A DNA stretch of 64,000 nucleotides from Streptomyces roseifaciens. Its GTDB lineage: Bacteria; Actinomycetota; Actinomycetes; Streptomycetales; Streptomycetaceae. Positions 1-64,000 of this stretch are shown in pieces (position 1 is the first letter of the stretch; every line of letters begins with the position of its first letter). The translations under genes were made by a program, and so were the position numbers. The DNA lies in the NCBI RefSeq assembly GCF_001445655.1, contig NZ_LNBE01000004.1:186001-250000 (forward strand). The letters are read 5' to 3'. Under the pieces are notes generated by a model that worked only from the letters and a program-made list of their open reading frames with translations, was not told the origin of the DNA and ran no database searches.

Positions 1-39
1 AGGGCGCCCCCGGGCGGCTGCGGCCGACTGCGCTACCGG

Positions 40-1431
40 TCAGTACGGCGGCAGCTGGCCCGTCCGGGCCACCTGGGAGTACCAGCGGGCGCTGGACTTG
101 GGCGTGCGGACCTGGGTGGCGTAGTCGACGTGGACCGCGCCGAAGCGCTTGCTGTAGCCGTAGGCCCACTCGAAGTTGTCGAGCAGCGACCAGAGGAAGT
201 AGCCGCGCACGTCGGCCCCGTCGGCGATCGCCCGCCGGACGGCGTCGAGGTGGGCGTGCAGGTAGGCGATGCGCTCCGGGTCGTGCACCGTGCCGTCGCC
301 GTCGGGCTTGTCGTCGTAGGCCGCACCGTTCTCGGTGACCACCAGGGGCAGACCGGGGACCTCCTCGGCGAAGCGGACCAGCAGGTCGTACAGGCCGGTG
401 GGGTCGACGGACCAGTCCATGGCGGTGCGCTTGCCGGGCGGGCGGTGGAAGGCGACGCCCTCGGCCGCCGGGAACGGCGAGCGCTCGGGGGTCTCGCCGG
501 GCAGGTCGCCGTTGCCCGTGGCGGCCGCCACCACGGTGGGCGTGTAGTAGTTGACGCCCAGCGAGTCGAGCGGGTGCTTGATGACCGCCGGGTCGCCGTC
601 GTGCACGAACGACCAGTCCGTGATCGCCGCCGTGTCGGCGAGCAGGTCCCCGGGGTAGGCGCCGTGCAGCATGGGGCCCGTGAAGATGCGGGTGGCCAGG
701 GCGTCGATGCGCCGCTGGGCGTCGACGTCCTGCGGGGCGCCGGTGAAGGCGCGGACGACGCCGGGGTTGAGGGTGACCGACACCTGCCCGTGGGAGGGCA
801 GGGCCGCGCGCAGGGCCTGGGCGCCCAGGCCGTGGGCCAGGTTGAGGTGGTGCGCGGCGCGCAGGGCCGCGAGGTCGTCGGAGCGGCCGGGGGCGTGCAC
901 CCCGGAGCCGTAGCCGAGGAAGGCGCTGCACCAGGGCTCGTTGAGGGTCGTCCACATCTCGACGCGGTCGCCGAGGGCCTCGGCGACGAGGTGGGCGTAG
1001 TCCGCGAAGCGGTGGGCGGTGCCGCGCTCGGGCCAGCCGCCGGCCGACTCCAGCTCCTGCGGCAGGTCCCAGTGGTAGAGGGTCAGTACGGGGCGGATGC
1101 CGTGGTCGAGGAGGTCGTCGGCGAGGGCGCGGTAGAAGTCCAGGCCGGCCTGGTTGGCGTGGCCGCGGCCGGAGGGCTGCACGCGCGGCCACGAGACGGA
1201 GAAGCGGTACGCGCCGAGGCCGAGGTCCGCCATCAGCCGGACGTCGTCCGCGCGGCGGTGGTAGTGGTCGGTGGCCGTGTCGCCGGTGTCGCCGCCGAGG
1301 GTCCTGCCGGGGGTGTGGGAGAAGGTGTCCCAGATGGAGGGCGTGCGGCCGTCCTCGCGGGGCGCGCCCTCGATCTGGTACGCCGCGGTCGCGGTGCCCC
1401 AGAGGAAGCCGGGCGGGAAGTTCACGGTCAT
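40..1431 (-). CDS. GH1 family beta-glucosidase
   Basis: Cytoplasmic glycoside hydrolase family 1 enzyme, 463 aa, the usual length for the family. It should hydrolyse beta-linked glucosides such as cellobiose by a retaining mechanism. The acid/base motif TLNEP (Glu165) and the nucleophile motif VTENG (Glu367) are both intact. The N-terminal [19 protein letters not shown] signature and the C-terminal [16 protein letters not shown] segment are typical. There is no signal peptide, so the substrate must be imported. It is the last gene of a minus-strand operon, 54 nt after the second permease, and the start ATG follows GGGAGA. The context points to cello-oligosaccharide use, as in the Streptomyces ceb operons (bglC position). 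The exact substrate is inferred. Confidence 0.93.
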
Positions 1432-1485
1432 CGGGTCTCCCGGAAGGTGGGGGCGTGGAGGGGGAGCGGCGCGCGGTCGGCGGGG

Positions 1486-2442
1486 TCAGCCCTTGACGGC
1501 GCCCCGCATGATGCCGCCGACGATCTGTCTGCCGAAGAGGGTGAAGGCGAGCAGCAGCGGCAGGGTGCCCAGCAGCGCGCCGGCCATGATCACGGACTGG
1601 TCGGGGACGTAGCCGCGGCCGAGCCCGGTGAGGGCCACCTGCACCGTGGGGTTCTCCTGGGTCAGCGCGATGATCGGCCAGAAGAAGTCGTTCCAGGCCT
1701 GGACGAAGGAGAGCATGGCCAGCACGGCCATCGCGGGCCGGGCGACGGGGAAGACGACGTGCCAGATGACGCGCAGGCTGCTGGCCCCGTCGACGCGGGC
1801 CGCCTCGACCAGCTCGCCGGGGAGCGCCTCCAGCAGGTACTGGCGCATGAAGAAGACCCCGAAGGCGCTGACGAGCGTGGGCAGGACCACCGACTGCAGC
1901 TGGTCGGTCCACTTGAGCTCGGCGACGACCATGAACAGGGGGACGACGCTGAGCTGCGGCGGCACCATCATCGTGCCGACCGTCAGGAGCAGCAGCGCGC
2001 CGCTGAAGCGGAACTTCAGCCTGGCGAAGGCGAAACCGGCGACGGTGCAGAAGACCACCGTGCCGAGTGCGACGGTGCCCGCGACGAACAGGGTGTTGAG
2101 CAGGGCCAGGCCCATGTTGGCCTCGGTCCAGGCGGTGCCGGCGTTCTCGGCGAGCCGGGTGCCGAACCAGAAGGGCGGCGGCGTCCTGGCCAGGCGGGCG
2201 TTGTCCCGGGAGGCGGTGACCGCCGTCCAGACGAGGGGGAAGAGCGAGCCGGCGGTGAAGAGCGACAGCACCGCGTAGGTGAAGGGGCCGCCGTGCAGCT
2301 GCCGGCCCGCGCGGGTGCGGGCGGGCGCGCGCCGGTGCGGCAGCCGGGGGAGGCGGGGCCTGCGCAGGGCGGCCCTGCGGGACCGGGCCCGCTGGGGCCC
2401 GGGGCCCTCGGGCCTCGGTCGTCCGGTCGTCGTGATCGTCAC
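1486..2442 (-). CDS. Sugar ABC transporter permease, MalG/CebG type
   Basis: Inner-membrane permease of a carbohydrate ABC importer (CUT1 type), 318 aa. The EAA loop that docks the ATPase reads EAARVDGASSLRVIWHVVFP, followed by an Ala/Pro segment, as in MalG proteins. About six membrane segments follow an Arg/Pro-rich N-terminal extension of roughly 48 residues. The start is GTG, placed by GAGGAA six bases upstream. It lies 9 nt after the MalF-type permease gene and works with it and the binding protein upstream. No ATPase gene is present. In Streptomyces the shared ATPase MsiK usually serves such systems, which is inference here. Confidence 0.9.
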   Translation of the reverse strand: MTITTTGRPRPEGPGPQRARSRRAALRRPRLPRLPHRRAPARTRAGRQLHGGPFTYAVLSLFTAGSLFPLVWTAVTASRDNARLARTPPPFWFGTRLAENAGTAWTEANMGLALLNTLFVAGTVALGTVVFCTVAGFAFARLKFRFSGALLLLTVGTMMVPPQLSVVPLFMVVAELKWTDQLQSVVLPTLVSAFGVFFMRQYLLEALPGELVEAARVDGASSLRVIWHVVFPVARPAMAVLAMLSFVQAWNDFFWPIIALTQENPTVQVALTGLGRGYVPDQSVIMAGALLGTLPLLLAFTLFGRQIVGGIMRGAVKG

Positions 2443-2451
2443 GGCAGTTCC

Positions 2452-3444
2452 TCAGTGGCTCTTCCGCAGCCGCCGCGCGATGAGCATGTTGGCCGCGGCG
2501 ATCAGCAACAGGATCAGGAACATCGTCCAGGCGACGGCGGAGGCGCGCCCGAGGTGGAAGTTGAACCAGCCCTGTTCGTAGAGGTAGAGGCCGAGGGTCT
2601 GGAACTGGTGCGAGGCCCCGCCCTTCTGGCCGCCCGCCCCGCCGAAGAGCAGGGGCTCGCCGAAGAGCTGGGTGGCGCCGATGGTGGAGACGACGACGGT
2701 GAACAGGATGGTCGGGCGCAGGGCGGGCACGGTGATGTGGCGGAACTGCTGCCGGCGGGAGGCCCCGTCCAGCGCCGCCGACTCGTACAGCTCGTCGGGC
2801 ACGGCCTGCATGGCGGCCAGGTAGATCAGGGCGTTGTAGCCCGTCCACCGCCAGATGACGATCGAGGAGACCGCGAACTGGGAGGTCCAGGTGCCGTTCT
2901 GCCAGTCGACGGGGCCGATGCCGAGGGCGCCCAGGGCCCAGTTGACCATGCCGTAGTCGCGTCCGTAGAGGAGGACGAAGACGAGGGTGGCGGCGGCGAC
3001 GGAGGTGGCGTACGGGGTGAGGAGGGCGACCCGCCAGAAGGTGGCGGCGCGCAGCCGGTAGTGCAGGAGGTGGGCGAGGCCGAGCGCCATCAGCAGCTGC
3101 GGGACGGTGGAGATCACGCCGATGGTGAAGGTGTTGCGCAGGGCGTTCCAGAAGAAGGCGTCGTCCAGCAGGCGGATGTAGTTGTGCAGGCCCACCCACT
3201 CCATGTGGTCCGGCGCGGCCAGCTCGACCCGGTGCAGCGAGGCCCACCCGGTGTAGAGGAGGGGGAAGAGGCCGAAGGCGCCGAAGAAGAGGAAGAACGG
3301 CGCGATGAAGGCGTAGGGGCTGTAGCGGACGTCCCAGCGGTAGAGGCGGCTGCGCCACGGGCCCGGGCGGGCGCCGCCGTGCGTGCCGGGCGGGCGGGGG
3401 ACGGGGGCCCCGGCCTCCTCGACGGTCCCGGCCGTGGCCGTCAT
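2452..3444 (-). CDS. Sugar ABC transporter permease, MalF/CebF type
   Basis: First permease of the CUT1 importer, 330 aa. A long cytoplasmic N-terminus is followed by about six membrane helices. The EAA-like loop YESAALDGASRRQQFRHITV lies around residue 230. The start ATG at 3444 overlaps the TGA of the upstream binding-protein gene by four bases, so translation is probably coupled. The reading frame stays open upstream across the binding-protein gene, but that extension is a shadow in another frame. Together with the next gene it forms the transmembrane pore. Confidence 0.9.
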   Translation of the reverse strand: MTATAGTVEEAGAPVPRPPGTHGGARPGPWRSRLYRWDVRYSPYAFIAPFFLFFGAFGLFPLLYTGWASLHRVELAAPDHMEWVGLHNYIRLLDDAFFWNALRNTFTIGVISTVPQLLMALGLAHLLHYRLRAATFWRVALLTPYATSVAAATLVFVLLYGRDYGMVNWALGALGIGPVDWQNGTWTSQFAVSSIVIWRWTGYNALIYLAAMQAVPDELYESAALDGASRRQQFRHITVPALRPTILFTVVVSTIGATQLFGEPLLFGGAGGQKGGASHQFQTLGLYLYEQGWFNFHLGRASAVAWTMFLILLLIAAANMLIARRLRKSH

Positions 3445-4778
3445 GCGTCCACCGCGTTCTCGATCTCCTTCTGCGCCGCCTTCCAGGCGGCCTCCGGGGA
3501 CTTGCCCTGCTGCTCGACCTGGGGGATGCCGACGTCGGTGAAGGCGGTGCCGATCTGTGCCTCCTTCGGGCCGATGACCAGCGTCGGGACGGCGCGGGCC
3601 GCCTCCGAGAAGATCCGGCCGACGGGGGCGCCGCCGAAGTAGGGGTTGCGGGCGTCCCGCACGAGCGGCATCGCGTAGGAGGCGGGGGTGGAGGGGATGC
3701 TGGCCTGCCGGCCGAAGAGCTTGGCCTGCTGCTCGGGGGCGGTGAGCCAGACGGCGAGGGCGGTGGCCGCGGCGCGGTGCCGGGCGGCCCTGGGCACGGT
3801 GATGAAGGAGCCGCCCCAGTTGGCGGGGCGGGGGGCGGGGGCCACGTCCCACTTGTTCCTGCCGGCGGCGCCCGCCTTCTCCTTGATGTAGCCGAGCATC
3901 CAGGGCGGGCAGGCGACGGAGGCGAAGCGGCCGTTGGCGTAGGCCTGGTCCCAGGGCTTCTCGAACTGCTTGAGCCGGGCGGTCAGCCCGCCCCGGGCGG
4001 CCTGCACGGCCAGGTCCCAGGACTCCCTGACGGCGGGGCTGGTGCGGTAGACGGGCCGGCCGCCGCGGTCGTAGTAGCGCTCGGCGTGGGCGTGGACGGA
4101 GGCGTTGTAGATGCCGGCGGCCGAGTCGGTGAAGACCGTGCCGGCGGGGGCGTGCGCCTTGTACCGCTTGCCGGTCTCGATGTACTTCCGCCAGTCGCCC
4201 GCCCAGAGCCTGCCGACGCTCTCGCGGTCGGTGGGCAGCCCGGCCCGGGCGAAGAGGTCCTTGCGGTAGCAGACGGCGATGGGGCCGATGTCCGTGCCGA
4301 GGCCGATGGTGCGGCCGGTGCGGGTGGTGGCCTGGTCCCACTTCCAGCGCAGCCAGTCGCTCCGGCGGACGCCCTCGGCGCGGGAGAGGTCGACGAAGCG
4401 GTCGGCCTGGGTGGTGACGATCTCGTTGATGTTGCCGGTCTCGACGGCCTGGATGTCGGCGAGGCCGCCGCCGGCCGCGAGGTGGGTGAGGAGCTGCGGG
4501 TAGTAGGCGTCGTTCCGCTCGATCACGCTCTCTTTGATCGTGACGTCGGGGTGCAGCCGCTCGTACTCGGCGTAGAGGCCCGCCTGCTTGTAGCCGAAGA
4601 CGCCGAAGGTGCCGACGGTGACCGTGGTGCTCCGGCCGCCGGGGCCGCTCCCGCCGTCCTCGCCGGTCCCGGTGTCCTGGGCGCAGGCGGCGAAGAGGAG
4701 GGCGGCGAGCGTGGTGGCGGCAATGCCGGCGGCCGCCCCGCGGCGCCGCGGGGCGCGCCTGACGCTGCCGGGTGCCAT
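3441..4778 (-). CDS. CebE-like sugar-binding lipoprotein of ABC transporter
   Basis: Extracellular solute-binding protein, 445 aa, that captures an oligosaccharide and delivers it to the two permeases. The N-terminus has Arg residues, a hydrophobic stretch and a lipobox ending at Cys32 (FAAC, with Phe at -3 instead of the usual Leu). The mature protein resembles the Streptomyces cellobiose/cellotriose receptor CebE: segments such as ERNDAYYPQLLTHLAAG, GLGTDIGP, CPPWMLGYIKEK and NWGGSF are as I recall them from that family. AAGGG lies upstream of the ATG. First gene of the operon. Substrate specificity is inferred from this resemblance and from the GH1 gene downstream. Confidence 0.88.
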   Translation of the reverse strand: MAPGSVRRAPRRRGAAAGIAATTLAALLFAACAQDTGTGEDGGSGPGGRSTTVTVGTFGVFGYKQAGLYAEYERLHPDVTIKESVIERNDAYYPQLLTHLAAGGGLADIQAVETGNINEIVTTQADRFVDLSRAEGVRRSDWLRWKWDQATTRTGRTIGLGTDIGPIAVCYRKDLFARAGLPTDRESVGRLWAGDWRKYIETGKRYKAHAPAGTVFTDSAAGIYNASVHAHAERYYDRGGRPVYRTSPAVRESWDLAVQAARGGLTARLKQFEKPWDQAYANGRFASVACPPWMLGYIKEKAGAAGRNKWDVAPAPRPANWGGSFITVPRAARHRAAATALAVWLTAPEQQAKLFGRQASIPSTPASYAMPLVRDARNPYFGGAPVGRIFSEAARAVPTLVIGPKEAQIGTAFTDVGIPQVEQQGKSPEAAWKAAQKEIENAVDA

Positions 4779-4825
4779 CGCTCACGCCCTTCGCTGTCGG
4801 CGGCACGGCCCCGCTCCGCGAAGCT

Positions 4826-4847
4826 GTGCCGGGTCCCCTTCCGGCAC
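4826..4847. promoter_or_regulatory. Interrupted inverted repeat upstream of the sugar operon
   Basis: GTGCCGG at 4826-4832 and CCGGCAC at 4841-4847 form a 7-bp inverted repeat with an 8-nt gap, about 50 nt upstream of the binding-protein start. It is the only dyad in the promoter region. I do not see the CebR box TGGGAGCGCTCCCA anywhere near. It could be an operator for another regulator or chance. Confidence 0.25.
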
Positions 4848-4885
4848 CCGATCATTCCCTCGGATGAGGCGATCGTCGCTCCGGC

Positions 4886-4914
4886 AGCTCCCTCCTCACC
4901 CGTAGGAGGGAGCT
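4886..4914 (-). terminator. Hairpin terminator of the phosphatase gene
   Basis: A perfect 11-bp stem (AGCTCCCTCCT at 4886-4896, AGGAGGGAGCT at 4904-4914) with a 7-nt loop. It lies 31 nt past the stop of the minus-strand phosphatase gene and before the sugar operon. There is no U-run, which is common for Streptomyces terminators. Confidence 0.6.
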
Positions 4915-4945
4915 CGCGCGGGGGCGCCCGGGCCGGGCGGGGGCG

Positions 4946-5539
4946 TCAGGCGAGGTGGCCGGTGTCGTTCCAGCGTTCGAGCGCCGGGGCGTCGTAGGCC
5001 CAGCCGAGGATGGACAGCGAGGTGGGGTCGAGGCGGATGCGGGCCGCGAAGGAGGCGTCGAGGCCGAGCCAGCGGGCGCCGATGGTGCGCAGGATGTGGC
5101 CGTGGGCGAAGATCAGCACGTCGCGGTCGGCGGAGCGGGCCCACTCGACGACCTCGTCGGCACGGGCGCTGACCTCCGCGAGGGTCTCGCCCTCGGGCAC
5201 GCCGTCGCGCCAGATCAGCCAGCCCGGGCGCTGCGCCTTGATCTCGGCGGGGGTCATCCCCTCGTAGGCGCCGTAGTCCCACTCCATCAGCGCGTCCCAG
5301 GCGGTCGCCCGGTCGCCGAAGCCGGCCAGCTCGCAGGTCTCGTGGGCGCGCAGCAGGGGGCTGGTGCGGACCTCGACGTCCGGCAGGCCGTCCCAGGGGG
5401 CGCGGTGCAGCCGCTCGCCCAGCAGCTTGGCGCCGCGCCGGCCCTCGTCGAGGAGCGGGATGTCCGTGCGGCCGGTGTGCTTGCCGGACAGCGACCACTC
5501 GGTCTGTCCGTGCCGGGCCAGCAGGATCCGCGGTGCCAT
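4946..5539 (-). CDS. Histidine phosphatase (phosphoglycerate mutase-like) family protein
   Basis: Branch of the phosphoglycerate-mutase superfamily, 197 aa from the chosen start. The phospho-histidine motif [10 protein letters not shown] is near the N-terminus. The second catalytic His lies in FAHGHILR, and the acid motif DYGAYEG is present. It is likely a small-molecule phosphatase; the substrate cannot be read from sequence. ATG 5539 is preferred because GAGGGG sits about eight bases upstream and the RHG motif begins soon after. An in-frame ATG at 5587 would add 16 residues. A separate transcription unit from the sugar operon downstream. Confidence 0.85.
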
Positions 5540-5865
5540 GGAGCGCCCCTCACAGTCTTCGGTGATTTTTCCAACAGAACTCATCACAGATCACCGCGCT
5601 GTCCCCGCATTTCAAAAGGACAACGACAGAAACGATCTGCTTGCCCTCCATCATCGCTCACCCGGCCGACGCGTTCCTCACACCGGTCACAGGCAACCCC
5701 GGCGTCGAACGAGGCGTCTCCTCCCCCGCACACCTGTCGGCACGGCAGAACAGCGGGCGAACTCGGCGTTTCCTTCAAGTCGCGGGGCGGTGTGCGACTC
5801 ATGCGACGTACACCGTACGGTTGCATGCGCGCTTGTTGGCCGTCTGACATATGGAGAGCGCCCGG

Positions 5866-6855
5866 ATGTACCGCACCGCACCACTTCTGAAGCGGCCGCG
5901 CTGGTGGACCGAACTGCCGCTGATCGCCGTGGTGTACGCGCTGTACTCCGCCGGCCGGCTGCTGGTCCGCGGCGGCGTGCAGCCCGCCGTCGACCACGGA
6001 CTGGCGATTCTCGATCTTGAGAAGACGTTTCGAATAAACTTCGAACACCCGCTGAACCGGCTGTTCACCGACCACCCGGCCATCGGCATACCCGCCGACT
6101 TCGCCTACGCCTCCCTGCACTATCTGCTCACCCCGGCGATCCTGGTCTGGCTCTTCAAGCGGCGCCCGGTCGAATACCGCCTCCAGCGCAGCTGGCTGAT
6201 GATCTCCACCCTCATCGGCCTCATAGGTTTCACCCTGCTGCCCACCTGCCCGCCCCGGCTGCTCGACCCCGGGTACGGCTTCGTCGACACCATGGCCCAG
6301 TACGCCTCCTACGGCTGGTGGGGCGGCGAGGCCAGCGCCCCCCGCGGCCTCGGCGGCATGACCAACCAGTACGCCGCGATGCCGAGCCTCCACGTCGGCT
6401 GGGCCCTGTGGTGCGGCGTCGTCCTCTGGCGCCAGGGCCGCACCGCCTGGGCGAAGGCCGCGGGCGTCGTCTACCCGCTCGCCATCACCCTCGTCGTGAT
6501 GGGCACCGCCAACCACTACTTCCTCGACGCCGTCGCGGGCGCCGCCGTCATGATCGCCGGCCTGCTGCTGGCCAAGCCCGCGATGCGCCTCGCGGACCTG
6601 GTCAAGAGCCGCCTGACCGGCGCGGGACGCGGCGAAACCGCCGGGACGCCCGCGAATGTCAGTGGCGGGTGCGAGACTTCGGCGGGTACAGCGCTTCCCC
6701 GGGCTGCGGCCTCCGGCACCGCCGCCGGAGACGGCCGTCCGGGAGCGCCGCAGCGACCTCACGAGGCGGACGCCAGTGACCACATCCCCCGACAGCCGGC
6801 CCACGGCACCGCCGGCGACAGCCGCACCAACGGCACTGCGGCAGCGGCTCGCTGA
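5866..6855 (+). CDS. PAP2-superfamily membrane protein
   Basis: Integral membrane protein of the PAP2/Aur1-like lipid phosphatase superfamily, 329 aa. Conserved pieces are TCPPRLL, the MPSLHVGWALW motif with catalytic His, and NHYFLDAVAG with the second His and Asp. It has roughly five to six membrane segments and a disordered, Ala/Gly-rich C-terminal tail of about 75 residues. Start ATG 5866 is favoured because GGAGAG (5853-5858) lies 7 nt upstream. ATG 5851 is an in-frame alternative without a ribosome site. Its last 80 nt overlap the start of the nuclease gene in another frame, so the two may be cotranscribed. Substrate unknown. Confidence 0.85.
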   Translation: MYRTAPLLKRPRWWTELPLIAVVYALYSAGRLLVRGGVQPAVDHGLAILDLEKTFRINFEHPLNRLFTDHPAIGIPADFAYASLHYLLTPAILVWLFKRRPVEYRLQRSWLMISTLIGLIGFTLLPTCPPRLLDPGYGFVDTMAQYASYGWWGGEASAPRGLGGMTNQYAAMPSLHVGWALWCGVVLWRQGRTAWAKAAGVVYPLAITLVVMGTANHYFLDAVAGAAVMIAGLLLAKPAMRLADLVKSRLTGAGRGETAGTPANVSGGCETSAGTALPRAAASGTAAGDGRPGAPQRPHEADASDHIPRQPAHGTAGDSRTNGTAAAAR

Positions 6856-8080
6856 GCTGCGCGGGCCGGGCCGCCCGCCCCGCCCGCTCGACGCCCGGGC
6901 CCTCGCGGCCCTCGCCGCCAACCCCGGCTGCCGGCGCCGCGTCCTGCTCGACGGGGCCGGCGTCGACAAGGGCGCCCTGGCCACGGCCCTCGGCTCGCCG
7001 GCCGCCTTCGGGCAGTCGCAGTTCGCGATCGTGCGCGGCCACTCCTTCGAGGCCCGCGCCAAGGCCGACGGCGGTACGGAGCTCGTCCGCCTGCTCCACG
7101 AGCGCCTGCGCGACGGCACCCCCGCCCCGGAGCCCGGCTCCGTGGACGTCCCCGACCTCACCGCCGGCGGCCCCGAAGGCCGCACCGCCCGTACGGCGCT
7201 CGCCCTGCGCGAGGCCACGGCCGCCGGCCGCTGGGCGCTCCTCGACCACCCCCTGCTCGCCCTCCCGGTCTCCGGCACCCCCGCCTTCCTGGAGCCCGAC
7301 GCCGTGGTCGTCCACCCCGACGGGTCGTGGACGGTCGTCGAGATCAAGTCCTTCCCGGTGATCGACGGCGCGGCCGACCCCGGCAAGGTCGGCGCCGCCG
7401 CCCGGCAGGCCGCCGTCTACGTCCTGGCCCTGGAGGAGCTCGCGGCCCGCACCGCCGGCGGCGACACCGCGCGCGTGCGCCACGAGATCCTGCTCGTCTG
7501 CCCGAAGGACTTCGCCAACGTCCCGGTCGCCGAGCTCGTCGACGTCCGCAAGCCGCGCGCCACCACCCGCCGCCAGCTCGCCCGGCTCGCCCGCGTCGAG
7601 GACATCGCCGCGGCGCTGCCCGCCGGCACCACCTTCGACCTCCGCCCGGCCGAGGACGGCGGGACGGCCACCCGGCCCGCCGAAGAGCTCGCCGCCGCCG
7701 TGGAAGCGGTCGACGCCGCCTACGCACCGGAGTGCCTGGCCGCCTGCGAGCTCGCCTTCCACTGCCGCGCCCGGGCGCGGTCCGAAGGCGCCGTGGCCGC
7801 CCTGGGCCGCGGGCTCCGCGGCGAGCTGGGCGGCCTGACCACGGTGGAGTCCGTGCTCGCCGCGGCGCTCGACGGGACGGCGGGCGGGGCGGCCGCCGGT
7901 GGCCATGCGGTTCCCGGCGCCCCTGCGGATGCCGCCGCCGACCCGGCCGCCGACCCCACCGTCGTCGCGCTGCGCCGCGCCGCCGCCCTCCGCTCCGAGG
8001 CCCTCGCCCTCGCGCCCGTCCCCGTCCCCGTCGCCGCGCCCGCCCCCGCCCTCGCCGGAACGGAGGCCGCATGTCGCTGA
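6776..8080 (+). CDS. Cas4/RecB-type iron-sulfur nuclease (PD-(D/E)XK)
   Basis: Predicted DNA nuclease of 434 aa. Residues from the GTG start: Asp175 in EPDAVVV, Glu189-x-Lys191 in VVEIKSF, and the RecB-family Gln211-x3-Tyr215 (QAAVY). Four cysteines are placed as in Cas4, AddB and Dna2 iron-sulfur nucleases: one N-terminal (Cys52) and three C-terminal (Cys320, Cys324, Cys330; spacing C-x3-C-x5-C). The C-terminal 100 residues are low-complexity Ala/Pro. Start GTG 6776 is chosen because GAGGCGG lies six bases upstream. It overlaps the PAP2 gene before it (80 nt) and the next gene (10 nt). The family call is from motifs; the cellular role (repair, end processing or defence) is unknown. Confidence 0.75.
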   Translation: MTTSPDSRPTAPPATAAPTALRQRLAELRGPGRPPRPLDARALAALAANPGCRRRVLLDGAGVDKGALATALGSPAAFGQSQFAIVRGHSFEARAKADGGTELVRLLHERLRDGTPAPEPGSVDVPDLTAGGPEGRTARTALALREATAAGRWALLDHPLLALPVSGTPAFLEPDAVVVHPDGSWTVVEIKSFPVIDGAADPGKVGAAARQAAVYVLALEELAARTAGGDTARVRHEILLVCPKDFANVPVAELVDVRKPRATTRRQLARLARVEDIAAALPAGTTFDLRPAEDGGTATRPAEELAAAVEAVDAAYAPECLAACELAFHCRARARSEGAVAALGRGLRGELGGLTTVESVLAAALDGTAGGAAAGGHAVPGAPADAAADPAADPTVVALRRAAALRSEALALAPVPVPVAAPAPALAGTEAACR

Positions 8081-9612
8081 TCACCACGCTCGCCCGGATG
8101 GAGGCCGTGCGGGACGGCCGGGCCCGGCCCCTCACCACCGTGCGCCACCGGCATCTGGCGGAGCGGCCGCTGGTGTTCGTCCCGCTGACCACCGCCGGTG
8201 AGGCGGGCGCCCCGCTCGGCGCGCTCGTGGGCACCGACCGGGAGCGCCCCCGCCTCCTGGCCGTGCCGCAGCCGCGCGACCGCGACCTGCGCTCCGCCTT
8301 CCTCGCCGAGCTGGCCGAGGAGATGCTGCCGTACATCGAGGGGTTCGCCGAGGGCGTCACCCCGGAGGAGCGCAAGGAGACCGACCCGGAGACCGGCAAG
8401 AAGGTGACGGTCCAGGTCGAGCTGTGCGCGGGCGCGCCGCAGCTGCTGGTGCCGAGCACCGCGGGCGTCGCCTACGTCCGGCTGCTGGGGCGCTCCATGC
8501 GCTTCCGCCGCACGGCCGAGCAGGATCCCGAGACGCCCCACCCCGCCCCGCCGCGCGTCCCGCTGCTGGGCCGCTGGCTGACGCACTTCGGCGAGCGCGC
8601 CCGCGTCCCCGGCTCGTCGCTGCTCCTGCCGGTGACGCAGCTCCTCGCCCGCCACTGGGCCACCGGCCAGAGCACCCTGGAGGACCAGCACCTGGGCGCC
8701 CTGCTCGCCTGGATCGACCCCCCGGCCGGGCTGACGGGCGCGGAGGCGGCACTGCGCGCCGAGCTCGCGCGGGACGCCGCGGGACAGCTGCTCCACCCGC
8801 CCGCGGGCCCGGCCACCGACCCCGCCTTCGACAACAAGCTCCTCGCCCCGGCGACCGCCCGCTTCGACGCGGGCCTGCCCGGCGCCGAGAAGGAGCTCCG
8901 CGAGCTGCTGGAGTCTCAGCTGCGCCCCACGTGGGATGCGGTCTGGCGCGGCGTCGACCTGCTGCGCGCCCTGCCCGAAGGAGAGCGGGTCGGCGAGCGC
9001 TGGAAGCGCGACCGCTGGTCCTACACCGCGCACCGGGACCGCGTACGGGCCGGCGAGCCCCCGCAGCCCCGGCGGGACGACGCGGTGACGGCCGCCCGCA
9101 AGCTCGCGGCGCGCGAGACCGCCCAGGCGCAGCTGGACGCACAGGAGGCGCTGGACGATCCGCTGGTGATGGCCGGGCGGCGGCTGGCGGGCGAGGCGTT
9201 CGCGGGGGAGGTCACCGACGTGGTGATGGAGTACACGGAGGCGAAGGTGCCGCGGCCCAGGCCGCTGGTCACGCTGCGCACGGACGACAGCCCGTTCCTG
9301 TCCGAGGGGGTGAAGGTGCACCGCGCCCTGCCGGGCGGCAAGTCGCAGCCCGCCGAGTTCGCCGGCCACGTGCCCGGCGAACCGGGCGCGCTGACGGTGC
9401 GTCTGACCGGCGGCATGGGGCGCGGCAAGGTGCCCGAGCCCGGCTCGGTGCCGGAGAAGGGCGACCGCGTCTGCTGGACGCTCTTCGAGCACGCCCCGCG
9501 CGGCGGCCCCGAGCTGCCCGACCCCGACCGCACGCCCTGGACGCACGGCGGCCCGCCCGGCGAGCCGGCGGCCGAGCTGCCCGACCCGGTGACCACGGAG
9601 GACCTGCTGTGA
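8071..9612 (+). CDS. Unknown protein between nuclease and helicase genes
   Basis: A 513-aa protein that I do not recognise. The N-terminal 120 residues look globular. The middle is helix-rich with charged segments around residues 280-370. Residues about 372-475 are predicted beta-rich (AFAGEVTDVV, PLVTLRTDD, GDRVCWTLFE), which could be an OB-like or beta-barrel unit. The start ATG overlaps the end of the nuclease gene by 10 nt with GGAGG four bases upstream, and the stop overlaps the helicase GTG by four bases. The tight coupling says it works with both neighbours. In Dna2 a beta-barrel separates nuclease and helicase, so a linker or DNA-clamp role is a reasonable guess only. Confidence 0.8.
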   Translation: MSLITTLARMEAVRDGRARPLTTVRHRHLAERPLVFVPLTTAGEAGAPLGALVGTDRERPRLLAVPQPRDRDLRSAFLAELAEEMLPYIEGFAEGVTPEERKETDPETGKKVTVQVELCAGAPQLLVPSTAGVAYVRLLGRSMRFRRTAEQDPETPHPAPPRVPLLGRWLTHFGERARVPGSSLLLPVTQLLARHWATGQSTLEDQHLGALLAWIDPPAGLTGAEAALRAELARDAAGQLLHPPAGPATDPAFDNKLLAPATARFDAGLPGAEKELRELLESQLRPTWDAVWRGVDLLRALPEGERVGERWKRDRWSYTAHRDRVRAGEPPQPRRDDAVTAARKLAARETAQAQLDAQEALDDPLVMAGRRLAGEAFAGEVTDVVMEYTEAKVPRPRPLVTLRTDDSPFLSEGVKVHRALPGGKSQPAEFAGHVPGEPGALTVRLTGGMGRGKVPEPGSVPEKGDRVCWTLFEHAPRGGPELPDPDRTPWTHGGPPGEPAAELPDPVTTEDLL

Positions 9613-10994
9613 GGACGTTCACGGTGCCCACGGAGGGCGCGCTGCCGCCGCAGCGCGGCCGCGCCGCGGATCCGGGCGCGGCGGCCGAGGAGGTCACGCG
9701 CCGGATCCTGCACGACACGCTGCACAGCCCCGAGCGCGGGGTCGTCGTCGACTCCCCGCCGGGCGCGGGCAAGTCGACGCTCGTCGTCCGCGCCGCGCGG
9801 GAGCTGGCCGCGGCGGGCCGCCCGCTGATGATCGTCGCCCAGACCAACGCCCAGGTGGACGACCTGGTGCTGCGGCTGGCCGCCAAGGACCCCGAGCTGC
9901 CGGTCGGACGGCTGCACAGCGACGCGAGCCCCTACGACCGGGCGCTCGACGCCCTGCCCTCGGTGGTCACGTCCGCGAAGGCCGCCGAGCTGGCGGGGCT
10001 TCCGGTCGTGGTGTCCACGGCCGCGAAGTGGGCGCACACCAAGGTCGCCGAGCCGTGGAGCCACGCGATCGTGGACGAGGCCTACCAGATGCGGTCGGAC
10101 GCCCTGCTGGCCGTGGCCGGGCTCTTCGAACGGGCGCTGTTCGTGGGCGACCCGGGCCAGCTGGACCCCTTCAGCGTGGTGGGGGCCGACGGCGTCGCCC
10201 AGTGGGCCGGGCTCTCGTACGACCCGTCGGCGAGCGCGGTGAGCACGCTGCTCGCCCACAACCCCGGCCTGCCGCAGCACCGGCTGCCCGTCTCCTGGCG
10301 GCTGCCCGCCTCCGCCGCGCCCCTGGTGTCGGCCGCCTTCTATCCGTACACGCCCTTCCGCAGCGGCACGGACCACGGCGACCGGCGGCTGACCTTCGGC
10401 GTGGCCTCGGACGGCTCCGGCCCGGACCGGGTGCTGGACGAGGCGGCCGTCTCGGGCTGGGGCCTGCTGGAGCTGCCGGCCCGTCACACGCCGCGCACCG
10501 ACCCGGAGGCGGTGGGCGCGGTCGCGCACGTGGTCCGGCGGCTGCTGGACCGCGGCGGGGTGACCGTCAGCGAGGCGGCGCCCGGTCCGGTGCCGCTGAC
10601 GGCCGCCCGGATAGCGGTCGGCACCGCCCACCGCGACCAGGCCGCGGCGGTCCGGACGGCGCTCGCCGGCCTGGGCGTGCAGGGCGTCACGGTGGACACG
10701 GCGAACCGGCTGCAGGGCCGCGAGTTCGACGTGACGGTCATGCTGCACCCGCTGTCGGGCCGCCCCGACGCGACGGCCTTCCACCTGGAGACGGGCCGCC
10801 TGTGCGTCCTCGCCTCCCGCCACCGGCACGCGTGCATCGTGGTGTGCCGCGCCGGCGTGGACCGGCTGCTGGACGAGCACCCGTCGACGGAGCCGGTGCA
10901 GCTGGGGGTCACGGTGAAGTTCCCCGACGGATGGGAGGCCATGATGGCGACGTGGGACCACTGGTCGGAGCACCGGGTGGCGTGGAAGCCGTGA
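9609..10994 (+). CDS. UPF1/Dna2-like superfamily 1B helicase
   Basis: ATP-dependent nucleic-acid helicase, 461 aa. Walker A SPPGAGKST is at about residues 49-57, Walker B IVDEAYQM at 154-161, motif III GDPGQLDPF at 180-188 and motif IV VSWRLP at 228-233. Motif V/VI regions follow around VDTANRLQGREFD (362-374) and LASRHRHA. The combination of a Q-rich motif Ia (AQTNAQVDDL) and GDPGQL fits UPF1-type SF1B enzymes, to which Dna2 belongs. The GTG start overlaps the previous TGA (GTGA) with GGAGG seven bases upstream. Third gene of the coupled nuclease operon; converges on the next gene with a 27-nt gap. Confidence 0.85.
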   Translation: MRTFTVPTEGALPPQRGRAADPGAAAEEVTRRILHDTLHSPERGVVVDSPPGAGKSTLVVRAARELAAAGRPLMIVAQTNAQVDDLVLRLAAKDPELPVGRLHSDASPYDRALDALPSVVTSAKAAELAGLPVVVSTAAKWAHTKVAEPWSHAIVDEAYQMRSDALLAVAGLFERALFVGDPGQLDPFSVVGADGVAQWAGLSYDPSASAVSTLLAHNPGLPQHRLPVSWRLPASAAPLVSAAFYPYTPFRSGTDHGDRRLTFGVASDGSGPDRVLDEAAVSGWGLLELPARHTPRTDPEAVGAVAHVVRRLLDRGGVTVSEAAPGPVPLTAARIAVGTAHRDQAAAVRTALAGLGVQGVTVDTANRLQGREFDVTVMLHPLSGRPDATAFHLETGRLCVLASRHRHACIVVCRAGVDRLLDEHPSTEPVQLGVTVKFPDGWEAMMATWDHWSEHRVAWKP

Positions 10995-11021
10995 GTCCGG
11001 GCGTGGGTCCGGGGGCGGCCG

Positions 11022-11891
11022 TCAGTCGAATACGGACGGCGGCGGTTCCGGCGACGGCTTGGCGGCCGCGTCCGTGACCGGTGCCGCGCCGCCCGTGAAG
11101 TCGGCCAGCGCCCGGCCGTGTTCGACGCGCCCCTGGTGCGGGTCGGAGGCGGCCCGGCGGGTCAGCTCGGCGATCGGCAGCGCGTGGTCGGAGGCGAGCA
11201 GCACGGCGTTGCCGAAGCGGCGGCCGCGCAGCACCGCCGGGTCGGCGGTCAGGCAGAGCTCGGGGAAGACGGTGCCCACGGTCGCGATCTGGGACTTCAC
11301 ATAGGCGAGCGGCGGCCCGTCCGCGAGGTTCGCGGCGTAGAAGCCGCCGGGCCGCAGGGCCCGCCGCACCTCGCCGGCGAATTCGGTGCTGGTCAGATGG
11401 GCGGGGGTGCGGGCGCCGGCGAACACGTCGGCGATGATCAGATCGGCCCAGCCGTCCGGCACCTTGGCCAGCCCCTCGCGGGCGTCGCCGCTGCGCACCC
11501 GGATCCGCCAGCCGCTGTCGAGGGGCAGCTCCCGCCGTACGAACTGGACGAGCGGGGCGTCGATCTCCACGATCTGCTGGGTGGAGCGCGGACGGGTCGC
11601 GGCGACGTACCGGGCGAGGGTGAAGGCGCCGCCGCCCAGGTGGAGGGCGTGGACGGGCTTGCCGGGCGGCGCCACGAGGTCGGCCAGGTGGCCGAGCCTG
11701 CGCTGGTAGGCGAAGTCCAGGTAGGAGGGGTCGTCGAGGTCGACGTGGGACTGGGGCGCGCCGTCGATCAGGAGGGTGAAGCCGCGGGGGCGGTCACGGT
11801 CGGGCACGAGCTCGGCGAGCCCGCCCGCCACCTGCTCCGTGACCGCTTCGGCGGCGCGGCCGCGCCCTTGCTTCTTCTTGACCTTGCCCAC
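11022..11891 (-). CDS. Spermidine synthase-like methyltransferase-fold protein
   Basis: Rossmann-fold protein of 289 aa resembling spermidine synthases. HLGGGAFTLARYV is the cofactor-binding Gly-rich loop, VEIDAPLVQ ends the second strand with its acidic residue, and SGDAREGLAKV and DLIIADVF follow in the expected order. It may be an aminopropyltransferase or a related SAM-dependent enzyme, and many actinobacterial members have no proven reaction. The start GTG 11891 gives a Lys/Arg-rich N-terminus (GKVKKKQGRGR); no clear ribosome site is visible, so the start is uncertain. It is convergent with the helicase operon. Confidence 0.75.
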   Translation of the reverse strand: MGKVKKKQGRGRAAEAVTEQVAGGLAELVPDRDRPRGFTLLIDGAPQSHVDLDDPSYLDFAYQRRLGHLADLVAPPGKPVHALHLGGGAFTLARYVAATRPRSTQQIVEIDAPLVQFVRRELPLDSGWRIRVRSGDAREGLAKVPDGWADLIIADVFAGARTPAHLTSTEFAGEVRRALRPGGFYAANLADGPPLAYVKSQIATVGTVFPELCLTADPAVLRGRRFGNAVLLASDHALPIAELTRRAASDPHQGRVEHGRALADFTGGAAPVTDAAAKPSPEPPPSVFD

Positions 11892-11935
11892 CCGGTAAGT
11901 ATCGCCCAGGGGCGGGGCCGGTCCGGCGGGCCGGC

Positions 11936-12394
11936 CTAGCGGCAGCGGTCGACCGCCGCGATCGTCCGGGCGGCCTCGCCGAGGGCGTCGCGCAGGACCG
12001 CCGGGTCCGTGGCGGAGGAGAAGGCGGCCTCCGGGGCGACGAGCCAGCCGGCGCCGGTGAGGGGCTGCTCGTCGGGGACCACGCGCAGCCCCCGGCCGTG
12101 GGTCTGGGTGCAGGCGCTGCCCGGGACGTCCCAGGCGTCGGCGGTGCCGGGCGGCACCAGGAAGCCGAGGGTGTCGCACTCGCCGTCGTGCAGCACGGGG
12201 CCGACGCCGTCGCGCAGCCGGAGGATGTCGACCGCCTCCAGGCCCTGGCGGGCGGGGACGGTGACGAGGTCGCACGGGCCGGCGTCGGGGCCGAGGCCCG
12301 GTGCCTGGGGTGCGCAGGGCGAAGGGCTGCGGTCCTGACGCGGCTGGTGCAGGGCCGTCGTCCGCGAGCTGCTGCTGTCCACTCCGGCCTCCAC
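11936..12394 (-). CDS. Conserved actinobacterial hypothetical protein
   Basis: Small soluble protein of about 152 aa with no domain I can name. Segments such as VDILRLRDGVGPVLHDGECD, GFLVPPGTADAWDVPG and GLRVVPDE look like a compact alpha/beta fold and remind me of the small prim-pol-derived proteins common in Streptomyces, but this is weak. GTG 12394 or TTG 12397 are preferred because GGAGGAGGGG lies six to nine bases upstream. The longer in-frame TTG at 12457 lacks a ribosome site. It lies 44 nt upstream of the spermidine-synthase-like gene on the same strand. Confidence 0.65.
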   Translation of the reverse strand: MEAGVDSSSSRTTALHQPRQDRSPSPCAPQAPGLGPDAGPCDLVTVPARQGLEAVDILRLRDGVGPVLHDGECDTLGFLVPPGTADAWDVPGSACTQTHGRGLRVVPDEQPLTGAGWLVAPEAAFSSATDPAVLRDALGEAARTIAAVDRCR

Positions 12395-12659
12395 CAAGGG
12401 AAACCCCTCCTCCGCCGTGCCACTACGCTCCGCGTCGAGCGCGCTCGGGGGGTTCAACGCGCGAGGGGCGTCAACGGCAACGGGTACATGCCGTCACAAA
12501 GGATGGCAGTTCATGGCGGATCGCGGGTGAGATATCCGGTTTGTAGTCAAACGGGGGGCTGAATCCGGGGCCGAACGGGGGGAGTGGGGCCCCGATTGCC
12601 GGTACGGTCTTCTCCCGCCGAGCGCAGTCGGCGGAGTCACTCGCCAGAAGGGTGCGGCC

Positions 12660-14159
12660 ATGGTGTCGTCCCACGCGTCCCCGTCTCCCTGCCCAGGGCC
12701 CGCCGAACCGGTGGGTCCCGGCGGTCCGGACGGCAAGGGCAGCCGCCCGAACGCGGCCTTCAGACAGCTGCGGGGCGCGCTCTCGCCGGCCGAGTTCGCG
12801 GCGGCCGTGCGGCGCGCCGCCCGCGAGATCGGCGAGCAGGTCTCGTGCGACGCGCGCTACATCGGCCGGGTCGAGTCGGGGGAGATCCGCTGCCCCAACT
12901 ACGCCTACGAGCGGGTGTTCCGGCACATGTTCCCCGGCCGCGAGCCGGAGGACATGGGCTTCGTCCCGCGCGACGTGGTCCGCGGGCGGGGCGCGCGCGG
13001 CAGGGACGGCAGCGGCGGCGACGGCCACCCCACCGGGAATGCCCCGGGGAGCCCCGCCGGGCACCGCACCGGAAACCGCACCGCCCATCGCATCGAGCAG
13101 CCCAAGGAGAGCGACGTGTTGCGCCGCGCGTTCATGACCGGCGGCACGGCGGCCGCGGTGGCCGCGGCCTCCCTGGGCGCCGCCGTGCCGGTCGTCCAGC
13201 AGCCGGATGCGGCGGACGGCCTGCTCGACGGCGGACGCCTCGGCCCGCGCCGCGCCGGCGAGGCCGAGGCGTCCGCCGTCGAGCAGGCCGTCCGCCGCAT
13301 CCGGCTGCTGGACGACCGGCACGGCGGCGACGGCCTCTACCGGCGGTCCACCCGCCCGCTGCGGATCGCCTACGAGCTGCTCGACGCCGACACCCGCCGC
13401 CGGTCCGTCGCCGAGCGGCTGCAGTCGGGCGCGGGCGAACTCGCGCTCTCCGTCGGCTGGCTGGCCCACGACTCCGGCCGCTTCGCGGACGCCCGCTCCC
13501 ACTACGCCGAGGCGCTCGCCACGGCCCGGGTGGCCGGGGACGCGGCGCTGGAGGCCCACGCCTTCTGCAACGCCGCCTTCCTCGCGCGGGACGCCGGCCG
13601 CCCGCGGGAGGCCGTGCGCGCGGCGCAGGCCGCGCAGGGCGCCGCGAAGGGGCTGGCCTCCCCGCGGCTGATGTCCCTGCTGGCCCTGCGGGAGGCCGGC
13701 GGCTGGGCCGGGCTCGGCGACCGGGCCGCCTGCGAGGCCGCCCTGCTGCGGGCGCGCACGCTCTTCGGCCGCGGGCCGGGCGACGCCGATCCCGAGTGGA
13801 TGAGCTTCTTCGGGGAGGCCGAGCTGGAGGGGCTGGAGGCCCAGTGCCGGTCGGCGCTCGGCGACTGGGCGCGGGCGGCGGAGCACGCGCGGCGCGCCGT
13901 CGCCCTCCAGGACCCCCACTTCGCCCGCAACACCGCCCTCTTCACCGCGCAGCTCGCCGGGGACCTCGCCCGGGGCGGGGCGCCGGACGCGGCGGCGGCC
14001 GCGGGGGAGCGCGCGCTGGACCTGCTGACCGAGGTCCGCTCGACCCGGATCCGGACGATGCTCGCCGCCACGGCCCGGCTGCTCGGCCGCCACGGGGGCG
14101 AGCCGTCGGTGGCGGGGTTCCTGGAGCGGCACGCGGCGGAGCGGAGGACCGCCGGCTGA
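12660..14159 (+). CDS. NsdA-like HTH/TPR regulatory protein
   Basis: A 499-aa protein with an N-terminal helix-turn-helix-like region (about residues 30-100, with the motif RYIGRVESGEIRCPNYAYE), a central Ala-rich hydrophobic stretch and a C-terminal TPR-like repeat region from about 225 (GELALSVGWLAHDSGR, AHAFCNAAFLARDAGR, AAEHARRAVALQ). This build matches the NsdA family of Streptomyces developmental and antibiotic regulators; orthology is not claimed. ATG 12660 has AGAAGG seven bases upstream. Residues 173-223 are encoded by a perfect inverted repeat (13178-13329), suggesting a local inverted duplication of 84 nt that stayed in frame. Confidence 0.8.
   Translation: MVSSHASPSPCPGPAEPVGPGGPDGKGSRPNAAFRQLRGALSPAEFAAAVRRAAREIGEQVSCDARYIGRVESGEIRCPNYAYERVFRHMFPGREPEDMGFVPRDVVRGRGARGRDGSGGDGHPTGNAPGSPAGHRTGNRTAHRIEQPKESDVLRRAFMTGGTAAAVAAASLGAAVPVVQQPDAADGLLDGGRLGPRRAGEAEASAVEQAVRRIRLLDDRHGGDGLYRRSTRPLRIAYELLDADTRRRSVAERLQSGAGELALSVGWLAHDSGRFADARSHYAEALATARVAGDAALEAHAFCNAAFLARDAGRPREAVRAAQAAQGAAKGLASPRLMSLLALREAGGWAGLGDRAACEAALLRARTLFGRGPGDADPEWMSFFGEAELEGLEAQCRSALGDWARAAEHARRAVALQDPHFARNTALFTAQLAGDLARGGAPDAAAAAGERALDLLTEVRSTRIRTMLAATARLLGRHGGEPSVAGFLERHAAERRTAG
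13178..13329. repeat. Perfect 68-bp inverted repeat with 16-nt loop
   Basis: The left arm 13178-13245 is the exact reverse complement of the right arm 13262-13329, checked base by base. The loop is 13246-13261. It lies wholly inside the NsdA-like gene. The left arm plus loop is 84 nt, an exact multiple of three. The right arm encodes the segment that fits the rest of the protein (EQAVRRIRLLDDRHG), so the left arm looks like the added copy. Such a long hairpin should be unstable and would fold strongly in mRNA. Confidence 0.95.
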
Positions 14160-14220
14160 CACGCCGTACGAATCCCCGGGACGGCCCAAGCGGCTCGCCG
14201 TACGAACCCGGAAAACGACG

Positions 14221-14254
14221 AGGGCCCCGGTCCGCTTCCGCGGACCGGGGCCCT
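14221..14254 (-). terminator. Strong hairpin terminator after tRNA-His
   Basis: A perfect 14-bp stem (14221-14234 with 14241-14254) and 6-nt loop cttccg. On the minus strand it follows the tRNA 3' end by 7 nt and is followed by a run of four Ts. It may also stop transcription from the NsdA-like gene on the plus strand. Confidence 0.8.
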
Positions 14255-14261
14255 CTGTCAG

Positions 14262-14334
14262 GGTGAGTAACGGGACTTGAACCCGCGACATCCTGGACCA
14301 CAACCAGGTGCTCTGCCAGCTGAGCTATACCCAC
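14262..14334 (-). tRNA. tRNA-His (anticodon GTG)
   Basis: The minus strand folds into a complete cloverleaf. The acceptor starts GTGGGTA and ends TACTCAC plus discriminator C. The D-arm is GCTCAGCTGGCAGAGC, the anticodon arm CCTGG-TTGTGGT-CCAGG and the T-arm CGGG-TTCAAGT-CCCG. The base before G1 is G (14335), which pairs with C73 as the extra G-1 expected in tRNA-His. The CCA end is not encoded. It sits between the NsdA-like gene and orn, as I recall near adpA in other Streptomyces. Confidence 0.97.
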
Positions 14335-14393
14335 CATGTTTGTCCGGCGTGTTTCCCACCGGCCGAGAAGAAGTCTACAGGGTCTTCGGGGGT

Positions 14394-14429
14394 GCTCGCT
14401 CCCGGCTTTCTGCCGTGCCGGGAGCGAGC
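14394..14429 (-). terminator. Hairpin terminator of the adpA-orn unit
   Basis: A perfect 13-bp stem (14394-14406 with 14417-14429) and 10-nt loop, just 4 nt beyond the stop codon of orn on the minus strand. No U-run follows. Confidence 0.65.
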
Positions 14430-14433
14430 TGTG

Positions 14434-15042
<609 letters not shown>

Positions 15043-15047
15043 GCTCC

Positions 15048-16409
15048 TCACCCTACGGGGCGTTCCCGCTGGCCGGGCAGGCGTGGGGTGTAGAGGTCGG
15101 ACTCCGGCTTGCCCGGTTCCGTGCCACTTATCCCATATCCACCGCTATGCCCGCCCGGATGGGCGCCGTGCGGGCCGTGACCCTGGTGCCCCCCGTGCGA
15201 CGGCGGCGGACCGCCGAGCACGCCGCCGCCACCGGACGCGGCGTGCGCCGGGGCCATGGCCGCGCGCCGGAGCGCCATCACCGACGGCTCCCCGGTCCGC
15301 TGCTCGCCCAGCTCCGGCCGGTCGAACCGGTCCGGACGCTCCCGCTCCGGACGCCCCTCGCGCTCGGCCCGCTCGGGGCGGTCGGCCGAGTTCTGGGGAC
15401 GGCGCGCGCGGTACGCGGCCCGGTAGGCGGCCGGGGAGGACCCCAGCTGCCGGCGGAAGTGGCCGCGCAGGGCCACCGGCGAGCGGAAGCCGCAGCGGCC
15501 GGCGACCTCGTCCACGGAGTAGTCGGAGGTCTCCAGCAGCCGCTGCGCCTGGAGCACCCGCTGAGTGATCAGCCACTGCAGGGGCGCGCTCCCGGTGAGC
15601 GAGCGGAACCGCCGGTCGAAGGTCCGGCGGGACATGTACGCACGGGCGGCGAGCGTCTCCACGTCGAACTGCTCGTGGAGGTGCTCCAGCGCCCAGGCGA
15701 CGACCTCGGCGAGCGGGTCGGCGCCGATCTCCTCCGGTAAAGACCTGTCGAGGTAGCGCTCCTGTCCGCCGCTGCGGCGCGGCGGGACGACGAGCCGGCG
15801 GGCCAGGGCCCCCGCGGCGTCGGCGCCGTGGTCGGTGCGGACGATGTGCAGGCACAGGTCGATGCCTGCCGCGGTGCCCGCGGACGTCAGTACGTCGCCG
15901 TCGTCCACGAAGAGCTCCCGCGGGTCCACGTGGACCGACGGATAGCGCTTGGCGAGCGTGGGCGCGTACATCCAGTGGGTGGTCGCGGGCCTGCCGTCGA
16001 GCAGGCCCGCCGCGGCCAGTACGAAGGCCCCGGTGCACAGCCCGACGATGCGGGCGCCCTCCTCGTGGGCACGGCGCAGTGCGTCGAGCGCGGCGGTGGG
16101 CGGCGGCTGGGTGATCGACCGCCAGGCCGGTACGACGACGGTGCCGGCCCGGGAGAGCGCCTCCAGGCCGTACGGTGCGGTCAATTCAAGACCGCCGGTT
16201 GTTCGCAATGGCACATCCTCGCCCGCGCACACCAGCAAGCGGTAGCGAGGGACTCCGGCATCCTGTCGGTCGATGCCGAACACGGAGAGCGGAATGGAGC
16301 TTTCGAAGATGGGGCCGCCGCTGAATAGCAGCACTGCGACGATCTCCCGGCGGCGGCGTCCGGAGAGCTTGCGCGTGGTCTCCGGTACGGTCGTGGAGTC
16401 CTGGCTCAT
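15048..16409 (-). CDS. adpA: AraC-family master developmental regulator AdpA
   Basis: Pleiotropic activator of morphological development and secondary metabolism (BldH), 453 aa. The N-terminal DJ-1/GATase-like dimerisation domain covers about residues 25-190 ([35 protein letters not shown]). The AraC-type double HTH covers about 230-335 ([38 protein letters not shown]). Both are nearly identical to known AdpA sequences as I recall them. Codon 224 (15738-15740) in the linker is TTA. The C-terminal tail of about 115 residues is Arg/Glu- then Gly/His-rich ([20 protein letters not shown]) and longer than in the ~400-aa homologues. GAGGGG about ten bases upstream supports the ATG. Confidence 0.97.
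15738..15740 (-). promoter_or_regulatory. TTA codon (bldA control point) in adpA
   Basis: Read on the minus strand, codon 224 of adpA is TTA, between DRS and PEE. TTA is very rare in Streptomyces and needs the bldA tRNA. A TTA in the inter-domain linker of adpA is a known conserved control point that ties AdpA production to bldA. Confidence 0.93.
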
Positions 16410-16777
16410 GGCGCTAAGCCCCCCTCGGCGGTCGAGTCCTCTCGGTCCTGCACGTTTCCCCTCGGTCCTGAACGGTTCCCCCGCCGGTCATGGCCAAGAT
16501 CGAATCTACTGCGTCGAATGGAGACGCAGTGACCAGTTCACCACTCGGCTCTAAGTCGACATGGCAACTTGGCGCGAAGCGTTCGATCACGAAGCGTTGC
16601 ACTTGCAGGCCTCGGTGAAAAGTACGCCTCTCGCCCATGCCCAATCCCCGTAGGGTGCAACCGCCCTCCGCGGTCCTTTCCTTGCTGGTCGACCGGCTGT
16701 TAGGGGCGTCTCAAGCCAAGGTATGGGGTTCGGACTGAAGTTGGCTGAAAAGTGGTGGGTCCGGGTGTGCGAAAGTG
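16410..16777 (-). promoter_or_regulatory. Long upstream region of adpA
   Basis: A 368-nt stretch without a credible gene, lower in GC than its surroundings, as expected for the long adpA leader and promoter. Visible elements: a 20-bp tandem repeat at 16441-16480; a perfect 8-bp inverted repeat ACTGCGTC/GACGCAGT at 16508-16515 and 16523-16530; a direct repeat CGAAGCGTT at 16575-16583 and 16590-16598; and TGGCGCGAAG at 16570-16579, one base off the AdpA consensus TGGCSNGWWY. The transcription start cannot be assigned. Confidence 0.6.
16441..16480. repeat. Tandem 20-bp direct repeat in the adpA leader
   Basis: Two adjacent 20-bp units (16441-16460 and 16461-16480) match at 18 of 20 positions; each begins CTCGGTCCTG. 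They end 32 nt from the adpA start codon, so they would lie in the transcribed leader, close to the ribosome site. Confidence 0.9.
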
Positions 16778-17110
16778 TCATTCTCCCGGCGCGGTGCCAC
16801 CCGGGTGACGTCCGCCGCGGTGCGCTCCCGTGCCCGTCCGGCCATGTCGGCCGCGGTGCGGAACCGTCTGTTCCGCCAGGGTCCGGGCGGCGCTGCGCTC
16901 CGACTGGCGCAGCACGGCGCGGCAGGCGCAGGTGACGGCGACGAGCCCGGCCGCCGTGCCCGCGGCGCCGCCGAAGGACTGACCGCAGATCAGCAGGGTC
17001 ACCGGGACGAGCACGCAGCTGAAGGCGGCCCAGCGGACCACGTCGCTCACCGGATCGGGGGAGTCCTGCGGCGGGGCGTCGGCGCGGGCGTGGTCACGGG
17101 TTCCGGGCAC
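16778..17110 (-). CDS. Small two-helix membrane protein
   Basis: A 110-aa protein with a charged N-terminus (residues 1-24), two adjacent membrane segments (WAAFSCVLVPVTLLICG and GAAGTAAGLVAVTCACRAVL) and a basic, His/Gly-rich tail (PHRGRHGRTGTGAHRGGRHP). I do not know its function; similar proteins are common in Streptomyces. GTG 17110 is chosen because AGGGAG lies six bases upstream. It runs in the same direction as adpA, upstream of it. The reading frame remains open far upstream but that part is non-coding. Confidence 0.7.
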   Translation of the reverse strand: MPGTRDHARADAPPQDSPDPVSDVVRWAAFSCVLVPVTLLICGQSFGGAAGTAAGLVAVTCACRAVLRQSERSAARTLAEQTVPHRGRHGRTGTGAHRGGRHPGGTAPGE

Positions 17111-17488
17111 GGAGCGCTCCCTGCTGGCGGCGGGCTGGCGGTGGTACAACGCCCGGCCGGGGCCCTCGGTCACTGCGCCGGGCGCATCGGGAGTACACCC
17201 GCGGCACGGCGGGGGCATTGCGCTACGCGCCGCCCTCGTGCATGCTCCGGGGAACGCCCGCCCGCCACCCCACCCACCGGCGGCCCGGGCGGGCACCGCG
17301 TGCCACGCCCGTGCGACCCCGGAGCTCCGGGTCGCCGGTCGGCCCCTGGGCAGGCGGCGAGTGTCGCCGTACCCTGGTGGGTAAGTGATTGAAAAGATGA
17401 ATCCCGGACGGATTTTGCCTCCAAGATCCGCGCCGGGGGAGCAACCGCCGACTCCCTCCGCCCGAGGACACCCTTCGCCGAGATACCG
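17111..17488. other. Divergent intergenic region, no gene seen
   Basis: 378 nt between the divergent small membrane-protein gene and the stress-protein gene. It must hold both promoters. I see no convincing -35/-10 pair, dyad or small gene in it. An AT-richer patch (aagtgattgaaaagatgaa, 17382-17400) is the most promoter-like part. Confidence 0.5.
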
Positions 17489-18010
17489 ATGGCCGGTCAC
17501 GAATTCTCCGAACCTGCGGACCGCAAGCGGGTCGCCGATCACGCGGCGCACCCCGAAGCGGCGGAAGAAACACGCCATTCCTGCGATCCGGCGTTCCAGC
17601 ACGGCGTCGTGGTGGGCTTCGACGGCTCCACGTCCAGCGAGCGGGCGCTTGCGTATGCAATCGGGATGGCCCGGCGCTCCGGCTCCGGGCTGATCATCGT
17701 GCATGTCGCCAACCGGCTGCCGACGACGGTCTGGGCGGGCTGCGAGCCCCCCGTCTTCGTGGACGTCCCCGACCACCGCACCGAGGTCCTCGGCCTGGAA
17801 CTGGCCTGTGCGGACCATCTGTCGGAGGTGCCGTGGATCCTCGTCGAGCGCGGCGGGGACATCTGCCACGAACTGGAGGAGGTCGGCCGGGAGTACGCGG
17901 CCGACGCGATCGTCGTCGGTTCGACGCACGGGCTGGTCGGCCGGATCTTCGGTTCGGTGGCGGGCCGGCTGGCCCGGCGGGCCCAGCGGCCCGTCGTCGT
18001 AATTCCGTAG
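17489..18010 (+). CDS. Universal stress protein family protein
   Basis: A 173-aa UspA-fold protein with one domain. GVVVGFDGSTSSERALAYAI begins the fold and GSTHGLVGRIFGSVAGRL carries the G-2x-G-9x-G(S/T) ATP-binding pattern, so it is likely an ATP-binding Usp. The first 35 residues are an acidic/His-rich extension. Such proteins act in stress survival or dormancy; a specific role cannot be given. ATG 17489 has only a weak upstream purine stretch. It is followed by a shared terminator. Confidence 0.88.
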   Translation: MAGHEFSEPADRKRVADHAAHPEAAEETRHSCDPAFQHGVVVGFDGSTSSERALAYAIGMARRSGSGLIIVHVANRLPTTVWAGCEPPVFVDVPDHRTEVLGLELACADHLSEVPWILVERGGDICHELEEVGREYAADAIVVGSTHGLVGRIFGSVAGRLARRAQRPVVVIP

Positions 18011-18213
18011 CCGACTTCCCCACCCTGCAGGGGTGATGACTCCTGCCCCCGACTTGACGGCCCGTGAATCTACCCGCGCGTAGGGGGTGGATCGCGCCGC
18101 TACCGCGGGTAGGAACCGCCCGGATGGCGTGCTGCCGTACGGGAGGTGACGGTTCCCGGAAGCGGCGGCATCCCCGCCGCCGGCGCGAGGGCGATGGCCG
18201 GCGCATGGGAAAG

Positions 18214-18253
18214 CGGCCTTCCCGCACGCGTGGTGGCACGTGCGGGAAGGCCG
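18214..18253. terminator. Bidirectional terminator between usp and glmS
   Basis: A perfect 14-bp stem (CGGCCTTCCCGCAC at 18214-18227, complement at 18240-18253) with a 12-nt loop; TTT follows on the plus strand and a CTTT run on the minus strand. It lies in the 324-nt gap between two convergent genes. The same gap holds a 9-bp inverted repeat, CTACCCGCG at 18070-18078 and CGCGGGTAG at 18104-18112, but no gene. Confidence 0.8.
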
Positions 18254-18334
18254 TTTCTCTCGGACCTGTCGCGGACAGGTGCGGACAGGTACGAGAGGGC
18301 TCCGGGGGGTCCGCCGCGGCGGGCCCGGCGGGGA

Positions 18335-20149
18335 CTACTCGACGGTGACCGACTTGGCCAGGTTGCGCGGCTTGTCGATGTCGCGGCCCATGGCCTTCGC
18401 CGTGTAGTACGCGAAGAGCTGCAGCGGGATGCCCATGAGGATGGCGTCCAGCTCGTCCTCGTTCTTCGGCACCACGATCGTGTGGTCGGCCTTCTCCTGC
18501 TCCTGGTGCGCGACGGCGAGGATGCGGCCGCTGCGGGCCTTGATCTCCTCCAGCGCGGCGCGGTTCTTCTCCAGCAGCTCGTCGTTCGGGACGATCGCGA
18601 CCGTCGGCATCGCGGGCTCGATGAGCGCCAGCGGGCCGTGCTTGAGCTCGGAGGCCGGGTAGGCCTCGGCGTGGATGTACGAGACCTCCTTCAGCTTCAG
18701 CGAGGCCTCGCGGGCCACCGGGTAGCCCCGGACGCGGCCGATGAACATCATCGACTTGGCCTCGGCGTACTCCTTGGCCAGCTCCTCGATCTGCGCCTCG
18801 TTCGCCAGGATCTCCTCGATCTGGCCGGGCAGCTTGCGCAGGCCCTCGATGATCCGCTTGCCGTCGGCCACCGACAGGTCGCGGGTGCGGCCCAGGTGCA
18901 GGGCGAGCAGGCCGAAGGAGACCACCATGTTGGTGAAGCACTTGGTGGAGACGACGCAGACCTCGGGGCCGGCGTGGACGTAGATGCCGCCGTCGGTCTC
19001 GCGGGCGATCGCGGAGCCGACCACGTTCACCAGGCCCAGGACGCGGGCGCCCTTGCGCTTGAGCTCCTGGACGGCCGCCAGGACGTCGTAGGTCTCACCG
19101 GACTGGGACACCGCGATGTAGAGGGTGTCGGGGTCCACGACCGGGTTGCGGTAGCGGAACTCGGAGGCCGGCTCGGCGTCCGCGGGGATGCGGGCCAGCT
19201 CCTCGATCATCTGGGCGCCGATCTGGCCGGCGTGGTACGAGGTGCCGCAGCCGAGGATCTTCACCCGGCGCACGGCGCGGGCGTCGCGGGCGTCGAGGTT
19301 CAGGCCGCCCAGGTGCACGGTGGAGAAGCGGTCGTCGATCCGGCCGCGCAGGGCGCGGTCGACCGCCTCGGCCTGCTCGTGGATCTCCTTGTGCATGTAC
19401 GTGTCGTGGCCGCCCATGTCGTACGACTCGGCCTCCCACTCCACGGTGGTCGGCTGGGCCGAGGTGGAGGAGCCCTCGGTGGTGTACGTGCGGTAGTCGT
19501 CGGCGCGCAGGGTGGCCATCTCGCCGTCGTCGAGGGTGACGACCTGGCGGGTGTGGCTGACCAGGGCGGCGACGTCGGAGGAGACGAACATCTCCTTCTC
19601 GCCTATGCCCAGGACCACGGGGGAGCCGTTGCGGGCGACGACGATGCGGTCCGGGAAGTCGGCGTGCAGGACGGCGATGCCGTACGTGCCCTCGATGTGC
19701 TTGACCGCCTCGCGGACCTTCTCCTCCAGCGTGCCGGCCTCGGAGCGGGCGATGAGGTGGGCGAGGACCTCGGTGTCGGTGTCGGACACGAAGACGAAGC
19801 CCTCGGCCGTCAGCCGGGCGCGCAGGTCGGAGGCGTTGTCGATGATGCCGTTGTGGACGACGGCGACCTTCTCCTCCGCGTCCAGGTGCGGGTGGGCGTT
19901 GACGTCGTTCGGCGCGCCGTGGGTGGCCCAGCGGGTGTGCGCGATGCCGGTGGTGCCCGCGAAGCGCTTGGGCAGGCGGGACTCCAGCTCGCGGACGCGG
20001 CCCTTGGCCTTGGCGGACTTCAGGCCACCGGTCTTGCCGTGCAGGGCGATGCCGGCGGAGTCGTAGCCGCGGTACTCCAGCCGCTGCAGACCCTCCAGCA
20101 GCAGCGGTGCAACATCGCGCTTACCGATATATCCGACGATTCCGCACAT
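18335..20149 (-). CDS. glmS: Glutamine-fructose-6-phosphate aminotransferase
   Basis: Makes glucosamine-6-phosphate from fructose-6-phosphate and glutamine, the first step to UDP-GlcNAc for cell wall. It is 604 aa, full length. MCGIVGYIG supplies the N-terminal nucleophile Cys after Met removal, and the glutaminase domain runs to about 230 (HTRWATHG, HNGIIDN, SDTDTE). Two SIS sugar-isomerase domains follow (GCGTSYHAG, SQSGET; GRVRGYPVAREASLKLKE). GGGAGGG lies upstream of the ATG. The bacillary glmS ribozyme is not present. Streptomyces often carry two glmS genes; which one this is cannot be told. Confidence 0.96.
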   Translation of the reverse strand: MCGIVGYIGKRDVAPLLLEGLQRLEYRGYDSAGIALHGKTGGLKSAKAKGRVRELESRLPKRFAGTTGIAHTRWATHGAPNDVNAHPHLDAEEKVAVVHNGIIDNASDLRARLTAEGFVFVSDTDTEVLAHLIARSEAGTLEEKVREAVKHIEGTYGIAVLHADFPDRIVVARNGSPVVLGIGEKEMFVSSDVAALVSHTRQVVTLDDGEMATLRADDYRTYTTEGSSTSAQPTTVEWEAESYDMGGHDTYMHKEIHEQAEAVDRALRGRIDDRFSTVHLGGLNLDARDARAVRRVKILGCGTSYHAGQIGAQMIEELARIPADAEPASEFRYRNPVVDPDTLYIAVSQSGETYDVLAAVQELKRKGARVLGLVNVVGSAIARETDGGIYVHAGPEVCVVSTKCFTNMVVSFGLLALHLGRTRDLSVADGKRIIEGLRKLPGQIEEILANEAQIEELAKEYAEAKSMMFIGRVRGYPVAREASLKLKEVSYIHAEAYPASELKHGPLALIEPAMPTVAIVPNDELLEKNRAALEEIKARSGRILAVAHQEQEKADHTIVVPKNEDELDAILMGIPLQLFAYYTAKAMGRDIDKPRNLAKSVTVE

Positions 20150-20226
20150 AAGTGGTGACCCTCCCAGAGAAACGATCAGTGGTGCCCGGCAGTGGGGGCG
20201 GCGGTAGCGGCGCCGCCCCTGCTGCC

Positions 20227-20487
20227 TCAGCCGTAGACGATGCGGCGCAGCTGCCGCAGCGAGAGCTCCGGCGGAGCCACCGCCCGGTGCGGCAGCTCGG
20301 CCGAGATCCGCTCGAAGATCTCCGCGTTGCGCAGTCCGCCGGACTGCAGCTCGCGGTGACGCCGGCGGACGAAGGCCTCGGTCGTCTCGTCGAAGTACGC
20401 CAGGACGTCCAGGACCACCCGGGCGGCCTCGCCGCGCTGAAGCGGCGTGCTGCGCACCAGGTGATCCACCAGGTCGTCATGATTCAT
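20227..20487 (-). CDS. Small conserved helical protein
   Basis: An 86-aa mostly helical protein (DDLVDHLVRSTPLQRGEAAR, VLAYFDETTEAFVRRRHREL, LRNAEIFERISAEL). I recognise similar small Streptomyces proteins but no function. ATG 20487 is the likely start; no strong ribosome site is visible. It lies 77 nt upstream of glmS on the same strand, so it could be cotranscribed with it. Confidence 0.65.
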   Translation of the reverse strand: MNHDDLVDHLVRSTPLQRGEAARVVLDVLAYFDETTEAFVRRRHRELQSGGLRNAEIFERISAELPHRAVAPPELSLRQLRRIVYG

Positions 20488-20588
20488 ACGGCGTTCGAGC
20501 ACCCGTCGATACTGAGGGGTGGCGGCGACATTCGCAAGAATCCTGCCCGATATCGGGCAAGGGTGGGTGGATCGGGTGCCGGAATCGA

Positions 20589-21509
20589 CTAGAAACGCTT
20601 CAGTACGGCCTGTTTTGCCGCGGTGAATTCCTCCTCCGTCAAGATCCCGGCCTGGTGCAGTTCGCCCAGCTCCCGCAGGCGCCGCAGCAGGGCGTCGTGA
20701 TCGGAAGCGGCGGCGGGGGCCGGCTCGGCAGGGGCGGGCGCCGGGCCGGCGAGGGCGGCCGGGGCCTTGGCGAGCGGGGGCAGGACGGTCGGCGCCCCGG
20801 CCCCGGCGCCGGCCGGGTGCGGGATCCGGGCGAGGACGGCGGCCGCGACCATCGCCATCAGCAGGTCCTTCTTGAAGCCGTACAGCTCGATCGCGTGGGG
20901 GTCGTGCTTGGGCGGGGCCTTGGTCGGCTCCCTGAGGACCACGAAACGGAGGTAGCCGTTCTCCAGGCCGGCGGAGGGTAGCCACTCCACCGAACGGACC
21001 TCCGCCAGGGCGAGCGCCTGCGGACCGGCGGACTTCTTGCCCTCCTCGGTCATCCAGTTCCACGCCAGGCGGACCCACTCGCCGTCGAACGTGACCGTGC
21101 CGTCCCCCGCGCCCACCGACAGCGGCAGCGTCGGGCCCGGCAGGAGATAGCGGCCGGACGGGCCGTCCGGGACCTGCTCCAGCAGGAGGGCGTTGCGCAC
21201 CTCGTCCACGAAGTACTCCGCGACGCCCGCGCGGTCGGACTCGACCGTCAGCCGGTACGGATCGGCGGTGTCCGGCAGCCGGCCCCGCGCGGCCTGCAGC
21301 AGCGGGTCCGCCCCGTCGCGCAGCCGCAGCCGCAGGCGGCCGTGCCTGCGGCCCGGCTCGTAGGAGATCCCCGCCACCGCCTGCAGCGGAACGGCCAGCT
21401 CACCGAGGGTCTGGCGCAGCACGTGCACACCGCGCTCCCGGCCCGGAACGATCCGTATCGTGTCGCCGTCGAAGGTCCACGTACCGTCCTTCTGGAGGAT
21501 CTCAGCCAT
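20589..21509 (-). CDS. DUF4429 protein with C-terminal SHOCT motif
   Basis: A 306-aa cytoplasmic protein with two copies of the DUF4429 beta-rich domain (about residues 1-110, with TWTFDGDTIRIV, and 125-225, with VTFDGEWVRLAW), an Ala/Pro linker and a SHOCT motif (LRRLRELGELHQAGILTEEE, residues 270-306). The function of both domains is unknown; SHOCT segments are thought to mediate oligomerisation. GAGAG lies upstream of the ATG. It is divergent from the hexosaminidase gene. Confidence 0.88.
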   Translation of the reverse strand: MAEILQKDGTWTFDGDTIRIVPGRERGVHVLRQTLGELAVPLQAVAGISYEPGRRHGRLRLRLRDGADPLLQAARGRLPDTADPYRLTVESDRAGVAEYFVDEVRNALLLEQVPDGPSGRYLLPGPTLPLSVGAGDGTVTFDGEWVRLAWNWMTEEGKKSAGPQALALAEVRSVEWLPSAGLENGYLRFVVLREPTKAPPKHDPHAIELYGFKKDLLMAMVAAAVLARIPHPAGAGAGAPTVLPPLAKAPAALAGPAPAPAEPAPAAASDHDALLRRLRELGELHQAGILTEEEFTAAKQAVLKRF

Positions 21510-21576
21510 GGGCGAATTCTCTCAGGCGCGTACGCTCGGGAAGGCGTGGATCGTGACCCGGATCCCGGCCCCGGAC

Positions 21577-21605
21577 TTGACGCCGGCCGGGGCCGGCGCT
21601 ACCCA
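21577..21605 (+). promoter_or_regulatory. Putative promoter of the hexosaminidase gene
   Basis: -35 TTGACG (21577-21582), 17-nt spacer, weak -10 TACCCA (21600-21605). The spacer holds a palindrome, GCCGGCC-GG-GGCCGGC (21582-21597), which could bind a repressor. No full DasR site is seen; only a half-site-like GTGGTC at 21607-21612. Confidence 0.35.
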
Positions 21606-21660
21606 AGTGGTCGTTCGTACGCGTGAATTCCCGTGAGCGGCAAGCCGAAGGGATTTCCTC

Positions 21661-23316
21661 TTGAGACGCATGAGCCCCCGGTGCAGGAACGCGAGGCGGC
21701 TGGCGACGACCGGCCTCGCCCTGCTGCTCCTCTCCGCCGCCGGCACGGCCGTCCCGGCCCGGGCCGCCGAGCCCGCCCCCGCCCCGCTCGACCGCAGCAT
21801 CGTGCCCGCCCCCGCCTCCGTGCGGCCCGGCGGCGAGCCGTACGAGATCACCGCCCGCACCGTCGTGCGGGTGCCGTCCGGCAACCCGGAGGCCGCGCGG
21901 ATCGGCGGCTACCTGGCGGGGCTCCTGCGCCCCTCGACGGGCTACCGGTTGCCGGTCCTGCCCGGCGGGACGGACGGGCCCGGCATCCGGCTGGTGCTCG
22001 ACGAGAACGCCGGGGAAAACGCCGGGGAAGGGGAAGGCGGCGGGGGAGGGGACAGGGGCGGCGAGGGCTACCGGCTGTCCGTCACCTCCCGTGCGGTGAC
22101 GATCACCGCACGGGAGGGCGCCGGGCTCTTCCACGGCGTCCAGACCCTGCGCCAGCTGCTCCCCGCCCGCGCCGAGCGCACCGAGCGGCAGCCCGGGCCC
22201 TGGACCGTGGCGGGCGGCGTCGTCACCGACGCGCCGCGCTACGGCCACCGCGGCGCGATGCTCGACGTCGCCCGGCACTTCTTCACCGTGGACCAGGTGA
22301 AGCGGTACATCGACCAGCTCGCCCTCTACAAGATCAACCGGCTGCACCTGCACCTCTCCGACGACCAGGGCTGGCGCATCGCCGTCCGCTCCTGGCCGCG
22401 GCTGGCCGAGCACGGCGGCAGCACGCAGGTGGGTGGCGGCCCCGGCGGCTTCTACAGCCGCGACGACTACCGCGAGATCGTCCGCCACGCCGCGAGCCGC
22501 TACCTCACCGTGGTGCCCGAGATCGACATGCCGGGCCACACCAACGCGGCGCTCGCCTCGTACGCCCGGCTCAACTGCGACGGCGTCGCCCGTCCCCTCT
22601 ATACGGGCACCGAAGTCGGCTTCAGCTCGCTGTGCGTGGGGAAGCAGGACACGTACGACTTCGTGGAGGACGTCATCGGGGAGCTGGCGGCGCTCACGCC
22701 CGGCCCCTACCTGCACATCGGCGGCGACGAGGCGCACTCCACCAGCCACGCCGACTACGCGGCCTTCATGGAGCGGGTGCAGCCCGTCGTCGCCCGGCAC
22801 GGCAAGACGGTCATCGGCTGGCACCAGCTGGCCGGGGCGCGTCCGGCGCCGGGCGCGCTCCTGCAGTACTGGGGATACGGCCGGACCGGGGCCGCCGAAC
22901 GGGCCCAGGTCGCCTCCGCGGTGCGGGCGGGCGCGGGCCTGATCCTCTCGCCCGCGGACCGGGCCTACCTGGACATGAAGTACACCAAGGACACGCCGCT
23001 GGGCCTGCAGTGGGCGGGCCTGGTCGAGGTGCGGCAGTCCTACGACTGGGACCCCGCCGGCTACCTGGAGGGCGTCCCCGCCTCGGCCGTCGCCGGCGTC
23101 GAGGCGCCGCTGTGGACGGAGACGATCACCACGAGCGCGCAGCTGGAGTACATGGCGTTCCCACGGCTGCCGGGCATCGCCGAACTCGGCTGGTCCCCGG
23201 CGGCGACGCACGACTGGCAGTCCTACCGGACGCGGCTCGCCGCCCAGGGCCCGCGCTGGGACGCCCTCGGCATCGCGTACTACCGCTCGCCGCAGGTGGC
23301 GTGGCCTGCGGCGTAG
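21661..23316 (+). CDS. Secreted beta-N-acetylhexosaminidase (GH20)
   Basis: An exported family 20 glycosidase of 551 aa that removes terminal GlcNAc/GalNAc, typically from chitobiose. The signal peptide has RR residues, a Leu-rich core and a PARA|AEP cleavage site. The GH20b domain (about 40-190) contains a Gly/Glu-rich insertion (ENAGENAGEGEGGGGGDRGG). The catalytic barrel has the Asp356-Glu357 pair in HIGGDEAHS and LHLHLSDDQGWRI. TTG 21661 is chosen because AAGGGA lies seven bases upstream; ATG 21670 is too far from it. It matches the known single-copy secreted hexosaminidase of Streptomyces. Likely feeds GlcNAc uptake. Confidence 0.93.
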   Translation: MRRMSPRCRNARRLATTGLALLLLSAAGTAVPARAAEPAPAPLDRSIVPAPASVRPGGEPYEITARTVVRVPSGNPEAARIGGYLAGLLRPSTGYRLPVLPGGTDGPGIRLVLDENAGENAGEGEGGGGGDRGGEGYRLSVTSRAVTITAREGAGLFHGVQTLRQLLPARAERTERQPGPWTVAGGVVTDAPRYGHRGAMLDVARHFFTVDQVKRYIDQLALYKINRLHLHLSDDQGWRIAVRSWPRLAEHGGSTQVGGGPGGFYSRDDYREIVRHAASRYLTVVPEIDMPGHTNAALASYARLNCDGVARPLYTGTEVGFSSLCVGKQDTYDFVEDVIGELAALTPGPYLHIGGDEAHSTSHADYAAFMERVQPVVARHGKTVIGWHQLAGARPAPGALLQYWGYGRTGAAERAQVASAVRAGAGLILSPADRAYLDMKYTKDTPLGLQWAGLVEVRQSYDWDPAGYLEGVPASAVAGVEAPLWTETITTSAQLEYMAFPRLPGIAELGWSPAATHDWQSYRTRLAAQGPRWDALGIAYYRSPQVAWPAA

Positions 23317-23355
23317 CCCGGGCGTCAAGGCTGCGACAGGACCGCCGGAACGATC

Positions 23356-23385
23356 TTGACCCTGCCGTGACCATCCTCGAATACT
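23356..23385 (+). promoter_or_regulatory. Putative sigma-HrdB promoter for the small membrane protein
   Basis: -35 TTGACC (23356-23361), 18-nt spacer, -10 AATACT (23380-23385). It lies about 70 nt upstream of the start at 23457 and in an AT-richer gap after the hexosaminidase gene. Confidence 0.45.
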
Positions 23386-23456
23386 CCACACATGATCTTC
23401 CGGTGACCGTGTGGACGCCGACAGCCATGGAGCGATCGCAAGTGAAAAGGGCACAG

Positions 23457-23633
23457 ATGAGCGCCTCACGCAGCCAGTCCGGTCTCGTGATCGGACTGGC
23501 GGCCTTCAACGCAGCACTGACGACCCTGGTGGCCGTGGTGACGTGGCGCGACGGCGTGGCGCCGTGGGCGGCCGCCGCCGTGGTCTCGCTCGTCCTGCTC
23601 CTCATCGTCGTGCGCGGTCAGCGGAGATCGTGA
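23457..23633 (+). CDS. 58-residue two-helix membrane protein
   Basis: A short open frame with two clear membrane segments (LVIGLAAFNAALTTLVAVVT and WAAAAVVSLVLLLIVV) and a basic end. ATG 23457 has AAAAGGG five bases upstream. The gene is short but the ribosome site, hydrophobic pattern and putative promoter support it. It precedes the secreted Cys-rich protein gene by 53 nt on the same strand; a joint function (for example immunity or export) is only a guess. Confidence 0.65.
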   Translation: MSASRSQSGLVIGLAAFNAALTTLVAVVTWRDGVAPWAAAAVVSLVLLLIVVRGQRRS

Positions 23634-23686
23634 CACCAGCCGGGGGCTCTCCTGCTCTCCGGCCTGCCCGAATCAAGGAACAACAC

Positions 23687-24442
23687 GTGAAAATCTCGTC
23701 CCGTCTCGTCTCCGCGGCCCTGATCGGCATGACGCTGGTCGGCACCACCGCGGCTCAGGTCCAGGCGGTCTCCCCGGCGGCCGCCACCTCCGCGACCGCT
23801 TCCTCCACGGTGCTTTCGCCCGAACTCGCCTCCTTCCAGCAGAAGGTGGAGAACTTCGCCAAGCAGACCAAGCTGCTGGAGGGCGAGCAGGCGCAGAAGT
23901 GGCTCGACCGCTTCGAGGCCGACGTCAAGAAGGGCACGGTCCGTACGCACCTGCCTGCGGGCTCCTCGCTCGCGGCGGAGCAGGCGTCGGTCTACCGCTT
24001 CGACAGCGGCAACACCCAGGTCTCCCTGCCGATCTCGGGCCAGGTCCGCGGCGCCAGCGTGAACGCGGTCTACGACTCGGCGGGCAAGCTCGTCGAGAGC
24101 CTGGAGATGCAGCTGACCCACGACGAGACCAAGGGGCTCGCCCAGGTCTGGCGCGACGGGGTGCTGAGCAACTCCAGGACCATCACGGCGGCCGAGCTGC
24201 CGAAGGACCTGCCGGCCGAGGCGAAGGCCGGCGGTCCGGTCATGCGCGGCTTCAGCTTCAAGAAGCTCAACAGCTGCCTCGCGAACGCGGGCGTCTCCAG
24301 CTGGACGCTGGCCCTCCTCGGCACCGCCTGCGGCGCGGCGTGCGTGGGCACGGCGGGGGCCGCCTGCGTGCCGTGCCTGACCGCGGCCGGCGGCCTGGGT
24401 GCGGGCACGGTGTGGTTCTGCGTCGGCAAGGCCACCTCGTAA
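23687..24442 (+). CDS. Secreted protein with hydrophobic six-cysteine C-terminus
   Basis: A 251-aa exported protein. A signal peptide (VKISSRLVSAALIGMTLVG, probable cleavage near residue 28) is followed by a soluble domain of about 160 residues with strands such as SVYRFDSGNTQVSLPISG. The C-terminal 60 residues are hydrophobic, Gly/Ala-rich and hold six cysteines (197, 215, 219, 227, 230, 245). That layout, a leader-like globular part and a compact Cys-rich hydrophobic end, recalls precursors of bacteriocins such as halocin C8, but I do not recognise the family. GTG start with AAGGAA six bases upstream; followed by a terminator. Confidence 0.8.
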   Translation: MKISSRLVSAALIGMTLVGTTAAQVQAVSPAAATSATASSTVLSPELASFQQKVENFAKQTKLLEGEQAQKWLDRFEADVKKGTVRTHLPAGSSLAAEQASVYRFDSGNTQVSLPISGQVRGASVNAVYDSAGKLVESLEMQLTHDETKGLAQVWRDGVLSNSRTITAAELPKDLPAEAKAGGPVMRGFSFKKLNSCLANAGVSSWTLALLGTACGAACVGTAGAACVPCLTAAGGLGAGTVWFCVGKATS

Positions 24443-24469
24443 CCCCGCCCTCGCGGCGAAATGACGAAG

Positions 24470-24512
24470 CGGGCCCGTTTGTCCTCAATTGCGGTGAGGG
24501 CAAACGGGCCCG
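24470..24512. terminator. Bidirectional terminator between convergent genes
   Basis: A 12-bp stem (CGGGCCCGTTTG at 24470-24481 with 24501-24512), with an inner 5-bp stem (24483-24487 with 24495-24499). It sits between the plus-strand secreted-protein gene and the minus-strand acyl-CoA dehydrogenase gene. Confidence 0.8.
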
Positions 24513-24561
24513 GCTCGTGACCGGAGTCTAGCCGGGCCCTTCCCCGCGGCCGGGGCGAGGT

Positions 24562-25728
24562 TCAGCCCGCGAAGCCGAGCTCGCGGGCGATCAGCATGCG
24601 CTGGACCTCGCTCGTGCCCTCGCCGATCTCCAGGATCTTGGAGTCGCGCCACATGCGGGCGACCGGGTACTCGTTCATGAAGCCGTAGCCGCCGTGGATC
24701 TGCGTGGCCTCGCGGGCGTTCGTGACCGCGATCTCCGAGGAGTACAGCTTGGCGAGCGCCGCCTCCTTCTTGAACGGCTCGCCGTGCACCAGCCGGGACG
24801 CGGCGTCCCGCCAGGCGAGGCGCGCCGTGTGCGCCCGCATCTCCATGTCGGCCAGCTTGAACTGGATGGCCTGGTTCGCGCCGATCGGCCGGCCGAACGC
24901 CTGCCGCTCCTTGGCGTACTTCACCGACTCGTCCACACAGCCCTGCGCCAGGCCCGTGGCCAGCGCGGAGATCGCGATGCGGCCCTCGTCCAGTATCCGC
25001 AGGAACTGGGCGTAGCCGCGGCCCTCCTCGCCCACGAGATTGGCCTTCGGGACGCGGACGTCGGAGAAGGACAGCTCGCGGGTGTCCGAGGCGTTCCAGC
25101 CGACCTTGGAGTACGGGGCGGCGACGGTGAAGCCGGGCGTGCCCGAGGGCACGATGATCGTGGAGATCAGCGGCTTGCCCTCCGGCGTACGGCCGGTGAC
25201 GGCGGTGACCGTGACCAGGCCCGTGATGTCCGTGCCGGAGTTGGTGATGAAGCACTTGGTGCCGTTGATCACCCACTCGCCCGTGGCCTCGTCCAGCCGG
25301 GCCGTGGTGCGCGTGCCGCCCGCGTCCGAGCCGCACTCCGGCTCCGTCAGGCCGAAGGCGCCCAGGACCTCGCCGGAGCACATCTTCGGCAGCCAGGTGC
25401 GCTTCTGCTCCTCGGTGCCGAAGCGGTAGATGGGCATGGCGCCCAGCGAGACGCCGGCCTCCAGGGTGATGGCCACCGAGGAGTCGACCCGGGCCAGCTC
25501 CTCCAGGGCCAGGCCGAGGGCCAGGTAGTCGCCGCCCATGCCGCCGTACTCCTCGGGGAACGGCAGCCCGAAGAGGCCCATGCGGCCCATCTCCCGCACG
25601 ATCTCGTACGGGAACTCGTGGCGCTCGTAGAAGTCGCCGATCTTGGGTGCGACCACGTCGTGGGCGAACTCCTCCACGGTGCGGCGGAGTTCCTCGTGCT
25701 CGGGGGTGAGGCGGTGGTCCAGCGGCAT
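24562..25728 (-). CDS. Acyl-CoA dehydrogenase, branched-chain (isovaleryl-CoA type)
   Basis: FAD enzyme of 388 aa that makes an alpha,beta-double bond in an acyl-CoA. Signatures are GAFGLTEPECGSDAGG (FAD loop), WVINGTKCFITNSG, and the C-terminal QIHGGYGFMNEYPVARMWRD and EIGEGTSEVQRM. Its place after a methylcrotonyl-CoA-type carboxylase and HMG-CoA lyase, 3 nt from the latter, suggests isovaleryl-CoA from leucine as substrate. In Streptomyces this locus also supplies branched-chain units. The specific substrate is inferred from context. Confidence 0.9.
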   Translation of the reverse strand: MPLDHRLTPEHEELRRTVEEFAHDVVAPKIGDFYERHEFPYEIVREMGRMGLFGLPFPEEYGGMGGDYLALGLALEELARVDSSVAITLEAGVSLGAMPIYRFGTEEQKRTWLPKMCSGEVLGAFGLTEPECGSDAGGTRTTARLDEATGEWVINGTKCFITNSGTDITGLVTVTAVTGRTPEGKPLISTIIVPSGTPGFTVAAPYSKVGWNASDTRELSFSDVRVPKANLVGEEGRGYAQFLRILDEGRIAISALATGLAQGCVDESVKYAKERQAFGRPIGANQAIQFKLADMEMRAHTARLAWRDAASRLVHGEPFKKEAALAKLYSSEIAVTNAREATQIHGGYGFMNEYPVARMWRDSKILEIGEGTSEVQRMLIARELGFAG

Positions 25729-25731
25729 GGC

Positions 25732-26670
25732 TCAGGACTCCTGTTGGGAGAGGGCGCGGACGGTACGGGACGGGCTGGGCCGCCCCAGCTGCTCGGCCAT
25801 CCACACGCTGGTGGCGGTGAGCAGGCCGAGATCGACCCCGGTGTCGACACCGAGGCCGGCCAGCATCCAGAGAAGGTCTTCGGTGGCGAGGTTGCCCGTG
25901 GCGCTCTTCGCGTACGGGCAGCCGCCGAGGCCGCCGGCGGAGGCGTCGACGGTGGTGACGCCGTGCCGCAGGGCGGCCAGCGTGTTGGACAGGGCCTGGC
26001 CGTAGGTGTCGTGGAAGTGCACGGCCAGCCGGCCGGTCTCCACGCCCGCTTCGTTCAGGGCGGTCAGCAGGGCGGTGACGTGGCCGGGCGTGGCCACGCC
26101 GATCGTGTCGCCCAGGCTCAGCTCGTCGCAGCCGAGGTCCAGCAGGCGGCGGGCGACGCGGACGACCTGCTCCAGCGGGACGGCGCCCTCCCAGGGGTCG
26201 CCGAAGCACATGGACAGATAGCCGCGCACCCCCAGGCCCGCCTCGCGGGCCACGGCCACGACCGGCGCGAACATCTCCAGCGACTCGTCGACCGTGCGGT
26301 TGAGGTTCGCCTTGGCGAAGGACTCCGTGGCGCTGCCGAAGACGGCGACCTCGCGGGCGCCGAGGTCGAGGGCGCGCTGCAGGCCGCGGGCGTTGGGCAC
26401 GAGGACGGGCAGGCGGGCGTCCACGCCGTCCAGCAGGGGCATCAGCCGTTCGGCGTCCGCGAGCTGCGGGACCCACTTGGGGTGCACGAAGCTCGTGGCC
26501 TCCACGGTGCCGAGGCCCGCCGCGGCGAGGCGGCGGATGAACTCCGCCTTCACCTCGACCGGGACGACCGTCTTCTCGTTCTGCAGGCCGTCGCGCGGGC
26601 CCACCTCGTGGATCCGGACGCGGGAGGGGAGGCCGGGCTCCGGCACGGCCATGGGCAGTCCGCTGATCAT
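25732..26670 (-). CDS. Hydroxymethylglutaryl-CoA lyase
   Basis: Splits HMG-CoA into acetoacetate and acetyl-CoA, the last step of leucine breakdown. It is a TIM-barrel enzyme of 312 aa. EVGPRDGLQNEK near residue 30 holds the metal-binding Asp and substrate Arg, SLGDTIGVATPG and HFHDTYGQALSN hold further metal ligands, and GGLGGCPYAKSATGN has the catalytic Cys loop. The ATG overlaps the stop of the carboxylase alpha-subunit gene (ATGA). The usual symbol is mvaB or hmgL. Confidence 0.94.
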   Translation of the reverse strand: MISGLPMAVPEPGLPSRVRIHEVGPRDGLQNEKTVVPVEVKAEFIRRLAAAGLGTVEATSFVHPKWVPQLADAERLMPLLDGVDARLPVLVPNARGLQRALDLGAREVAVFGSATESFAKANLNRTVDESLEMFAPVVAVAREAGLGVRGYLSMCFGDPWEGAVPLEQVVRVARRLLDLGCDELSLGDTIGVATPGHVTALLTALNEAGVETGRLAVHFHDTYGQALSNTLAALRHGVTTVDASAGGLGGCPYAKSATGNLATEDLLWMLAGLGVDTGVDLGLLTATSVWMAEQLGRPSPSRTVRALSQQES

Positions 26671-28814
26671 GATTTCTCCGCGGGCGCGGCGGGCGTGACG
26701 ACCGCCAGCACCTGGTCCATGGCGACCGTGGCGCCGGCCGTCACGTCGAGCTCGGAGACGGTGCCGTCGTGCGGGGCGGAGATGACGTGCTCCATCTTCA
26801 TCGCCTCCACCACGAGCAGGCTCTGCCCGGCGCTGACGAACTCGCCCACGCTCGCCTTGACGACGGTGACGGTGCCGGGCATGGGGGCGGTGAGGGTGTC
26901 CACGCCGCCCGCTCCCGCGCCGCCGCCCGCGGCCCCGACGGGGTCGTGGTCGCGGACGTGCCAGGCGTCGCCGTCACGGCCGAGCCAGATGCCCTCCGGG
27001 CCGGGGGCGGTGGTGAAGTGCCGGGTGACACCGTCGTAGTGGAGGGTGATGCCGCCTCCGGCACCGGCCCCCGGGTGCGGCACCGGCTGTGCGCCGCCGG
27101 CCGCGCCGGGCCCGGCGGCTGCCAGGCCGGCGGAGACCGGGGCCGCCCCGGGCGGCGCCGTGTCCGCGGCGGAGGCCGAGGCCGGGAGCTGCCCGCTGCC
27201 CGTGGCGGGCACAGGGGCGTCCACGACCACCTGCGCATGTCGCGCGGTGCCGCGCACCCGTACCGTCACCGGCTCGCGGCCCGGCACGCGCAGGTGGTGC
27301 GGCGTCCATGCCGGTTCGCCGCCCAGGCGCCAGCCCGACGGGGCCGAGAACGGGTCCACCCAGCCGTGGGGCACGGGCTCCAGCCCCTGCTGCCGCAGCA
27401 GTGCCGCTGCCGCGTACGCCTCGGCCGGCACCTCCTGCTCCACCAGCGCGACCGCGTCGCGGTCGACGAGGCCCGTGTCGAGCGCGCCCGCCACCACGTC
27501 CGGATGCGCCAGCAGCCGCCGCAGGAAGCCCGCGTTGGTGTCGACGCCCAGGACGACCGTGCCCGCGAGGGCGGCCCGCAGGCGGCGCAGGGCCGTCTCC
27601 CGGTCGGGGCCGTGGGCGATCACCTTGGCGAGCATGGGGTCGTAGGACGTGCCGACGTCCGTGCCCTCCATCAGGCCCGAGTCGACGCGGACGCCCTCGC
27701 CCGAGGGCTCGCGCAGCAGCCGCACCGTGCCCGCGGACGGCAGGAAGTCGACCCGGGCGCCGTCGGCGCTCACGCGCGCGGTCTCGGCGCAGATGCGGGC
27801 CTCCACAGCGTGGCCGCGGAGGGTCACCTGCTCCTGGGAGACGTCCAGCCGCTCGCCGGCGGCGACCCGCACCTGCCACTCGACCAGATCCAGGCCGGTG
27901 ATCATCTCGGTGACGGGGTGCTCGACCTGGAGGCGGGTGTTCATCTCCATGAAGTAGTACGAGGCGGGGTCGTCGCCCGGCACGATGAACTCGACCGTGC
28001 CCGCGCCCGCATAGCCGCAGGAGCGCGCGGCCTGGACCGCCGCCTCGCCCATCGCGGCGCGCGTGGCCTCGTCGAGGAACGGCGAGGGCGCCTCCTCGAT
28101 GATTTTCTGGTGGCGGCGCTGCAGGGAGCACTCGCGCTCGCCCAGGTGGATCGCGTGGCCGTGGCCGTCGGCCAGGACCTGGATCTCGATGTGGCGGGGG
28201 CGGTCGATCCAGCGTTCGACGAGGAGGGTGTCGTCGCCGAAGGAGCCGCGGGCCTCGCGCCGGGCGGCGGCGATCTCCTCGCCCAGCAGGGCTGCGTCGC
28301 GCACGAGGCGCATGCCCTTGCCGCCGCCGCCCGCGGAGGGCTTGAGCAGCACGGGCATGCCGATGGCGAGGGCGGCGGCCTCGAGCTCGGCGTCGGTCAG
28401 GCCGCTGCCGGAGGAGCCGGGCACCACGGGCACGCCCGCGGCTTGCACGGTCTCCTTGGCCCGGATCTTGTCGCCCATCAGCTCGATGGCACCGGCCGGC
28501 GGGCCGATGAAGGCGAGCCCGGCGTCGGCGCAGGCACGGGCGAAGGCGGCGTTCTCGGCGAGGAAGCCGTAGCCGGGGTGGACGGCCTGGGCGCCGGTGC
28601 GGGCTGCGGCCTCCAGCAGGCGCGGTATCGACAGATAGCTCTCCGCGGCCGCGGCCGGGCCGATCCGCACGGCGGTGTCGGCCTCGCGGACGTGCCGGGC
28701 TTCGGCATCGGCGTCGCTGAAGACGGCGACCGAACGGATGCCGAGCGCGCGCAGCGTGCGGATGACCCGGACGGCGATCTCGCCCCGGTTGGCGACAAGG
28801 ACAGTCTCGAACAT
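26667..28814 (-). CDS. Acyl-CoA carboxylase alpha subunit (biotin carboxylase + BCCP)
   Basis: A 715-aa biotin-dependent carboxylase chain. The biotin carboxylase domain (about 1-450) has GYGFLAENAAFA, KPSAGGGGKGMRLV, ERECSLQRRHQK and EMNTRLQVEHPVTE. A BT-like linker region (about 460-640) contains an unusually long Ala/Gly/Pro stretch. The biotinyl domain is C-terminal, with the biotin Lys in VEAMKMEH. With the beta subunit upstream it forms a methylcrotonyl-CoA-type carboxylase. ATG 28814 has GAGG six bases upstream. 8 nt after the beta-subunit gene. Confidence 0.93.
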   Translation of the reverse strand: MFETVLVANRGEIAVRVIRTLRALGIRSVAVFSDADAEARHVREADTAVRIGPAAAAESYLSIPRLLEAAARTGAQAVHPGYGFLAENAAFARACADAGLAFIGPPAGAIELMGDKIRAKETVQAAGVPVVPGSSGSGLTDAELEAAALAIGMPVLLKPSAGGGGKGMRLVRDAALLGEEIAAARREARGSFGDDTLLVERWIDRPRHIEIQVLADGHGHAIHLGERECSLQRRHQKIIEEAPSPFLDEATRAAMGEAAVQAARSCGYAGAGTVEFIVPGDDPASYYFMEMNTRLQVEHPVTEMITGLDLVEWQVRVAAGERLDVSQEQVTLRGHAVEARICAETARVSADGARVDFLPSAGTVRLLREPSGEGVRVDSGLMEGTDVGTSYDPMLAKVIAHGPDRETALRRLRAALAGTVVLGVDTNAGFLRRLLAHPDVVAGALDTGLVDRDAVALVEQEVPAEAYAAAALLRQQGLEPVPHGWVDPFSAPSGWRLGGEPAWTPHHLRVPGREPVTVRVRGTARHAQVVVDAPVPATGSGQLPASASAADTAPPGAAPVSAGLAAAGPGAAGGAQPVPHPGAGAGGGITLHYDGVTRHFTTAPGPEGIWLGRDGDAWHVRDHDPVGAAGGGAGAGGVDTLTAPMPGTVTVVKASVGEFVSAGQSLLVVEAMKMEHVISAPHDGTVSELDVTAGATVAMDQVLAVVTPAAPAEKS

Positions 28815-28822
28815 GCTCCGCC

Positions 28823-30454
28823 TCACATCCGGAAGACGCCGTAGCCGGGCGCGGTGGTGTCCTTCTCGGACAGGGGGGCGTTGGCGCAGGCCGTCAGCGC
28901 CAGGCCCAGCACTTGCCGGGTCTCCAGGGGGTCGATGACGCCGTCGTCCCACAGGCGTGCGGTGGCGTAGTAGGCGCTGCCCTGGGTGTCGTACTGCTCG
29001 CGGATCGGGGCGCGGAACGCGTCCTCCTCCTCGGTGCTCCAGCTCTCGCCGCGGGCTTCGAGCTGGTCGCGCTTGACGGTGGCGAGGACGGAGGCCGCCT
29101 GTTCGCCGCCCATGACGGAGATCTTGGCGTTGGGCCACATCCACAGGAAGCGCGGCGAATAGGCCCGGCCGCACATCGAGTAGTTGCCGGCGCCGTAGGA
29201 GCCGCCGATGACGACGGTGAGCTTGGGGACGCGGGTGCAGGCCACGGCCGTCACCATCTTCGCGCCGTGCTTGGCGATGCCGCCCGCCTCGTACTGCCGG
29301 CCGACCATGAAGCCGGAGATGTTCTGCAGGAAGACCAGGGGGATGCCGCGCTGGTCGCACAGCTCGATGAAGTGCGCGCCCTTCTGGGCGGATTCGGAGA
29401 ACAGGATGCCGTTGTTGGCGACGATGCCGACGGGGTGGCCGTGGATGCGGGCGAAGCCGGTCACCAGCGTCTGCCCGAACTCGGCCTTGAACTCGGCGAA
29501 CCGCGAGCCGTCGACGACGCGGGCGATGACCTCGCGCACGTCGTACGGGGTGCGCGAGTCGACCGGGACGGCGCCGTAGAGCCCGGCGGGATCGACGGCC
29601 GGCGCCTCGGCAGGCTCGACGGGCCAGGGGAGGGCGCCCCGCTCGGGGAGCGTGGAGACGATCGTCCGGACGATCCGCAGGGCGTGCTCGTCGCTCTCCG
29701 CGAGGTGGTCGGTGACGCCCGACACCTTGGAGTGGACCTCGCCGCCGCCCAGCTCCTCGGCCGTGACGACCTCGCCCGTGGCGGCCTTCACCAGCGGGGG
29801 GCCGCCCAGGAAGATCGTGCCCTGGCCGCGGACGATCACCGCTTCGTCGCTCATCGCCGGGACGTAGGCGCCGCCGGCGGTGCAGGAGCCCAGGACCGCG
29901 GCGATCTGCGGGATGCCCGCGCCGGACATCCGCGCCTGGTTGTAGAAGATGCGGCCGAAGTGGTCGCGGTCGGGGAAGACCTCGTCCTGCATGGGGAGGA
30001 AGGCGCCGCCCGAGTCCACCAGGTACAGGCAGGGCAGCCGGTTCTCCAGGGCGATCTCCTGCGCGCGCAGGTGCTTCTTGACCGTCATCGGGTAGTACGT
30101 ACCGCCCTTGACGGTGGCGTCGTTGGCGACGATCACCACTTCGCGCCCGGAGACCCGGCCGATCCCGGAGATGACGCCCGCGGCCGGCGCGGCCCCGCCG
30201 TACATCCCCTCGGCGGCCAGCGGGGCGAGCTCCAGGAAGGGCGAGCCGGGGTCCAGCAGGGCGTCGACGCGGTCGCGCGGCAGCAGTTTGCCGCGGGCGG
30301 TGTGCCGGGCCCGGGCCCGTTCCCCGCCGCCGAGCCGCGCCGCGGCCAGCCGCTCCCGCAGCTCCGCGGACAGCTCGCGGTGCGCGGCCTCGTTCACCCG
30401 CCAGGCGTCGGACGCCGGATCGGCGGCGCTCCCCAGCGCCGGTGCCTGCTGCAT
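28823..30454 (-). CDS. Acyl-CoA carboxylase beta subunit (methylcrotonyl-CoA type)
   Basis: Carboxyltransferase of 543 aa that moves CO2 from biotin to the acyl-CoA. Signatures are the N-terminal [75 protein letters not shown] and [20 protein letters not shown]. This matches MCC beta rather than propionyl-CoA carboxylase. First gene of a four-gene operon ending in acyl-CoA dehydrogenase. AAGGGAG lies upstream of the ATG. Two 16-bp operators lie between it and the divergent TetR gene. Confidence 0.93.
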
Positions 30455-30491
30455 GTACTCGAGCTCCCTTGCTCGGTCACTGAGCCGCTCG

Positions 30492-30507
30492 GTTAATGAG
30501 CGTTAAC
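30492..30507. promoter_or_regulatory. 16-bp palindromic operator A
   Basis: GTTAATGAGCGTTAAC: GTTAA and TTAAC arms around a 6-nt core. It matches operator B (30521-30536) at 12 of 16 positions with all arm bases kept. It lies in the divergent promoter region of the carboxylase operon and the TetR gene. Confidence 0.7.
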
Positions 30508-30520
30508 ACGTTTCCTTCAG

Positions 30521-30536
30521 GTTAACGACCACTAAC
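30521..30536. promoter_or_regulatory. 16-bp palindromic operator B
   Basis: GTTAACGACCACTAAC, same pattern as operator A, with centres 29 bp apart. It overlaps the putative -35 of the TetR gene, so binding would block that promoter, consistent with autoregulation. Confidence 0.7.
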
Positions 30537-30551
30537 GCCGCTGTCTAGAAT
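30522..30551 (+). promoter_or_regulatory. Putative promoter of the TetR gene, leaderless transcript
   Basis: -35 TTAACG (30522-30527), 18-nt spacer, -10 TAGAAT (30546-30551). The GTG start codon at 30559 lies 7 nt after the -10, so the mRNA probably starts at or next to the start codon. No ribosome site precedes the GTG, which agrees with leaderless translation. Confidence 0.6.
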
Positions 30552-30558
30552 CTCTTTC

Positions 30559-31287
30559 GTGAACGACGCACCAACCCGGACCACCCCGGCACCCGCCGCC
30601 CCCACCCGCCGCGAGCAGATCCTCCGGGAGGCGGCCCGCCTCTTCGCGGAGCGCGGCTTCCACGGCGTGGGGGTCGACGAGATAGGCGCCGCGGTCGGCA
30701 TCAGCGGGCCCGGCCTCTACCGGCACTTCGCCGGCAAGGACGCGATGCTCGCCGAGCTCCTGGTCGGCATCAGCGAGCGGCTCTTCGCGGGCGGGCAGCG
30801 TCGCGTCGTCGACGCCGTCTCGACGGGCGAGGGCCCGGCCGCCGTCCTCGGCTCCCTGATCGACGGCCACATCGACTTCGCCCTCGACGACCGGGCCCTG
30901 ATCACCCTCCACGACCGCGAGCTGGGCCAGCTGCGCGACAGCGACCGCAAGCGGGTCCGCTCGCTGCAGCGGCAGTACGTGGAGCTGTGGGTCGACGTCG
31001 TCGGCCGCCTGCACCCGGACTCCGGCGAGGCGGAGGTGCGCGCCGCCGTCCACGCCGTCTTCGGCCTCCTCAACTCCACCCCGCACCTCGGCCGCCCCGG
31101 CGCGCTCCCCGGCCGCACGGCCACGGCGGCCCTGCTGCGCCGTCTGGCCCACGGGGCCTTCGCGTCGCTGACGGACGGCGGGCCGGCAGCGCCTGCCGGG
31201 ACGACTGCCGGGACGACTGCCGAGGCGGCCGCTGAGACGTCTGCCGAGACACCCCCCGAGACGCCCGCCGAGCCGTCCGCCGGCTGA
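30559..31287 (+). CDS. TetR-family regulator of the carboxylase operon
   Basis: A repressor of 242 aa. The N-terminal HTH (about 15-65) reads REQILREAARLFAERGFHG and ISGPGLYRHFAGKDAMLAEL. The ligand-binding domain follows, probably sensing an acyl-CoA. The last 50 residues are a Thr/Ala/Glu/Pro repeat tail (GTTAGTTAEAAAETSAETPP) built from near-identical codon blocks. It is divergent from the leucine-type operon with two palindromes between, so it is the likely regulator of that operon and of itself. GTG start without ribosome site; see the promoter entry. Confidence 0.9.
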   Translation: MNDAPTRTTPAPAAPTRREQILREAARLFAERGFHGVGVDEIGAAVGISGPGLYRHFAGKDAMLAELLVGISERLFAGGQRRVVDAVSTGEGPAAVLGSLIDGHIDFALDDRALITLHDRELGQLRDSDRKRVRSLQRQYVELWVDVVGRLHPDSGEAEVRAAVHAVFGLLNSTPHLGRPGALPGRTATAALLRRLAHGAFASLTDGGPAAPAGTTAGTTAEAAAETSAETPPETPAEPSAG

Positions 31288-31353
31288 CCTGCCCGGGTCA
31301 CCCGTTCGGGCCAGTCCACTCTGGACAGTCCTGGTGACTCCCCGGTAGCTTTC

Positions 31354-31377
31354 GCCTGAGCAAGCGCTTGGCCAGGC
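31354..31377. promoter_or_regulatory. Palindromic operator upstream of second acyl-CoA dehydrogenase
   Basis: A 24-bp element with CAAGCGCTTG (31361-31370) as perfect core and matching GCCTG/CAGGC ends; 20 of 24 bases are symmetric. It lies 45 nt upstream of the start codon and has the size of a TetR operator. It differs from the GTTAAC-type sites, so another regulator is likely. Confidence 0.55.
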
Positions 31378-31421
31378 ATGAGCCCGGGGTCGCCGGGCCC
31401 GCACGAGGGGAATGGCAGCCA

Positions 31422-32579
31422 ATGCGTCGCACGGTGTACAGCGAGGACCACGAGGCCTTCCGCGAGACGATCCGCGACTTCATCGCGGCCGAGGTCGTGC
31501 CGGTCTACGACGAGTGGCGCGAGGCGGGTTCGGCGCCCCGGGAGTTCTACAAGAAGCTCGGCGAGCTGGGTGTCTTCGGCATCGAGGTGCCCGAGGAGTA
31601 CGGCGGCGCGGGCGAGAGCAGCTTCAAGTTCCAGGCCGTCATCGCCGAGGAGTGCGCCCGGGTGGGCGTGAGCTTCGGCGGCAGCAGCGTGCACACCGCG
31701 CTCTGCCTGCCCTACCTCCTGAAGTACGCGACCGAGGAGCAGAAGCGGCGCTGGCTTCCCTCCTTCGTCTCCGGCGACATGATGACCGCCATCGCCATGA
31801 CCGAGCCCGGCACCGGCTCGGACCTGGCCGGCATGAAGACCACCGCCAGGCTCTCCGAGGACGGCACGCACTACGTCCTCAACGGTGCGAAGACCTTCAT
31901 CACCGGCGGGGTCCACGCCGACCGGGTGCTCGTGTGCGCGCGCACCGCCCCGCCCACCCCCGAGGACCGGCGCGGCGGCATCTCCATCCTCGTCGTCGAC
32001 ACCGCCTCCGAGGGCTACGCGGTCGGCCGCAAGCTGGAGAAGCTCGGCCTCAAGACCTCCGACACCGCCGAACTCTCCTTCACCGACGTCAAGGTGCCCG
32101 TGGAGGACCTCCTCGGCGAGGAGGGCAAGGCGTTCGGCTACCTCGGCCACAACCTCCCCCAGGAGCGGCTGGCCATCGCCGTCGGCGCGTACGCCCAGTC
32201 CGCCGCGGCCGTGGAGTTCGCCAAGGCCTACGTCCGGGACCGCACCGTCTTCGGGCAGTCGGTCGCCGCGTTCCAGAACACCAAGTTCGTGCTGGCCGAC
32301 TGCAAGTCCGAGGTCGACGCGATGCAGGCGGTCGTCGACCGCGCCCTCGACGCGCACGACGCCGGTGAGCTGACCCCGGCCGACGCCGCGTCCGCGAAGC
32401 TCTTCACCACCGAGCGCGCAGCAGCCGTCATCGACAAGTGCCTGCAGCTCCACGGCGGTTACGGCTACATGATGGAGTACCCCATCGCCCGCCTGTACGC
32501 GGACACCCGCGTGACCCGCATCTACGGCGGCACCAGCGAGGTCATGCGGTCCATCGTCGCCAAGTCGATGGGCCTGTAG
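31422..32579 (+). CDS. Acyl-CoA dehydrogenase
   Basis: FAD-dependent enzyme, 385 aa. Signatures are AIAMTEPGTGSDLAGMKTTA, HYVLNGAKTFITGG and the C-terminal QLHGGYGYMMEYPIARLYAD with RIYGGTSEVMRSI; here Gly replaces the Glu of the IYEGTSE box, so the catalytic base may sit elsewhere, as in the isovaleryl and long-chain types. ATG 31422 is chosen because the family N-terminus (RRTVYSEDHEAFRETIRDF) begins there; GAGGGG is 11 nt upstream. Followed 20 nt later by a thioesterase gene, so the two form a fatty-acyl unit. Confidence 0.9.
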   Translation: MRRTVYSEDHEAFRETIRDFIAAEVVPVYDEWREAGSAPREFYKKLGELGVFGIEVPEEYGGAGESSFKFQAVIAEECARVGVSFGGSSVHTALCLPYLLKYATEEQKRRWLPSFVSGDMMTAIAMTEPGTGSDLAGMKTTARLSEDGTHYVLNGAKTFITGGVHADRVLVCARTAPPTPEDRRGGISILVVDTASEGYAVGRKLEKLGLKTSDTAELSFTDVKVPVEDLLGEEGKAFGYLGHNLPQERLAIAVGAYAQSAAAVEFAKAYVRDRTVFGQSVAAFQNTKFVLADCKSEVDAMQAVVDRALDAHDAGELTPADAASAKLFTTERAAAVIDKCLQLHGGYGYMMEYPIARLYADTRVTRIYGGTSEVMRSIVAKSMGL

Positions 32580-32599
32580 GCCGGTAAGCCCTTATCACC

Positions 32600-33514
32600 A
32601 TGAACGAGCCCCTTACCCAGCCCCTTACCCGCACCCCGCTGGACGACCTGCTCGCCCTGCTCGACCTGGAGCAGATCGAGGAGAACATCTTCCGCGGCAC
32701 CACCGGCCGCGCCATCCTCGTGCCGCGCGTCTTCGGCGGCCAGGTCGCCGCGCAGGCCCTGGTCGCCGCCGGGCGCACGGTCCCCGCGGACCGTGCCCCG
32801 CACTCCCTGCACTCCTACTTCCTGCGGCCCGGCGACCCCGCCGTGCCGATCGTCTACACCGTCGACCGCATCCGCGACGGCGGCTCCTTCACCACGCGCC
32901 GCGTCGTGGCCGTCCAGCACGGGCAGCCGATCTTCCACCTGTCGGCGTCCTTCCAGCGCCACGAGGAAGGCCTCGAGCACCAGGAGGCCATGCCGCCCGC
33001 GCCGGACCCGCAGACCCTGCCCACGGCGGCCGAGATGCTGCCCCGGTACGCGGAGCTCCTGGGCGGTCCCGACGTCGTGGACCGCATCCTGGACGCCCGC
33101 TCGGCGGTCGACCTGCGGTACGCGGACCAGCCGCCGTTCGGCAGCGTGGGGGAGCCGCGCGAGCCGAAGTCGCAGGTTTGGTTCCGTACCAACGGCAAAC
33201 TGGCCGACGACCCCCTGCTGCACATCTGCCTGGCCACCTACGTGTCCGACATGACGCTCCTCGACTCCGTCCTGCTGGCCCACGGCCGCGGCGGCTGGGC
33301 CGTCGGCGACGTCGTCGGCGCGAGCCTGGACCACGCCATGTGGTTCCACCGCCCGTTCCGCGCCGACGAGTGGCTGCTGTACGACCAGGAGAGCCCCACC
33401 TCGCAGGGCGGCCGCGGCCTGGCCCGGGGGCGGATCTTCACCGAGAGCGGGCAGCTGGCGGTGTCGGTGATCCAGGAGGGCGTGGTCAGGGTTCCCCGTC
33501 CGCGGGCCCGGTGA
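32600..33514 (+). CDS. tesB: Acyl-CoA thioesterase II
   Basis: Double-hotdog thioesterase, 304 aa, that frees fatty acids and CoA from acyl-CoA. Motifs: RVFGGQVAAQALVAAGRTV, LHSYFLRPGDP, and GGSFTTRRVVAVQHG. The catalytic triad region includes YVSDMTLLDSVLLAHG (Asp), LDHAMWFHRPFRADEW, and the Ser/Thr-Gln region near SPTSQGGRGLARG. All are as in E. coli TesB. Cotranscribed with the acyl-CoA dehydrogenase upstream. Confidence 0.93.
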   Translation: MNEPLTQPLTRTPLDDLLALLDLEQIEENIFRGTTGRAILVPRVFGGQVAAQALVAAGRTVPADRAPHSLHSYFLRPGDPAVPIVYTVDRIRDGGSFTTRRVVAVQHGQPIFHLSASFQRHEEGLEHQEAMPPAPDPQTLPTAAEMLPRYAELLGGPDVVDRILDARSAVDLRYADQPPFGSVGEPREPKSQVWFRTNGKLADDPLLHICLATYVSDMTLLDSVLLAHGRGGWAVGDVVGASLDHAMWFHRPFRADEWLLYDQESPTSQGGRGLARGRIFTESGQLAVSVIQEGVVRVPRPRAR

Positions 33515-33563
33515 CGTGACTACCCGTTAGAATCGGTGAGTTGACGTCACGGAGGGGGCTGGA

Positions 33564-33809
33564 ATGGCAGGCGCGACCGCGCAGATGGGAACGACCCTCA
33601 GGGGCCTGCTGATGGCGGCGGGAGGGCTGTGCTTCGTCCTCGGCGTCGCCCTGGTCTTCCTCTGGCACTCCTCGCTCGTCGAGCTGACGGGGGCGCCCCG
33701 GCTGGTGGGCTTCCTGGTGTTCCGGGGCGCCGAGGCAGCCCTGATCTGGGGCGGCGCCTGGGTGTGCGTGCGCGGCTGGAACGGCGGCCCCGAGGCGAGG
33801 CAGGGCTAG
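33564..33809 (+). CDS. Small two-helix membrane protein
   Basis: An 81-aa protein with two membrane segments (GLLMAAGGLCFVLGVALVFL and VFRGAEAALIWGGAWVCV) and a short charged end. GGAGGGGG lies upstream of the ATG, supporting translation. It is 49 nt after the thioesterase gene. No function is known to me. Confidence 0.72.
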   Translation: MAGATAQMGTTLRGLLMAAGGLCFVLGVALVFLWHSSLVELTGAPRLVGFLVFRGAEAALIWGGAWVCVRGWNGGPEARQG

Positions 33810-33869
33810 CCGCCCCCGGGCCCCACCGCGCAGGGCCGGCCGCCCCTCGGGGTTCCGTGCCGCGCGGGG

Positions 33870-34682
33870 CTAGCCCTCCGCCGGGAGCCCGTCCAGGGGA
33901 AGCCCCGCCGCCGCCAGCAGGTACGCCGTCATCGGCTCGTAGAAGCGGGGGTCCACCACGTGGTCGTCCATCGGGACGGCCACCTGCAGCGTGCCCTCCG
34001 CCTCCGCGAGGAAGAGCGCCGGGTCGTTGGAGTCCGCGTAGCCCACGGCGTCGATGCCGCGCTGCGCCGCGCAGCCAGCCCAGCCGTGGTCGGCGACGAC
34101 CAGGTCCGGCAGCGGGCGGCCCGCGCGCACCAGGCCGTCGAGGATCGCGGTCATCGGGTGGGGGGAGTGGGTGTGCCAGAGCGTCGCCCCGCCCTCGTAC
34201 ACCGCGACGTCCGCGAACTGCACGACGCAGCCCTCGTCCGCGGTCAGCCCGCCCGGGATCCGGACGATCTCGCAGCCCGCCGCGCGCATGGCCGCGGCCG
34301 TGGTGCGGTGCGTCTCCAGCAGGGCGCCCGGGTGGCCGGTCGCGAAGAGCACCCGCTGCCGGCTCTCCGCCGCCTTGCGCAGCACGTTCGCCATGCGGTC
34401 CAGGGCGTCGGCGGTCAGCTCGGGGTCGATGTGGTCCTGGCCGGCCCGGTGGTTCAGGTCGTCGCTGACGCCGCAGCGCTCCGCCATCACGGCCAGCACG
34501 TCCTGCTCGTCCGTCCAGCGGTCGCCGAGCTCCAGGCCGAACCAGTAGCGGCGGTCGCCGTTCGCCAGCTTGCGGTAGTGGTCGAGGTTGTTCTCGCGCG
34601 GCGTCGCCACCGCGCCGGCGATGCGCGTGCGGACGAGGTGGTCGATCAGTGCGCTGCGGGTCGGTATCGGCATGCCGCTCAT
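33870..34682 (-). CDS. Conserved actinobacterial phosphatase-like protein
   Basis: A 270-aa soluble protein found widely in Streptomyces and commonly labelled phosphatase. Conserved blocks are VATPRENNLDHYRKLANGDR, VLFATGHPGALLETHR, LWHTHSPHPM and DLVVADHGWAGCAAQRGIDA, with YADSNDPALF near the end. His and Asp residues in these blocks could bind metal. I cannot name the substrate. ATG 34682 has GGGGGAG three bases upstream; the in-frame ATG 34673 is an alternative. It is divergent from the agmatinase gene. Confidence 0.75.
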   Translation of the reverse strand: MSGMPIPTRSALIDHLVRTRIAGAVATPRENNLDHYRKLANGDRRYWFGLELGDRWTDEQDVLAVMAERCGVSDDLNHRAGQDHIDPELTADALDRMANVLRKAAESRQRVLFATGHPGALLETHRTTAAAMRAAGCEIVRIPGGLTADEGCVVQFADVAVYEGGATLWHTHSPHPMTAILDGLVRAGRPLPDLVVADHGWAGCAAQRGIDAVGYADSNDPALFLAEAEGTLQVAVPMDDHVVDPRFYEPMTAYLLAAAGLPLDGLPAEG

Positions 34683-34851
34683 TGTCTCCCCCGATCACGT
34701 CGTGCTGGACGCGGTGTCCATATGGAGGGGCCGGACCCACAGTTACGTACATGTGCGGATTCCGCCGCCCTGCCTACCCTCGGGTACGTCCACCGCAGCC
34801 GCCCCGACGTTGGTCCGACCGTAACGCGTCCGTGATTCGAGAGGCACTCGC

Positions 34852-35832
34852 ATGACCCCCCAGAACGGCCCTGCCCCCCGTGAACCGCGCGGCCCCGTCG
34901 ACTCCTCCCGGATCCCGCGCTACGCCGGGCCCGCGACCTTCGCCCGCCTGCCGCGCCTGGACGAGGTCGGCACGGCGGACGTGGCCGTCGTCGGCGTGCC
35001 CTTCGACACCGGCGTCTCCTACCGGCCGGGCGCCCGCTTCGGCGGCAACGCCATCCGCGAGGCCTCCCGCCTGCTGCGCCCGTACAACCCGGCGCAGGAC
35101 GCCTCCCCCTTCGCCCTCGCGCAGGTCGCGGACGCCGGTGACATCGCCGCGAACCCGTTCAACATCGACGAGGCCGTCGAGACCATCGAGGGCGCGGCCG
35201 ACGACCTGCTCGGCACCGGCGCCCGCATGATGACCCTGGGCGGCGACCACACCATCGCCCTGCCCCTGCTGCGCTCGGTCGCCAAGAAGCACGGCCCCGT
35301 CGCCCTGCTGCACTTCGACGCGCACCTGGACACCTGGGACACCTACTTCGGCGCCGAGTACACCCACGGCACGCCGTTCCGCCGGGCCGTCGAGGAGGGC
35401 ATCCTCGACACCGAGGCGCTGTCCCACGTCGGCACGCGCGGCCCGCTGTACGGCAAGAAGGACCTCACCGACGACGAGAAGATGGGCTTCGGCATCGTCA
35501 CCTCGGCCGACGTCATGCGCCGGGGCGTCGACGAGATCGCCGACCAGCTGCGCCAGCGCGTCGGGGACCGCCCGCTGTACATCTCCATCGACATCGACGT
35601 CCTGGACCCGGCCCACGCCCCCGGCACCGGCACCCCGGAGGCCGGCGGCCTGACCTCCCGCGAGCTGCTGGAGATCATCCGCGGCCTGTCCTCCTGCAAC
35701 CTGGTCTCCGCCGACCTGGTCGAGGTCGCCCCGGCCTACGACCACGCCGAGATCACGTCCGTGGCCGCGTCCCACGCCGCCTACGAGCTGACGACGATCA
35801 TGTCGCGGCAGATCGCCGCTTCGCGCGGCTGA
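34852..35832 (+). CDS. speB: Agmatinase (ureohydrolase family)
   Basis: Mn-dependent hydrolase, 326 aa, making putrescine and urea from agmatine, or acting on a related guanidino acid. Metal-binding motifs [21 protein letters not shown] and [20 protein letters not shown] are complete, and the family entry [23 protein letters not shown] fits. Paralogues in this family use guanidinobutyrate, so specificity is not certain. The ATG 34852 comes after a GAGAGG-like sequence. It is followed by a strong terminator. Confidence 0.9.
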
Positions 35833-35842
35833 CGCCACCCTT

Positions 35843-35890
35843 CGGCGAGCGCCGGGCGGGCCGGGAATCCGGGCCGCCCGGCGCTCGCCG
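35843..35890 (+). terminator. Rho-independent terminator of the agmatinase gene
   Basis: A perfect 17-bp stem (35843-35859 with 35874-35890), a 14-nt loop and TTTT at 35891-35894, starting 10 nt after the stop codon. Confidence 0.9.
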
Positions 35891-35994
35891 TTTTCCGGGG
35901 GAGGGGGAGTCCTCGGGGCCGCCGCACCGCGTCAAAGGTGCGTAAGTCCGGACCTGAGGTCCGACAAGGGCGCGTAAGGATCCGGTGACGGGCC

Positions 35995-38202
35995 GTGCCC
36001 GGACGGTTGGCTGGGGTGATCGCCCACCTCCGTCCCCCGTCGAAGGCCACCCCGTTGACCCTGCACCTCCTCCCCGAACAGGACGTCCTCCCGCCGAGCC
36101 CGGCCCCGCCCCCGGGGCGGAAGCGGCAACGGCACCGGCGGGTGGACGGGGGCGCCGTCGACCTCCGCCAGCTCGCCGTCTCCCTCCCGGACGCCTTCCG
36201 CAAGCTGCACCCCCGGGTCATGGTCAAGCACCCGGTGCTGTTCGTGGTCGAGGCCGGCTCCGTCCTCACCACCCTCTCCGCGCTCCTCGACCCGTCCCCC
36301 TTCACCTGGCTCATCAGCGTCTGGCTCTGGCTGACCGTGCTCTTCGCCAACCTGGCCGAGGCCGTCGCCGAGGGCCGCGGCAAGGCCCAGGCCGAGACGC
36401 TGCGCCGCACCCGCGACACCACCGTCGCCCGCCGGCTGCGCACCTGGCGGGTGGGCATGGACCGGCGCGACTGGGTGGAGGAGCGCGTGGTCGCCGCCGA
36501 TCTGCGCCCGCAGGACTTCGTGGTCGTGGAGGCGGGCGGGACCGTGCCCGGCGACGGCGAGGTCGTCGACGGCGTCGCGTCGGTCGACGAGTCGGCCATC
36601 ACCGGCGAGTCCGCGCCGGTGATCCGGGAGGCCGGCGGCGACCGCTCGGGCGTCACCGGCGGCACGAAGGTGCTCTCCGACCGGATCGTCGTCCGCGTCA
36701 CCTCGCGCCCCGGGCACACCTTCCTGGACCGCATGATCGCCCTGGTCGAGGGCACCAGCCGGCAGAAGACCCCCAACGAGCTGGCCCTGAACATCCTGCT
36801 CGCCTGCCTGACGGTGATCTTCATCCTGGCCGTGGTGTCCCTGCAGCCCATGGCGGGCTGGGCGGGCGCCCCGCAGACCATCACCGTCCTCGTCGCCCTG
36901 CTGGTCACCCTCATCCCGACGACCATCGGCGCCCTGCTGTCCGCGATCGGCATCGCCGGCATGGACCGCCTCGTCCAGCGCAATGTCCTCGCGCTGTCCG
37001 GGCGGGCCGTGGAGGCCGCAGGGGACGTCAACACGCTCCTCCTGGACAAGACCGGGACCATCACCCTGGGCAACCGCCAGGCGGCCTCCTTCGTGCCCGT
37101 CAAGGGCGTCCCGCACGAGCTGCTGGCCGACGCCGCCCAGCTCGCCTCCCTGGCCGACGAGACCCCCGAGGGCCGCTCGATCGTCGCCCTGGCGCAGCAG
37201 TACGGGATCCGCCACGGCGACGAGGAGTTCGCGCACGGCCGCTTCGTGCCGTTCTCCGCGCAGACGCGGATGAGTGGGGCGGACTTCGCCTACGACGGCG
37301 AGTTCTGCCGCATCCGCAAGGGCGCCGGCAACGCGGTCGTGCAGTGGGTGGCCCGGCGCGGCGGCGAGGTCCCCGCCGAGGCCGGCTGGATCGCGGACTC
37401 CATCGCGGCCGGCGGCGGCACCCCGCTGCTCGTCGCCCTCGAGGACCGCGACGGCTGCCGGGTCCTGGGCGCCGTCCACCTCAAGGACGTCGTCAAGCCC
37501 GGCATCGCCGAGCGCTTCGCCGAGCTGCGCGCCATGGGCATCAGGACCGTCATGGTCACCGGCGACAACCCGCTCACCGCCAAGGCCATCGCCGCCGAGG
37601 CCGGCGTGGACGACTACATCGCGGAGGCGACGCCCGAGCACAAGCTCGCCCGCATCCGCGAGGAACAGGCCGGCGGCAAGCTGGTGGCGATGACGGGGGA
37701 CGGGACGAACGACGCGCCTGCGCTGGCCCAGGCGGACGTGGGCGTGGCCATGAACACCGGCACCTCGGCCGCCAAGGAGGCCGGGAACATGGTGGACCTG
37801 GACTCCAACCCCACCAAGCTCATCGAGATCGTGGAGACCGGCAAGCAGCTGCTCATCACGCGCGGCGCGCTCACCACCTTCTCCATCTGCAACGACGTCG
37901 CCAAGTACTTCGCGATCGTCCCGGCCATGTTCGGCGGCGTCGCCGGCTACGAGGGCCTGGAGAAGCTCAACGTCATGGGCCTGCACAGCCCGTCCTCCGC
38001 CATCGCCTCGGCGATCGTCTTCAACGCCCTGGTCATCGTCGCCCTGATCCCCCTCGCCCTGCGCGGCGTGCGCTACGCCCCCTCCAGCGCGCACGCCCTG
38101 CTGCGCCGCAACCTCGGCCTGTACGGGGCGGGCGGGCTGGTCGCGCCCTTCATAGGCATCAAACTCATCGACCTGCTGCTGCAGTTCGTGCCGGGGCTGT
38201 GA
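35995..38202 (+). CDS. kdpB: KdpB-type P-type ATPase, no kdpA or kdpC beside it
   Basis: Catalytic subunit of the Kdp K+ pump, 735 aa from GTG 35995. The phosphorylation motif DKTGTIT is at Asp351. [32 protein letters not shown] and [19 protein letters not shown] are intact. The C-terminal block ([20 protein letters not shown]) is diagnostic of KdpB rather than other P-type ATPases. The N-terminus is about 45 residues longer than usual; the GTG start has no good ribosome site, and TTG 36055 with GAAGG nine bases upstream is a plausible alternative. Upstream lies a 15-bp palindrome (35949-35963). Neither neighbour is a kdp gene. Confidence 0.9.
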
Positions 38203-38359
38203 GGGGTCGGTGGCCGGCCGCCGTATTTCCAGGGCGTTGTCCCCCCGAGGTCTCCCCGGACGTTGTTTCCCCCGGCATTTACTCGAATCAACTTCCGCGT
38301 CACGCAAGGCGATCTACGGTGGACGGCGTCGCCCGCAGCCCACCCAGGAGGCCCGCCCC

Positions 38360-39445
38360 GTGCGTACCCGATCCGTGCTCGCCGCCGCCACTGCCGCACT
38401 GGCCGCGGCCACCTGCCTGACGACGACCGGGGCCGCTCCGGCGCAGGCACACGCGTCCACGCGCGCGTGCTCGCCCTCCGTGCGAATAGACGGCTTCTCC
38501 GACGGGCTGGACAAGACGACGTTCCAGGGTTCGTTCGTCGGCAACCTCTCGGCGCTCGCGACCGACGAGGACGGCACCGTCGCCGCGGTCTCCGACCGCT
38601 CCCAGCTGTTCTCGCTCGACGTGGAGCAGCGGGCCGGAGAGGCGCCGTCCGCGACGCCGGTGCGGGCCGTGGGCCTCGCCGACGAGAAGGGCGGCCCGAT
38701 CGACTCCGAAGGGCTGATCGTCGACCGCGACGGCACCAGGCTGGTCACCTCCGAGACCGAGCCGTCCGTGCGCCGCTACGACAGGGACGGCAGGCTCCTG
38801 GGCCGGCTGCCCGTCCCGGAGGCGCTGCAGGTCGCCCCGGCCGGGCGCGCCGCGGCCAACCAGACCTTCGAGGGACTGACCCTCCAGCCCGGCGGGCGCA
38901 CCCTGATCGCCTCCATGGAGCAGGCGCTCGCCGGGGACGGGACGGATGCCGCCGGCAGACCGCTCGTGCGCCTGCAGAGCTGGCAGCGGCACGGCCGGCA
39001 GGACTTCGCCGTCGGCCCGCAGTACGCCTACCCGGCCGACGAGGGCCTCGGTGTCGCGGAGATCACCGCGGCCGGTGACGGCCGCCTCCTCGTCCTGGAG
39101 CGCGGCTTCACGGCGGGCGTCGGCAACACCGTGCGGCTCTACCTCGCCGACCCGCGCCGCGCGAGCGACGTCAGCGCCGTCACGAACCTGCCCGGCGGCC
39201 CGGCCGTGCGGCCCGTGCACAAGACGCTCCTCGCCGACATCGGCGCGTGCCCGTCCCTGGGCGCGACCGCCCGGCAGCCGCAGCCGAACCCGCTGCTGGA
39301 CAACATCGAGGGGCTCGCCGTCACCCGGCCGGCCACCGGGCGGAACGGAGGATTCCTCCGCCTGCTGCTGGTGAGCGACGACAACCAGAACCCTGCGCAG
39401 GTCACCCGGCTCTACTCGCTGACCGTGCGCCTGCCGCGGCCGTAG
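38360..39445 (+). CDS. Secreted esterase-like phytase family protein
   Basis: An exported beta-propeller-type protein, 361 aa. The signal peptide (VRTRSVLAAATAALAAATC) ends near AQAHA. Repeated motifs such as ALATDEDGTVAAVSDRSQLF, GLIVDRDGTRLVTSE, TFEGLTLQPGGRTLIASME and DNIEGLAV match the esterase-like activity of phytase family. It may cleave phosphate or carboxyl esters outside the cell; the substrate is unknown. GTG 38360 has AGGAGG eight bases upstream. It stands alone between kdpB and the ABC exporter. Confidence 0.85.
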   Translation: MRTRSVLAAATAALAAATCLTTTGAAPAQAHASTRACSPSVRIDGFSDGLDKTTFQGSFVGNLSALATDEDGTVAAVSDRSQLFSLDVEQRAGEAPSATPVRAVGLADEKGGPIDSEGLIVDRDGTRLVTSETEPSVRRYDRDGRLLGRLPVPEALQVAPAGRAAANQTFEGLTLQPGGRTLIASMEQALAGDGTDAAGRPLVRLQSWQRHGRQDFAVGPQYAYPADEGLGVAEITAAGDGRLLVLERGFTAGVGNTVRLYLADPRRASDVSAVTNLPGGPAVRPVHKTLLADIGACPSLGATARQPQPNPLLDNIEGLAVTRPATGRNGGFLRLLLVSDDNQNPAQVTRLYSLTVRLPRP

Positions 39446-39560
39446 GGGGAGCGCACCGCCCGCCCTCGCGCCCGTACTTTGTTGCGCCGGGATGAAATCC
39501 GCAGCCCAGGGCGTTGGGCCCTCCGTCAGCAGGACGAGAGCGGCAGCGCAGGAGGCTCGG

Positions 39561-42500
39561 GTGGCAGCGGCGAGGGAAACCACAGGTCAAGGATGGGCCA
39601 GGCGGCTCGCCGGCTACTGCTGGCGCTACCGCGGCACGGTGCTCCTCGCCCTCGGCTCCTCGCTCGCCGGCATGGCCGTCATGGCGCTCGTGCCCCTCAT
39701 ACCCAAGCTGATCATCGACGACGTGATCGGCTCGCACCAGCGCCCGCTGGCCCCCTGGGCCACGCTCCTCATAGTCGCCGCCGTAGCCGTCTACGGCCTG
39801 ACGTACGTCCGCCGCTACTACGGCGGACGCCTCGCCCTCGACGTCCAGCACGACCTGCGGACCGAGATGCACGAGGCCATCGCGCGGCTCGACGGCCGGC
39901 GCCAGGACGAGCTGTCCACCGGCCAGGTCGTCGGCCGCGCGACCAGCGACCTCCAGCTGATCCAGAGCCTCCTCTTCATGCTGCCGATGATGATCGGCAA
40001 CCTCATGCTGTTCGCCATCTCGCTCGTCGTGATGGTGGTCCTCTCCCCGCTGCTGACCGTCGTCGCCCTCGCCGTCGCCCCCGCCCTGTGGATCCTCGCC
40101 AAGCACAGCCGCACCCGGCTCTTCCCCGCCACCTGGTACGCCCAGGGGCAGGCCGCGGCCGTCGCCGGCGTCGTGGACGGCTCGGTGACCGGCGTCCGCG
40201 TCGTCAAGGGCTTCGGCCAGGAGGCGCAGGAGAGCGCCAAGCTCCGCGAGGTGAGCCGCCGGCTCTTCGCCGGCCGCCTGCGCACCGTGCGCCTCAACTC
40301 CCGCTACACCCCGGCCCTGCAGGCCGTCCCCGCGCTCGGCCAGGTGGCCATGCTCGCCCTCGGCGGCTGGATGGCCACCCGCGGCCAGATCACCCTCGGC
40401 ACGTTCGTCGCCTTCTCGACCTACCTGGCGCAGCTCGTCGGCCCCGTGCGGATGCTCACCATGGTCCTCACCGTCGGCCAGCAGGCCCGCGCGGGCGTCG
40501 AGCGCGTCCTCGAACTCGTCGACACCGAGCCGGTCGTCCAGGAGCGGCCCGGCGCCGTCGAGCTGCCCCGGGACGCCCCCGCCACAGTCGAGTTCGACGA
40601 CGTCACCTTCGGCTACGACCCGGCGCGGCCCGTCCTCGACGGCTTCTCCCTGCGCCTGGAGCCCGGCGAGACCGTGGCCGTCGTCGGCGCCTCCGGCAGC
40701 GGCAAGTCCACCGTCTCGCTGCTGCTGCCGCGCTTCTACGACGTCACCGGCGGCGCCGTGCGCGTCGGCGGCCACGACGTCCGCGACCTCACGCTGCCCT
40801 CCCTGCGCGCCGCCATCGGGCTCGTCCCCGAGGACAGCTTCCTGTTCTCCGACAGCATCCGCGACAACATCGCCTACGGGCACCCGGACGCCACCGACGA
40901 GCAGATCCGCGCCGCCGCGCGCGCCGCGCAGGCCGACGGCTTCATCGGCGAGCTGCCCGACGGCTACGACACCGCCGTCGGCGAGCAGGGCCTGACCCTC
41001 TCCGGCGGCCAGCGCCAGCGCATCGCCCTGGCCCGCGCGATCCTCACCGACCCCCGTCTGCTGCTCCTGGACGACGCGACGTCCGCGGTCGACGCGCGCG
41101 TGGAGCACGAGATCCACGAGGCGCTGCGGAGCGTCATGGCGGGCCGTACGACCCTGCTGATCGCCCACCGCGCCTCCACGCTGGCGCTCGCCGACCGGAT
41201 CGCGGTCCTGGACGGCGGCCGGCTCGTGGACGTCGGCACCGCGGACGAGCTGGAGGAGCGCTGCGAGCGGTACCGCCTCCTGCTGACCGATCCGGGTGAG
41301 CTGGCCGGGGTGACGAGGGACCCCGCGGGGCGCGCCGCTCCGGTCGCCCTCGCCGGGGTCTTCGACGGAGAGGCGTCCGCCGCGGGCGTCCTCGACCGTA
41401 CGGATGTCCTCGACCGTACGGACGGCCACGCGCGCGTGGACGCTCCTTCCCGCCCCGAGGTCGACGCGACCCCGGTCAAGCCCCGGCGGTTCCTGGCCGA
41501 CGGCGTCACCCCCTCCCTGTGGGTGCGCAAGGACGAGCCCGCCGGCAGCTCCGACGGCGTCACGGGCATGCCCGCCACGCCCGAACTGCTCGCCAAGGTG
41601 GCCGCACTGCCGCCCGCGGACGACACCCCCGACGTGGACGAGGAGCGGGCCGCGCGCCCGGAGGAGGCCTACGGGCTGCGGCAGCTGCTGCGCGGCTTCC
41701 GCACGCCGCTGCTGCTGAGCCTGCTGCTGGTGACGGTCGACGCCGGCGCCGGGCTGCTGCTGCCGGTGCTGATCCGGCACGGCATCGACCAGGGCGTCCA
41801 GCAGATCGCCCTGGGAGCGGTCTGGGCGGCCTCCGGGCTGGCCCTGCTCGTGGTCGCGGCCCAGTGGGCCGCCCAGGTCGCGGAGACGCGCATGACGGGC
41901 CGCACGGGCGAGCGCATCCTGTACGCCCTGCGCGTGAAGATCTTCGCCCAGCTCCAGCGGCTGGGGCTCGACTACTACGAGCGCGAGCTCACCGGCAAGA
42001 TCATGACGCGGATGACGACGGACGTGGACGCCCTGTCGACGTTCCTGCAGACCGGCCTGGTCACCGCCGTCGTCTCCGTCCTCACCTTCTTCGGCATACT
42101 CGTCGCCCTCCTCGTCATCGACGTCGAACTGGCCCTCGTCGTCTTCGCGACGCTGCCCCCGCTGATCGCCGGGACCGTCGTCTTCCGCCGGCAGAGCGTC
42201 AAGGCGTACGAGCTGGCGCGCGAGCGCGTCGGGCTGGTCAACGCCGACCTGCAGGAGAGCGTCGCGGGCCTGCGCATCGTGCAGGCGTTCCGCCGCGAGG
42301 CGGCCGGCGCCCGGCGGTTCGCGGAGCGCAGCTGGTCCTACCGGCAGGCGCGCGTCCGCGGCCAGTGGCTGATATCGGTCTACTTCCCCTTCGTCCAGCT
42401 GCTGTCGTCCGTCGCCGCCGCCGCGGTGCTGATCGTCGGCGCCGGCCGGGTGGGCGACGGCACGCTCACGGCGGGCGCGCTGGTGGCCTACCTGCTCTAC

Positions 42501-43391
42501 ATCGACCTGTTCTTCGCGCCCGTCCAGCAGCTGTCGCAGGTCTTCGACGGCTACCAGCAGGCCACCGTCTCCCTCGGCCGGGTGCAGGGCCTGCTGCGCG
42601 AGCCGACCAGCACGCCCGTGGCCGAACGGCCGCGCCCGGTGCGGGAGCTGTCCGGCGAGATCGTCTTCGACGACGTCGCCTTCCACTACGGTGACGGCGA
42701 GAACGCCCTGTCCGGCATCAGCCTGACGATCCCGGCCGGGCAGACCGTCGCCTTCGTCGGCGAGACCGGCGCGGGCAAGTCCACCCTCGTCAAGCTGGTG
42801 GCGCGGTTCTACGACCCGACGGGCGGCGCGGTCCGCGTGGACGGCCACGACCTGCGCGAGCTGGACCCCACCGGCTACCGGCACCGGCTCGGCGTCGTCC
42901 CCCAGGAGCCCTACCTCTTCCCGGGCACGGTGCGCGACGCCATCGCCTACGGGCGTCCGGACGCCGCCGACGCCGAGGTGGAGGCCGCGGCCCGCGCGGT
43001 CGGCGCCCACGACATGATCGCCACGCTGGACGGCGGCTACCTGCACCCGGTCACCGAGCGGGGCCGCAACCTCTCCGCCGGCCAGCGCCAGCTGATCGCC
43101 CTGGCCCGGGCGGAGCTGGTCGACCCGGACGTCCTGCTGCTGGACGAGGCCACCGCCGCCCTGGACCTGGCCACCGAGGCGCTGGTCAACCGGGCCACGG
43201 ACCGGCTGGCCGGGCGCCGCACGACGCTCGTGGTCGCCCACCGGCTGACCACGGCCGCCCGCGCGGACCGGGTGGTGGTCCTGGACCACGGCCGCGTCGT
43301 CGAGGACGGCACGCACGCCGGGCTGCTGGCCCGCGAGGGGCGCTACGCGGACCTGTGGCGGACGTTCACGGGCGAGGCGGTGCCTGCGTAG
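39561..43391 (+). CDS. Fused heterodimeric-type ABC exporter
   Basis: One 1276-aa chain with two halves, each a six-helix exporter domain plus an ATPase domain. NBD1 has Walker A GASGSGKST and LSGGQ but ends Walker B with LLLLDDATSA, so the catalytic Glu is Asp. NBD2 has GETGAGKST, an altered signature LSAGQ and a normal LLLDEATAAL. This is the asymmetric pattern of heterodimeric exporters with one degenerate ATP site. An Asp/Arg-rich linker of about 130 residues joins the halves. GTG 39561 has GGAGG five bases upstream; ATG 39492 would add 23 residues. Substrate (drug, lipid or peptide) unknown. Confidence 0.9.
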   Translation: MAAARETTGQGWARRLAGYCWRYRGTVLLALGSSLAGMAVMALVPLIPKLIIDDVIGSHQRPLAPWATLLIVAAVAVYGLTYVRRYYGGRLALDVQHDLRTEMHEAIARLDGRRQDELSTGQVVGRATSDLQLIQSLLFMLPMMIGNLMLFAISLVVMVVLSPLLTVVALAVAPALWILAKHSRTRLFPATWYAQGQAAAVAGVVDGSVTGVRVVKGFGQEAQESAKLREVSRRLFAGRLRTVRLNSRYTPALQAVPALGQVAMLALGGWMATRGQITLGTFVAFSTYLAQLVGPVRMLTMVLTVGQQARAGVERVLELVDTEPVVQERPGAVELPRDAPATVEFDDVTFGYDPARPVLDGFSLRLEPGETVAVVGASGSGKSTVSLLLPRFYDVTGGAVRVGGHDVRDLTLPSLRAAIGLVPEDSFLFSDSIRDNIAYGHPDATDEQIRAAARAAQADGFIGELPDGYDTAVGEQGLTLSGGQRQRIALARAILTDPRLLLLDDATSAVDARVEHEIHEALRSVMAGRTTLLIAHRASTLALADRIAVLDGGRLVDVGTADELEERCERYRLLLTDPGELAGVTRDPAGRAAPVALAGVFDGEASAAGVLDRTDVLDRTDGHARVDAPSRPEVDATPVKPRRFLADGVTPSLWVRKDEPAGSSDGVTGMPATPELLAKVAALPPADDTPDVDEERAARPEEAYGLRQLLRGFRTPLLLSLLLVTVDAGAGLLLPVLIRHGIDQGVQQIALGAVWAASGLALLVVAAQWAAQVAETRMTGRTGERILYALRVKIFAQLQRLGLDYYERELTGKIMTRMTTDVDALSTFLQTGLVTAVVSVLTFFGILVALLVIDVELALVVFATLPPLIAGTVVFRRQSVKAYELARERVGLVNADLQESVAGLRIVQAFRREAAGARRFAERSWSYRQARVRGQWLISVYFPFVQLLSSVAAAAVLIVGAGRVGDGTLTAGALVAYLLYIDLFFAPVQQLSQVFDGYQQATVSLGRVQGLLREPTSTPVAERPRPVRELSGEIVFDDVAFHYGDGENALSGISLTIPAGQTVAFVGETGAGKSTLVKLVARFYDPTGGAVRVDGHDLRELDPTGYRHRLGVVPQEPYLFPGTVRDAIAYGRPDAADAEVEAAARAVGAHDMIATLDGGYLHPVTERGRNLSAGQRQLIALARAELVDPDVLLLDEATAALDLATEALVNRATDRLAGRRTTLVVAHRLTTAARADRVVVLDHGRVVEDGTHAGLLAREGRYADLWRTFTGEAVPA

Positions 43392-43466
43392 GCCGGAGGT
43401 GCCCCCGCCCGGTAGGTTGGCGCCGGACAAGCCCGGACCGGCCGTTTCTCACCGAGCGGGGGACTC

Positions 43467-44048
43467 GTGCGCAAGCTCACCTACTTCATCGCCACCACCA
43501 TCGACGGCTTCATCGCCGGCCCCGGTGACGAGTTCGAGTTCATGATGTCGATCCTGGACGACGAGTACGTCGCCGCGCTGATCGAGAGCTATCCCGACAC
43601 CGTCTCCGCGCGCGGCCGCGAGGCCGTCGGGCTCGGCGCGGACAACAGGGACTTCGACACGGTCCTGATGGGCCGCAACACCTACGAGCCGGGCCTGTCG
43701 ATCGGCATGACCAGCCCGTACCCGCACCTGCGGCAGTACGTCGTCTCGAAGTCCCTCGCCACCAGCCCCGACCCCGCGATCACGGTCTTCTCCGGCGACC
43801 CGGTGGAGCTGGTCCGCGACCTCAAGCAGGAGGCGGGCAAGGGGATCTGGCTGTGCGGCGGGGCCAACCTCGCGGGTCAGCTGCGCGGCGAGATCGACGA
43901 GCTCGTGGTGAAGATCAACCCGTTCGTGGCGGGGAAGGGCATCCCGCTGTTCTCGGCGGAGTTCTCCCCGCAGCGCTACGACCTGAAGGGGACCCGCTCG
44001 TTCGGCAACGGCGTCGTGATGGTGTCGTACGCCAAGCGGACCGGCTGA
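43467..44048 (+). CDS. Dihydrofolate reductase-like family protein
   Basis: A 193-aa RibD/DHFR-fold reductase. TYFIATTIDGFIAGP opens the fold, FDTVLMGRNTYE holds the NADPH-loop Arg, YVVSKS and GIWLCGGANLAGQL are the Gly-rich dinucleotide parts, and NPFVAGKGIPLF ends it. These stand-alone proteins are not true FolA, and their substrate is mostly unknown. GTG start after a GGGGGA stretch. It stands between the ABC exporter and the secreted peptidase. Confidence 0.87.
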   Translation: MRKLTYFIATTIDGFIAGPGDEFEFMMSILDDEYVAALIESYPDTVSARGREAVGLGADNRDFDTVLMGRNTYEPGLSIGMTSPYPHLRQYVVSKSLATSPDPAITVFSGDPVELVRDLKQEAGKGIWLCGGANLAGQLRGEIDELVVKINPFVAGKGIPLFSAEFSPQRYDLKGTRSFGNGVVMVSYAKRTG

Positions 44049-44160
44049 GCCCGGCGGGCTGCCGGCGGCAGGGGCGGGAAGGGCGGGAGAAAAGGGTCTG
44101 GTGCGCAGGTCGGCCCCCCGGGTAGGTTCGCGGCGAACTTGCGAACCCAGGGGAGGGCGA

Positions 44161-45591
44161 ATGCGCAAGGCTCTCAGATGGCTGCTGGCGCTGACGGTGC
44201 TCGTGGGCACCGTCGGTGCCGGCAGTGCCACGGCGGGGGCGGCCGACAAGGCCACCGAGCCGGACATCAAGGACCGTGTCCTGAAGATTCCGGGCATGAA
44301 GCTGGTCGAGGAGAAGCCCTACGAGGGCTACCGCTACCTCGTTCTGACCTACGATCAGCCGGTCGACCACCGGCACCCGGCCAAGGGCACCTTCCAGCAG
44401 CGCTTCACGCTGCTGCACAAGTCGACGGACCGGCCGACCGTCTTCTTCACTTCCGGCTACAACGTCAACACCAACCCCGGCCGCAGCGAGCCGACCCGCA
44501 TCATCGACGGCAACCAGGTGTCGATGGAGTACCGTTTCTTCACCCCGTCGCGGCCGCAGCCCGCCGACTGGTCGAAGCTCGACATCTACCAGGCGGCCAG
44601 TGACCAGCACCGCCTCTTCGCGGCCCTCAAGCCGCTCTACGGCAAGAACTGGCTGGCCACCGGCGGCTCCAAGGGCGGCATGACGGCGACGTACTACCGC
44701 CGCTACTTCCCGGACGACATGAACGGCACCGTGGCCTACGTCGCGCCCAACGACATCGACAACAACGACGACTCGGCCTACGACCGGTTCTTCGCGAACG
44801 TCGGCGACCAGGCCTGCCGCACCCAGCTCAACTCGGTGCAGCGCCAGGCGCTGCAGCGCCGCGGCGAGTTCGTCGCCCGCTACCAGAAGTGGGCCGACGA
44901 GAACGGCAAGACCTTCAAGACCCTCGGCAGCATCGACAAGGCCTTCGAGAACGTCGTGGTCGACCTGGTCTGGTCGTTCTGGCAGTACCACCTGCAGAGC
45001 GAGTGCGCGTCCGTGCCCGCCACGAACGCCTCCACCGACGAGCTGTACAAGTTCGTGGACAACATCTCGGGCTTCGACGGCTACACCGACCAGGGCCTGG
45101 AGCGCTTCACCCCGTACTACTACCAGGCGGGCACCGAGCTCGGCGCGCCGAGCGTGAAGAACGCGCACCTCAAGGACCTGATCCGGCACCCCGAGGCGCT
45201 CAACCCGCGCGCGTACGTGCCGCGGGAGATCCCGATGAAGTTCAAGCGCGGCGCCATGACCGACGTCGACCGCTGGGTGCGCGAGGACAGCGAGCGGATG
45301 CTCTTCGTCTACGGGCAGAACGACCCGTGGAGCGGCGAGCCGTTCCGCCTCGGCAGGAACGCGGCCGCGCGTGACGACTACCGCTTCTACGCGCCCGGCG
45401 GCAACCACGGCTCGAACATCGCGCAGCTGGTCGCCGACGAGCGGGCCAAGGCCACGGCCAAGGTCCTGCAGTGGGCGGGCGTCGCCCCGGCGGCCGTCCG
45501 GCAGGACGAGGCGCACGCCAAGCCGCTCGCCCCGTACGACGCGAAGCTCGACAAGCCGGTCGTCGAGCAGCGGCAGGCCCTGCGGCCGTAA
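44161..45591 (+). CDS. Secreted S37-family prolyl tri/tetrapeptidyl aminopeptidase
   Basis: An extracellular serine peptidase of 476 aa. The signal peptide (MRKALRWLLALTVLVGTVG) ends near TAGAA. The nucleophile lies in TGGSKGGMTA, and the Asp/His partners probably in YGQNDPWSGEP and GGNHGSN. This matches the PS-10/S37 family, which releases tri- or tetrapeptides and trims the transglutaminase propeptide in S. mobaraensis. GGGGAGGG upstream supports the ATG. It converges on the next gene with a 24-nt gap. Confidence 0.88.
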   Translation: MRKALRWLLALTVLVGTVGAGSATAGAADKATEPDIKDRVLKIPGMKLVEEKPYEGYRYLVLTYDQPVDHRHPAKGTFQQRFTLLHKSTDRPTVFFTSGYNVNTNPGRSEPTRIIDGNQVSMEYRFFTPSRPQPADWSKLDIYQAASDQHRLFAALKPLYGKNWLATGGSKGGMTATYYRRYFPDDMNGTVAYVAPNDIDNNDDSAYDRFFANVGDQACRTQLNSVQRQALQRRGEFVARYQKWADENGKTFKTLGSIDKAFENVVVDLVWSFWQYHLQSECASVPATNASTDELYKFVDNISGFDGYTDQGLERFTPYYYQAGTELGAPSVKNAHLKDLIRHPEALNPRAYVPREIPMKFKRGAMTDVDRWVREDSERMLFVYGQNDPWSGEPFRLGRNAAARDDYRFYAPGGNHGSNIAQLVADERAKATAKVLQWAGVAPAAVRQDEAHAKPLAPYDAKLDKPVVEQRQALRP

Positions 45592-45615
45592 CCGCGACCG
45601 CCCCCTCGGGGTGGG

Positions 45616-46239
45616 CTAGACCAGGCGGCGGGCGCACCCGACGGGTGCCCCGCCGCCCACTTGTACGTACAGGTCGGTCGAGGGCGGGCACTCCGGCCGG
45701 GCCCCGACCCGGGCCGTGATGCGGTACTCGGGGGCGTGGGCCGCCGAGCCGTCGCAGGCGGTCTCCTTCACGACCCCGTCCCGCTGGGTGTAGAGGCAGT
45801 CGCCGGTCACCGTCACCGGCCCGCCGCCCATGCCGGGGTCGCCCGGGTGCGGCGGCTGGAGGTTGCGCATGCAGGCGTAGCCCTCGGGCGCGCTGTGCGC
45901 CTCCGAGGCGCCCTGGTCGACGGCCGTGATGTGCAGGACGAAGTCGGTCTCGTCGGGGCAGCGCGGGCCGCCCGGGCGGGGGCCGTTGTAGCGGGCGAGG
46001 ACCCGCGCCGCGGCCTCCCCGCTCCAGCAGGAGATCTCGGTGAAGGAGCCCGTGTTCCGCCCCGCGCACTCGCCGCGGGCCAGGAACGCCGGATCGCGCC
46101 CCGGGCGGGCGTGGGCGGCGGGGGTGCCGGCGGCGCCCGCAGCGGGCTGCTGGGTCCGGCAGCCGCTCAGCGCGGCGGTCGCGCCGGACGCGAGCAGCGC
46201 GAGCGCGAGCAGCGCCGTCCGCGGCGCGCCATGGCGCAT
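45616..46239 (-). CDS. Small Cys-containing lipoprotein
   Basis: A 207-aa exported lipoprotein. The signal has MRHGAPRTALLALALLA and lipobox LSGC. The mature part has about eight more Cys residues (GECAG, EISCWSG, PRCPDE, YACMRN, GDCLYT, ETACDG, PECPP, GCARR) that could form disulfides. No domain is recognised. Upstream lies a 20-bp palindrome (46349-46368), a possible operator for this gene. Confidence 0.78.
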   Translation of the reverse strand: MRHGAPRTALLALALLASGATAALSGCRTQQPAAGAAGTPAAHARPGRDPAFLARGECAGRNTGSFTEISCWSGEAAARVLARYNGPRPGGPRCPDETDFVLHITAVDQGASEAHSAPEGYACMRNLQPPHPGDPGMGGGPVTVTGDCLYTQRDGVVKETACDGSAAHAPEYRITARVGARPECPPSTDLYVQVGGGAPVGCARRLV

Positions 46240-46626
46240 GATGACCCCCGTCCCCCGATGCGCTCCAGCCTGGCTTCCCGGGCCCGGCGCACACCAGACG
46301 TGCCGGGCGCACGGCGGCGGTGGAAACGATGTGTGTGCGGGCGCGTGCCACCGGGCGTACGCCTGGTGCGCACGCCGTGCCCGTACGACCCTGCCCGTAC
46401 GCCGTACCGTCCGCCCCGCCCGTCCGCCTGTTCCGCCCGGCCGGGCCCGCCGCCGGCGCTGTGGAGCGGGGGGCGCGCCGACGACGGCGTGTTGCCTTCC
46501 GCAGGCGGCGGAGAGGGAGAGTCAGCAACCGGCCGGCGGCGCGGGCCGACACCGCTCTGCGGGTACGGCGGCAGCACGGCCCTTGGACGGGCGGCGCCCC
46601 GGAGCGGTTCCCGCACCCGGCGCGCG
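46240..46626. promoter_or_regulatory. Intergenic region with a 20-bp palindrome
   Basis: 387 nt with no credible gene. At 46349-46368 is a palindrome, CACC-G-GGCGTACGCC-T-GGTG, symmetric at 18 of 20 bases and with the size of a TetR operator. It lies 110 nt upstream of the lipoprotein gene and downstream of the TetR gene. Nearby cccgtacg repeats (46379 onward) are short and may be chance. Confidence 0.5.
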
Positions 46627-47247
46627 TCAGTCGTGCGCGCGCCGCTTCCCGCCGAGCGCGGGCAGCCGCCGGGTCAGCAGCCGTGCGCGCGGCGCGAGCC
46701 GCCGGGCCATCGCGAACACCGACTCCGTACGGGAGCGGTCGCTGTCCAGGACGGTGAAGAGGTTGACTCCGAGGTAGAAGGTGATCGCGGCGTTGGCGAG
46801 GTCGCGCGGCGGGGTCAGGCGCGCGAGCGGCGTCCCGCCGATGACCCGCTCCAGGGTCTGCTCGACGAAGACGATCCACGGCTCGGCCCGCTCCCGGATC
46901 TCCGCGCGCAGCTCCGGCTTGGCGACGGCAGCGGCGACGAGCTCGGAGAACAGCGTCAGGTGCCCGGCCTCGATGTCGCTGCGGTACACGCGCGTGCCGG
47001 CGTCCACCAGGTCCTCGAGGGTGCGGGCGTCCGCGACCGCCTCGGTGAGCAACTCCATGCGCTCGGCGGAGGAGCGGTCGAGCGCCGCGAACAGCAGCGG
47101 GTCGACGCCCCCGAAGTGATAGAAGACCAGCGCCGAATTGACCCCCGCCTCCTTGGCGATCGTCCGCGCGCTCGACTTGGCGTACCCCTGCGTCCGCAGC
47201 ACGGTGTCAGCCGCCCGGATCAGCCGTTCCTTGGTGTCCACCGACAT
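46627..47247 (-). CDS. TetR-family transcriptional regulator
   Basis: A 206-aa regulator. HTH: TKERLIRAADTVLRTQGYAK and VNSALVFYHFGGVDPLLFAA at about residues 5-55. The C-terminal domain, which would bind a small ligand, ends in a basic tail. It is downstream of a LysR gene on the same strand. The region upstream of its start has a 7-bp dyad, TGCAGCC/GGCTGCA (47251-47274), that could be its own operator. Target genes unknown; the adjacent lipoprotein gene is the nearest candidate. Confidence 0.9.
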   Translation of the reverse strand: MSVDTKERLIRAADTVLRTQGYAKSSARTIAKEAGVNSALVFYHFGGVDPLLFAALDRSSAERMELLTEAVADARTLEDLVDAGTRVYRSDIEAGHLTLFSELVAAAVAKPELRAEIRERAEPWIVFVEQTLERVIGGTPLARLTPPRDLANAAITFYLGVNLFTVLDSDRSRTESVFAMARRLAPRARLLTRRLPALGGKRRAHD

Positions 47248-47250
47248 GTG

Positions 47251-47274
47251 TGCAGCCCTCTCGCCGAGGCTGCA
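47251..47274. promoter_or_regulatory. Dyad just upstream of the TetR start
   Basis: TGCAGCC at 47251-47257 and GGCTGCA at 47268-47274, spaced by 10 nt. It begins 4 nt from the TetR start codon, where repressor binding would block transcription or initiation. Confidence 0.4.
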
Positions 47275-47351
47275 TCATACGATTCGAGCGAGTGGTGCAA
47301 CCATGCGATCAAGCCGGTTGACCAGCTGCTCAATGCCCTCCGGCCGGTGGT

Positions 47352-48257
47352 TCAGAACGTCCTCAGGGGCCACTGCTCGTGGAGCGTGCGGACGGCCTCG
47401 GTGATCGCGGGACGGCGGGCCGTGCCCGTGCGCCACAGGGCGAAGAGCCGCCGTACGGGCACCGGCTCCAGCGGCACGGCGCGCACGCCCGCGGGCAGCG
47501 GGCCCCGCCCCAGGCGGGGCATCAGCGTGATGCCGAGGCCCGCGGCGACCAGGGCGACGTGGGTGTGGTTCTCGGCGACCTGGTAGGCGAGGTCCGGCTC
47601 GTGCCCGGTGGCGCGCAGCGTCCGTACGAGCCAGTCGTGGCAGACGGCGCCAGGCGGCTGGCAGATCCAGCGGTGGTGCGGCAGGTCCGTCCGGTCGAGC
47701 ACCTCGCGGCCGGCGAGTGGGTGGCCCTCCGGCACCAGCACGTCGCACCGGTCGTCACCGATCACCGCCCGCTGCAGGCCCTCCGGGGCGGCCAGCGGGG
47801 CGATGTCCCAGTCGTGCGTGACCGCGAGGTCGATGACCCCTTGGGAGACCAGGTCGGCCGACAGGTGCGGGTCCACCTCCAGCAGCCGGGCGTCCAGCGC
47901 CGGGTGGTCGCTGCCGAGCCGGGCGAGCACGCCGGGCAGCAGGCCGCGCGCGGCCGACGCGAACGCCCCGATGACCAGCCTGCCCGCCGGCCGTCCCCGG
48001 CGCTCCTCCAGCTCCGTCTCCGCCTGCTCGACCAGGGCCAGCAGCTGCCGGGCCGTGGCGGCCAGGTGCCGCCCCTCGTCGGTCAGCGCCACGCCCCGCC
48101 CGCGCCGCTCCAGCAGCGTCGTGCGCGTCTCCCGCTCCAGCTTGGTGACGGCCTGCGAGACGGCCGACGGCGTGTAGCCCAGGGCCACGGCCGCGGCGCT
48201 CACCGAACCGTGCACCGACACCGCGTGCAGCGCCCGCAGGCGGGTCAGGTCCAGCAC
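47352..48257 (-). CDS. LysR-family transcriptional regulator
   Basis: A 301-aa regulator. The winged HTH (about 1-60) has LRALHAVSVHGSVSAAAVAL and YTPSAVSQAVTKLERE. The effector-binding domain follows (RLVIGAFASAARGLLPGV, LPHHRWICQPPG, VAAGLGITLMPRL). GTG 48257 is chosen because GAGGGGGA lies six bases upstream; a longer start at 48299 lacks a site. It is divergent from the EamA transporter gene, the classical layout for LysR control of a neighbour. Confidence 0.92.
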   Translation of the reverse strand: MLDLTRLRALHAVSVHGSVSAAAVALGYTPSAVSQAVTKLERETRTTLLERRGRGVALTDEGRHLAATARQLLALVEQAETELEERRGRPAGRLVIGAFASAARGLLPGVLARLGSDHPALDARLLEVDPHLSADLVSQGVIDLAVTHDWDIAPLAAPEGLQRAVIGDDRCDVLVPEGHPLAGREVLDRTDLPHHRWICQPPGAVCHDWLVRTLRATGHEPDLAYQVAENHTHVALVAAGLGITLMPRLGRGPLPAGVRAVPLEPVPVRRLFALWRTGTARRPAITEAVRTLHEQWPLRTF

Positions 48258-48349
48258 GGAAGTCCCCCTCGTCGTTTCAGCGTTGCTGAATCCCATCATG
48301 AAGGAACCTGTGCTGGTGCTACAGAGTCCGGGCGGCGAGGCTGGCCCGT

Positions 48350-49324
48350 ATGCGTCCCCTGCACCTCTCCCTCGCCGTTCTCGTAGCCGCCGTCTGGGGC
48401 GTCAACTTCGTCGTCATCGACGTCGGCCTCGACCACTTCCCGCCGCTGCTCTTCTCCGCCCTGCGCTTCCTCGCCGCGGCCGTGCCCGCCGTCTTCCTCG
48501 TCGGGCGGCCGCAGGTCCGGTGGCGCTGGATCGTGGCCGTCGGACTGGTCCTCGGGGTGGGCAAGTTCGGCCTGCTCTTCACCGGCATGCACCTGGGGAT
48601 GCCGGCCGGCCTGTCCTCGCTCGTGCTGCAGGTGCAGGCGGTCTTCACCGCCCTCTTCGCCGTCGCCGCACTGGGCGAACGGCTCGGCCGCACCCGCCTG
48701 CTCGGCATGGCCCTGGCCCTGGCGGGCATCGCGGTTGCCGCCGTCGACGAGGGCACCTCCGGAACGCTCCTCGGCTTCGCGCTCGTCGTGGCCGCCGCGG
48801 CCCTGTGGGGCGTGTCCAACGTGATCACCCGCAAGGCTGCGCCGCCCGACGCACTGCGCTTCATGGTGTGGGTGAGCACCGTGCCGGTGCTGCCGCTCCT
48901 GCTGCTCTCGCTCCTCTTCGAGGGCCCGGAGGCGGACGCCGCGGCGCTGCGGTCGCTCGACTGGAGCGGCGCCGGGGCGATCCTCTTCGTCGCCTGGGTC
49001 TCCACCGTCCTCGGCTTCGGCGCGTGGGGCTTCCTGCTGCGCACCTACGACGCCTCGGCGGTCGCGCCCTTCACCCTGCTGGTGCCCGTCTTCGGCATGT
49101 CGTCGGCGGCGCTCGTGCTGGGCGAGGGCGTGAGCCCGCTGCGCTGGGGCGCGGCGGTGCTGCTGGTGTCCGGGGTGGGCGTCACGGCCCTGGCGGGGCG
49201 GCGGCGAGCAGGCCGCGCAAGTACTCCGCCCCCGGCGCCGCCAGTTGCCCGAAATCGGCCGCCTGCGGGTACCAGCGCTTCTCGTACTCCCAGCACAGCC
49301 AGCCGTCCCAGCCCGACCCGGTGA
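48350..49324 (+). CDS. EamA-family drug/metabolite transporter
   Basis: A 10-helix exporter of the DMT superfamily, 324 aa. Two EamA repeats are visible: LAVLVAAVWGVNFVVIDVGL with FSALRFLAAAVPAVF, and GFALVVAAAALWGVSNVITR with WGAAVLLVSGVGVTALAG. The last 40 residues after the membrane part are Pro/Ser-rich and lie over the 3' end of the convergent isomerase gene, a 143-nt overlap. Possibly regulated by the divergent LysR protein. Substrate (amino acid or metabolite) unknown. Confidence 0.9.
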   Translation: MRPLHLSLAVLVAAVWGVNFVVIDVGLDHFPPLLFSALRFLAAAVPAVFLVGRPQVRWRWIVAVGLVLGVGKFGLLFTGMHLGMPAGLSSLVLQVQAVFTALFAVAALGERLGRTRLLGMALALAGIAVAAVDEGTSGTLLGFALVVAAAALWGVSNVITRKAAPPDALRFMVWVSTVPVLPLLLLSLLFEGPEADAAALRSLDWSGAGAILFVAWVSTVLGFGAWGFLLRTYDASAVAPFTLLVPVFGMSSAALVLGEGVSPLRWGAAVLLVSGVGVTALAGRRRAGRASTPPPAPPVARNRPPAGTSASRTPSTASRPSPTR

Positions 49325-49988
49325 GCACCCGGACGCACTCGCCGAGCGGCAGCGCCCCCGCGCCCAGCGGCAGCGGATCGAGCGCCCCGGCCGAAGCGAC
49401 GTCCTTCACCTGGACGTAGCCCAGGTGGGGGGCGAGCACGGGGAAGCTCTCGGCGGGCGTCTCGCCGCCGAGCCAGGTGTGCAGGACGTCCCACAGGGCG
49501 CCGATGTTGGCGTGACCCACGGGGCCGAGCACGCGGGCGGCGTCCGCGGCCCGGCGGTGCGAGTCGTGTGTCTCCAGCAGCACGTGGACGCCCCGGTCGG
49601 CGGCCAGGGGGGCCACCGTGCCCAGCCGCCGGGCCGCCGTCGCGTCGGCCTCCTCCGCGGGCAGGTCGCCGCCGCCGGGGAAGACCCGCACGTAGCGGGC
49701 GCCGAGGTCGGCCGCCAGGTGGACCAGGCCGGACAGCTCGTGCAGCACGGGCGCGTCGTCGCCGGCGGCGGCGACCCGTGCGTACCCGGCCACCGCCAGG
49801 ATCTCCACGCCCTCGCCGGCGAACTCCGCGACCGCCGCCTCCCGCTCCTTCGCCCCGCACCCGGGGTGCACGGGCTCCTCCGGGTGGGCCCGCAGCTCCA
49901 CGCCGTCCCAGCCGTGCGCACGGGCCAGCCGCACCACCTCCCACAGGGGCAGTCCGGGCACTCCGAGGGTGGAGAAGGCGAGCTTCAT
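49182..49988 (-). CDS. Sugar phosphate isomerase/epimerase (TIM barrel)
   Basis: A 268-aa xylose-isomerase-like barrel of the AP-endonuclease-2 superfamily. Metal-binding residues are expected in HVLLETHDSHR, NIGALWDVLHTW and YVQVKDV. It probably isomerises a sugar or inositol derivative. Its promoter region carries a LacI/cre-like element (50106-50120). The 3' end overlaps the EamA gene by 143 nt on the opposite strand. Confidence 0.87.
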   Translation of the reverse strand: MKLAFSTLGVPGLPLWEVVRLARAHGWDGVELRAHPEEPVHPGCGAKEREAAVAEFAGEGVEILAVAGYARVAAAGDDAPVLHELSGLVHLAADLGARYVRVFPGGGDLPAEEADATAARRLGTVAPLAADRGVHVLLETHDSHRRAADAARVLGPVGHANIGALWDVLHTWLGGETPAESFPVLAPHLGYVQVKDVASAGALDPLPLGAGALPLGECVRVLTGSGWDGWLCWEYEKRWYPQAADFGQLAAPGAEYLRGLLAAAPPGP

Positions 49989-50105
49989 GGGGGTACGGGT
50001 TCCCCGGCCCGGAGGAGCTGGAACCTTACCTTCGGTACATCCATGGCTTACCCGGGGTAGCCGGAGGCGTCAAAATCGCACAAGGGGTAACGGAACGATA
50101 ACTCC

Positions 50106-50120
50106 TTGAAAGCGCTGCAA
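50106..50120. promoter_or_regulatory. LacI/cre-like site upstream of the isomerase gene
   Basis: TTGAAAGCGCTGCAA, with AGCGCT core; it matches the catabolite-responsive pattern TGWAANCGNTNWCA at 12 of 14 positions. It lies 118 nt upstream of the isomerase start on the minus strand. Confidence 0.4.
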
Positions 50121-50211
50121 CCCTTTGCGGCCCGGGTGGGTCGTACTTGGCATCGGGCTTCCCGGGGAGGGATCCGGGGGGATTCAGGGGAAGCCGGTTT
50201 TGGGGGGATAC

Positions 50212-50241
50212 GAGGGGCCCGGTCGTCGGACCGGGCCCCTC
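50212..50241 (+). terminator. Terminator-like hairpin upstream of recD2
   Basis: A perfect 13-bp stem (GAGGGGCCCGGTC at 50212-50224 with 50229-50241) and a 4-nt loop GTCG, with TTTCC 5 nt on. It ends 71 nt before the recD2 start and no annotated plus-strand gene precedes it. The 324-nt gap 49989-50312 may therefore hold a small RNA, or this may be an attenuator. No protein gene is seen there. Confidence 0.6.
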
Positions 50242-50263
50242 TGCCTTTCCCGCCCCGGGGGAG

Positions 50264-50272
50264 TTGTCCACA
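50264..50272 (+). promoter_or_regulatory. DnaA-box-like site TTGTCCACA
   Basis: Exact match to the Streptomyces DnaA box consensus TTGTCCACA, 40 nt upstream of the recD2 start codon. A single box far from oriC-type clusters; it could be chance or a DnaA-controlled site. Confidence 0.45.
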
Positions 50273-50312
50273 GGCCCGAACACCTGTCAGACCACGGCGG
50301 TACCGTCGGCGC

Positions 50313-52529
50313 ATGGTCCAGATGGCAGTGGTCGAAGGTGTCCTGGAGCGGATCACCTACGCCAATGAGGAGAGCGGCTATACGGTCGCCCGCGTCGACA
50401 CCGGCCGGGGCAGTGGCGATCTCCTCACGGTGGTCGGCTCGCTGCTCGGGGCGCAGCCGGGGGAGTCGCTGCGCCTGGAGGGCCGCTGGGGCTCCCACCC
50501 GCAGTACGGGCGGCAGTTCACCGTCGAGAACTACACCACCGTCCTTCCCGCCACCGTCCAGGGCATCCGCCGCTATCTGGGCTCCGGCCTGATCAAGGGC
50601 ATCGGCCCGCGCATCGCCGACCGCATCACCGAGCACTTCGGCACCGACACCCTCGACGTCATCGAGCAGCAGCCGGAGCGCCTGATCGAGGTCCCCGGCC
50701 TCGGCCCGAAGCGCACGAAGCTGATCGGCGCCGCCTGGGAGGAGCAGAAGGCCATCAAGGAGGTCATGGTCTTCCTCCAGGGGGTGGGCGTCTCCACCTC
50801 CATCGCCGTGCGCATCTACAAGAAGTACGGCGACGCCTCCATCTCCGTCACCCGCAACCAGCCCTACCGCCTTGCGGCCGACGTCTGGGGCATCGGCTTC
50901 CTCACCGCCGACCGCATCGCCCAGGCCGTCGGCATCCCGCACGACAGCCCCGAGCGGGTCAAGGCCGGCCTGCAGTACGCCCTTTCCCAGTCCACCGACC
51001 AGGGCCACTGCTACCTCCCCGAGGAGCGGCTGATCGCGGACGCCGTGAAGCTCCTCCAGGTCGACACCGGTCTCGTCATCGACTGCCTCGCCGAACTGGC
51101 CGCCCAGAAGGGCGAGGAGGGTCCGGGCGTCGTCCGCGAGAGCGTTCCCGGCCCGGAGGACGGGCAGCCCGTCACTGCCGTCTACCTCGTCCCCTTCCAC
51201 CGCGCCGAACTGTCCCTGGCCGGGCAGGTGAAGCGCCTGCTGGGCGCCGAGGGCGACCGGCTCGCCGCCTTCCGGGACGTCGACTGGGACCGGGCCCTCA
51301 CCTGGCTCGCGGGCCGCACGGGCGCGCAGCTGGCCGCCGAGCAGCGGGAGGCGGTCCGCCTCGCGCTCACCAGCAGGGTCGCGGTGCTCACCGGCGGGCC
51401 CGGCTGCGGCAAGTCCTTCACCGTCCGCTCCGTGGTCGAACTGGCCCGGGCCAAGGGGGCGAAGGTGGTGCTCGCGGCGCCCACCGGGCGGGCCGCGAAG
51501 CGGCTCTCCGAGCTCACGGGCGCCGAGGCGTCCACCGTCCACCGCCTCCTGGAGCTCAAGCCCGGCGGGGACGCGGCGTACGACAAGGACCGCCCCCTGG
51601 ACGCCGATCTGGTCGTCGTGGACGAGGCGTCCATGCTCGACCTGCTGCTGGCCAACAAGCTCGTCAAGGCCGTGGCCCCCGGAGCCCACCTGCTCCTGGT
51701 GGGCGATGTGGACCAACTGCCCTCCGTGGGCGCCGGGGAGGTGCTGCGCGACCTCCTGGCGCCCGGCGGTCCCGTCCCGGCCGTCCGGCTCACCCGCATC
51801 TTCCGGCAGGCGCAGCAGTCCGGCGTGGTCACCAATGCGCACCGCATCAACTCCGGGGCGCAGCCCATCACTCAGGGGATGACGGATTTCTTCCTCTTCG
51901 CCGAGGAGGACACCGAGGAGGCGGGCCGGCTCACCGTGGACGTGGCGGCGCGGCGCATCCCCGCCAAGTTCGGGCTCGACCCCCGCCGTGACGTCCAGGT
52001 GCTGGCGCCGATGCACCGCGGCCCGGCGGGCGCCGGCACCCTCAACGGACTGCTCCAGCAGGCCATTACGCCCGCCCGGCCCGACCTGCCCGAGAAGCGC
52101 TTCGGCGGCCGGGTCTTCCGCGTCGGCGACAAGGTCACCCAAGTGCGCAACAACTACGAAAAGGGGCAGAACGGAGTCTTCAACGGGACGGTGGGCGTCG
52201 TCACCGGGCTCGACGTCGTCGAGCAGCGGCTGACCGTGCGCACCGACGAGGACGAGGAGGTGGGCTACGACTTCGACGAACTCGACGAGCTCGCCCACGC
52301 CTACGCCGTGACCATCCACCGCTCGCAGGGCAGCGAGTACCCGGCCGTGGTGATCCCCGTCACCACGGGTGCCTGGATGATGCTCCAGCGCAATCTGCTC
52401 TATACCGCAGTAACCCGGGCAAAAAGGCTGGTGGTGCTGGTGGGCTCGCGGAAGGCGCTCGGACAGGCCGTACGGACCGTCTCCGCAGGCAGGAGATGTA
52501 CGGCGCTCGATCACCGGCTGGCGAGGTGA
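50313..52529 (+). CDS. recD2: RecD2-type DNA helicase
   Basis: SF1B 5'-to-3' helicase, 738 aa. The N-terminal OB-like region (about 1-80) and helix-hairpin-helix segments (IKGIGPRIADRITEHFG, EVPGLGPKRTKLI) are typical of RecD2. Walker A is GGPGCGKSFT near residue 360, then VVVDEASMLD, GDVDQLPSVGAG, and C-terminal YAVTIHRSQGSEYPAVVIP and LYTAVTRAKR. It acts in DNA repair without RecBC. ATG 50313 follows a possible -10 (TACCGT 50301-50306) by 7 nt and has no ribosome site, so the transcript may be leaderless. Confidence 0.93.
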   Translation: MVQMAVVEGVLERITYANEESGYTVARVDTGRGSGDLLTVVGSLLGAQPGESLRLEGRWGSHPQYGRQFTVENYTTVLPATVQGIRRYLGSGLIKGIGPRIADRITEHFGTDTLDVIEQQPERLIEVPGLGPKRTKLIGAAWEEQKAIKEVMVFLQGVGVSTSIAVRIYKKYGDASISVTRNQPYRLAADVWGIGFLTADRIAQAVGIPHDSPERVKAGLQYALSQSTDQGHCYLPEERLIADAVKLLQVDTGLVIDCLAELAAQKGEEGPGVVRESVPGPEDGQPVTAVYLVPFHRAELSLAGQVKRLLGAEGDRLAAFRDVDWDRALTWLAGRTGAQLAAEQREAVRLALTSRVAVLTGGPGCGKSFTVRSVVELARAKGAKVVLAAPTGRAAKRLSELTGAEASTVHRLLELKPGGDAAYDKDRPLDADLVVVDEASMLDLLLANKLVKAVAPGAHLLLVGDVDQLPSVGAGEVLRDLLAPGGPVPAVRLTRIFRQAQQSGVVTNAHRINSGAQPITQGMTDFFLFAEEDTEEAGRLTVDVAARRIPAKFGLDPRRDVQVLAPMHRGPAGAGTLNGLLQQAITPARPDLPEKRFGGRVFRVGDKVTQVRNNYEKGQNGVFNGTVGVVTGLDVVEQRLTVRTDEDEEVGYDFDELDELAHAYAVTIHRSQGSEYPAVVIPVTTGAWMMLQRNLLYTAVTRAKRLVVLVGSRKALGQAVRTVSAGRRCTALDHRLAR

Positions 52530-52668
52530 GTCCGCTCGGGGAGGTTTTGTGAAGGGTCTAAAGGGCCATTCCGGCGCGCGAAGGGGCCCCGGGGAGCGCG
52601 GATCCGGGGTGGGATTCGTCTCTCATCGGTTTACCAACCGGGGCGAAGGGGGCAGTATGGCCAGGCTG

Positions 52669-52690
52669 GACGGCACTGAGTGCCGTCTTT
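52669..52690 (+). terminator. Small hairpin terminator after recD2
   Basis: GACGGCAC (52669-52676), 3-nt loop, GTGCCGTC (52680-52687), then TTT. It lies 140 nt after recD2 and upstream of the citrate synthase gene; it could instead be part of the latter's leader. Confidence 0.5.
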
Positions 52691-52794
52691 AGGCCCTATG
52701 GCCGACCCCGAGTGCACGTGCATCGTCCAAATGGGGGAAGGTAGGGGTAGTCAGGGCACCTCGAAGAAGAGGCACAACGTCGGTGAGGGATGAC

Positions 52795-54081
<1,287 letters not shown>

Positions 54082-54112
54082 TCCGTACGAGGCCGCGAGC
54101 CGCTAGGCCGCA

Positions 54113-54148
54113 AGCGAGGCCTTGAGCCGCGAGCGAGGCCTTGAGCCG
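54113..54148. repeat. 17-bp direct repeat after citrate synthase
   Basis: AGCGAGGCCTTGAGCCG occurs at 54113-54129 and again at 54132-54148, directly before the terminator. Confidence 0.85.
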
Positions 54149-54150
54149 AC

Positions 54151-54187
54151 AAAAGCCCTGAGAGCCGCCATGGCTCTCAGGGCTTTT
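54151..54187 (+). terminator. Rho-independent terminator of citrate synthase
   Basis: A perfect 16-bp stem (AAAAGCCCTGAGAGCC at 54151-54166 with 54172-54187), a 5-nt loop and a TTTT end. The symmetrical A/T ends allow it to work in both directions. Confidence 0.93.
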
Positions 54188-54201
54188 CGCAGGGCTGAGA
54201 A

Positions 54202-54246
54202 AAGCGCCCCGCCTCCGATCCCCCCACGGGTCGGAGCGGGGCGCTT
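54202..54246. terminator. Second hairpin terminator
   Basis: An imperfect 16-bp stem (54202-54218 with 54231-54246, one bulged C) follows the first terminator by 14 nt. Beyond it, 54247-54534 is a gene-free stretch in which I see no clear structure. Confidence 0.7.
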
Positions 54247-54534
54247 CCCCGTTCCCCGGTACGGATTCCCCCCACGGGATCCGGCCGGGAGCCTCGGTGC
54301 GCGCGACCGACGCGATCTGCCGGGACGCGTACGTACGGGAGGGCCGCTCAAAGCTCCCCGGGTACGTGCCCCGGCCACGCGTGGCCGGTACCGTCCCCCA
54401 AGACGATCCAGCACTGCCTGGTTAGACCCTCGACCCCCCGCAATGGTTACGTTGGGATTGCTGTGATCTAGGTCTCTTGCCATAACGGGCGCAGTCGGGC
54501 AAGAGGGCAAGTGTGTGGGTGTTGTGTCACTTAT

Positions 54535-54560
54535 GCGGCCGCGTGGGGCTCCGCGGCCGC
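54535..54560 (-). terminator. Hairpin terminator of the copper chaperone gene
   Basis: GCGGCCGCG (54535-54543) pairs with CGCGGCCGC (54552-54560), 8-nt loop, 13 nt beyond the stop codon on the minus strand. Confidence 0.6.
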
Positions 54561-54573
54561 CGCAGGTGATGCG

Positions 54574-54804
54574 TCAGCCGCGGCCGACGAGCTCGTAACC
54601 CGCCTCGTCCACCGCGGCGCGGACGGCCTCGTCGTCCAGGAGGGCCGAGGAGGTCACGGTGACCTCGCCGGCGGCGGCCACGGCCTTGACGGACACCACG
54701 CCGGGCAGGGCGGAGATCTCCTCCGTCACCGCGGACTCGCAGTGGCCGCAGGTCATGCCGGTCACGCGGTAGACGGTGACGGAGTCGGTGGTCTGGGAGC
54801 TCAT
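54574..54804 (-). CDS. Heavy-metal-associated (copper chaperone) protein
   Basis: A 76-aa single HMA domain with the metal site MTCGHCESAV. It should bind Cu(I) in the cytoplasm and pass it to a P-type ATPase. Strand motifs VTVYRVTG and EVTVTSSALL fit. ATG 54804 has GAGGAG seven bases upstream; the longer frame adds an unlikely N-terminus. No copper ATPase gene lies next to it, although the two are often paired in Streptomyces. CopZ-like. Confidence 0.9.
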   Translation of the reverse strand: MSSQTTDSVTVYRVTGMTCGHCESAVTEEISALPGVVSVKAVAAAGEVTVTSSALLDDEAVRAAVDEAGYELVGRG

Positions 54805-54995
54805 GACGGTTCTCCTCGGAAGGGGTTGGTCGTGGTGCCGTGTGCCGTGCACCAGTGGGAACACCTTACCCCCTGGGGGTATTCCTGTGGGGGTGAACCG
54901 GACATCCGTGCCCGGGGGTTGTGCGCCGGGCGGCCGACCGACGGGGCCCCGGGCCGCACGTGCGGTCCGGGGCCGGAAGGGTGGGTGGGTGGAGG

Positions 54996-55202
54996 TCAGT
55001 TCCCGGTGTCGCGCCGGGAGCGGTTGCCCGGGCGGGCGGCCACCCAGGCACGGACGGTGTCCGCGAACCAGTAGGGCTTGCCGCCCTCGGTCAGATCGGG
55101 CTTGGGCAGCAACCCGTGCTTCCGGTAGGTCCGCACGGTATCGGTCTGCACGCCGATGTGCGCTGCGATCTCCTTGTAGGACCAGAGTCGACGGTCAGTC
55201 AT
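54996..55202 (-). CDS. Small helix-turn-helix (MerR/excisionase-type) protein
   Basis: A 68-aa single winged HTH: LWSYKEIAAHIGVQTDTVRT recognises DNA, YRKHGLLPKP forms the wing, and YWFADTVRAWVAARPGN ends it. Such short proteins occur both in mobile elements and as housekeeping DNA-binding proteins in Streptomyces. GGAGAGG lies about six bases upstream of ATG 55202. No integrase or att site is seen nearby, so an excisionase role is unsupported. Confidence 0.82.
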   Translation of the reverse strand: MTDRRLWSYKEIAAHIGVQTDTVRTYRKHGLLPKPDLTEGGKPYWFADTVRAWVAARPGNRSRRDTGN

Positions 55203-55381
55203 CTCGCGCCTCTCCGCTGCGCCGCAGCGACGGAGGGGGATCCGTCGGGGGAGCTGCGGCGCGGCCTTGTCGATCACCACGACTGTTGTCCCTTGAACGA
55301 CGCAGAGTGACCATCGATGAGGCGCTGTCGTACGGCTGTGACGGAAGGGCGGCGGGAATGTGACGCCCGTGACGTACGCAT

Positions 55382-55465
55382 GACCCCGGATCAGCCGGTG
55401 ACCCCGGATCAGCCGGTGACCCCGGATCAGCCGGTGGGGCCGGATTCCGCGGGGCCGGATTCCGC
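55382..55465. repeat. Tandem repeats at the end of an oxidoreductase gene
   Basis: Three exact 18-bp units GACCCCGGATCAGCCGGT (55382-55399, 55400-55417, 55418-55435) are followed by two exact 15-bp units GGGGCCGGATTCCGC (55436-55450, 55451-55465). The 15-bp units encode the SGPAE repeat at the C-terminus of the minus-strand gene; its stop codon lies in the third 18-bp unit. Confidence 0.95.
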
Positions 55466-56464
55466 GGGGGCGGCCGGGCGGACCGGCCGGTTCTCCCGGC
55501 GGGACGTCTCGCACGCCTCCGCCACCAGCAGGGCGTGCAAGCCCTCGCGGGCCGGGCAGGGGTTGGGCACCTCGCCGCGGGCCGCCCGCAAGAAGGCGGC
55601 CAGCTCGGCGCGGTACGCGGCGCCGAACCGCTCCAGGAAGCCGGTCCAGGGGCGGGCCGGAGGGGGCGGGCCGGACGGCTCGGCGGACGTCGCGGGCGTA
55701 CGGGCGTCCAGGCCCACGACCCACTGGTCGAGCTCCCCGGACAGCTCCGTCCGCACGTCGTAGCCCGCGCCGTTGCAGCGGGTCGCCGTCGCCGTCACCA
55801 GGGTGCCGTCGTCCAGGGTGAGCAGGACGGCGGCCGTGTCCACGTCGCCCGCCGCACGGAAGGCCCCCGCGCCCGCGCCGCCGGTCGCGCCCCGCGCGTA
55901 CACCTCCGTCACCTCCCGGCCCGTCAGCCAGCGCACCGCGTCGAAGTCGTGCACCAGGCAGTCGCGGATCAGGCCGCCCGAGCGGGCCAGGAAGCCGGGC
56001 GGCGGGGGTGCGGGGTCGGACGTCACGGTGCGGATGGTGTGCACGCGGCCGAGCCGCCCCGTGCGCAGCGCCTCGCGCGCGGCGCGGAAACCGGCGTCGA
56101 AGCGCCGCTGGAACCCCAGCTGCAGCAGCGTCCCCGCGGCGTCGACCTCGCGCAGCGCGCGCAGCGTCCCGGGGACGTCGAGGGCGACCGGCTTCTCGCA
56201 GAACGCGGGCAGGCCGGCGCGGGCCGCGCGCGCGATCAGGCCGGGGTGGGCGGAGGTGGTCGCCGCGATCACGACCGCGTCGACGCCGCCGTCGAACACG
56301 GCCTCGGGGGAGGGTGCGGTACGGGCGCCGATGCGCTCGGCGACCGCGGCGGCCCGCTCGTGGTCGGCGTCCGCGACGACGACCTGCCCGACCCCGTCGA
56401 GCGCCGCGACCACGGCCGCGTGATGCGCCCCGATCCGCCCGGCCCCGACGACTCCGATCCGCAT
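55427..56464 (-). CDS. Gfo/Idh/MocA oxidoreductase, inositol 2-dehydrogenase-like
   Basis: NAD-dependent sugar/inositol dehydrogenase, 345 aa. The Rossmann loop IGVVGAGRIGAHHAAVV opens it; FCEKPVALD holds the catalytic Lys; GFQRRFDAGF and the DCLVHDFDAVRWL block give the Asp/His active site. The place in an inositol cluster suggests IolG or a scyllo-inositol dehydrogenase. ATG 56464 has GGAG seven bases upstream. The C-terminal SGPAESGP tail comes from tandem DNA repeats. Separated from the other iol genes by a repeat-rich gap. Confidence 0.88.
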   Translation of the reverse strand: MRIGVVGAGRIGAHHAAVVAALDGVGQVVVADADHERAAAVAERIGARTAPSPEAVFDGGVDAVVIAATTSAHPGLIARAARAGLPAFCEKPVALDVPGTLRALREVDAAGTLLQLGFQRRFDAGFRAAREALRTGRLGRVHTIRTVTSDPAPPPPGFLARSGGLIRDCLVHDFDAVRWLTGREVTEVYARGATGGAGAGAFRAAGDVDTAAVLLTLDDGTLVTATATRCNGAGYDVRTELSGELDQWVVGLDARTPATSAEPSGPPPPARPWTGFLERFGAAYRAELAAFLRAARGEVPNPCPAREGLHALLVAEACETSRRENRPVRPAAPAESGPAESGPTG

Positions 56465-56582
56465 GACTGACTCCGTCCTGTGGCCCTGACACCACCGAGC
56501 CGGAACGGCCGGTGGCCGACCGCCGCGGGGTCCCCTGCCGGGAGGCGTGGCGGCGCCGTGGTGCCGTGGCGCGCGGGCGGTT

Positions 56583-56660
56583 GGGCACCGCCGGGCTGCG
56601 CCGTCGCGGTTGCTTGCCGTTGCGGCGGGGGGTGGATGCCCGGCATCCGAAGCGGTGCGC
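56583..56660. repeat. Dispersed repeat, copy 1
   Basis: A 78-bp element that matches copy 2 (56737-56814) at 72 of 78 positions. It starts gggcaccgccgggctgcgcc. A further 42 bp downstream (56661-56702) match 56855-56896 at 38 of 42. It lies in the 520-nt gene-free gap between two dehydrogenase genes. Confidence 0.9.
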
Positions 56661-56736
56661 AGGCGAAGTGGTCCCGCCGCCGCGGTGGACAACCCCCGCC
56701 GGGGTGTCCGGCGGTGCCGAACGGCCGCCGTCGGCT

Positions 56737-56814
56737 GGGCACCGCCGGGCTGCGCCGTCGTGGTTGTCCGCCGTTGCGGCGGGGGGTGGATACCCGGCAT
56801 CCGGAGCGGTGCGC
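56737..56814. repeat. Dispersed repeat, copy 2
   Basis: Second 78-bp copy, same orientation as copy 1. The next 40 bp differ, then the shared downstream part returns at 56855-56896. Confidence 0.9.
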
Positions 56815-56890
56815 GCCGGGGGCGTGGGCGGCGTGCATCCGCGAGGTTGCCGGCAGGCGAACTGGTCCCGCCGCCGTGGCGGGCAACCCC

Positions 56891-56934
56891 CGCCGGGCTG
56901 CGCTGTCGTGGTTGCTCGCGGTTGCGGCGGGGGG
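56891..56934. repeat. Dispersed repeat, copy 3 (partial)
   Basis: About 44 bp matching the first half of copies 1 and 2, with the core GTGGTTGCTCGCGGTTGCGG. Same orientation. Confidence 0.85.
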
Positions 56935-56984
56935 CCCGGCACCCGGACCGTGCGGGTCGCCGGCAGGGCGGTCCGCCTGCCGCC

Positions 56985-58004
56985 TCATGCGTACAGAGGT
57001 GGTCGCGGCGTCAGGTCCACTTCCGTGCGGGTGCCCGATGACTGGGCTCGGACGCCTGCTTCGCAGACCGCCGCTGCCGCGTACCCGTCCCACACGCTCG
57101 GCCCCTCCGTCACCCCGCGCCGCGTGGCGTCGACCCAGTGCTGGATCTCGCGGTCGTACGCGTCGCGGAAGCGGTCCACGTAGTCCTGGGCGACGGCGCC
57201 GCCCCAGCGGCCCGCCGCGTTCACGTACAGCCCGTGCGCGTCGCCGAGCCGCGCGCTGCCGCGCTCGGCCACCGCCTCGCACTGCACCTGGTAGCCGAAG
57301 CCGCAGTTGACGAAGATCTCGACGTCGGCGACCGCCCCGCCGGACGTTTCCAGGATGACCAGCTGAGGGTCGCTCAGGGCGTCCGGCGCGGCGGACGACG
57401 GGGCCGGTTTCACCACGCTCACCGCCGTGATCTCCTGCCCCAGCAGCCACCGCGTGGCGTCGATCTCGTGCACCACCGAGTCGTTGATCATCATCGCCTC
57501 GGTGAAGCCGGGCGGCGTGGCCACGTTGCGGTGCCGGCAGTGCAGCATCAGCGCCCGGCCGAGCGCCCCGCCGTCGAGCAGCGCCTTGAGCTGCACGTAC
57601 TCGGCGTCGTAGCGCCGCATGAACCCCACCTGCACCCGCCGGTGCCCGAGCCGGACCTCCGCGTCCAGCACCCGCAGCGCGGACGCCGCATCGGGCGTGA
57701 GGGGCTTCTCGCACAGCACGGGCAGGTCGCGCGCGAGGGCGTCCAGCAGGGCCGCCTCGTGCGCGGGCCCGGGCGAGGCGATGAGCACGGCGTCGACGCC
57801 GGGCGCGTCCATCGCCGCGGCGGCGTCGGTGTGCGCCGCGCATCCGGGGATCCCCGCCGCAGCCTTCTCCGCGCGCTCGCCGTCGACGTCTATGACCGCG
57901 GCGACCCGGGCCCCGCTGATGACCTCGTCGATGCGCCGGACGTGGTCGGACCCCATCCGCCCCGTGCCGATGACGGCGACGCCGAGGGTGCCTTCGTGCT
58001 TCAT
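56985..58004 (-). CDS. iolG: Gfo/Idh/MocA oxidoreductase, myo-inositol dehydrogenase-like
   Basis: A second NAD-dependent dehydrogenase, 339 aa. [18 protein letters not shown] is the cofactor loop, LCEKPLTPD has the catalytic Lys, [16 protein letters not shown] and [17 protein letters not shown] complete the active site. These blocks resemble inositol 2-dehydrogenase, which oxidises myo-inositol to scyllo-inosose. ATG 58004 is chosen, with GTG 58013 as an in-frame alternative. It is 19 nt after the TIM-barrel gene and cotranscribed with it. Confidence 0.85.
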
Positions 58005-58023
58005 GCGTCCCACTTTCCTCGTC

Positions 58024-58950
58024 TCAGACGCCGCAGCCGCGCAGGAACCCCCGCGTGCGCCGAGCGATCGGCAGCGGGCGGTCCGGCGGGCACGGGTACA
58101 TGTCCTGTTCCACGATGGCGAACAGGTCCGCGTCCAGCCGGGAGGCCGCGTCGATGACGGGTTCCAGCGCGGGAACCCCCTGCGGGGGCTCGCACATGAC
58201 GCCCTGTCGCACGGCGGGCCCGAAGGCCGTCCCCTTGGCGAGGACGTCCGCGAGGACCTCCGGGTCGACCTGCTTGAGGTGGAGGTAGCCGATCCGCTCC
58301 CCGTACGTCTCGATGAGCCGGACGCTGTCCCCGCCGCAGTACGCGTAATGCCCGGTGTCCAGGCAGAGGCTGACCAGCGACGCGTCCGTGGCGTCCAGGA
58401 AGCGCTCGACGTGCGCCTCGCCGTCGATGTGGGTGTCGGCGTGCGGGTGGACGACGATGCCGAGCCCGTAGCGCTCGCGGACCTCGCGGGCGAGCCGCTC
58501 CGTGCCGGCGGCGAGGTGGCGCCACTGCTCCGCGCTCAGCTCGGGGTCCTCGAGGATCTCGGCGGTCTTGTCGTCGCGCCAGAAGGAGGGGATGACGACG
58601 AGGTGGCGGGCGCCCATCGCGGCGGTGAGCTCGGCGACGGGGGCGACGTGCGCCCAGGTCGCCTCCCAGGCGGCCGGCCCGCGGTGCAGCGCGGTGAAGA
58701 CCGTGCCGGCCGAGACCGTGAGGCCGCGCCGCTGCGTCTCGTCGCGCAGGCGGGCGGCGTCGGTCGGCAGATAGCCGTACGGGCCCAGCTCGATCCACTC
58801 GTAGCCCGCCTCGGCGACCTCGTCGAGGAACTGCCGCCACGGCAGCTGCGCGGGATCGTCGGCGAACCAGACGCCCCACGAGTCGGGGGCGGAACCGACC
58901 CGGATGCGGCGGCGGTCGGCGGCGGGGGGCGTCGCGTGGGGAGCGGGCAT
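58024..58950 (-). CDS. IolE/IolH-type TIM-barrel isomerase
   Basis: Sugar-isomerase-like barrel, 308 aa. The N-terminus [16 protein letters not shown] and [11 protein letters not shown] are typical of the inositol-cluster members. Metal ligands lie in [28 protein letters not shown] and [11 protein letters not shown]. It could be an inosose dehydratase (IolE), an isomerase (IolI) or IolH; the sequence does not decide. First gene of a minus-strand pair, divergent from iolC across a shared promoter region. Confidence 0.8.
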
Positions 58951-59019
58951 GGTGGCTCTCCTCGGGCGAGGGCGGGATTGCCCGTAGCTTCCTAGGGGGG
59001 CGGGGGAGTGTCAAGGCTT

Positions 59020-59037
59020 CGTCCGGACATACGGACG
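59020..59037. promoter_or_regulatory. Inverted repeat in the iol divergent promoter
   Basis: CGTCCG at 59020-59025 and CGGACG at 59032-59037 with 6-nt spacing. Nearby GTCAAGG occurs at 59010-59016 and 59042-59048 (each a TTGAC on the minus strand), and on the opposite strand at 59084-59089. Probably an operator plus -35 elements for the minus-strand genes. Confidence 0.4.
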
Positions 59038-59084
59038 TAACGTCAAGGCACGTTCCGTTCACGTCTATATGTAAGGACAAATCC

Positions 59085-59114
59085 TTGACAGGGTCCGGCG
59101 GACCCGGCTAGACC
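59085..59114 (+). promoter_or_regulatory. Promoter of iolC
   Basis: -35 TTGACA (59085-59090), 18-nt spacer, -10 TAGACC (59109-59114). The spacer contains a palindrome GGGTCC-ggc-GGACCC (59091-59105), so a repressor could sit inside the promoter. It is 28 nt upstream of the iolC start codon. Confidence 0.6.
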
Positions 59115-59141
59115 TGAGCCGAATCGTCAGGAAGGGCGCCG

Positions 59142-60550
<1,409 letters not shown>

Positions 60551-60554
<4 letters not shown>

Positions 60555-61429
60555 CCGTGCAGATCGCCGAGCTCGCCCGTATCCGCAGCCGGCACCCCGA
60601 GGCCATCGCCGAAGCCGCCGCCCGGCGTGCCCGGCGGCCGCTCGTCGGGGACAGCGGGCGCCTGATGATCATCGCGGCGGACCACCCCGCGCGCGGCGCC
60701 CTCGGTGTCGGCGACCGGCCCCTCGCCATGGCCGCCCGGCCCGACCTGCTGGAGCGGCTCTGCCTCGCGCTGTCCCGGCCCGGCGTCGACGGGGTCCTCG
60801 CCTCCGCCGACATCCTGGACGACCTGCTGCTGCTCGGCGCGCTGGAGAACAAGGTCGTCATCGGCTCCATGAACCGCGGCGGGCTGGCCGGCGCGGCCTT
60901 CGAGATGGACGACCGCTTCACCGGGCCCCGCGCGGAGGACCTCGCGGCGCTCGGCTTCGACGCGGGCAAGCTGCTGCTGCGCATCGACCCCGGCGACCCC
61001 GGCTCGCTCACGACCCTGCACGCGGCCGCCCGCGCCGTCGACGCGATGGCGGCGCGCCGGCTGCCGGTCTTCGTCGAACCGTTCCTCTCCCGGCGCATCG
61101 ACGGCAGGGTCGTCAACGACCTGAGCGCCGAGGCCGTCACGAGGGCGATCGCCATCGCCTCCGGGCTGGGGGGCACGTCCGCCTACACCTGGCTCAAGGT
61201 GCCGGTGACGGACGACCCCGCGGACATGGCACGGGTGATGGAGACGTCGACACTGCCGGCCGTGCTCCTCGGGGGCGACGTCGGGGACGACCGGGACGCG
61301 GCGTACGAGCGCTGGCGGTCGGCGCTGCGCCTGCCGACGGTGCAGGGGCTGGTCGTGGGCCGGGCGCTGCTCTACCCGGCGGACGGGGACGTGGCGGGCG
61401 CGGTGGACAGGGCGGTGGGGTTGCTGTGA
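60551..61429 (+). CDS. Cgl0159-family (beta/alpha)8 aldolase-like protein
   Basis: A 292-aa barrel protein typical of actinobacterial inositol clusters. LMIIAADHPARGALGVG, GVLASADILDDLLLLGALE, NKVVIGSMNRGG, and AYTWLKVPV mark the family; Lys in the latter could be the Schiff-base residue of a class I aldolase. It may do the aldolase step (IolJ-like), which is not shown here. GTG 60551 overlaps the iolC stop by four bases. It precedes iolB by 256 nt. Confidence 0.8.
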
Positions 61430-61539
61430 CGGGTGCGCGGGTTGCGGCGCGGCCGGGCGCTACGGGGCGCGTCCGCGGGCGGGCGCGGGTGAGTGACGGC
61501 TCGCCGGCCGGTCCCCGCCCGTCACCAGGGGTGGATCCG

Positions 61540-61586
61540 GCACCGCCGGGCCGGTACGCGGTGGTTGCTCGCCGTTGCGGCGGGGG
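61540..61586. repeat. Dispersed repeat, copy 4 (partial)
   Basis: About 47 bp matching the repeat of 56583-56934: gcaccgccgggc, then gcggtggttgctcgccgttg and cggcgggg. Same orientation. It lies in the 256-nt gap before iolB. Confidence 0.8.
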
Positions 61587-61685
61587 AAGGGCCCCGGCCC
61601 CACCCTTTCACCGTTTCCCGGGGGCAAGCCCCCGGCCCCCGGGGCCCTTCCGTCGCCCACTCCGCCCTCGCCAGGAGGCCTCCCC

Positions 61686-62546
61686 ATGACTCCGCCCCCG
61701 ATCCCGCCCTACGACGTGGACGTCGCCCCCGAGCAGGCCGGCTGGGCGTACTCCTCCCTCAGGGTGCTCACCCTTCCCCCCGGCGGCGCCCACACCTTCC
61801 CCACCGGTGACAGCGAGTGGATCGTGCTCCCCCTCCGCGGCGGCTGCGCCGTCACCACCGGCGACGGCGACTCCTTCGAACTCCGCGGCCGCGCGAGCCC
61901 TTTCTCGTCGACCACCGACTTCGCCTACGTTCCCCGCGACGCCACCGTCACCCTCACCACCCCGGCCGGCGGCCGCTTCGCCCTCGCCGGGGCCCGCTGC
62001 GAGCGCCGTCTGCCCGCCCGCTACGGCCCTGCCGAGGCCGTTCCCGTCGAGCTGCGCGGCTCCGGCACCTGTTCCCGTCAGGTCAACAACTTCGCCGCCG
62101 CAGGCGTCTTCGCGTGCGACAAGCTCATCGCCGTCGAGGTCCTCACTCCGGGCGGCAACTGGTCCTCCTATCCGCCCCACAAGCACGACGAGCACCACCC
62201 GGGCGAGGAGTCCGAGCTGGAGGAGATCTACTACTTCGAGATCGCGGACGGGCCCTCCGGCACCCCGGGCCTCGGCTACCAGCGCGTGTCGCCCTCGCGC
62301 GACAAGGGCACCGACGTCCTCGCCGAGGTCCGCACGGGCGACGTCGTGCTCATCCCCGACGGCTGGCACGGCCCGTCCATGGCCGCGCCCGGCCACGACA
62401 TGTACTACCTCAACGTCATGGCCGGCCCCGGCGCGGAGCGCGAATGGCTCATCCGCGACCACCCCGACCATGCCTGGATCCGTACGACCTGGCCGGACCA
62501 GCCGGTCGACCCACGGCTGCCGCTCCACCCGGGAGGGAACCGATGA
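61686..62546 (+). CDS. iolB: 5-deoxy-glucuronate isomerase
   Basis: Cupin isomerase of the inositol pathway, 286 aa. It converts 5-deoxy-glucuronate to 2-deoxy-5-keto-gluconate, the IolC substrate. The metal site is formed by PPHKHDEHHPGEESELEEIY with the His/Glu ligands, plus a later His in DGWHGPSMAAPGHDMYYLNV. GNWSSYPPHKHD is diagnostic. AGGAGG seven bases upstream fixes the ATG. The stop overlaps the iolD ATG. Confidence 0.93.
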   Translation: MTPPPIPPYDVDVAPEQAGWAYSSLRVLTLPPGGAHTFPTGDSEWIVLPLRGGCAVTTGDGDSFELRGRASPFSSTTDFAYVPRDATVTLTTPAGGRFALAGARCERRLPARYGPAEAVPVELRGSGTCSRQVNNFAAAGVFACDKLIAVEVLTPGGNWSSYPPHKHDEHHPGEESELEEIYYFEIADGPSGTPGLGYQRVSPSRDKGTDVLAEVRTGDVVLIPDGWHGPSMAAPGHDMYYLNVMAGPGAEREWLIRDHPDHAWIRTTWPDQPVDPRLPLHPGGNR

Positions 62547-64000
62547 CGACCGACGGGACGACCGACCGGATGACCGACCAGACAACCGACCGGACAACCG
62601 ACCGGACGGCCACCCGCCGCCTCACCGTCGCCCAGGCCCTGGTGGCGTTCCTCGCCCGCCAGTACACCGAGCGCGACGGCCGCCGGCAGCGTCTGATCGC
62701 CGCCTGCTGGGGCATCTTCGGCCACGGCAACGTCGCCGGGATCGGGCAGGCGCTGCTGGAGTCCGGCGACGTCATGCCGTACCACCAGGGCCGCAACGAA
62801 CAAGCGATGGTCCACGCGGCCGTGGGCTACGCCCGCCACCGCGACCGGCTCTCCGCGCACGCCGTCACCACGTCGATCGGCCCCGGCGCCACCAACCTCG
62901 TCACCGGCGCCGCCCTCGCCACGGTCAACCGCATCCCCGTTCTCCTGCTGCCCGGCGACACGTTCGCCGGGCGGCCCGCCGACCCCGTCCTGCAGCAGCT
63001 CGAACACCCCGGCGCGGGCGACGTGTCCGTCAACGACTGCCTGCGCCCGGTCTCCCGGTACTTCGACCGGATCACCCGTCCGGAGGCACTCATTCCGGCC
63101 GCCCTGCAGGCCGTACGCGTCCTCGCCGACCCCGTCGAGACCGGCGCCGTCACCCTCGCCCTGCCGCAGGACGTGCAGGCCGAGGCGTACGACTGGCCGG
63201 AGGAGTTCTTCGCCGAGCGCGTCTGGCGCGTGCGCCGCCCGGCCCCCGACCCGGCCGAACTGGCGGCGGCCGCGGCAGCCGTACGCGCCGCCCGCCGCCC
63301 CCTGCTGATCGCCGGCGGCGGCGTCCACCACAGCGAGGCCGAGGACGCGCTGCGCGCCCTCGCCGACGCGACCGGCATCCCCGTCGCCTCCACCCAGGCA
63401 GGCAAGGGATCCCTGCACCACGCCCACCCGGCGGACGTCGGCGGCATCGGCCATACCGGCACGGCCGTCGCCGACGACCTGGCCCGCACGGCCGACGTGG
63501 TCATCGGCATCGGCACCCGCTACAGCGACTTCACCACCGCCTCGAACACCCTCTTCGCCGCCCCGGACGTGCGCTTCGTCAACCTCAACACCGCCTCCTT
63601 CGACGCCCACAAGCTCTCCGCGCTGCCCCTCGTCGCGGACGCCCGCACCGGCCTGGAGGCGCTGACGGAGGCCCTGGCCGGCCACCGCGTCCCGGACGCG
63701 TACGAGAAGGAGTACACGGCCGGCAAGCAGGCCTGGGAGCGGCTCGTCACCCGGGCGTTCACCGCGCAGGACGCCGCCGCGCGCCCGACCCAGGCCCAGG
63801 TCCTCGGCGCCCTCGACGCCGTCGTCGACGACTCCGACGTCGTCATCAACGCCGCCGGCTCCCTCCCCGGCGACCTGCACAAGCTCTGGCGCGCCCGCTC
63901 CCGCCGCCAGTACCACCTCGAATACGGCTACTCCTGCATGGGCTACGAGATCCCGGCGGCGATCGGCGTCGCCCTGGCCGAGCCCGGCCGCCCGGTGTGG
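62543..64000 (+). CDS. iolD: 3D-trihydroxycyclohexane-1,2-dione hydrolase, 3' truncated
   Basis: Thiamine-diphosphate ring-opening hydrolase of the inositol pathway. The first 486 residues are in the window and the gene runs off the right edge. The PYR-domain piece GIFGHGNVAGIGQALLESG, QGRNEQAMVHAAVGYAR and TTSIGPGATNLVTGAALATV are typical of IolD; the middle domain has LLIAGGGVHHSEA. ATG 62543 overlaps the iolB stop (ATGA) with GGGAGGGA upstream. The first 25 residues are an odd Thr/Asp/Arg repeat (TTDGTTDRMTDQTTD) encoded by DNA repeats. An in-frame ATG at 62570 is an alternative. Confidence 0.93.
   Translation, partial: MTTDGTTDRMTDQTTDRTTDRTATRRLTVAQALVAFLARQYTERDGRRQRLIAACWGIFGHGNVAGIGQALLESGDVMPYHQGRNEQAMVHAAVGYARHRDRLSAHAVTTSIGPGATNLVTGAALATVNRIPVLLLPGDTFAGRPADPVLQQLEHPGAGDVSVNDCLRPVSRYFDRITRPEALIPAALQAVRVLADPVETGAVTLALPQDVQAEAYDWPEEFFAERVWRVRRPAPDPAELAAAAAAVRAARRPLLIAGGGVHHSEAEDALRALADATGIPVASTQAGKGSLHHAHPADVGGIGHTGTAVADDLARTADVVIGIGTRYSDFTTASNTLFAAPDVRFVNLNTASFDAHKLSALPLVADARTGLEALTEALAGHRVPDAYEKEYTAGKQAWERLVTRAFTAQDAAARPTQAQVLGALDAVVDDSDVVINAAGSLPGDLHKLWRARSRRQYHLEYGYSCMGYEIPAAIGVALAEPGRPVW

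Follow-up and report, generated by a model that had tools for sequence, protein, structure and literature searches.

The characterised enzyme nearest to the locus described here is Bad of Geobacillus stearothermophilus, a bacterial DNA2-like helicase-nuclease in one polypeptide, whose published description places a RecB-family four-cysteine Fe-S nuclease ahead of a conserved central region, given there as of unknown fold, and an SF1B helicase of 5' to 3' polarity (PMC7430649). The same article describes this four-cysteine arrangement, together with RecB-family motifs, for AddB, DNA2, Cas4 and Bad, reports the distribution of Bad as rare and sporadic, mentions a second class in Mycobacteria and Rhodococcus, and in its Discussion proposes Bad as a component of a restriction system. 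The adnAB genes, which encode a different helicase-nuclease, are reported to be essential in Streptomyces, an essentiality described as unusual (PMC5124664).

We analyzed a 64,000-nt stretch of the Streptomyces roseifaciens contig NZ_LNBE01000004.1 (positions 186,001-250,000; hereafter the window), in which an earlier note had picked out three overlapping genes, here called NUC, MID and HEL, as a possible split bacterial equivalent of DNA2. The coordinates, lengths and both overlaps that it gave for these genes were all correct on recheck (Table 1). Relatives of NUC and MID mostly appear in databases as 'hypothetical protein', and the set has had no name so far. On balance, we consider it likely that NUC, MID and HEL are one DNA2-type helicase-nuclease machine in separate polypeptides, serving as a core maintenance enzyme in Streptomyces, and that it probably acts on the ends of DNA that is broken or foreign.

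Table 1. Features of the NUC-MID-HEL locus, in positions of the window.
Feature	Positions	Strand	Description
PAP2-family gene	5851..6855	+	Pfam PAP2_3, E 3.9e-63; overlaps NUC start by 80 nt
NUC	6776..8080	+	GTG start, 434 aa; predicted Fe-S ('iron-staple' type) RecB-family PD-(D/E)XK nuclease
Cys52 codon	6929..6931	+	First predicted Fe-S ligand; invariant, 121/121 NUC rows
NUC catalytic core, D175 to Y215	7298..7420	+	D, E-x-K, QxxxY; motif alignment
C320-x3-C324-x5-C330 cluster	7733..7765	+	Remaining predicted Fe-S ligands
MID	8071..9612	+	ATG start, 513 aa; no family match
NUC/MID overlap	8071..8080	+	10 nt
MID residues 31-358	8161..9144	+	Possible RNase H-like (family-B polymerase exonuclease) fold
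MID residues 372-473	9184..9489	+	Beta-barrel, proposed 1B barrel of the helicase
HEL	9609..10994	+	GTG start, 461 aa; SF1B Upf1/DNA2-type helicase motor
MID/HEL overlap	9609..9612	+	4 nt, GTGA
HEL Walker A, S49-PPGAGKST57	9753..9779	+	Invariant, 18/18 A3 rows

The NUC protein carries the motifs N-P-G-C52, F-E92, E173-P-D175, E189-I-K191, Q211xxxY215 and C320x3C324x5C330, and in the motif alignment these correspond to the four-cysteine Fe-S, RecB-type nuclease motifs of DNA2 and Bad. We compared 121 NUC rows from Streptomyces, Nocardia, Actinomadura, Streptosporangiaceae, Micromonosporaceae and others, a sample that contains near-duplicates (e.g. L050/L065) and excludes the loci with no NUC match (L113, L151, L152 and L153). 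C52, Q211, Y215, C320, C324 and C330 were invariant (121/121), D175 was kept in 120 rows, and E92, E189 and K191 were each kept in 118. The alignment bears out the earlier note, which had called the protein a PD-(D/E)XK nuclease with a set of four cysteines (Cys52, 320, 324 and 330) and a RecB-type QxxxY motif. Two relatives outside the class (L145 and L146), with about 27% identity to the NUC of the window, keep NPxC, GQSxFAxxRGxxFE, D, GEIK, QxxxY and Cx3Cx5C. The Pfam match to PDDEXK_1 was sub-threshold (14.8 of 22 bits, E 0.028) and a search of solved structures with NUC found none, so the nuclease assignment rests on the conserved motif set. Cas4 (PF01930) was absent among the Pfam matches of NUC and of 19 A1 members. 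The cysteine spacing of Cas4, AddB and DNA2 is C-x2-C-x5-C, and it is present in a fused TIGR03491-type protein (L188); the last three cysteines of NUC, spaced C-x3-C-x5-C, are one residue off. The NUC rows of three second copies in Streptomyces (L028, L029 and L053) lack E92, E189 and K191. Another protein lies beside each of them, with a strong PDDEXK_1 match in L028 and L053 (both tested) and a homologue in L029, as if a replacement of the nuclease had taken place.

HEL scored above the Pfam cut-offs of AAA_11, AAA_30 and AAA_12, and its solved relatives at E <= 0.01 were only DNA2 and SMUBP-2/IGHMBP2, with Upf1 as a more distant relative in profile mode. UvrD families were absent from its Pfam matches at E <= 0.1. 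The conserved motifs are Walker A, DEAYQ, GDPGQLDP, QGRE and SRHR, and HEL is, as judged from its sequence, an SF1B motor of the Upf1/DNA2 type, in agreement with its earlier description as a UPF1-like SF1B helicase. The P-loop starts at residue 49; therefore, the barrel that precedes the P-loop in Upf1-like enzymes is missing from HEL. Across the compared loci, HEL starts were assigned by rule and are uncertain. The best match of HEL in PADLOC-DB 2.0.0 was MkoC (E 7.2e-8), over 78 residues only.

MID, which had been noted as a protein of unknown family, gave no family match in Pfam, NCBIfam or PADLOC-DB. Its predicted structure (pLDDT 90.1, pTM 0.87) would consist of an N-terminal alpha/beta part, a helical middle and a C-terminal beta-barrel. 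The suggestion that MID supplies the DNA2 beta-barrel agrees with this model, which places a barrel between the nuclease and the motor as in the DNA2/Bad layout; it does not account for the large N-terminal part (about residues 1-370), for which we know of no counterpart in DNA2. The motif I acidic residues were not seen in the possible RNase H-like fold of residues 31-358.

The order of nuclease, barrel and SF1B motor is that of eukaryotic DNA2, which, unlike the set, is one chain, and the similarity of the nucleases is detectable in motifs only. Bad, as described, likewise has a nuclease, a central part and an SF1B helicase in this order, but it is a rare single chain, whereas the set consists of three genes and is core in Streptomyces. 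The anatomy of a split DNA2 equivalent is supported; bacterial DNA2-like enzymes as such were already known, as single chains (Bad, PMC7430649). The same domain order recurs in TIGR03491-type fused nuclease - RNase_H_2 - helicase proteins, and we infer that those of actinobacteria are probably the second class mentioned in that article. Of 148 genomes of the class, 39 had a TIGR03491 match above the cut-off, against 0 of the 11 same-genus genomes in that sample; the S. roseifaciens genome gave no match to TIGR03491, NUC and MID obtaining no score. HEL is homologous to the helicase part of these proteins (hhalign 99.6%), but the best alignments of NUC and MID with them were non-significant, if co-linear and on matching regions. 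No NCBIfam family matched NUC or MID at E <= 0.1, and MID had no RNase_H_2 match. The set, in separate genes unlike the fused proteins, therefore lies outside any named family, yet is DNA2-like in anatomy. AdnAB, AddAB and RecBCD also combine a RecB-type nuclease with an SF1 motor, but their motors are UvrD-type, whereas HEL matches AAA_11/AAA_12. Upf1, IGHMBP2 and SETX/Sen1 share these Pfam families and have a barrel ahead of the RecA motor; they carry both in one chain, unlike the two genes found here.

We retained 80 named loci out of at least 593 in the locus survey, and NUC preceded MID in 79 of them (L113 begins at a contig edge). In these 79 loci, non-redundant by record, NUC and MID overlapped by 4 nt in 37 and by 1 nt in one, and the remaining pairs were 7-310 nt apart. 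HEL followed MID directly in 68 of the 80 loci and 0.9-2.4 kb further on in four; it was absent from the locus in eight, all titled Micromonospora or Verrucosispora. In G261, from the same clade of the MID tree as these eight, HEL lies about 36 kb off. A HEL-profile search of 18 genomes recovered full-length HEL in nine of nine with NUC or MID and in none of the other nine, where G292 had only pieces of HEL with stops. The three are separate genes, not one polypeptide, in the window and in the surveyed loci; what looked like a fusion of MID with HEL in G010 proved to be a frame artefact. The recurrence of the trio as a unit across families indicates that the arrangement is not due to chance, and the three genes do occur together, as the reading in the earlier note requires. 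None of the three outcomes which that note had listed as counting against its reading was obtained.

NUC was found in 43 of 61 relatives' genomes, including 35 of the 36 from the same genus (four of these matches, in G002, G008, G009 and G031, are partial or split). The exception, G010, has MID and HEL with an N-masked stretch upstream, and the set is present in 35 to 36 of the 36. In a phylum-wide sample of 396 genomes and 236 genera, MID was present in 14 genomes (three genera) and NUC in 16 (five genera), the NUC figures staying the same with a deeper profile. In seven single-contig genomes, the distance between the main copy and the nearer end amounts to 15-39% of the length. In a quick MID tree of 99 rows, in which several forks are open, the rows cluster mostly according to family, and second Streptomyces copies are placed outside the main-copy clade of the genus.

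The PAP2 gene adjoins NUC in 23 of 25 same-genus main-copy loci; we regard it as a conserved neighbor in the genus and do not count it as part of the machine. Another gene, X, encodes a protein of about 265 aa that has no clear Pfam family; it directly precedes NUC in 66 of the 80 named loci and in a further 10, and was not found next to NUC in Streptomyces main copies. Of 102 loci, 8 had SbcD-like genes near the set. In six of them, namely L021, L022 (partial), L023, L024, L026 and L052, these genes diverge from X; in the other two, from Micromonospora sp. CB01531 (L114) and Kibdelosporangium philippinense (L144), they stand in tandem behind HEL and are followed by SbcC-like frames. That SbcCD lies on one or the other side of the set in several lineages suggests DNA ends as the common substrate. 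In L146, HEL shares 17 nt with an overlapping gene that matches RNase_H_2 and, weakly, PDDEXK_1, and in L145 a UvrD-PDDEXK_1 gene adjoins the set. The S. roseifaciens genome has SbcD away from the locus and a separate PDDEXK_1 frame pair, which we label AdnAB-like by inference.

The trio could be co-inherited neighbors that act separately, their overlaps reflecting compact operon packing only, and the eight loci in which HEL is not beside MID would fit this, as would the absence of X too in L121, L122, L126, L127, L129, L132, L133 and L141. We consider it improbable, given the joint presence in nine of nine genomes, the retention of HEL elsewhere in the one genome searched, the unchanged gene order in relatives outside the class and the division of a single fold, barrel in one gene and motor in another. 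Similarly improbable is that HEL works on RNA or R-loops like Upf1, IGHMBP2 or SETX with NUC and MID as cofactors: barrel and motor resemble RNA helicases no less than DNA2, but DNA is the target of RecB-family Fe-S nucleases and of the SbcCD, Wadjet and RecB-like proteins found as neighbors.

A more serious alternative is that the trio, including the copy in the window, degrades phage or plasmid DNA as a restriction-like or Wadjet-assisting effector, which would accord with the restriction role proposed for Bad (PMC7430649) and with the patchy distribution of the set outside Streptomyces. Two Streptomyces plasmids carry, in a row, SbcC-SbcD, X-NUC-MID-HEL and, after a further 154 nt or so, DUF3375, followed by DUF4194, an SMC-like ATPase and a JetD-domain protein. 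This JetABCD-like run is Wadjet; we take the other Jet names to apply to its DUF3375, DUF4194 and SMC-like genes. Decayed DUF3375 pieces lie 0.13 kb behind HEL in G049, and a GmrSD_N gene stands between MID and HEL in L108, with a look-alike in L117. Such copies suggest recruitment to defense. We nevertheless consider a defense role for the trio as a whole unlikely, since the set is core in the genus among conserved neighbors such as PAP2, NUC and MID lack PADLOC matches and that of HEL is weak, and the S. roseifaciens genome has no DUF3375. Moreover, phage records and viral contigs contained no relative at the sensitivity used, and only 3 of 72,556 plasmid records had one; the longest of these three, at 11.85 Mb, is evidently chromosomal. 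The copy in the window is core, has no recognized defense neighbors and lies among conserved genes, which favors chromosomal DNA-end or flap processing as its pathway; it looks like a housekeeping copy.

In the DNA2-type machine that we propose, HEL would be the RecA1-RecA2 motor, for which, as an SF1B enzyme, 5' to 3' movement on single-stranded DNA is expected. By docking on HEL, the C-terminal barrel of MID would supply the 1B domain that the motor lacks, and the remainder of MID would bridge to NUC, a RecB-family nuclease presumably held by a 4Cys Fe-S cluster. NUC would cut the strand threaded by the motor, as in DNA2 and Bad, and 5'-ended single strands at breaks, flaps or stalled forks may be trimmed or resected in this way. 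In some lineages the complex may have the Mre11-Rad50-like pair SbcCD as a partner; in Streptomyces it would be a core chromosomal maintenance enzyme beside AdnAB, and accessory copies may be the same machine attached to defense modules such as Wadjet. A bolder and doubtful extension is that SbcCD, X and the split DNA2 form one assembly on DNA ends, an actinobacterial counterpart of MRN-DNA2 long-range resection, which would be core beside AdnAB in Streptomyces with their linear chromosomes and attached to Wadjet on plasmids, where it would destroy Wadjet-opened DNA.

If our proposal is correct, Streptomyces would possess, in addition to AdnAB, another helicase-nuclease that acts on DNA ends, with a bearing on recombination and on arm loss of linear chromosomes. 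The DNA2 fold would be divisible between genes exactly at the joint of barrel and motor, offering a model with three subunits that would allow nuclease and motor to be mutated apart, and Mre11-Rad50-like, DNA2-like and Wadjet modules would be linked in bacteria.

In 66 of the 80 named loci, the gene upstream of NUC, the predicted Fe-S RecB-type nuclease, encodes protein X, with a coiled-coil-like N-terminus followed by a conserved LRRDEERSF...RPYYLC domain in alignment A7. X also lies within two plasmid clusters of consecutive genes; for one of these (L227), the source annotation shows the SbcCD genes only in pieces. The plasmid collection also holds NZ_LT559118.1 (Nonomuraea gerenzanensis), which, at 11.85 Mb, is evidently a chromosome.

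Linkage of the helicase HEL to NUC and the 513-aa protein MID varied. Eight named Micromonosporaceae loci had neither HEL adjoining MID nor X, and in genome G261, HEL (C1:3131940-3133235) was separated from NUC-MID by ~36 kb. All that remains of HEL in G292, which shares its genus with G107, is decayed pieces with stops (C17, ~23037-23814; L153); therefore the set is lost from G292. The GmrSD_N gene of L108 has a look-alike at L117, and a frame at L109 is one that we presume to resemble RhuM. A HEL record with 95% identity to that of the window (P0244) is labeled Streptosporangium nondiastaticum, possibly a naming error.

Features in the window and in related loci
Feature	Location	Remark
NsdA-family TPR-like regulatory protein	window 12660-14159	NF053720
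GmrSD_N gene	L108:7622-9919	between MID and HEL
SbcCD, X, NUC-MID-HEL, Wadjet-type operon	L226 (NZ_CP108489.1) 6093-22426	consecutive; Streptomyces plasmid
Same	L227 (NZ_CP027023.1) 208-14021	consecutive; Streptomyces plasmid
Protein X, not yet named	L105:4136-4903, and homologues	A7
Gene matching RNase_H_2 and, weakly, PDDEXK_1	L146:3059-4753	17-nt overlap with HEL; deep relative
UvrD-PDDEXK_1 gene	L145:109-2922	flanks deep trio
Tyrosine-recombinase-like frame	L145:7378-8558	flanks deep trio; likeness judged by eye
Second RecB-like PDDEXK_1 protein	L028:2133-3773	adjoins NUC copy
Same	L053:13238-14878	adjoins NUC copy
Same	L029	adjoins NUC copy

The NUC copies devoid of the catalytic E-x-K motif (E189/K191) were exactly those adjoined by the second RecB-like protein, at the second-copy loci L028, L053 and L029.
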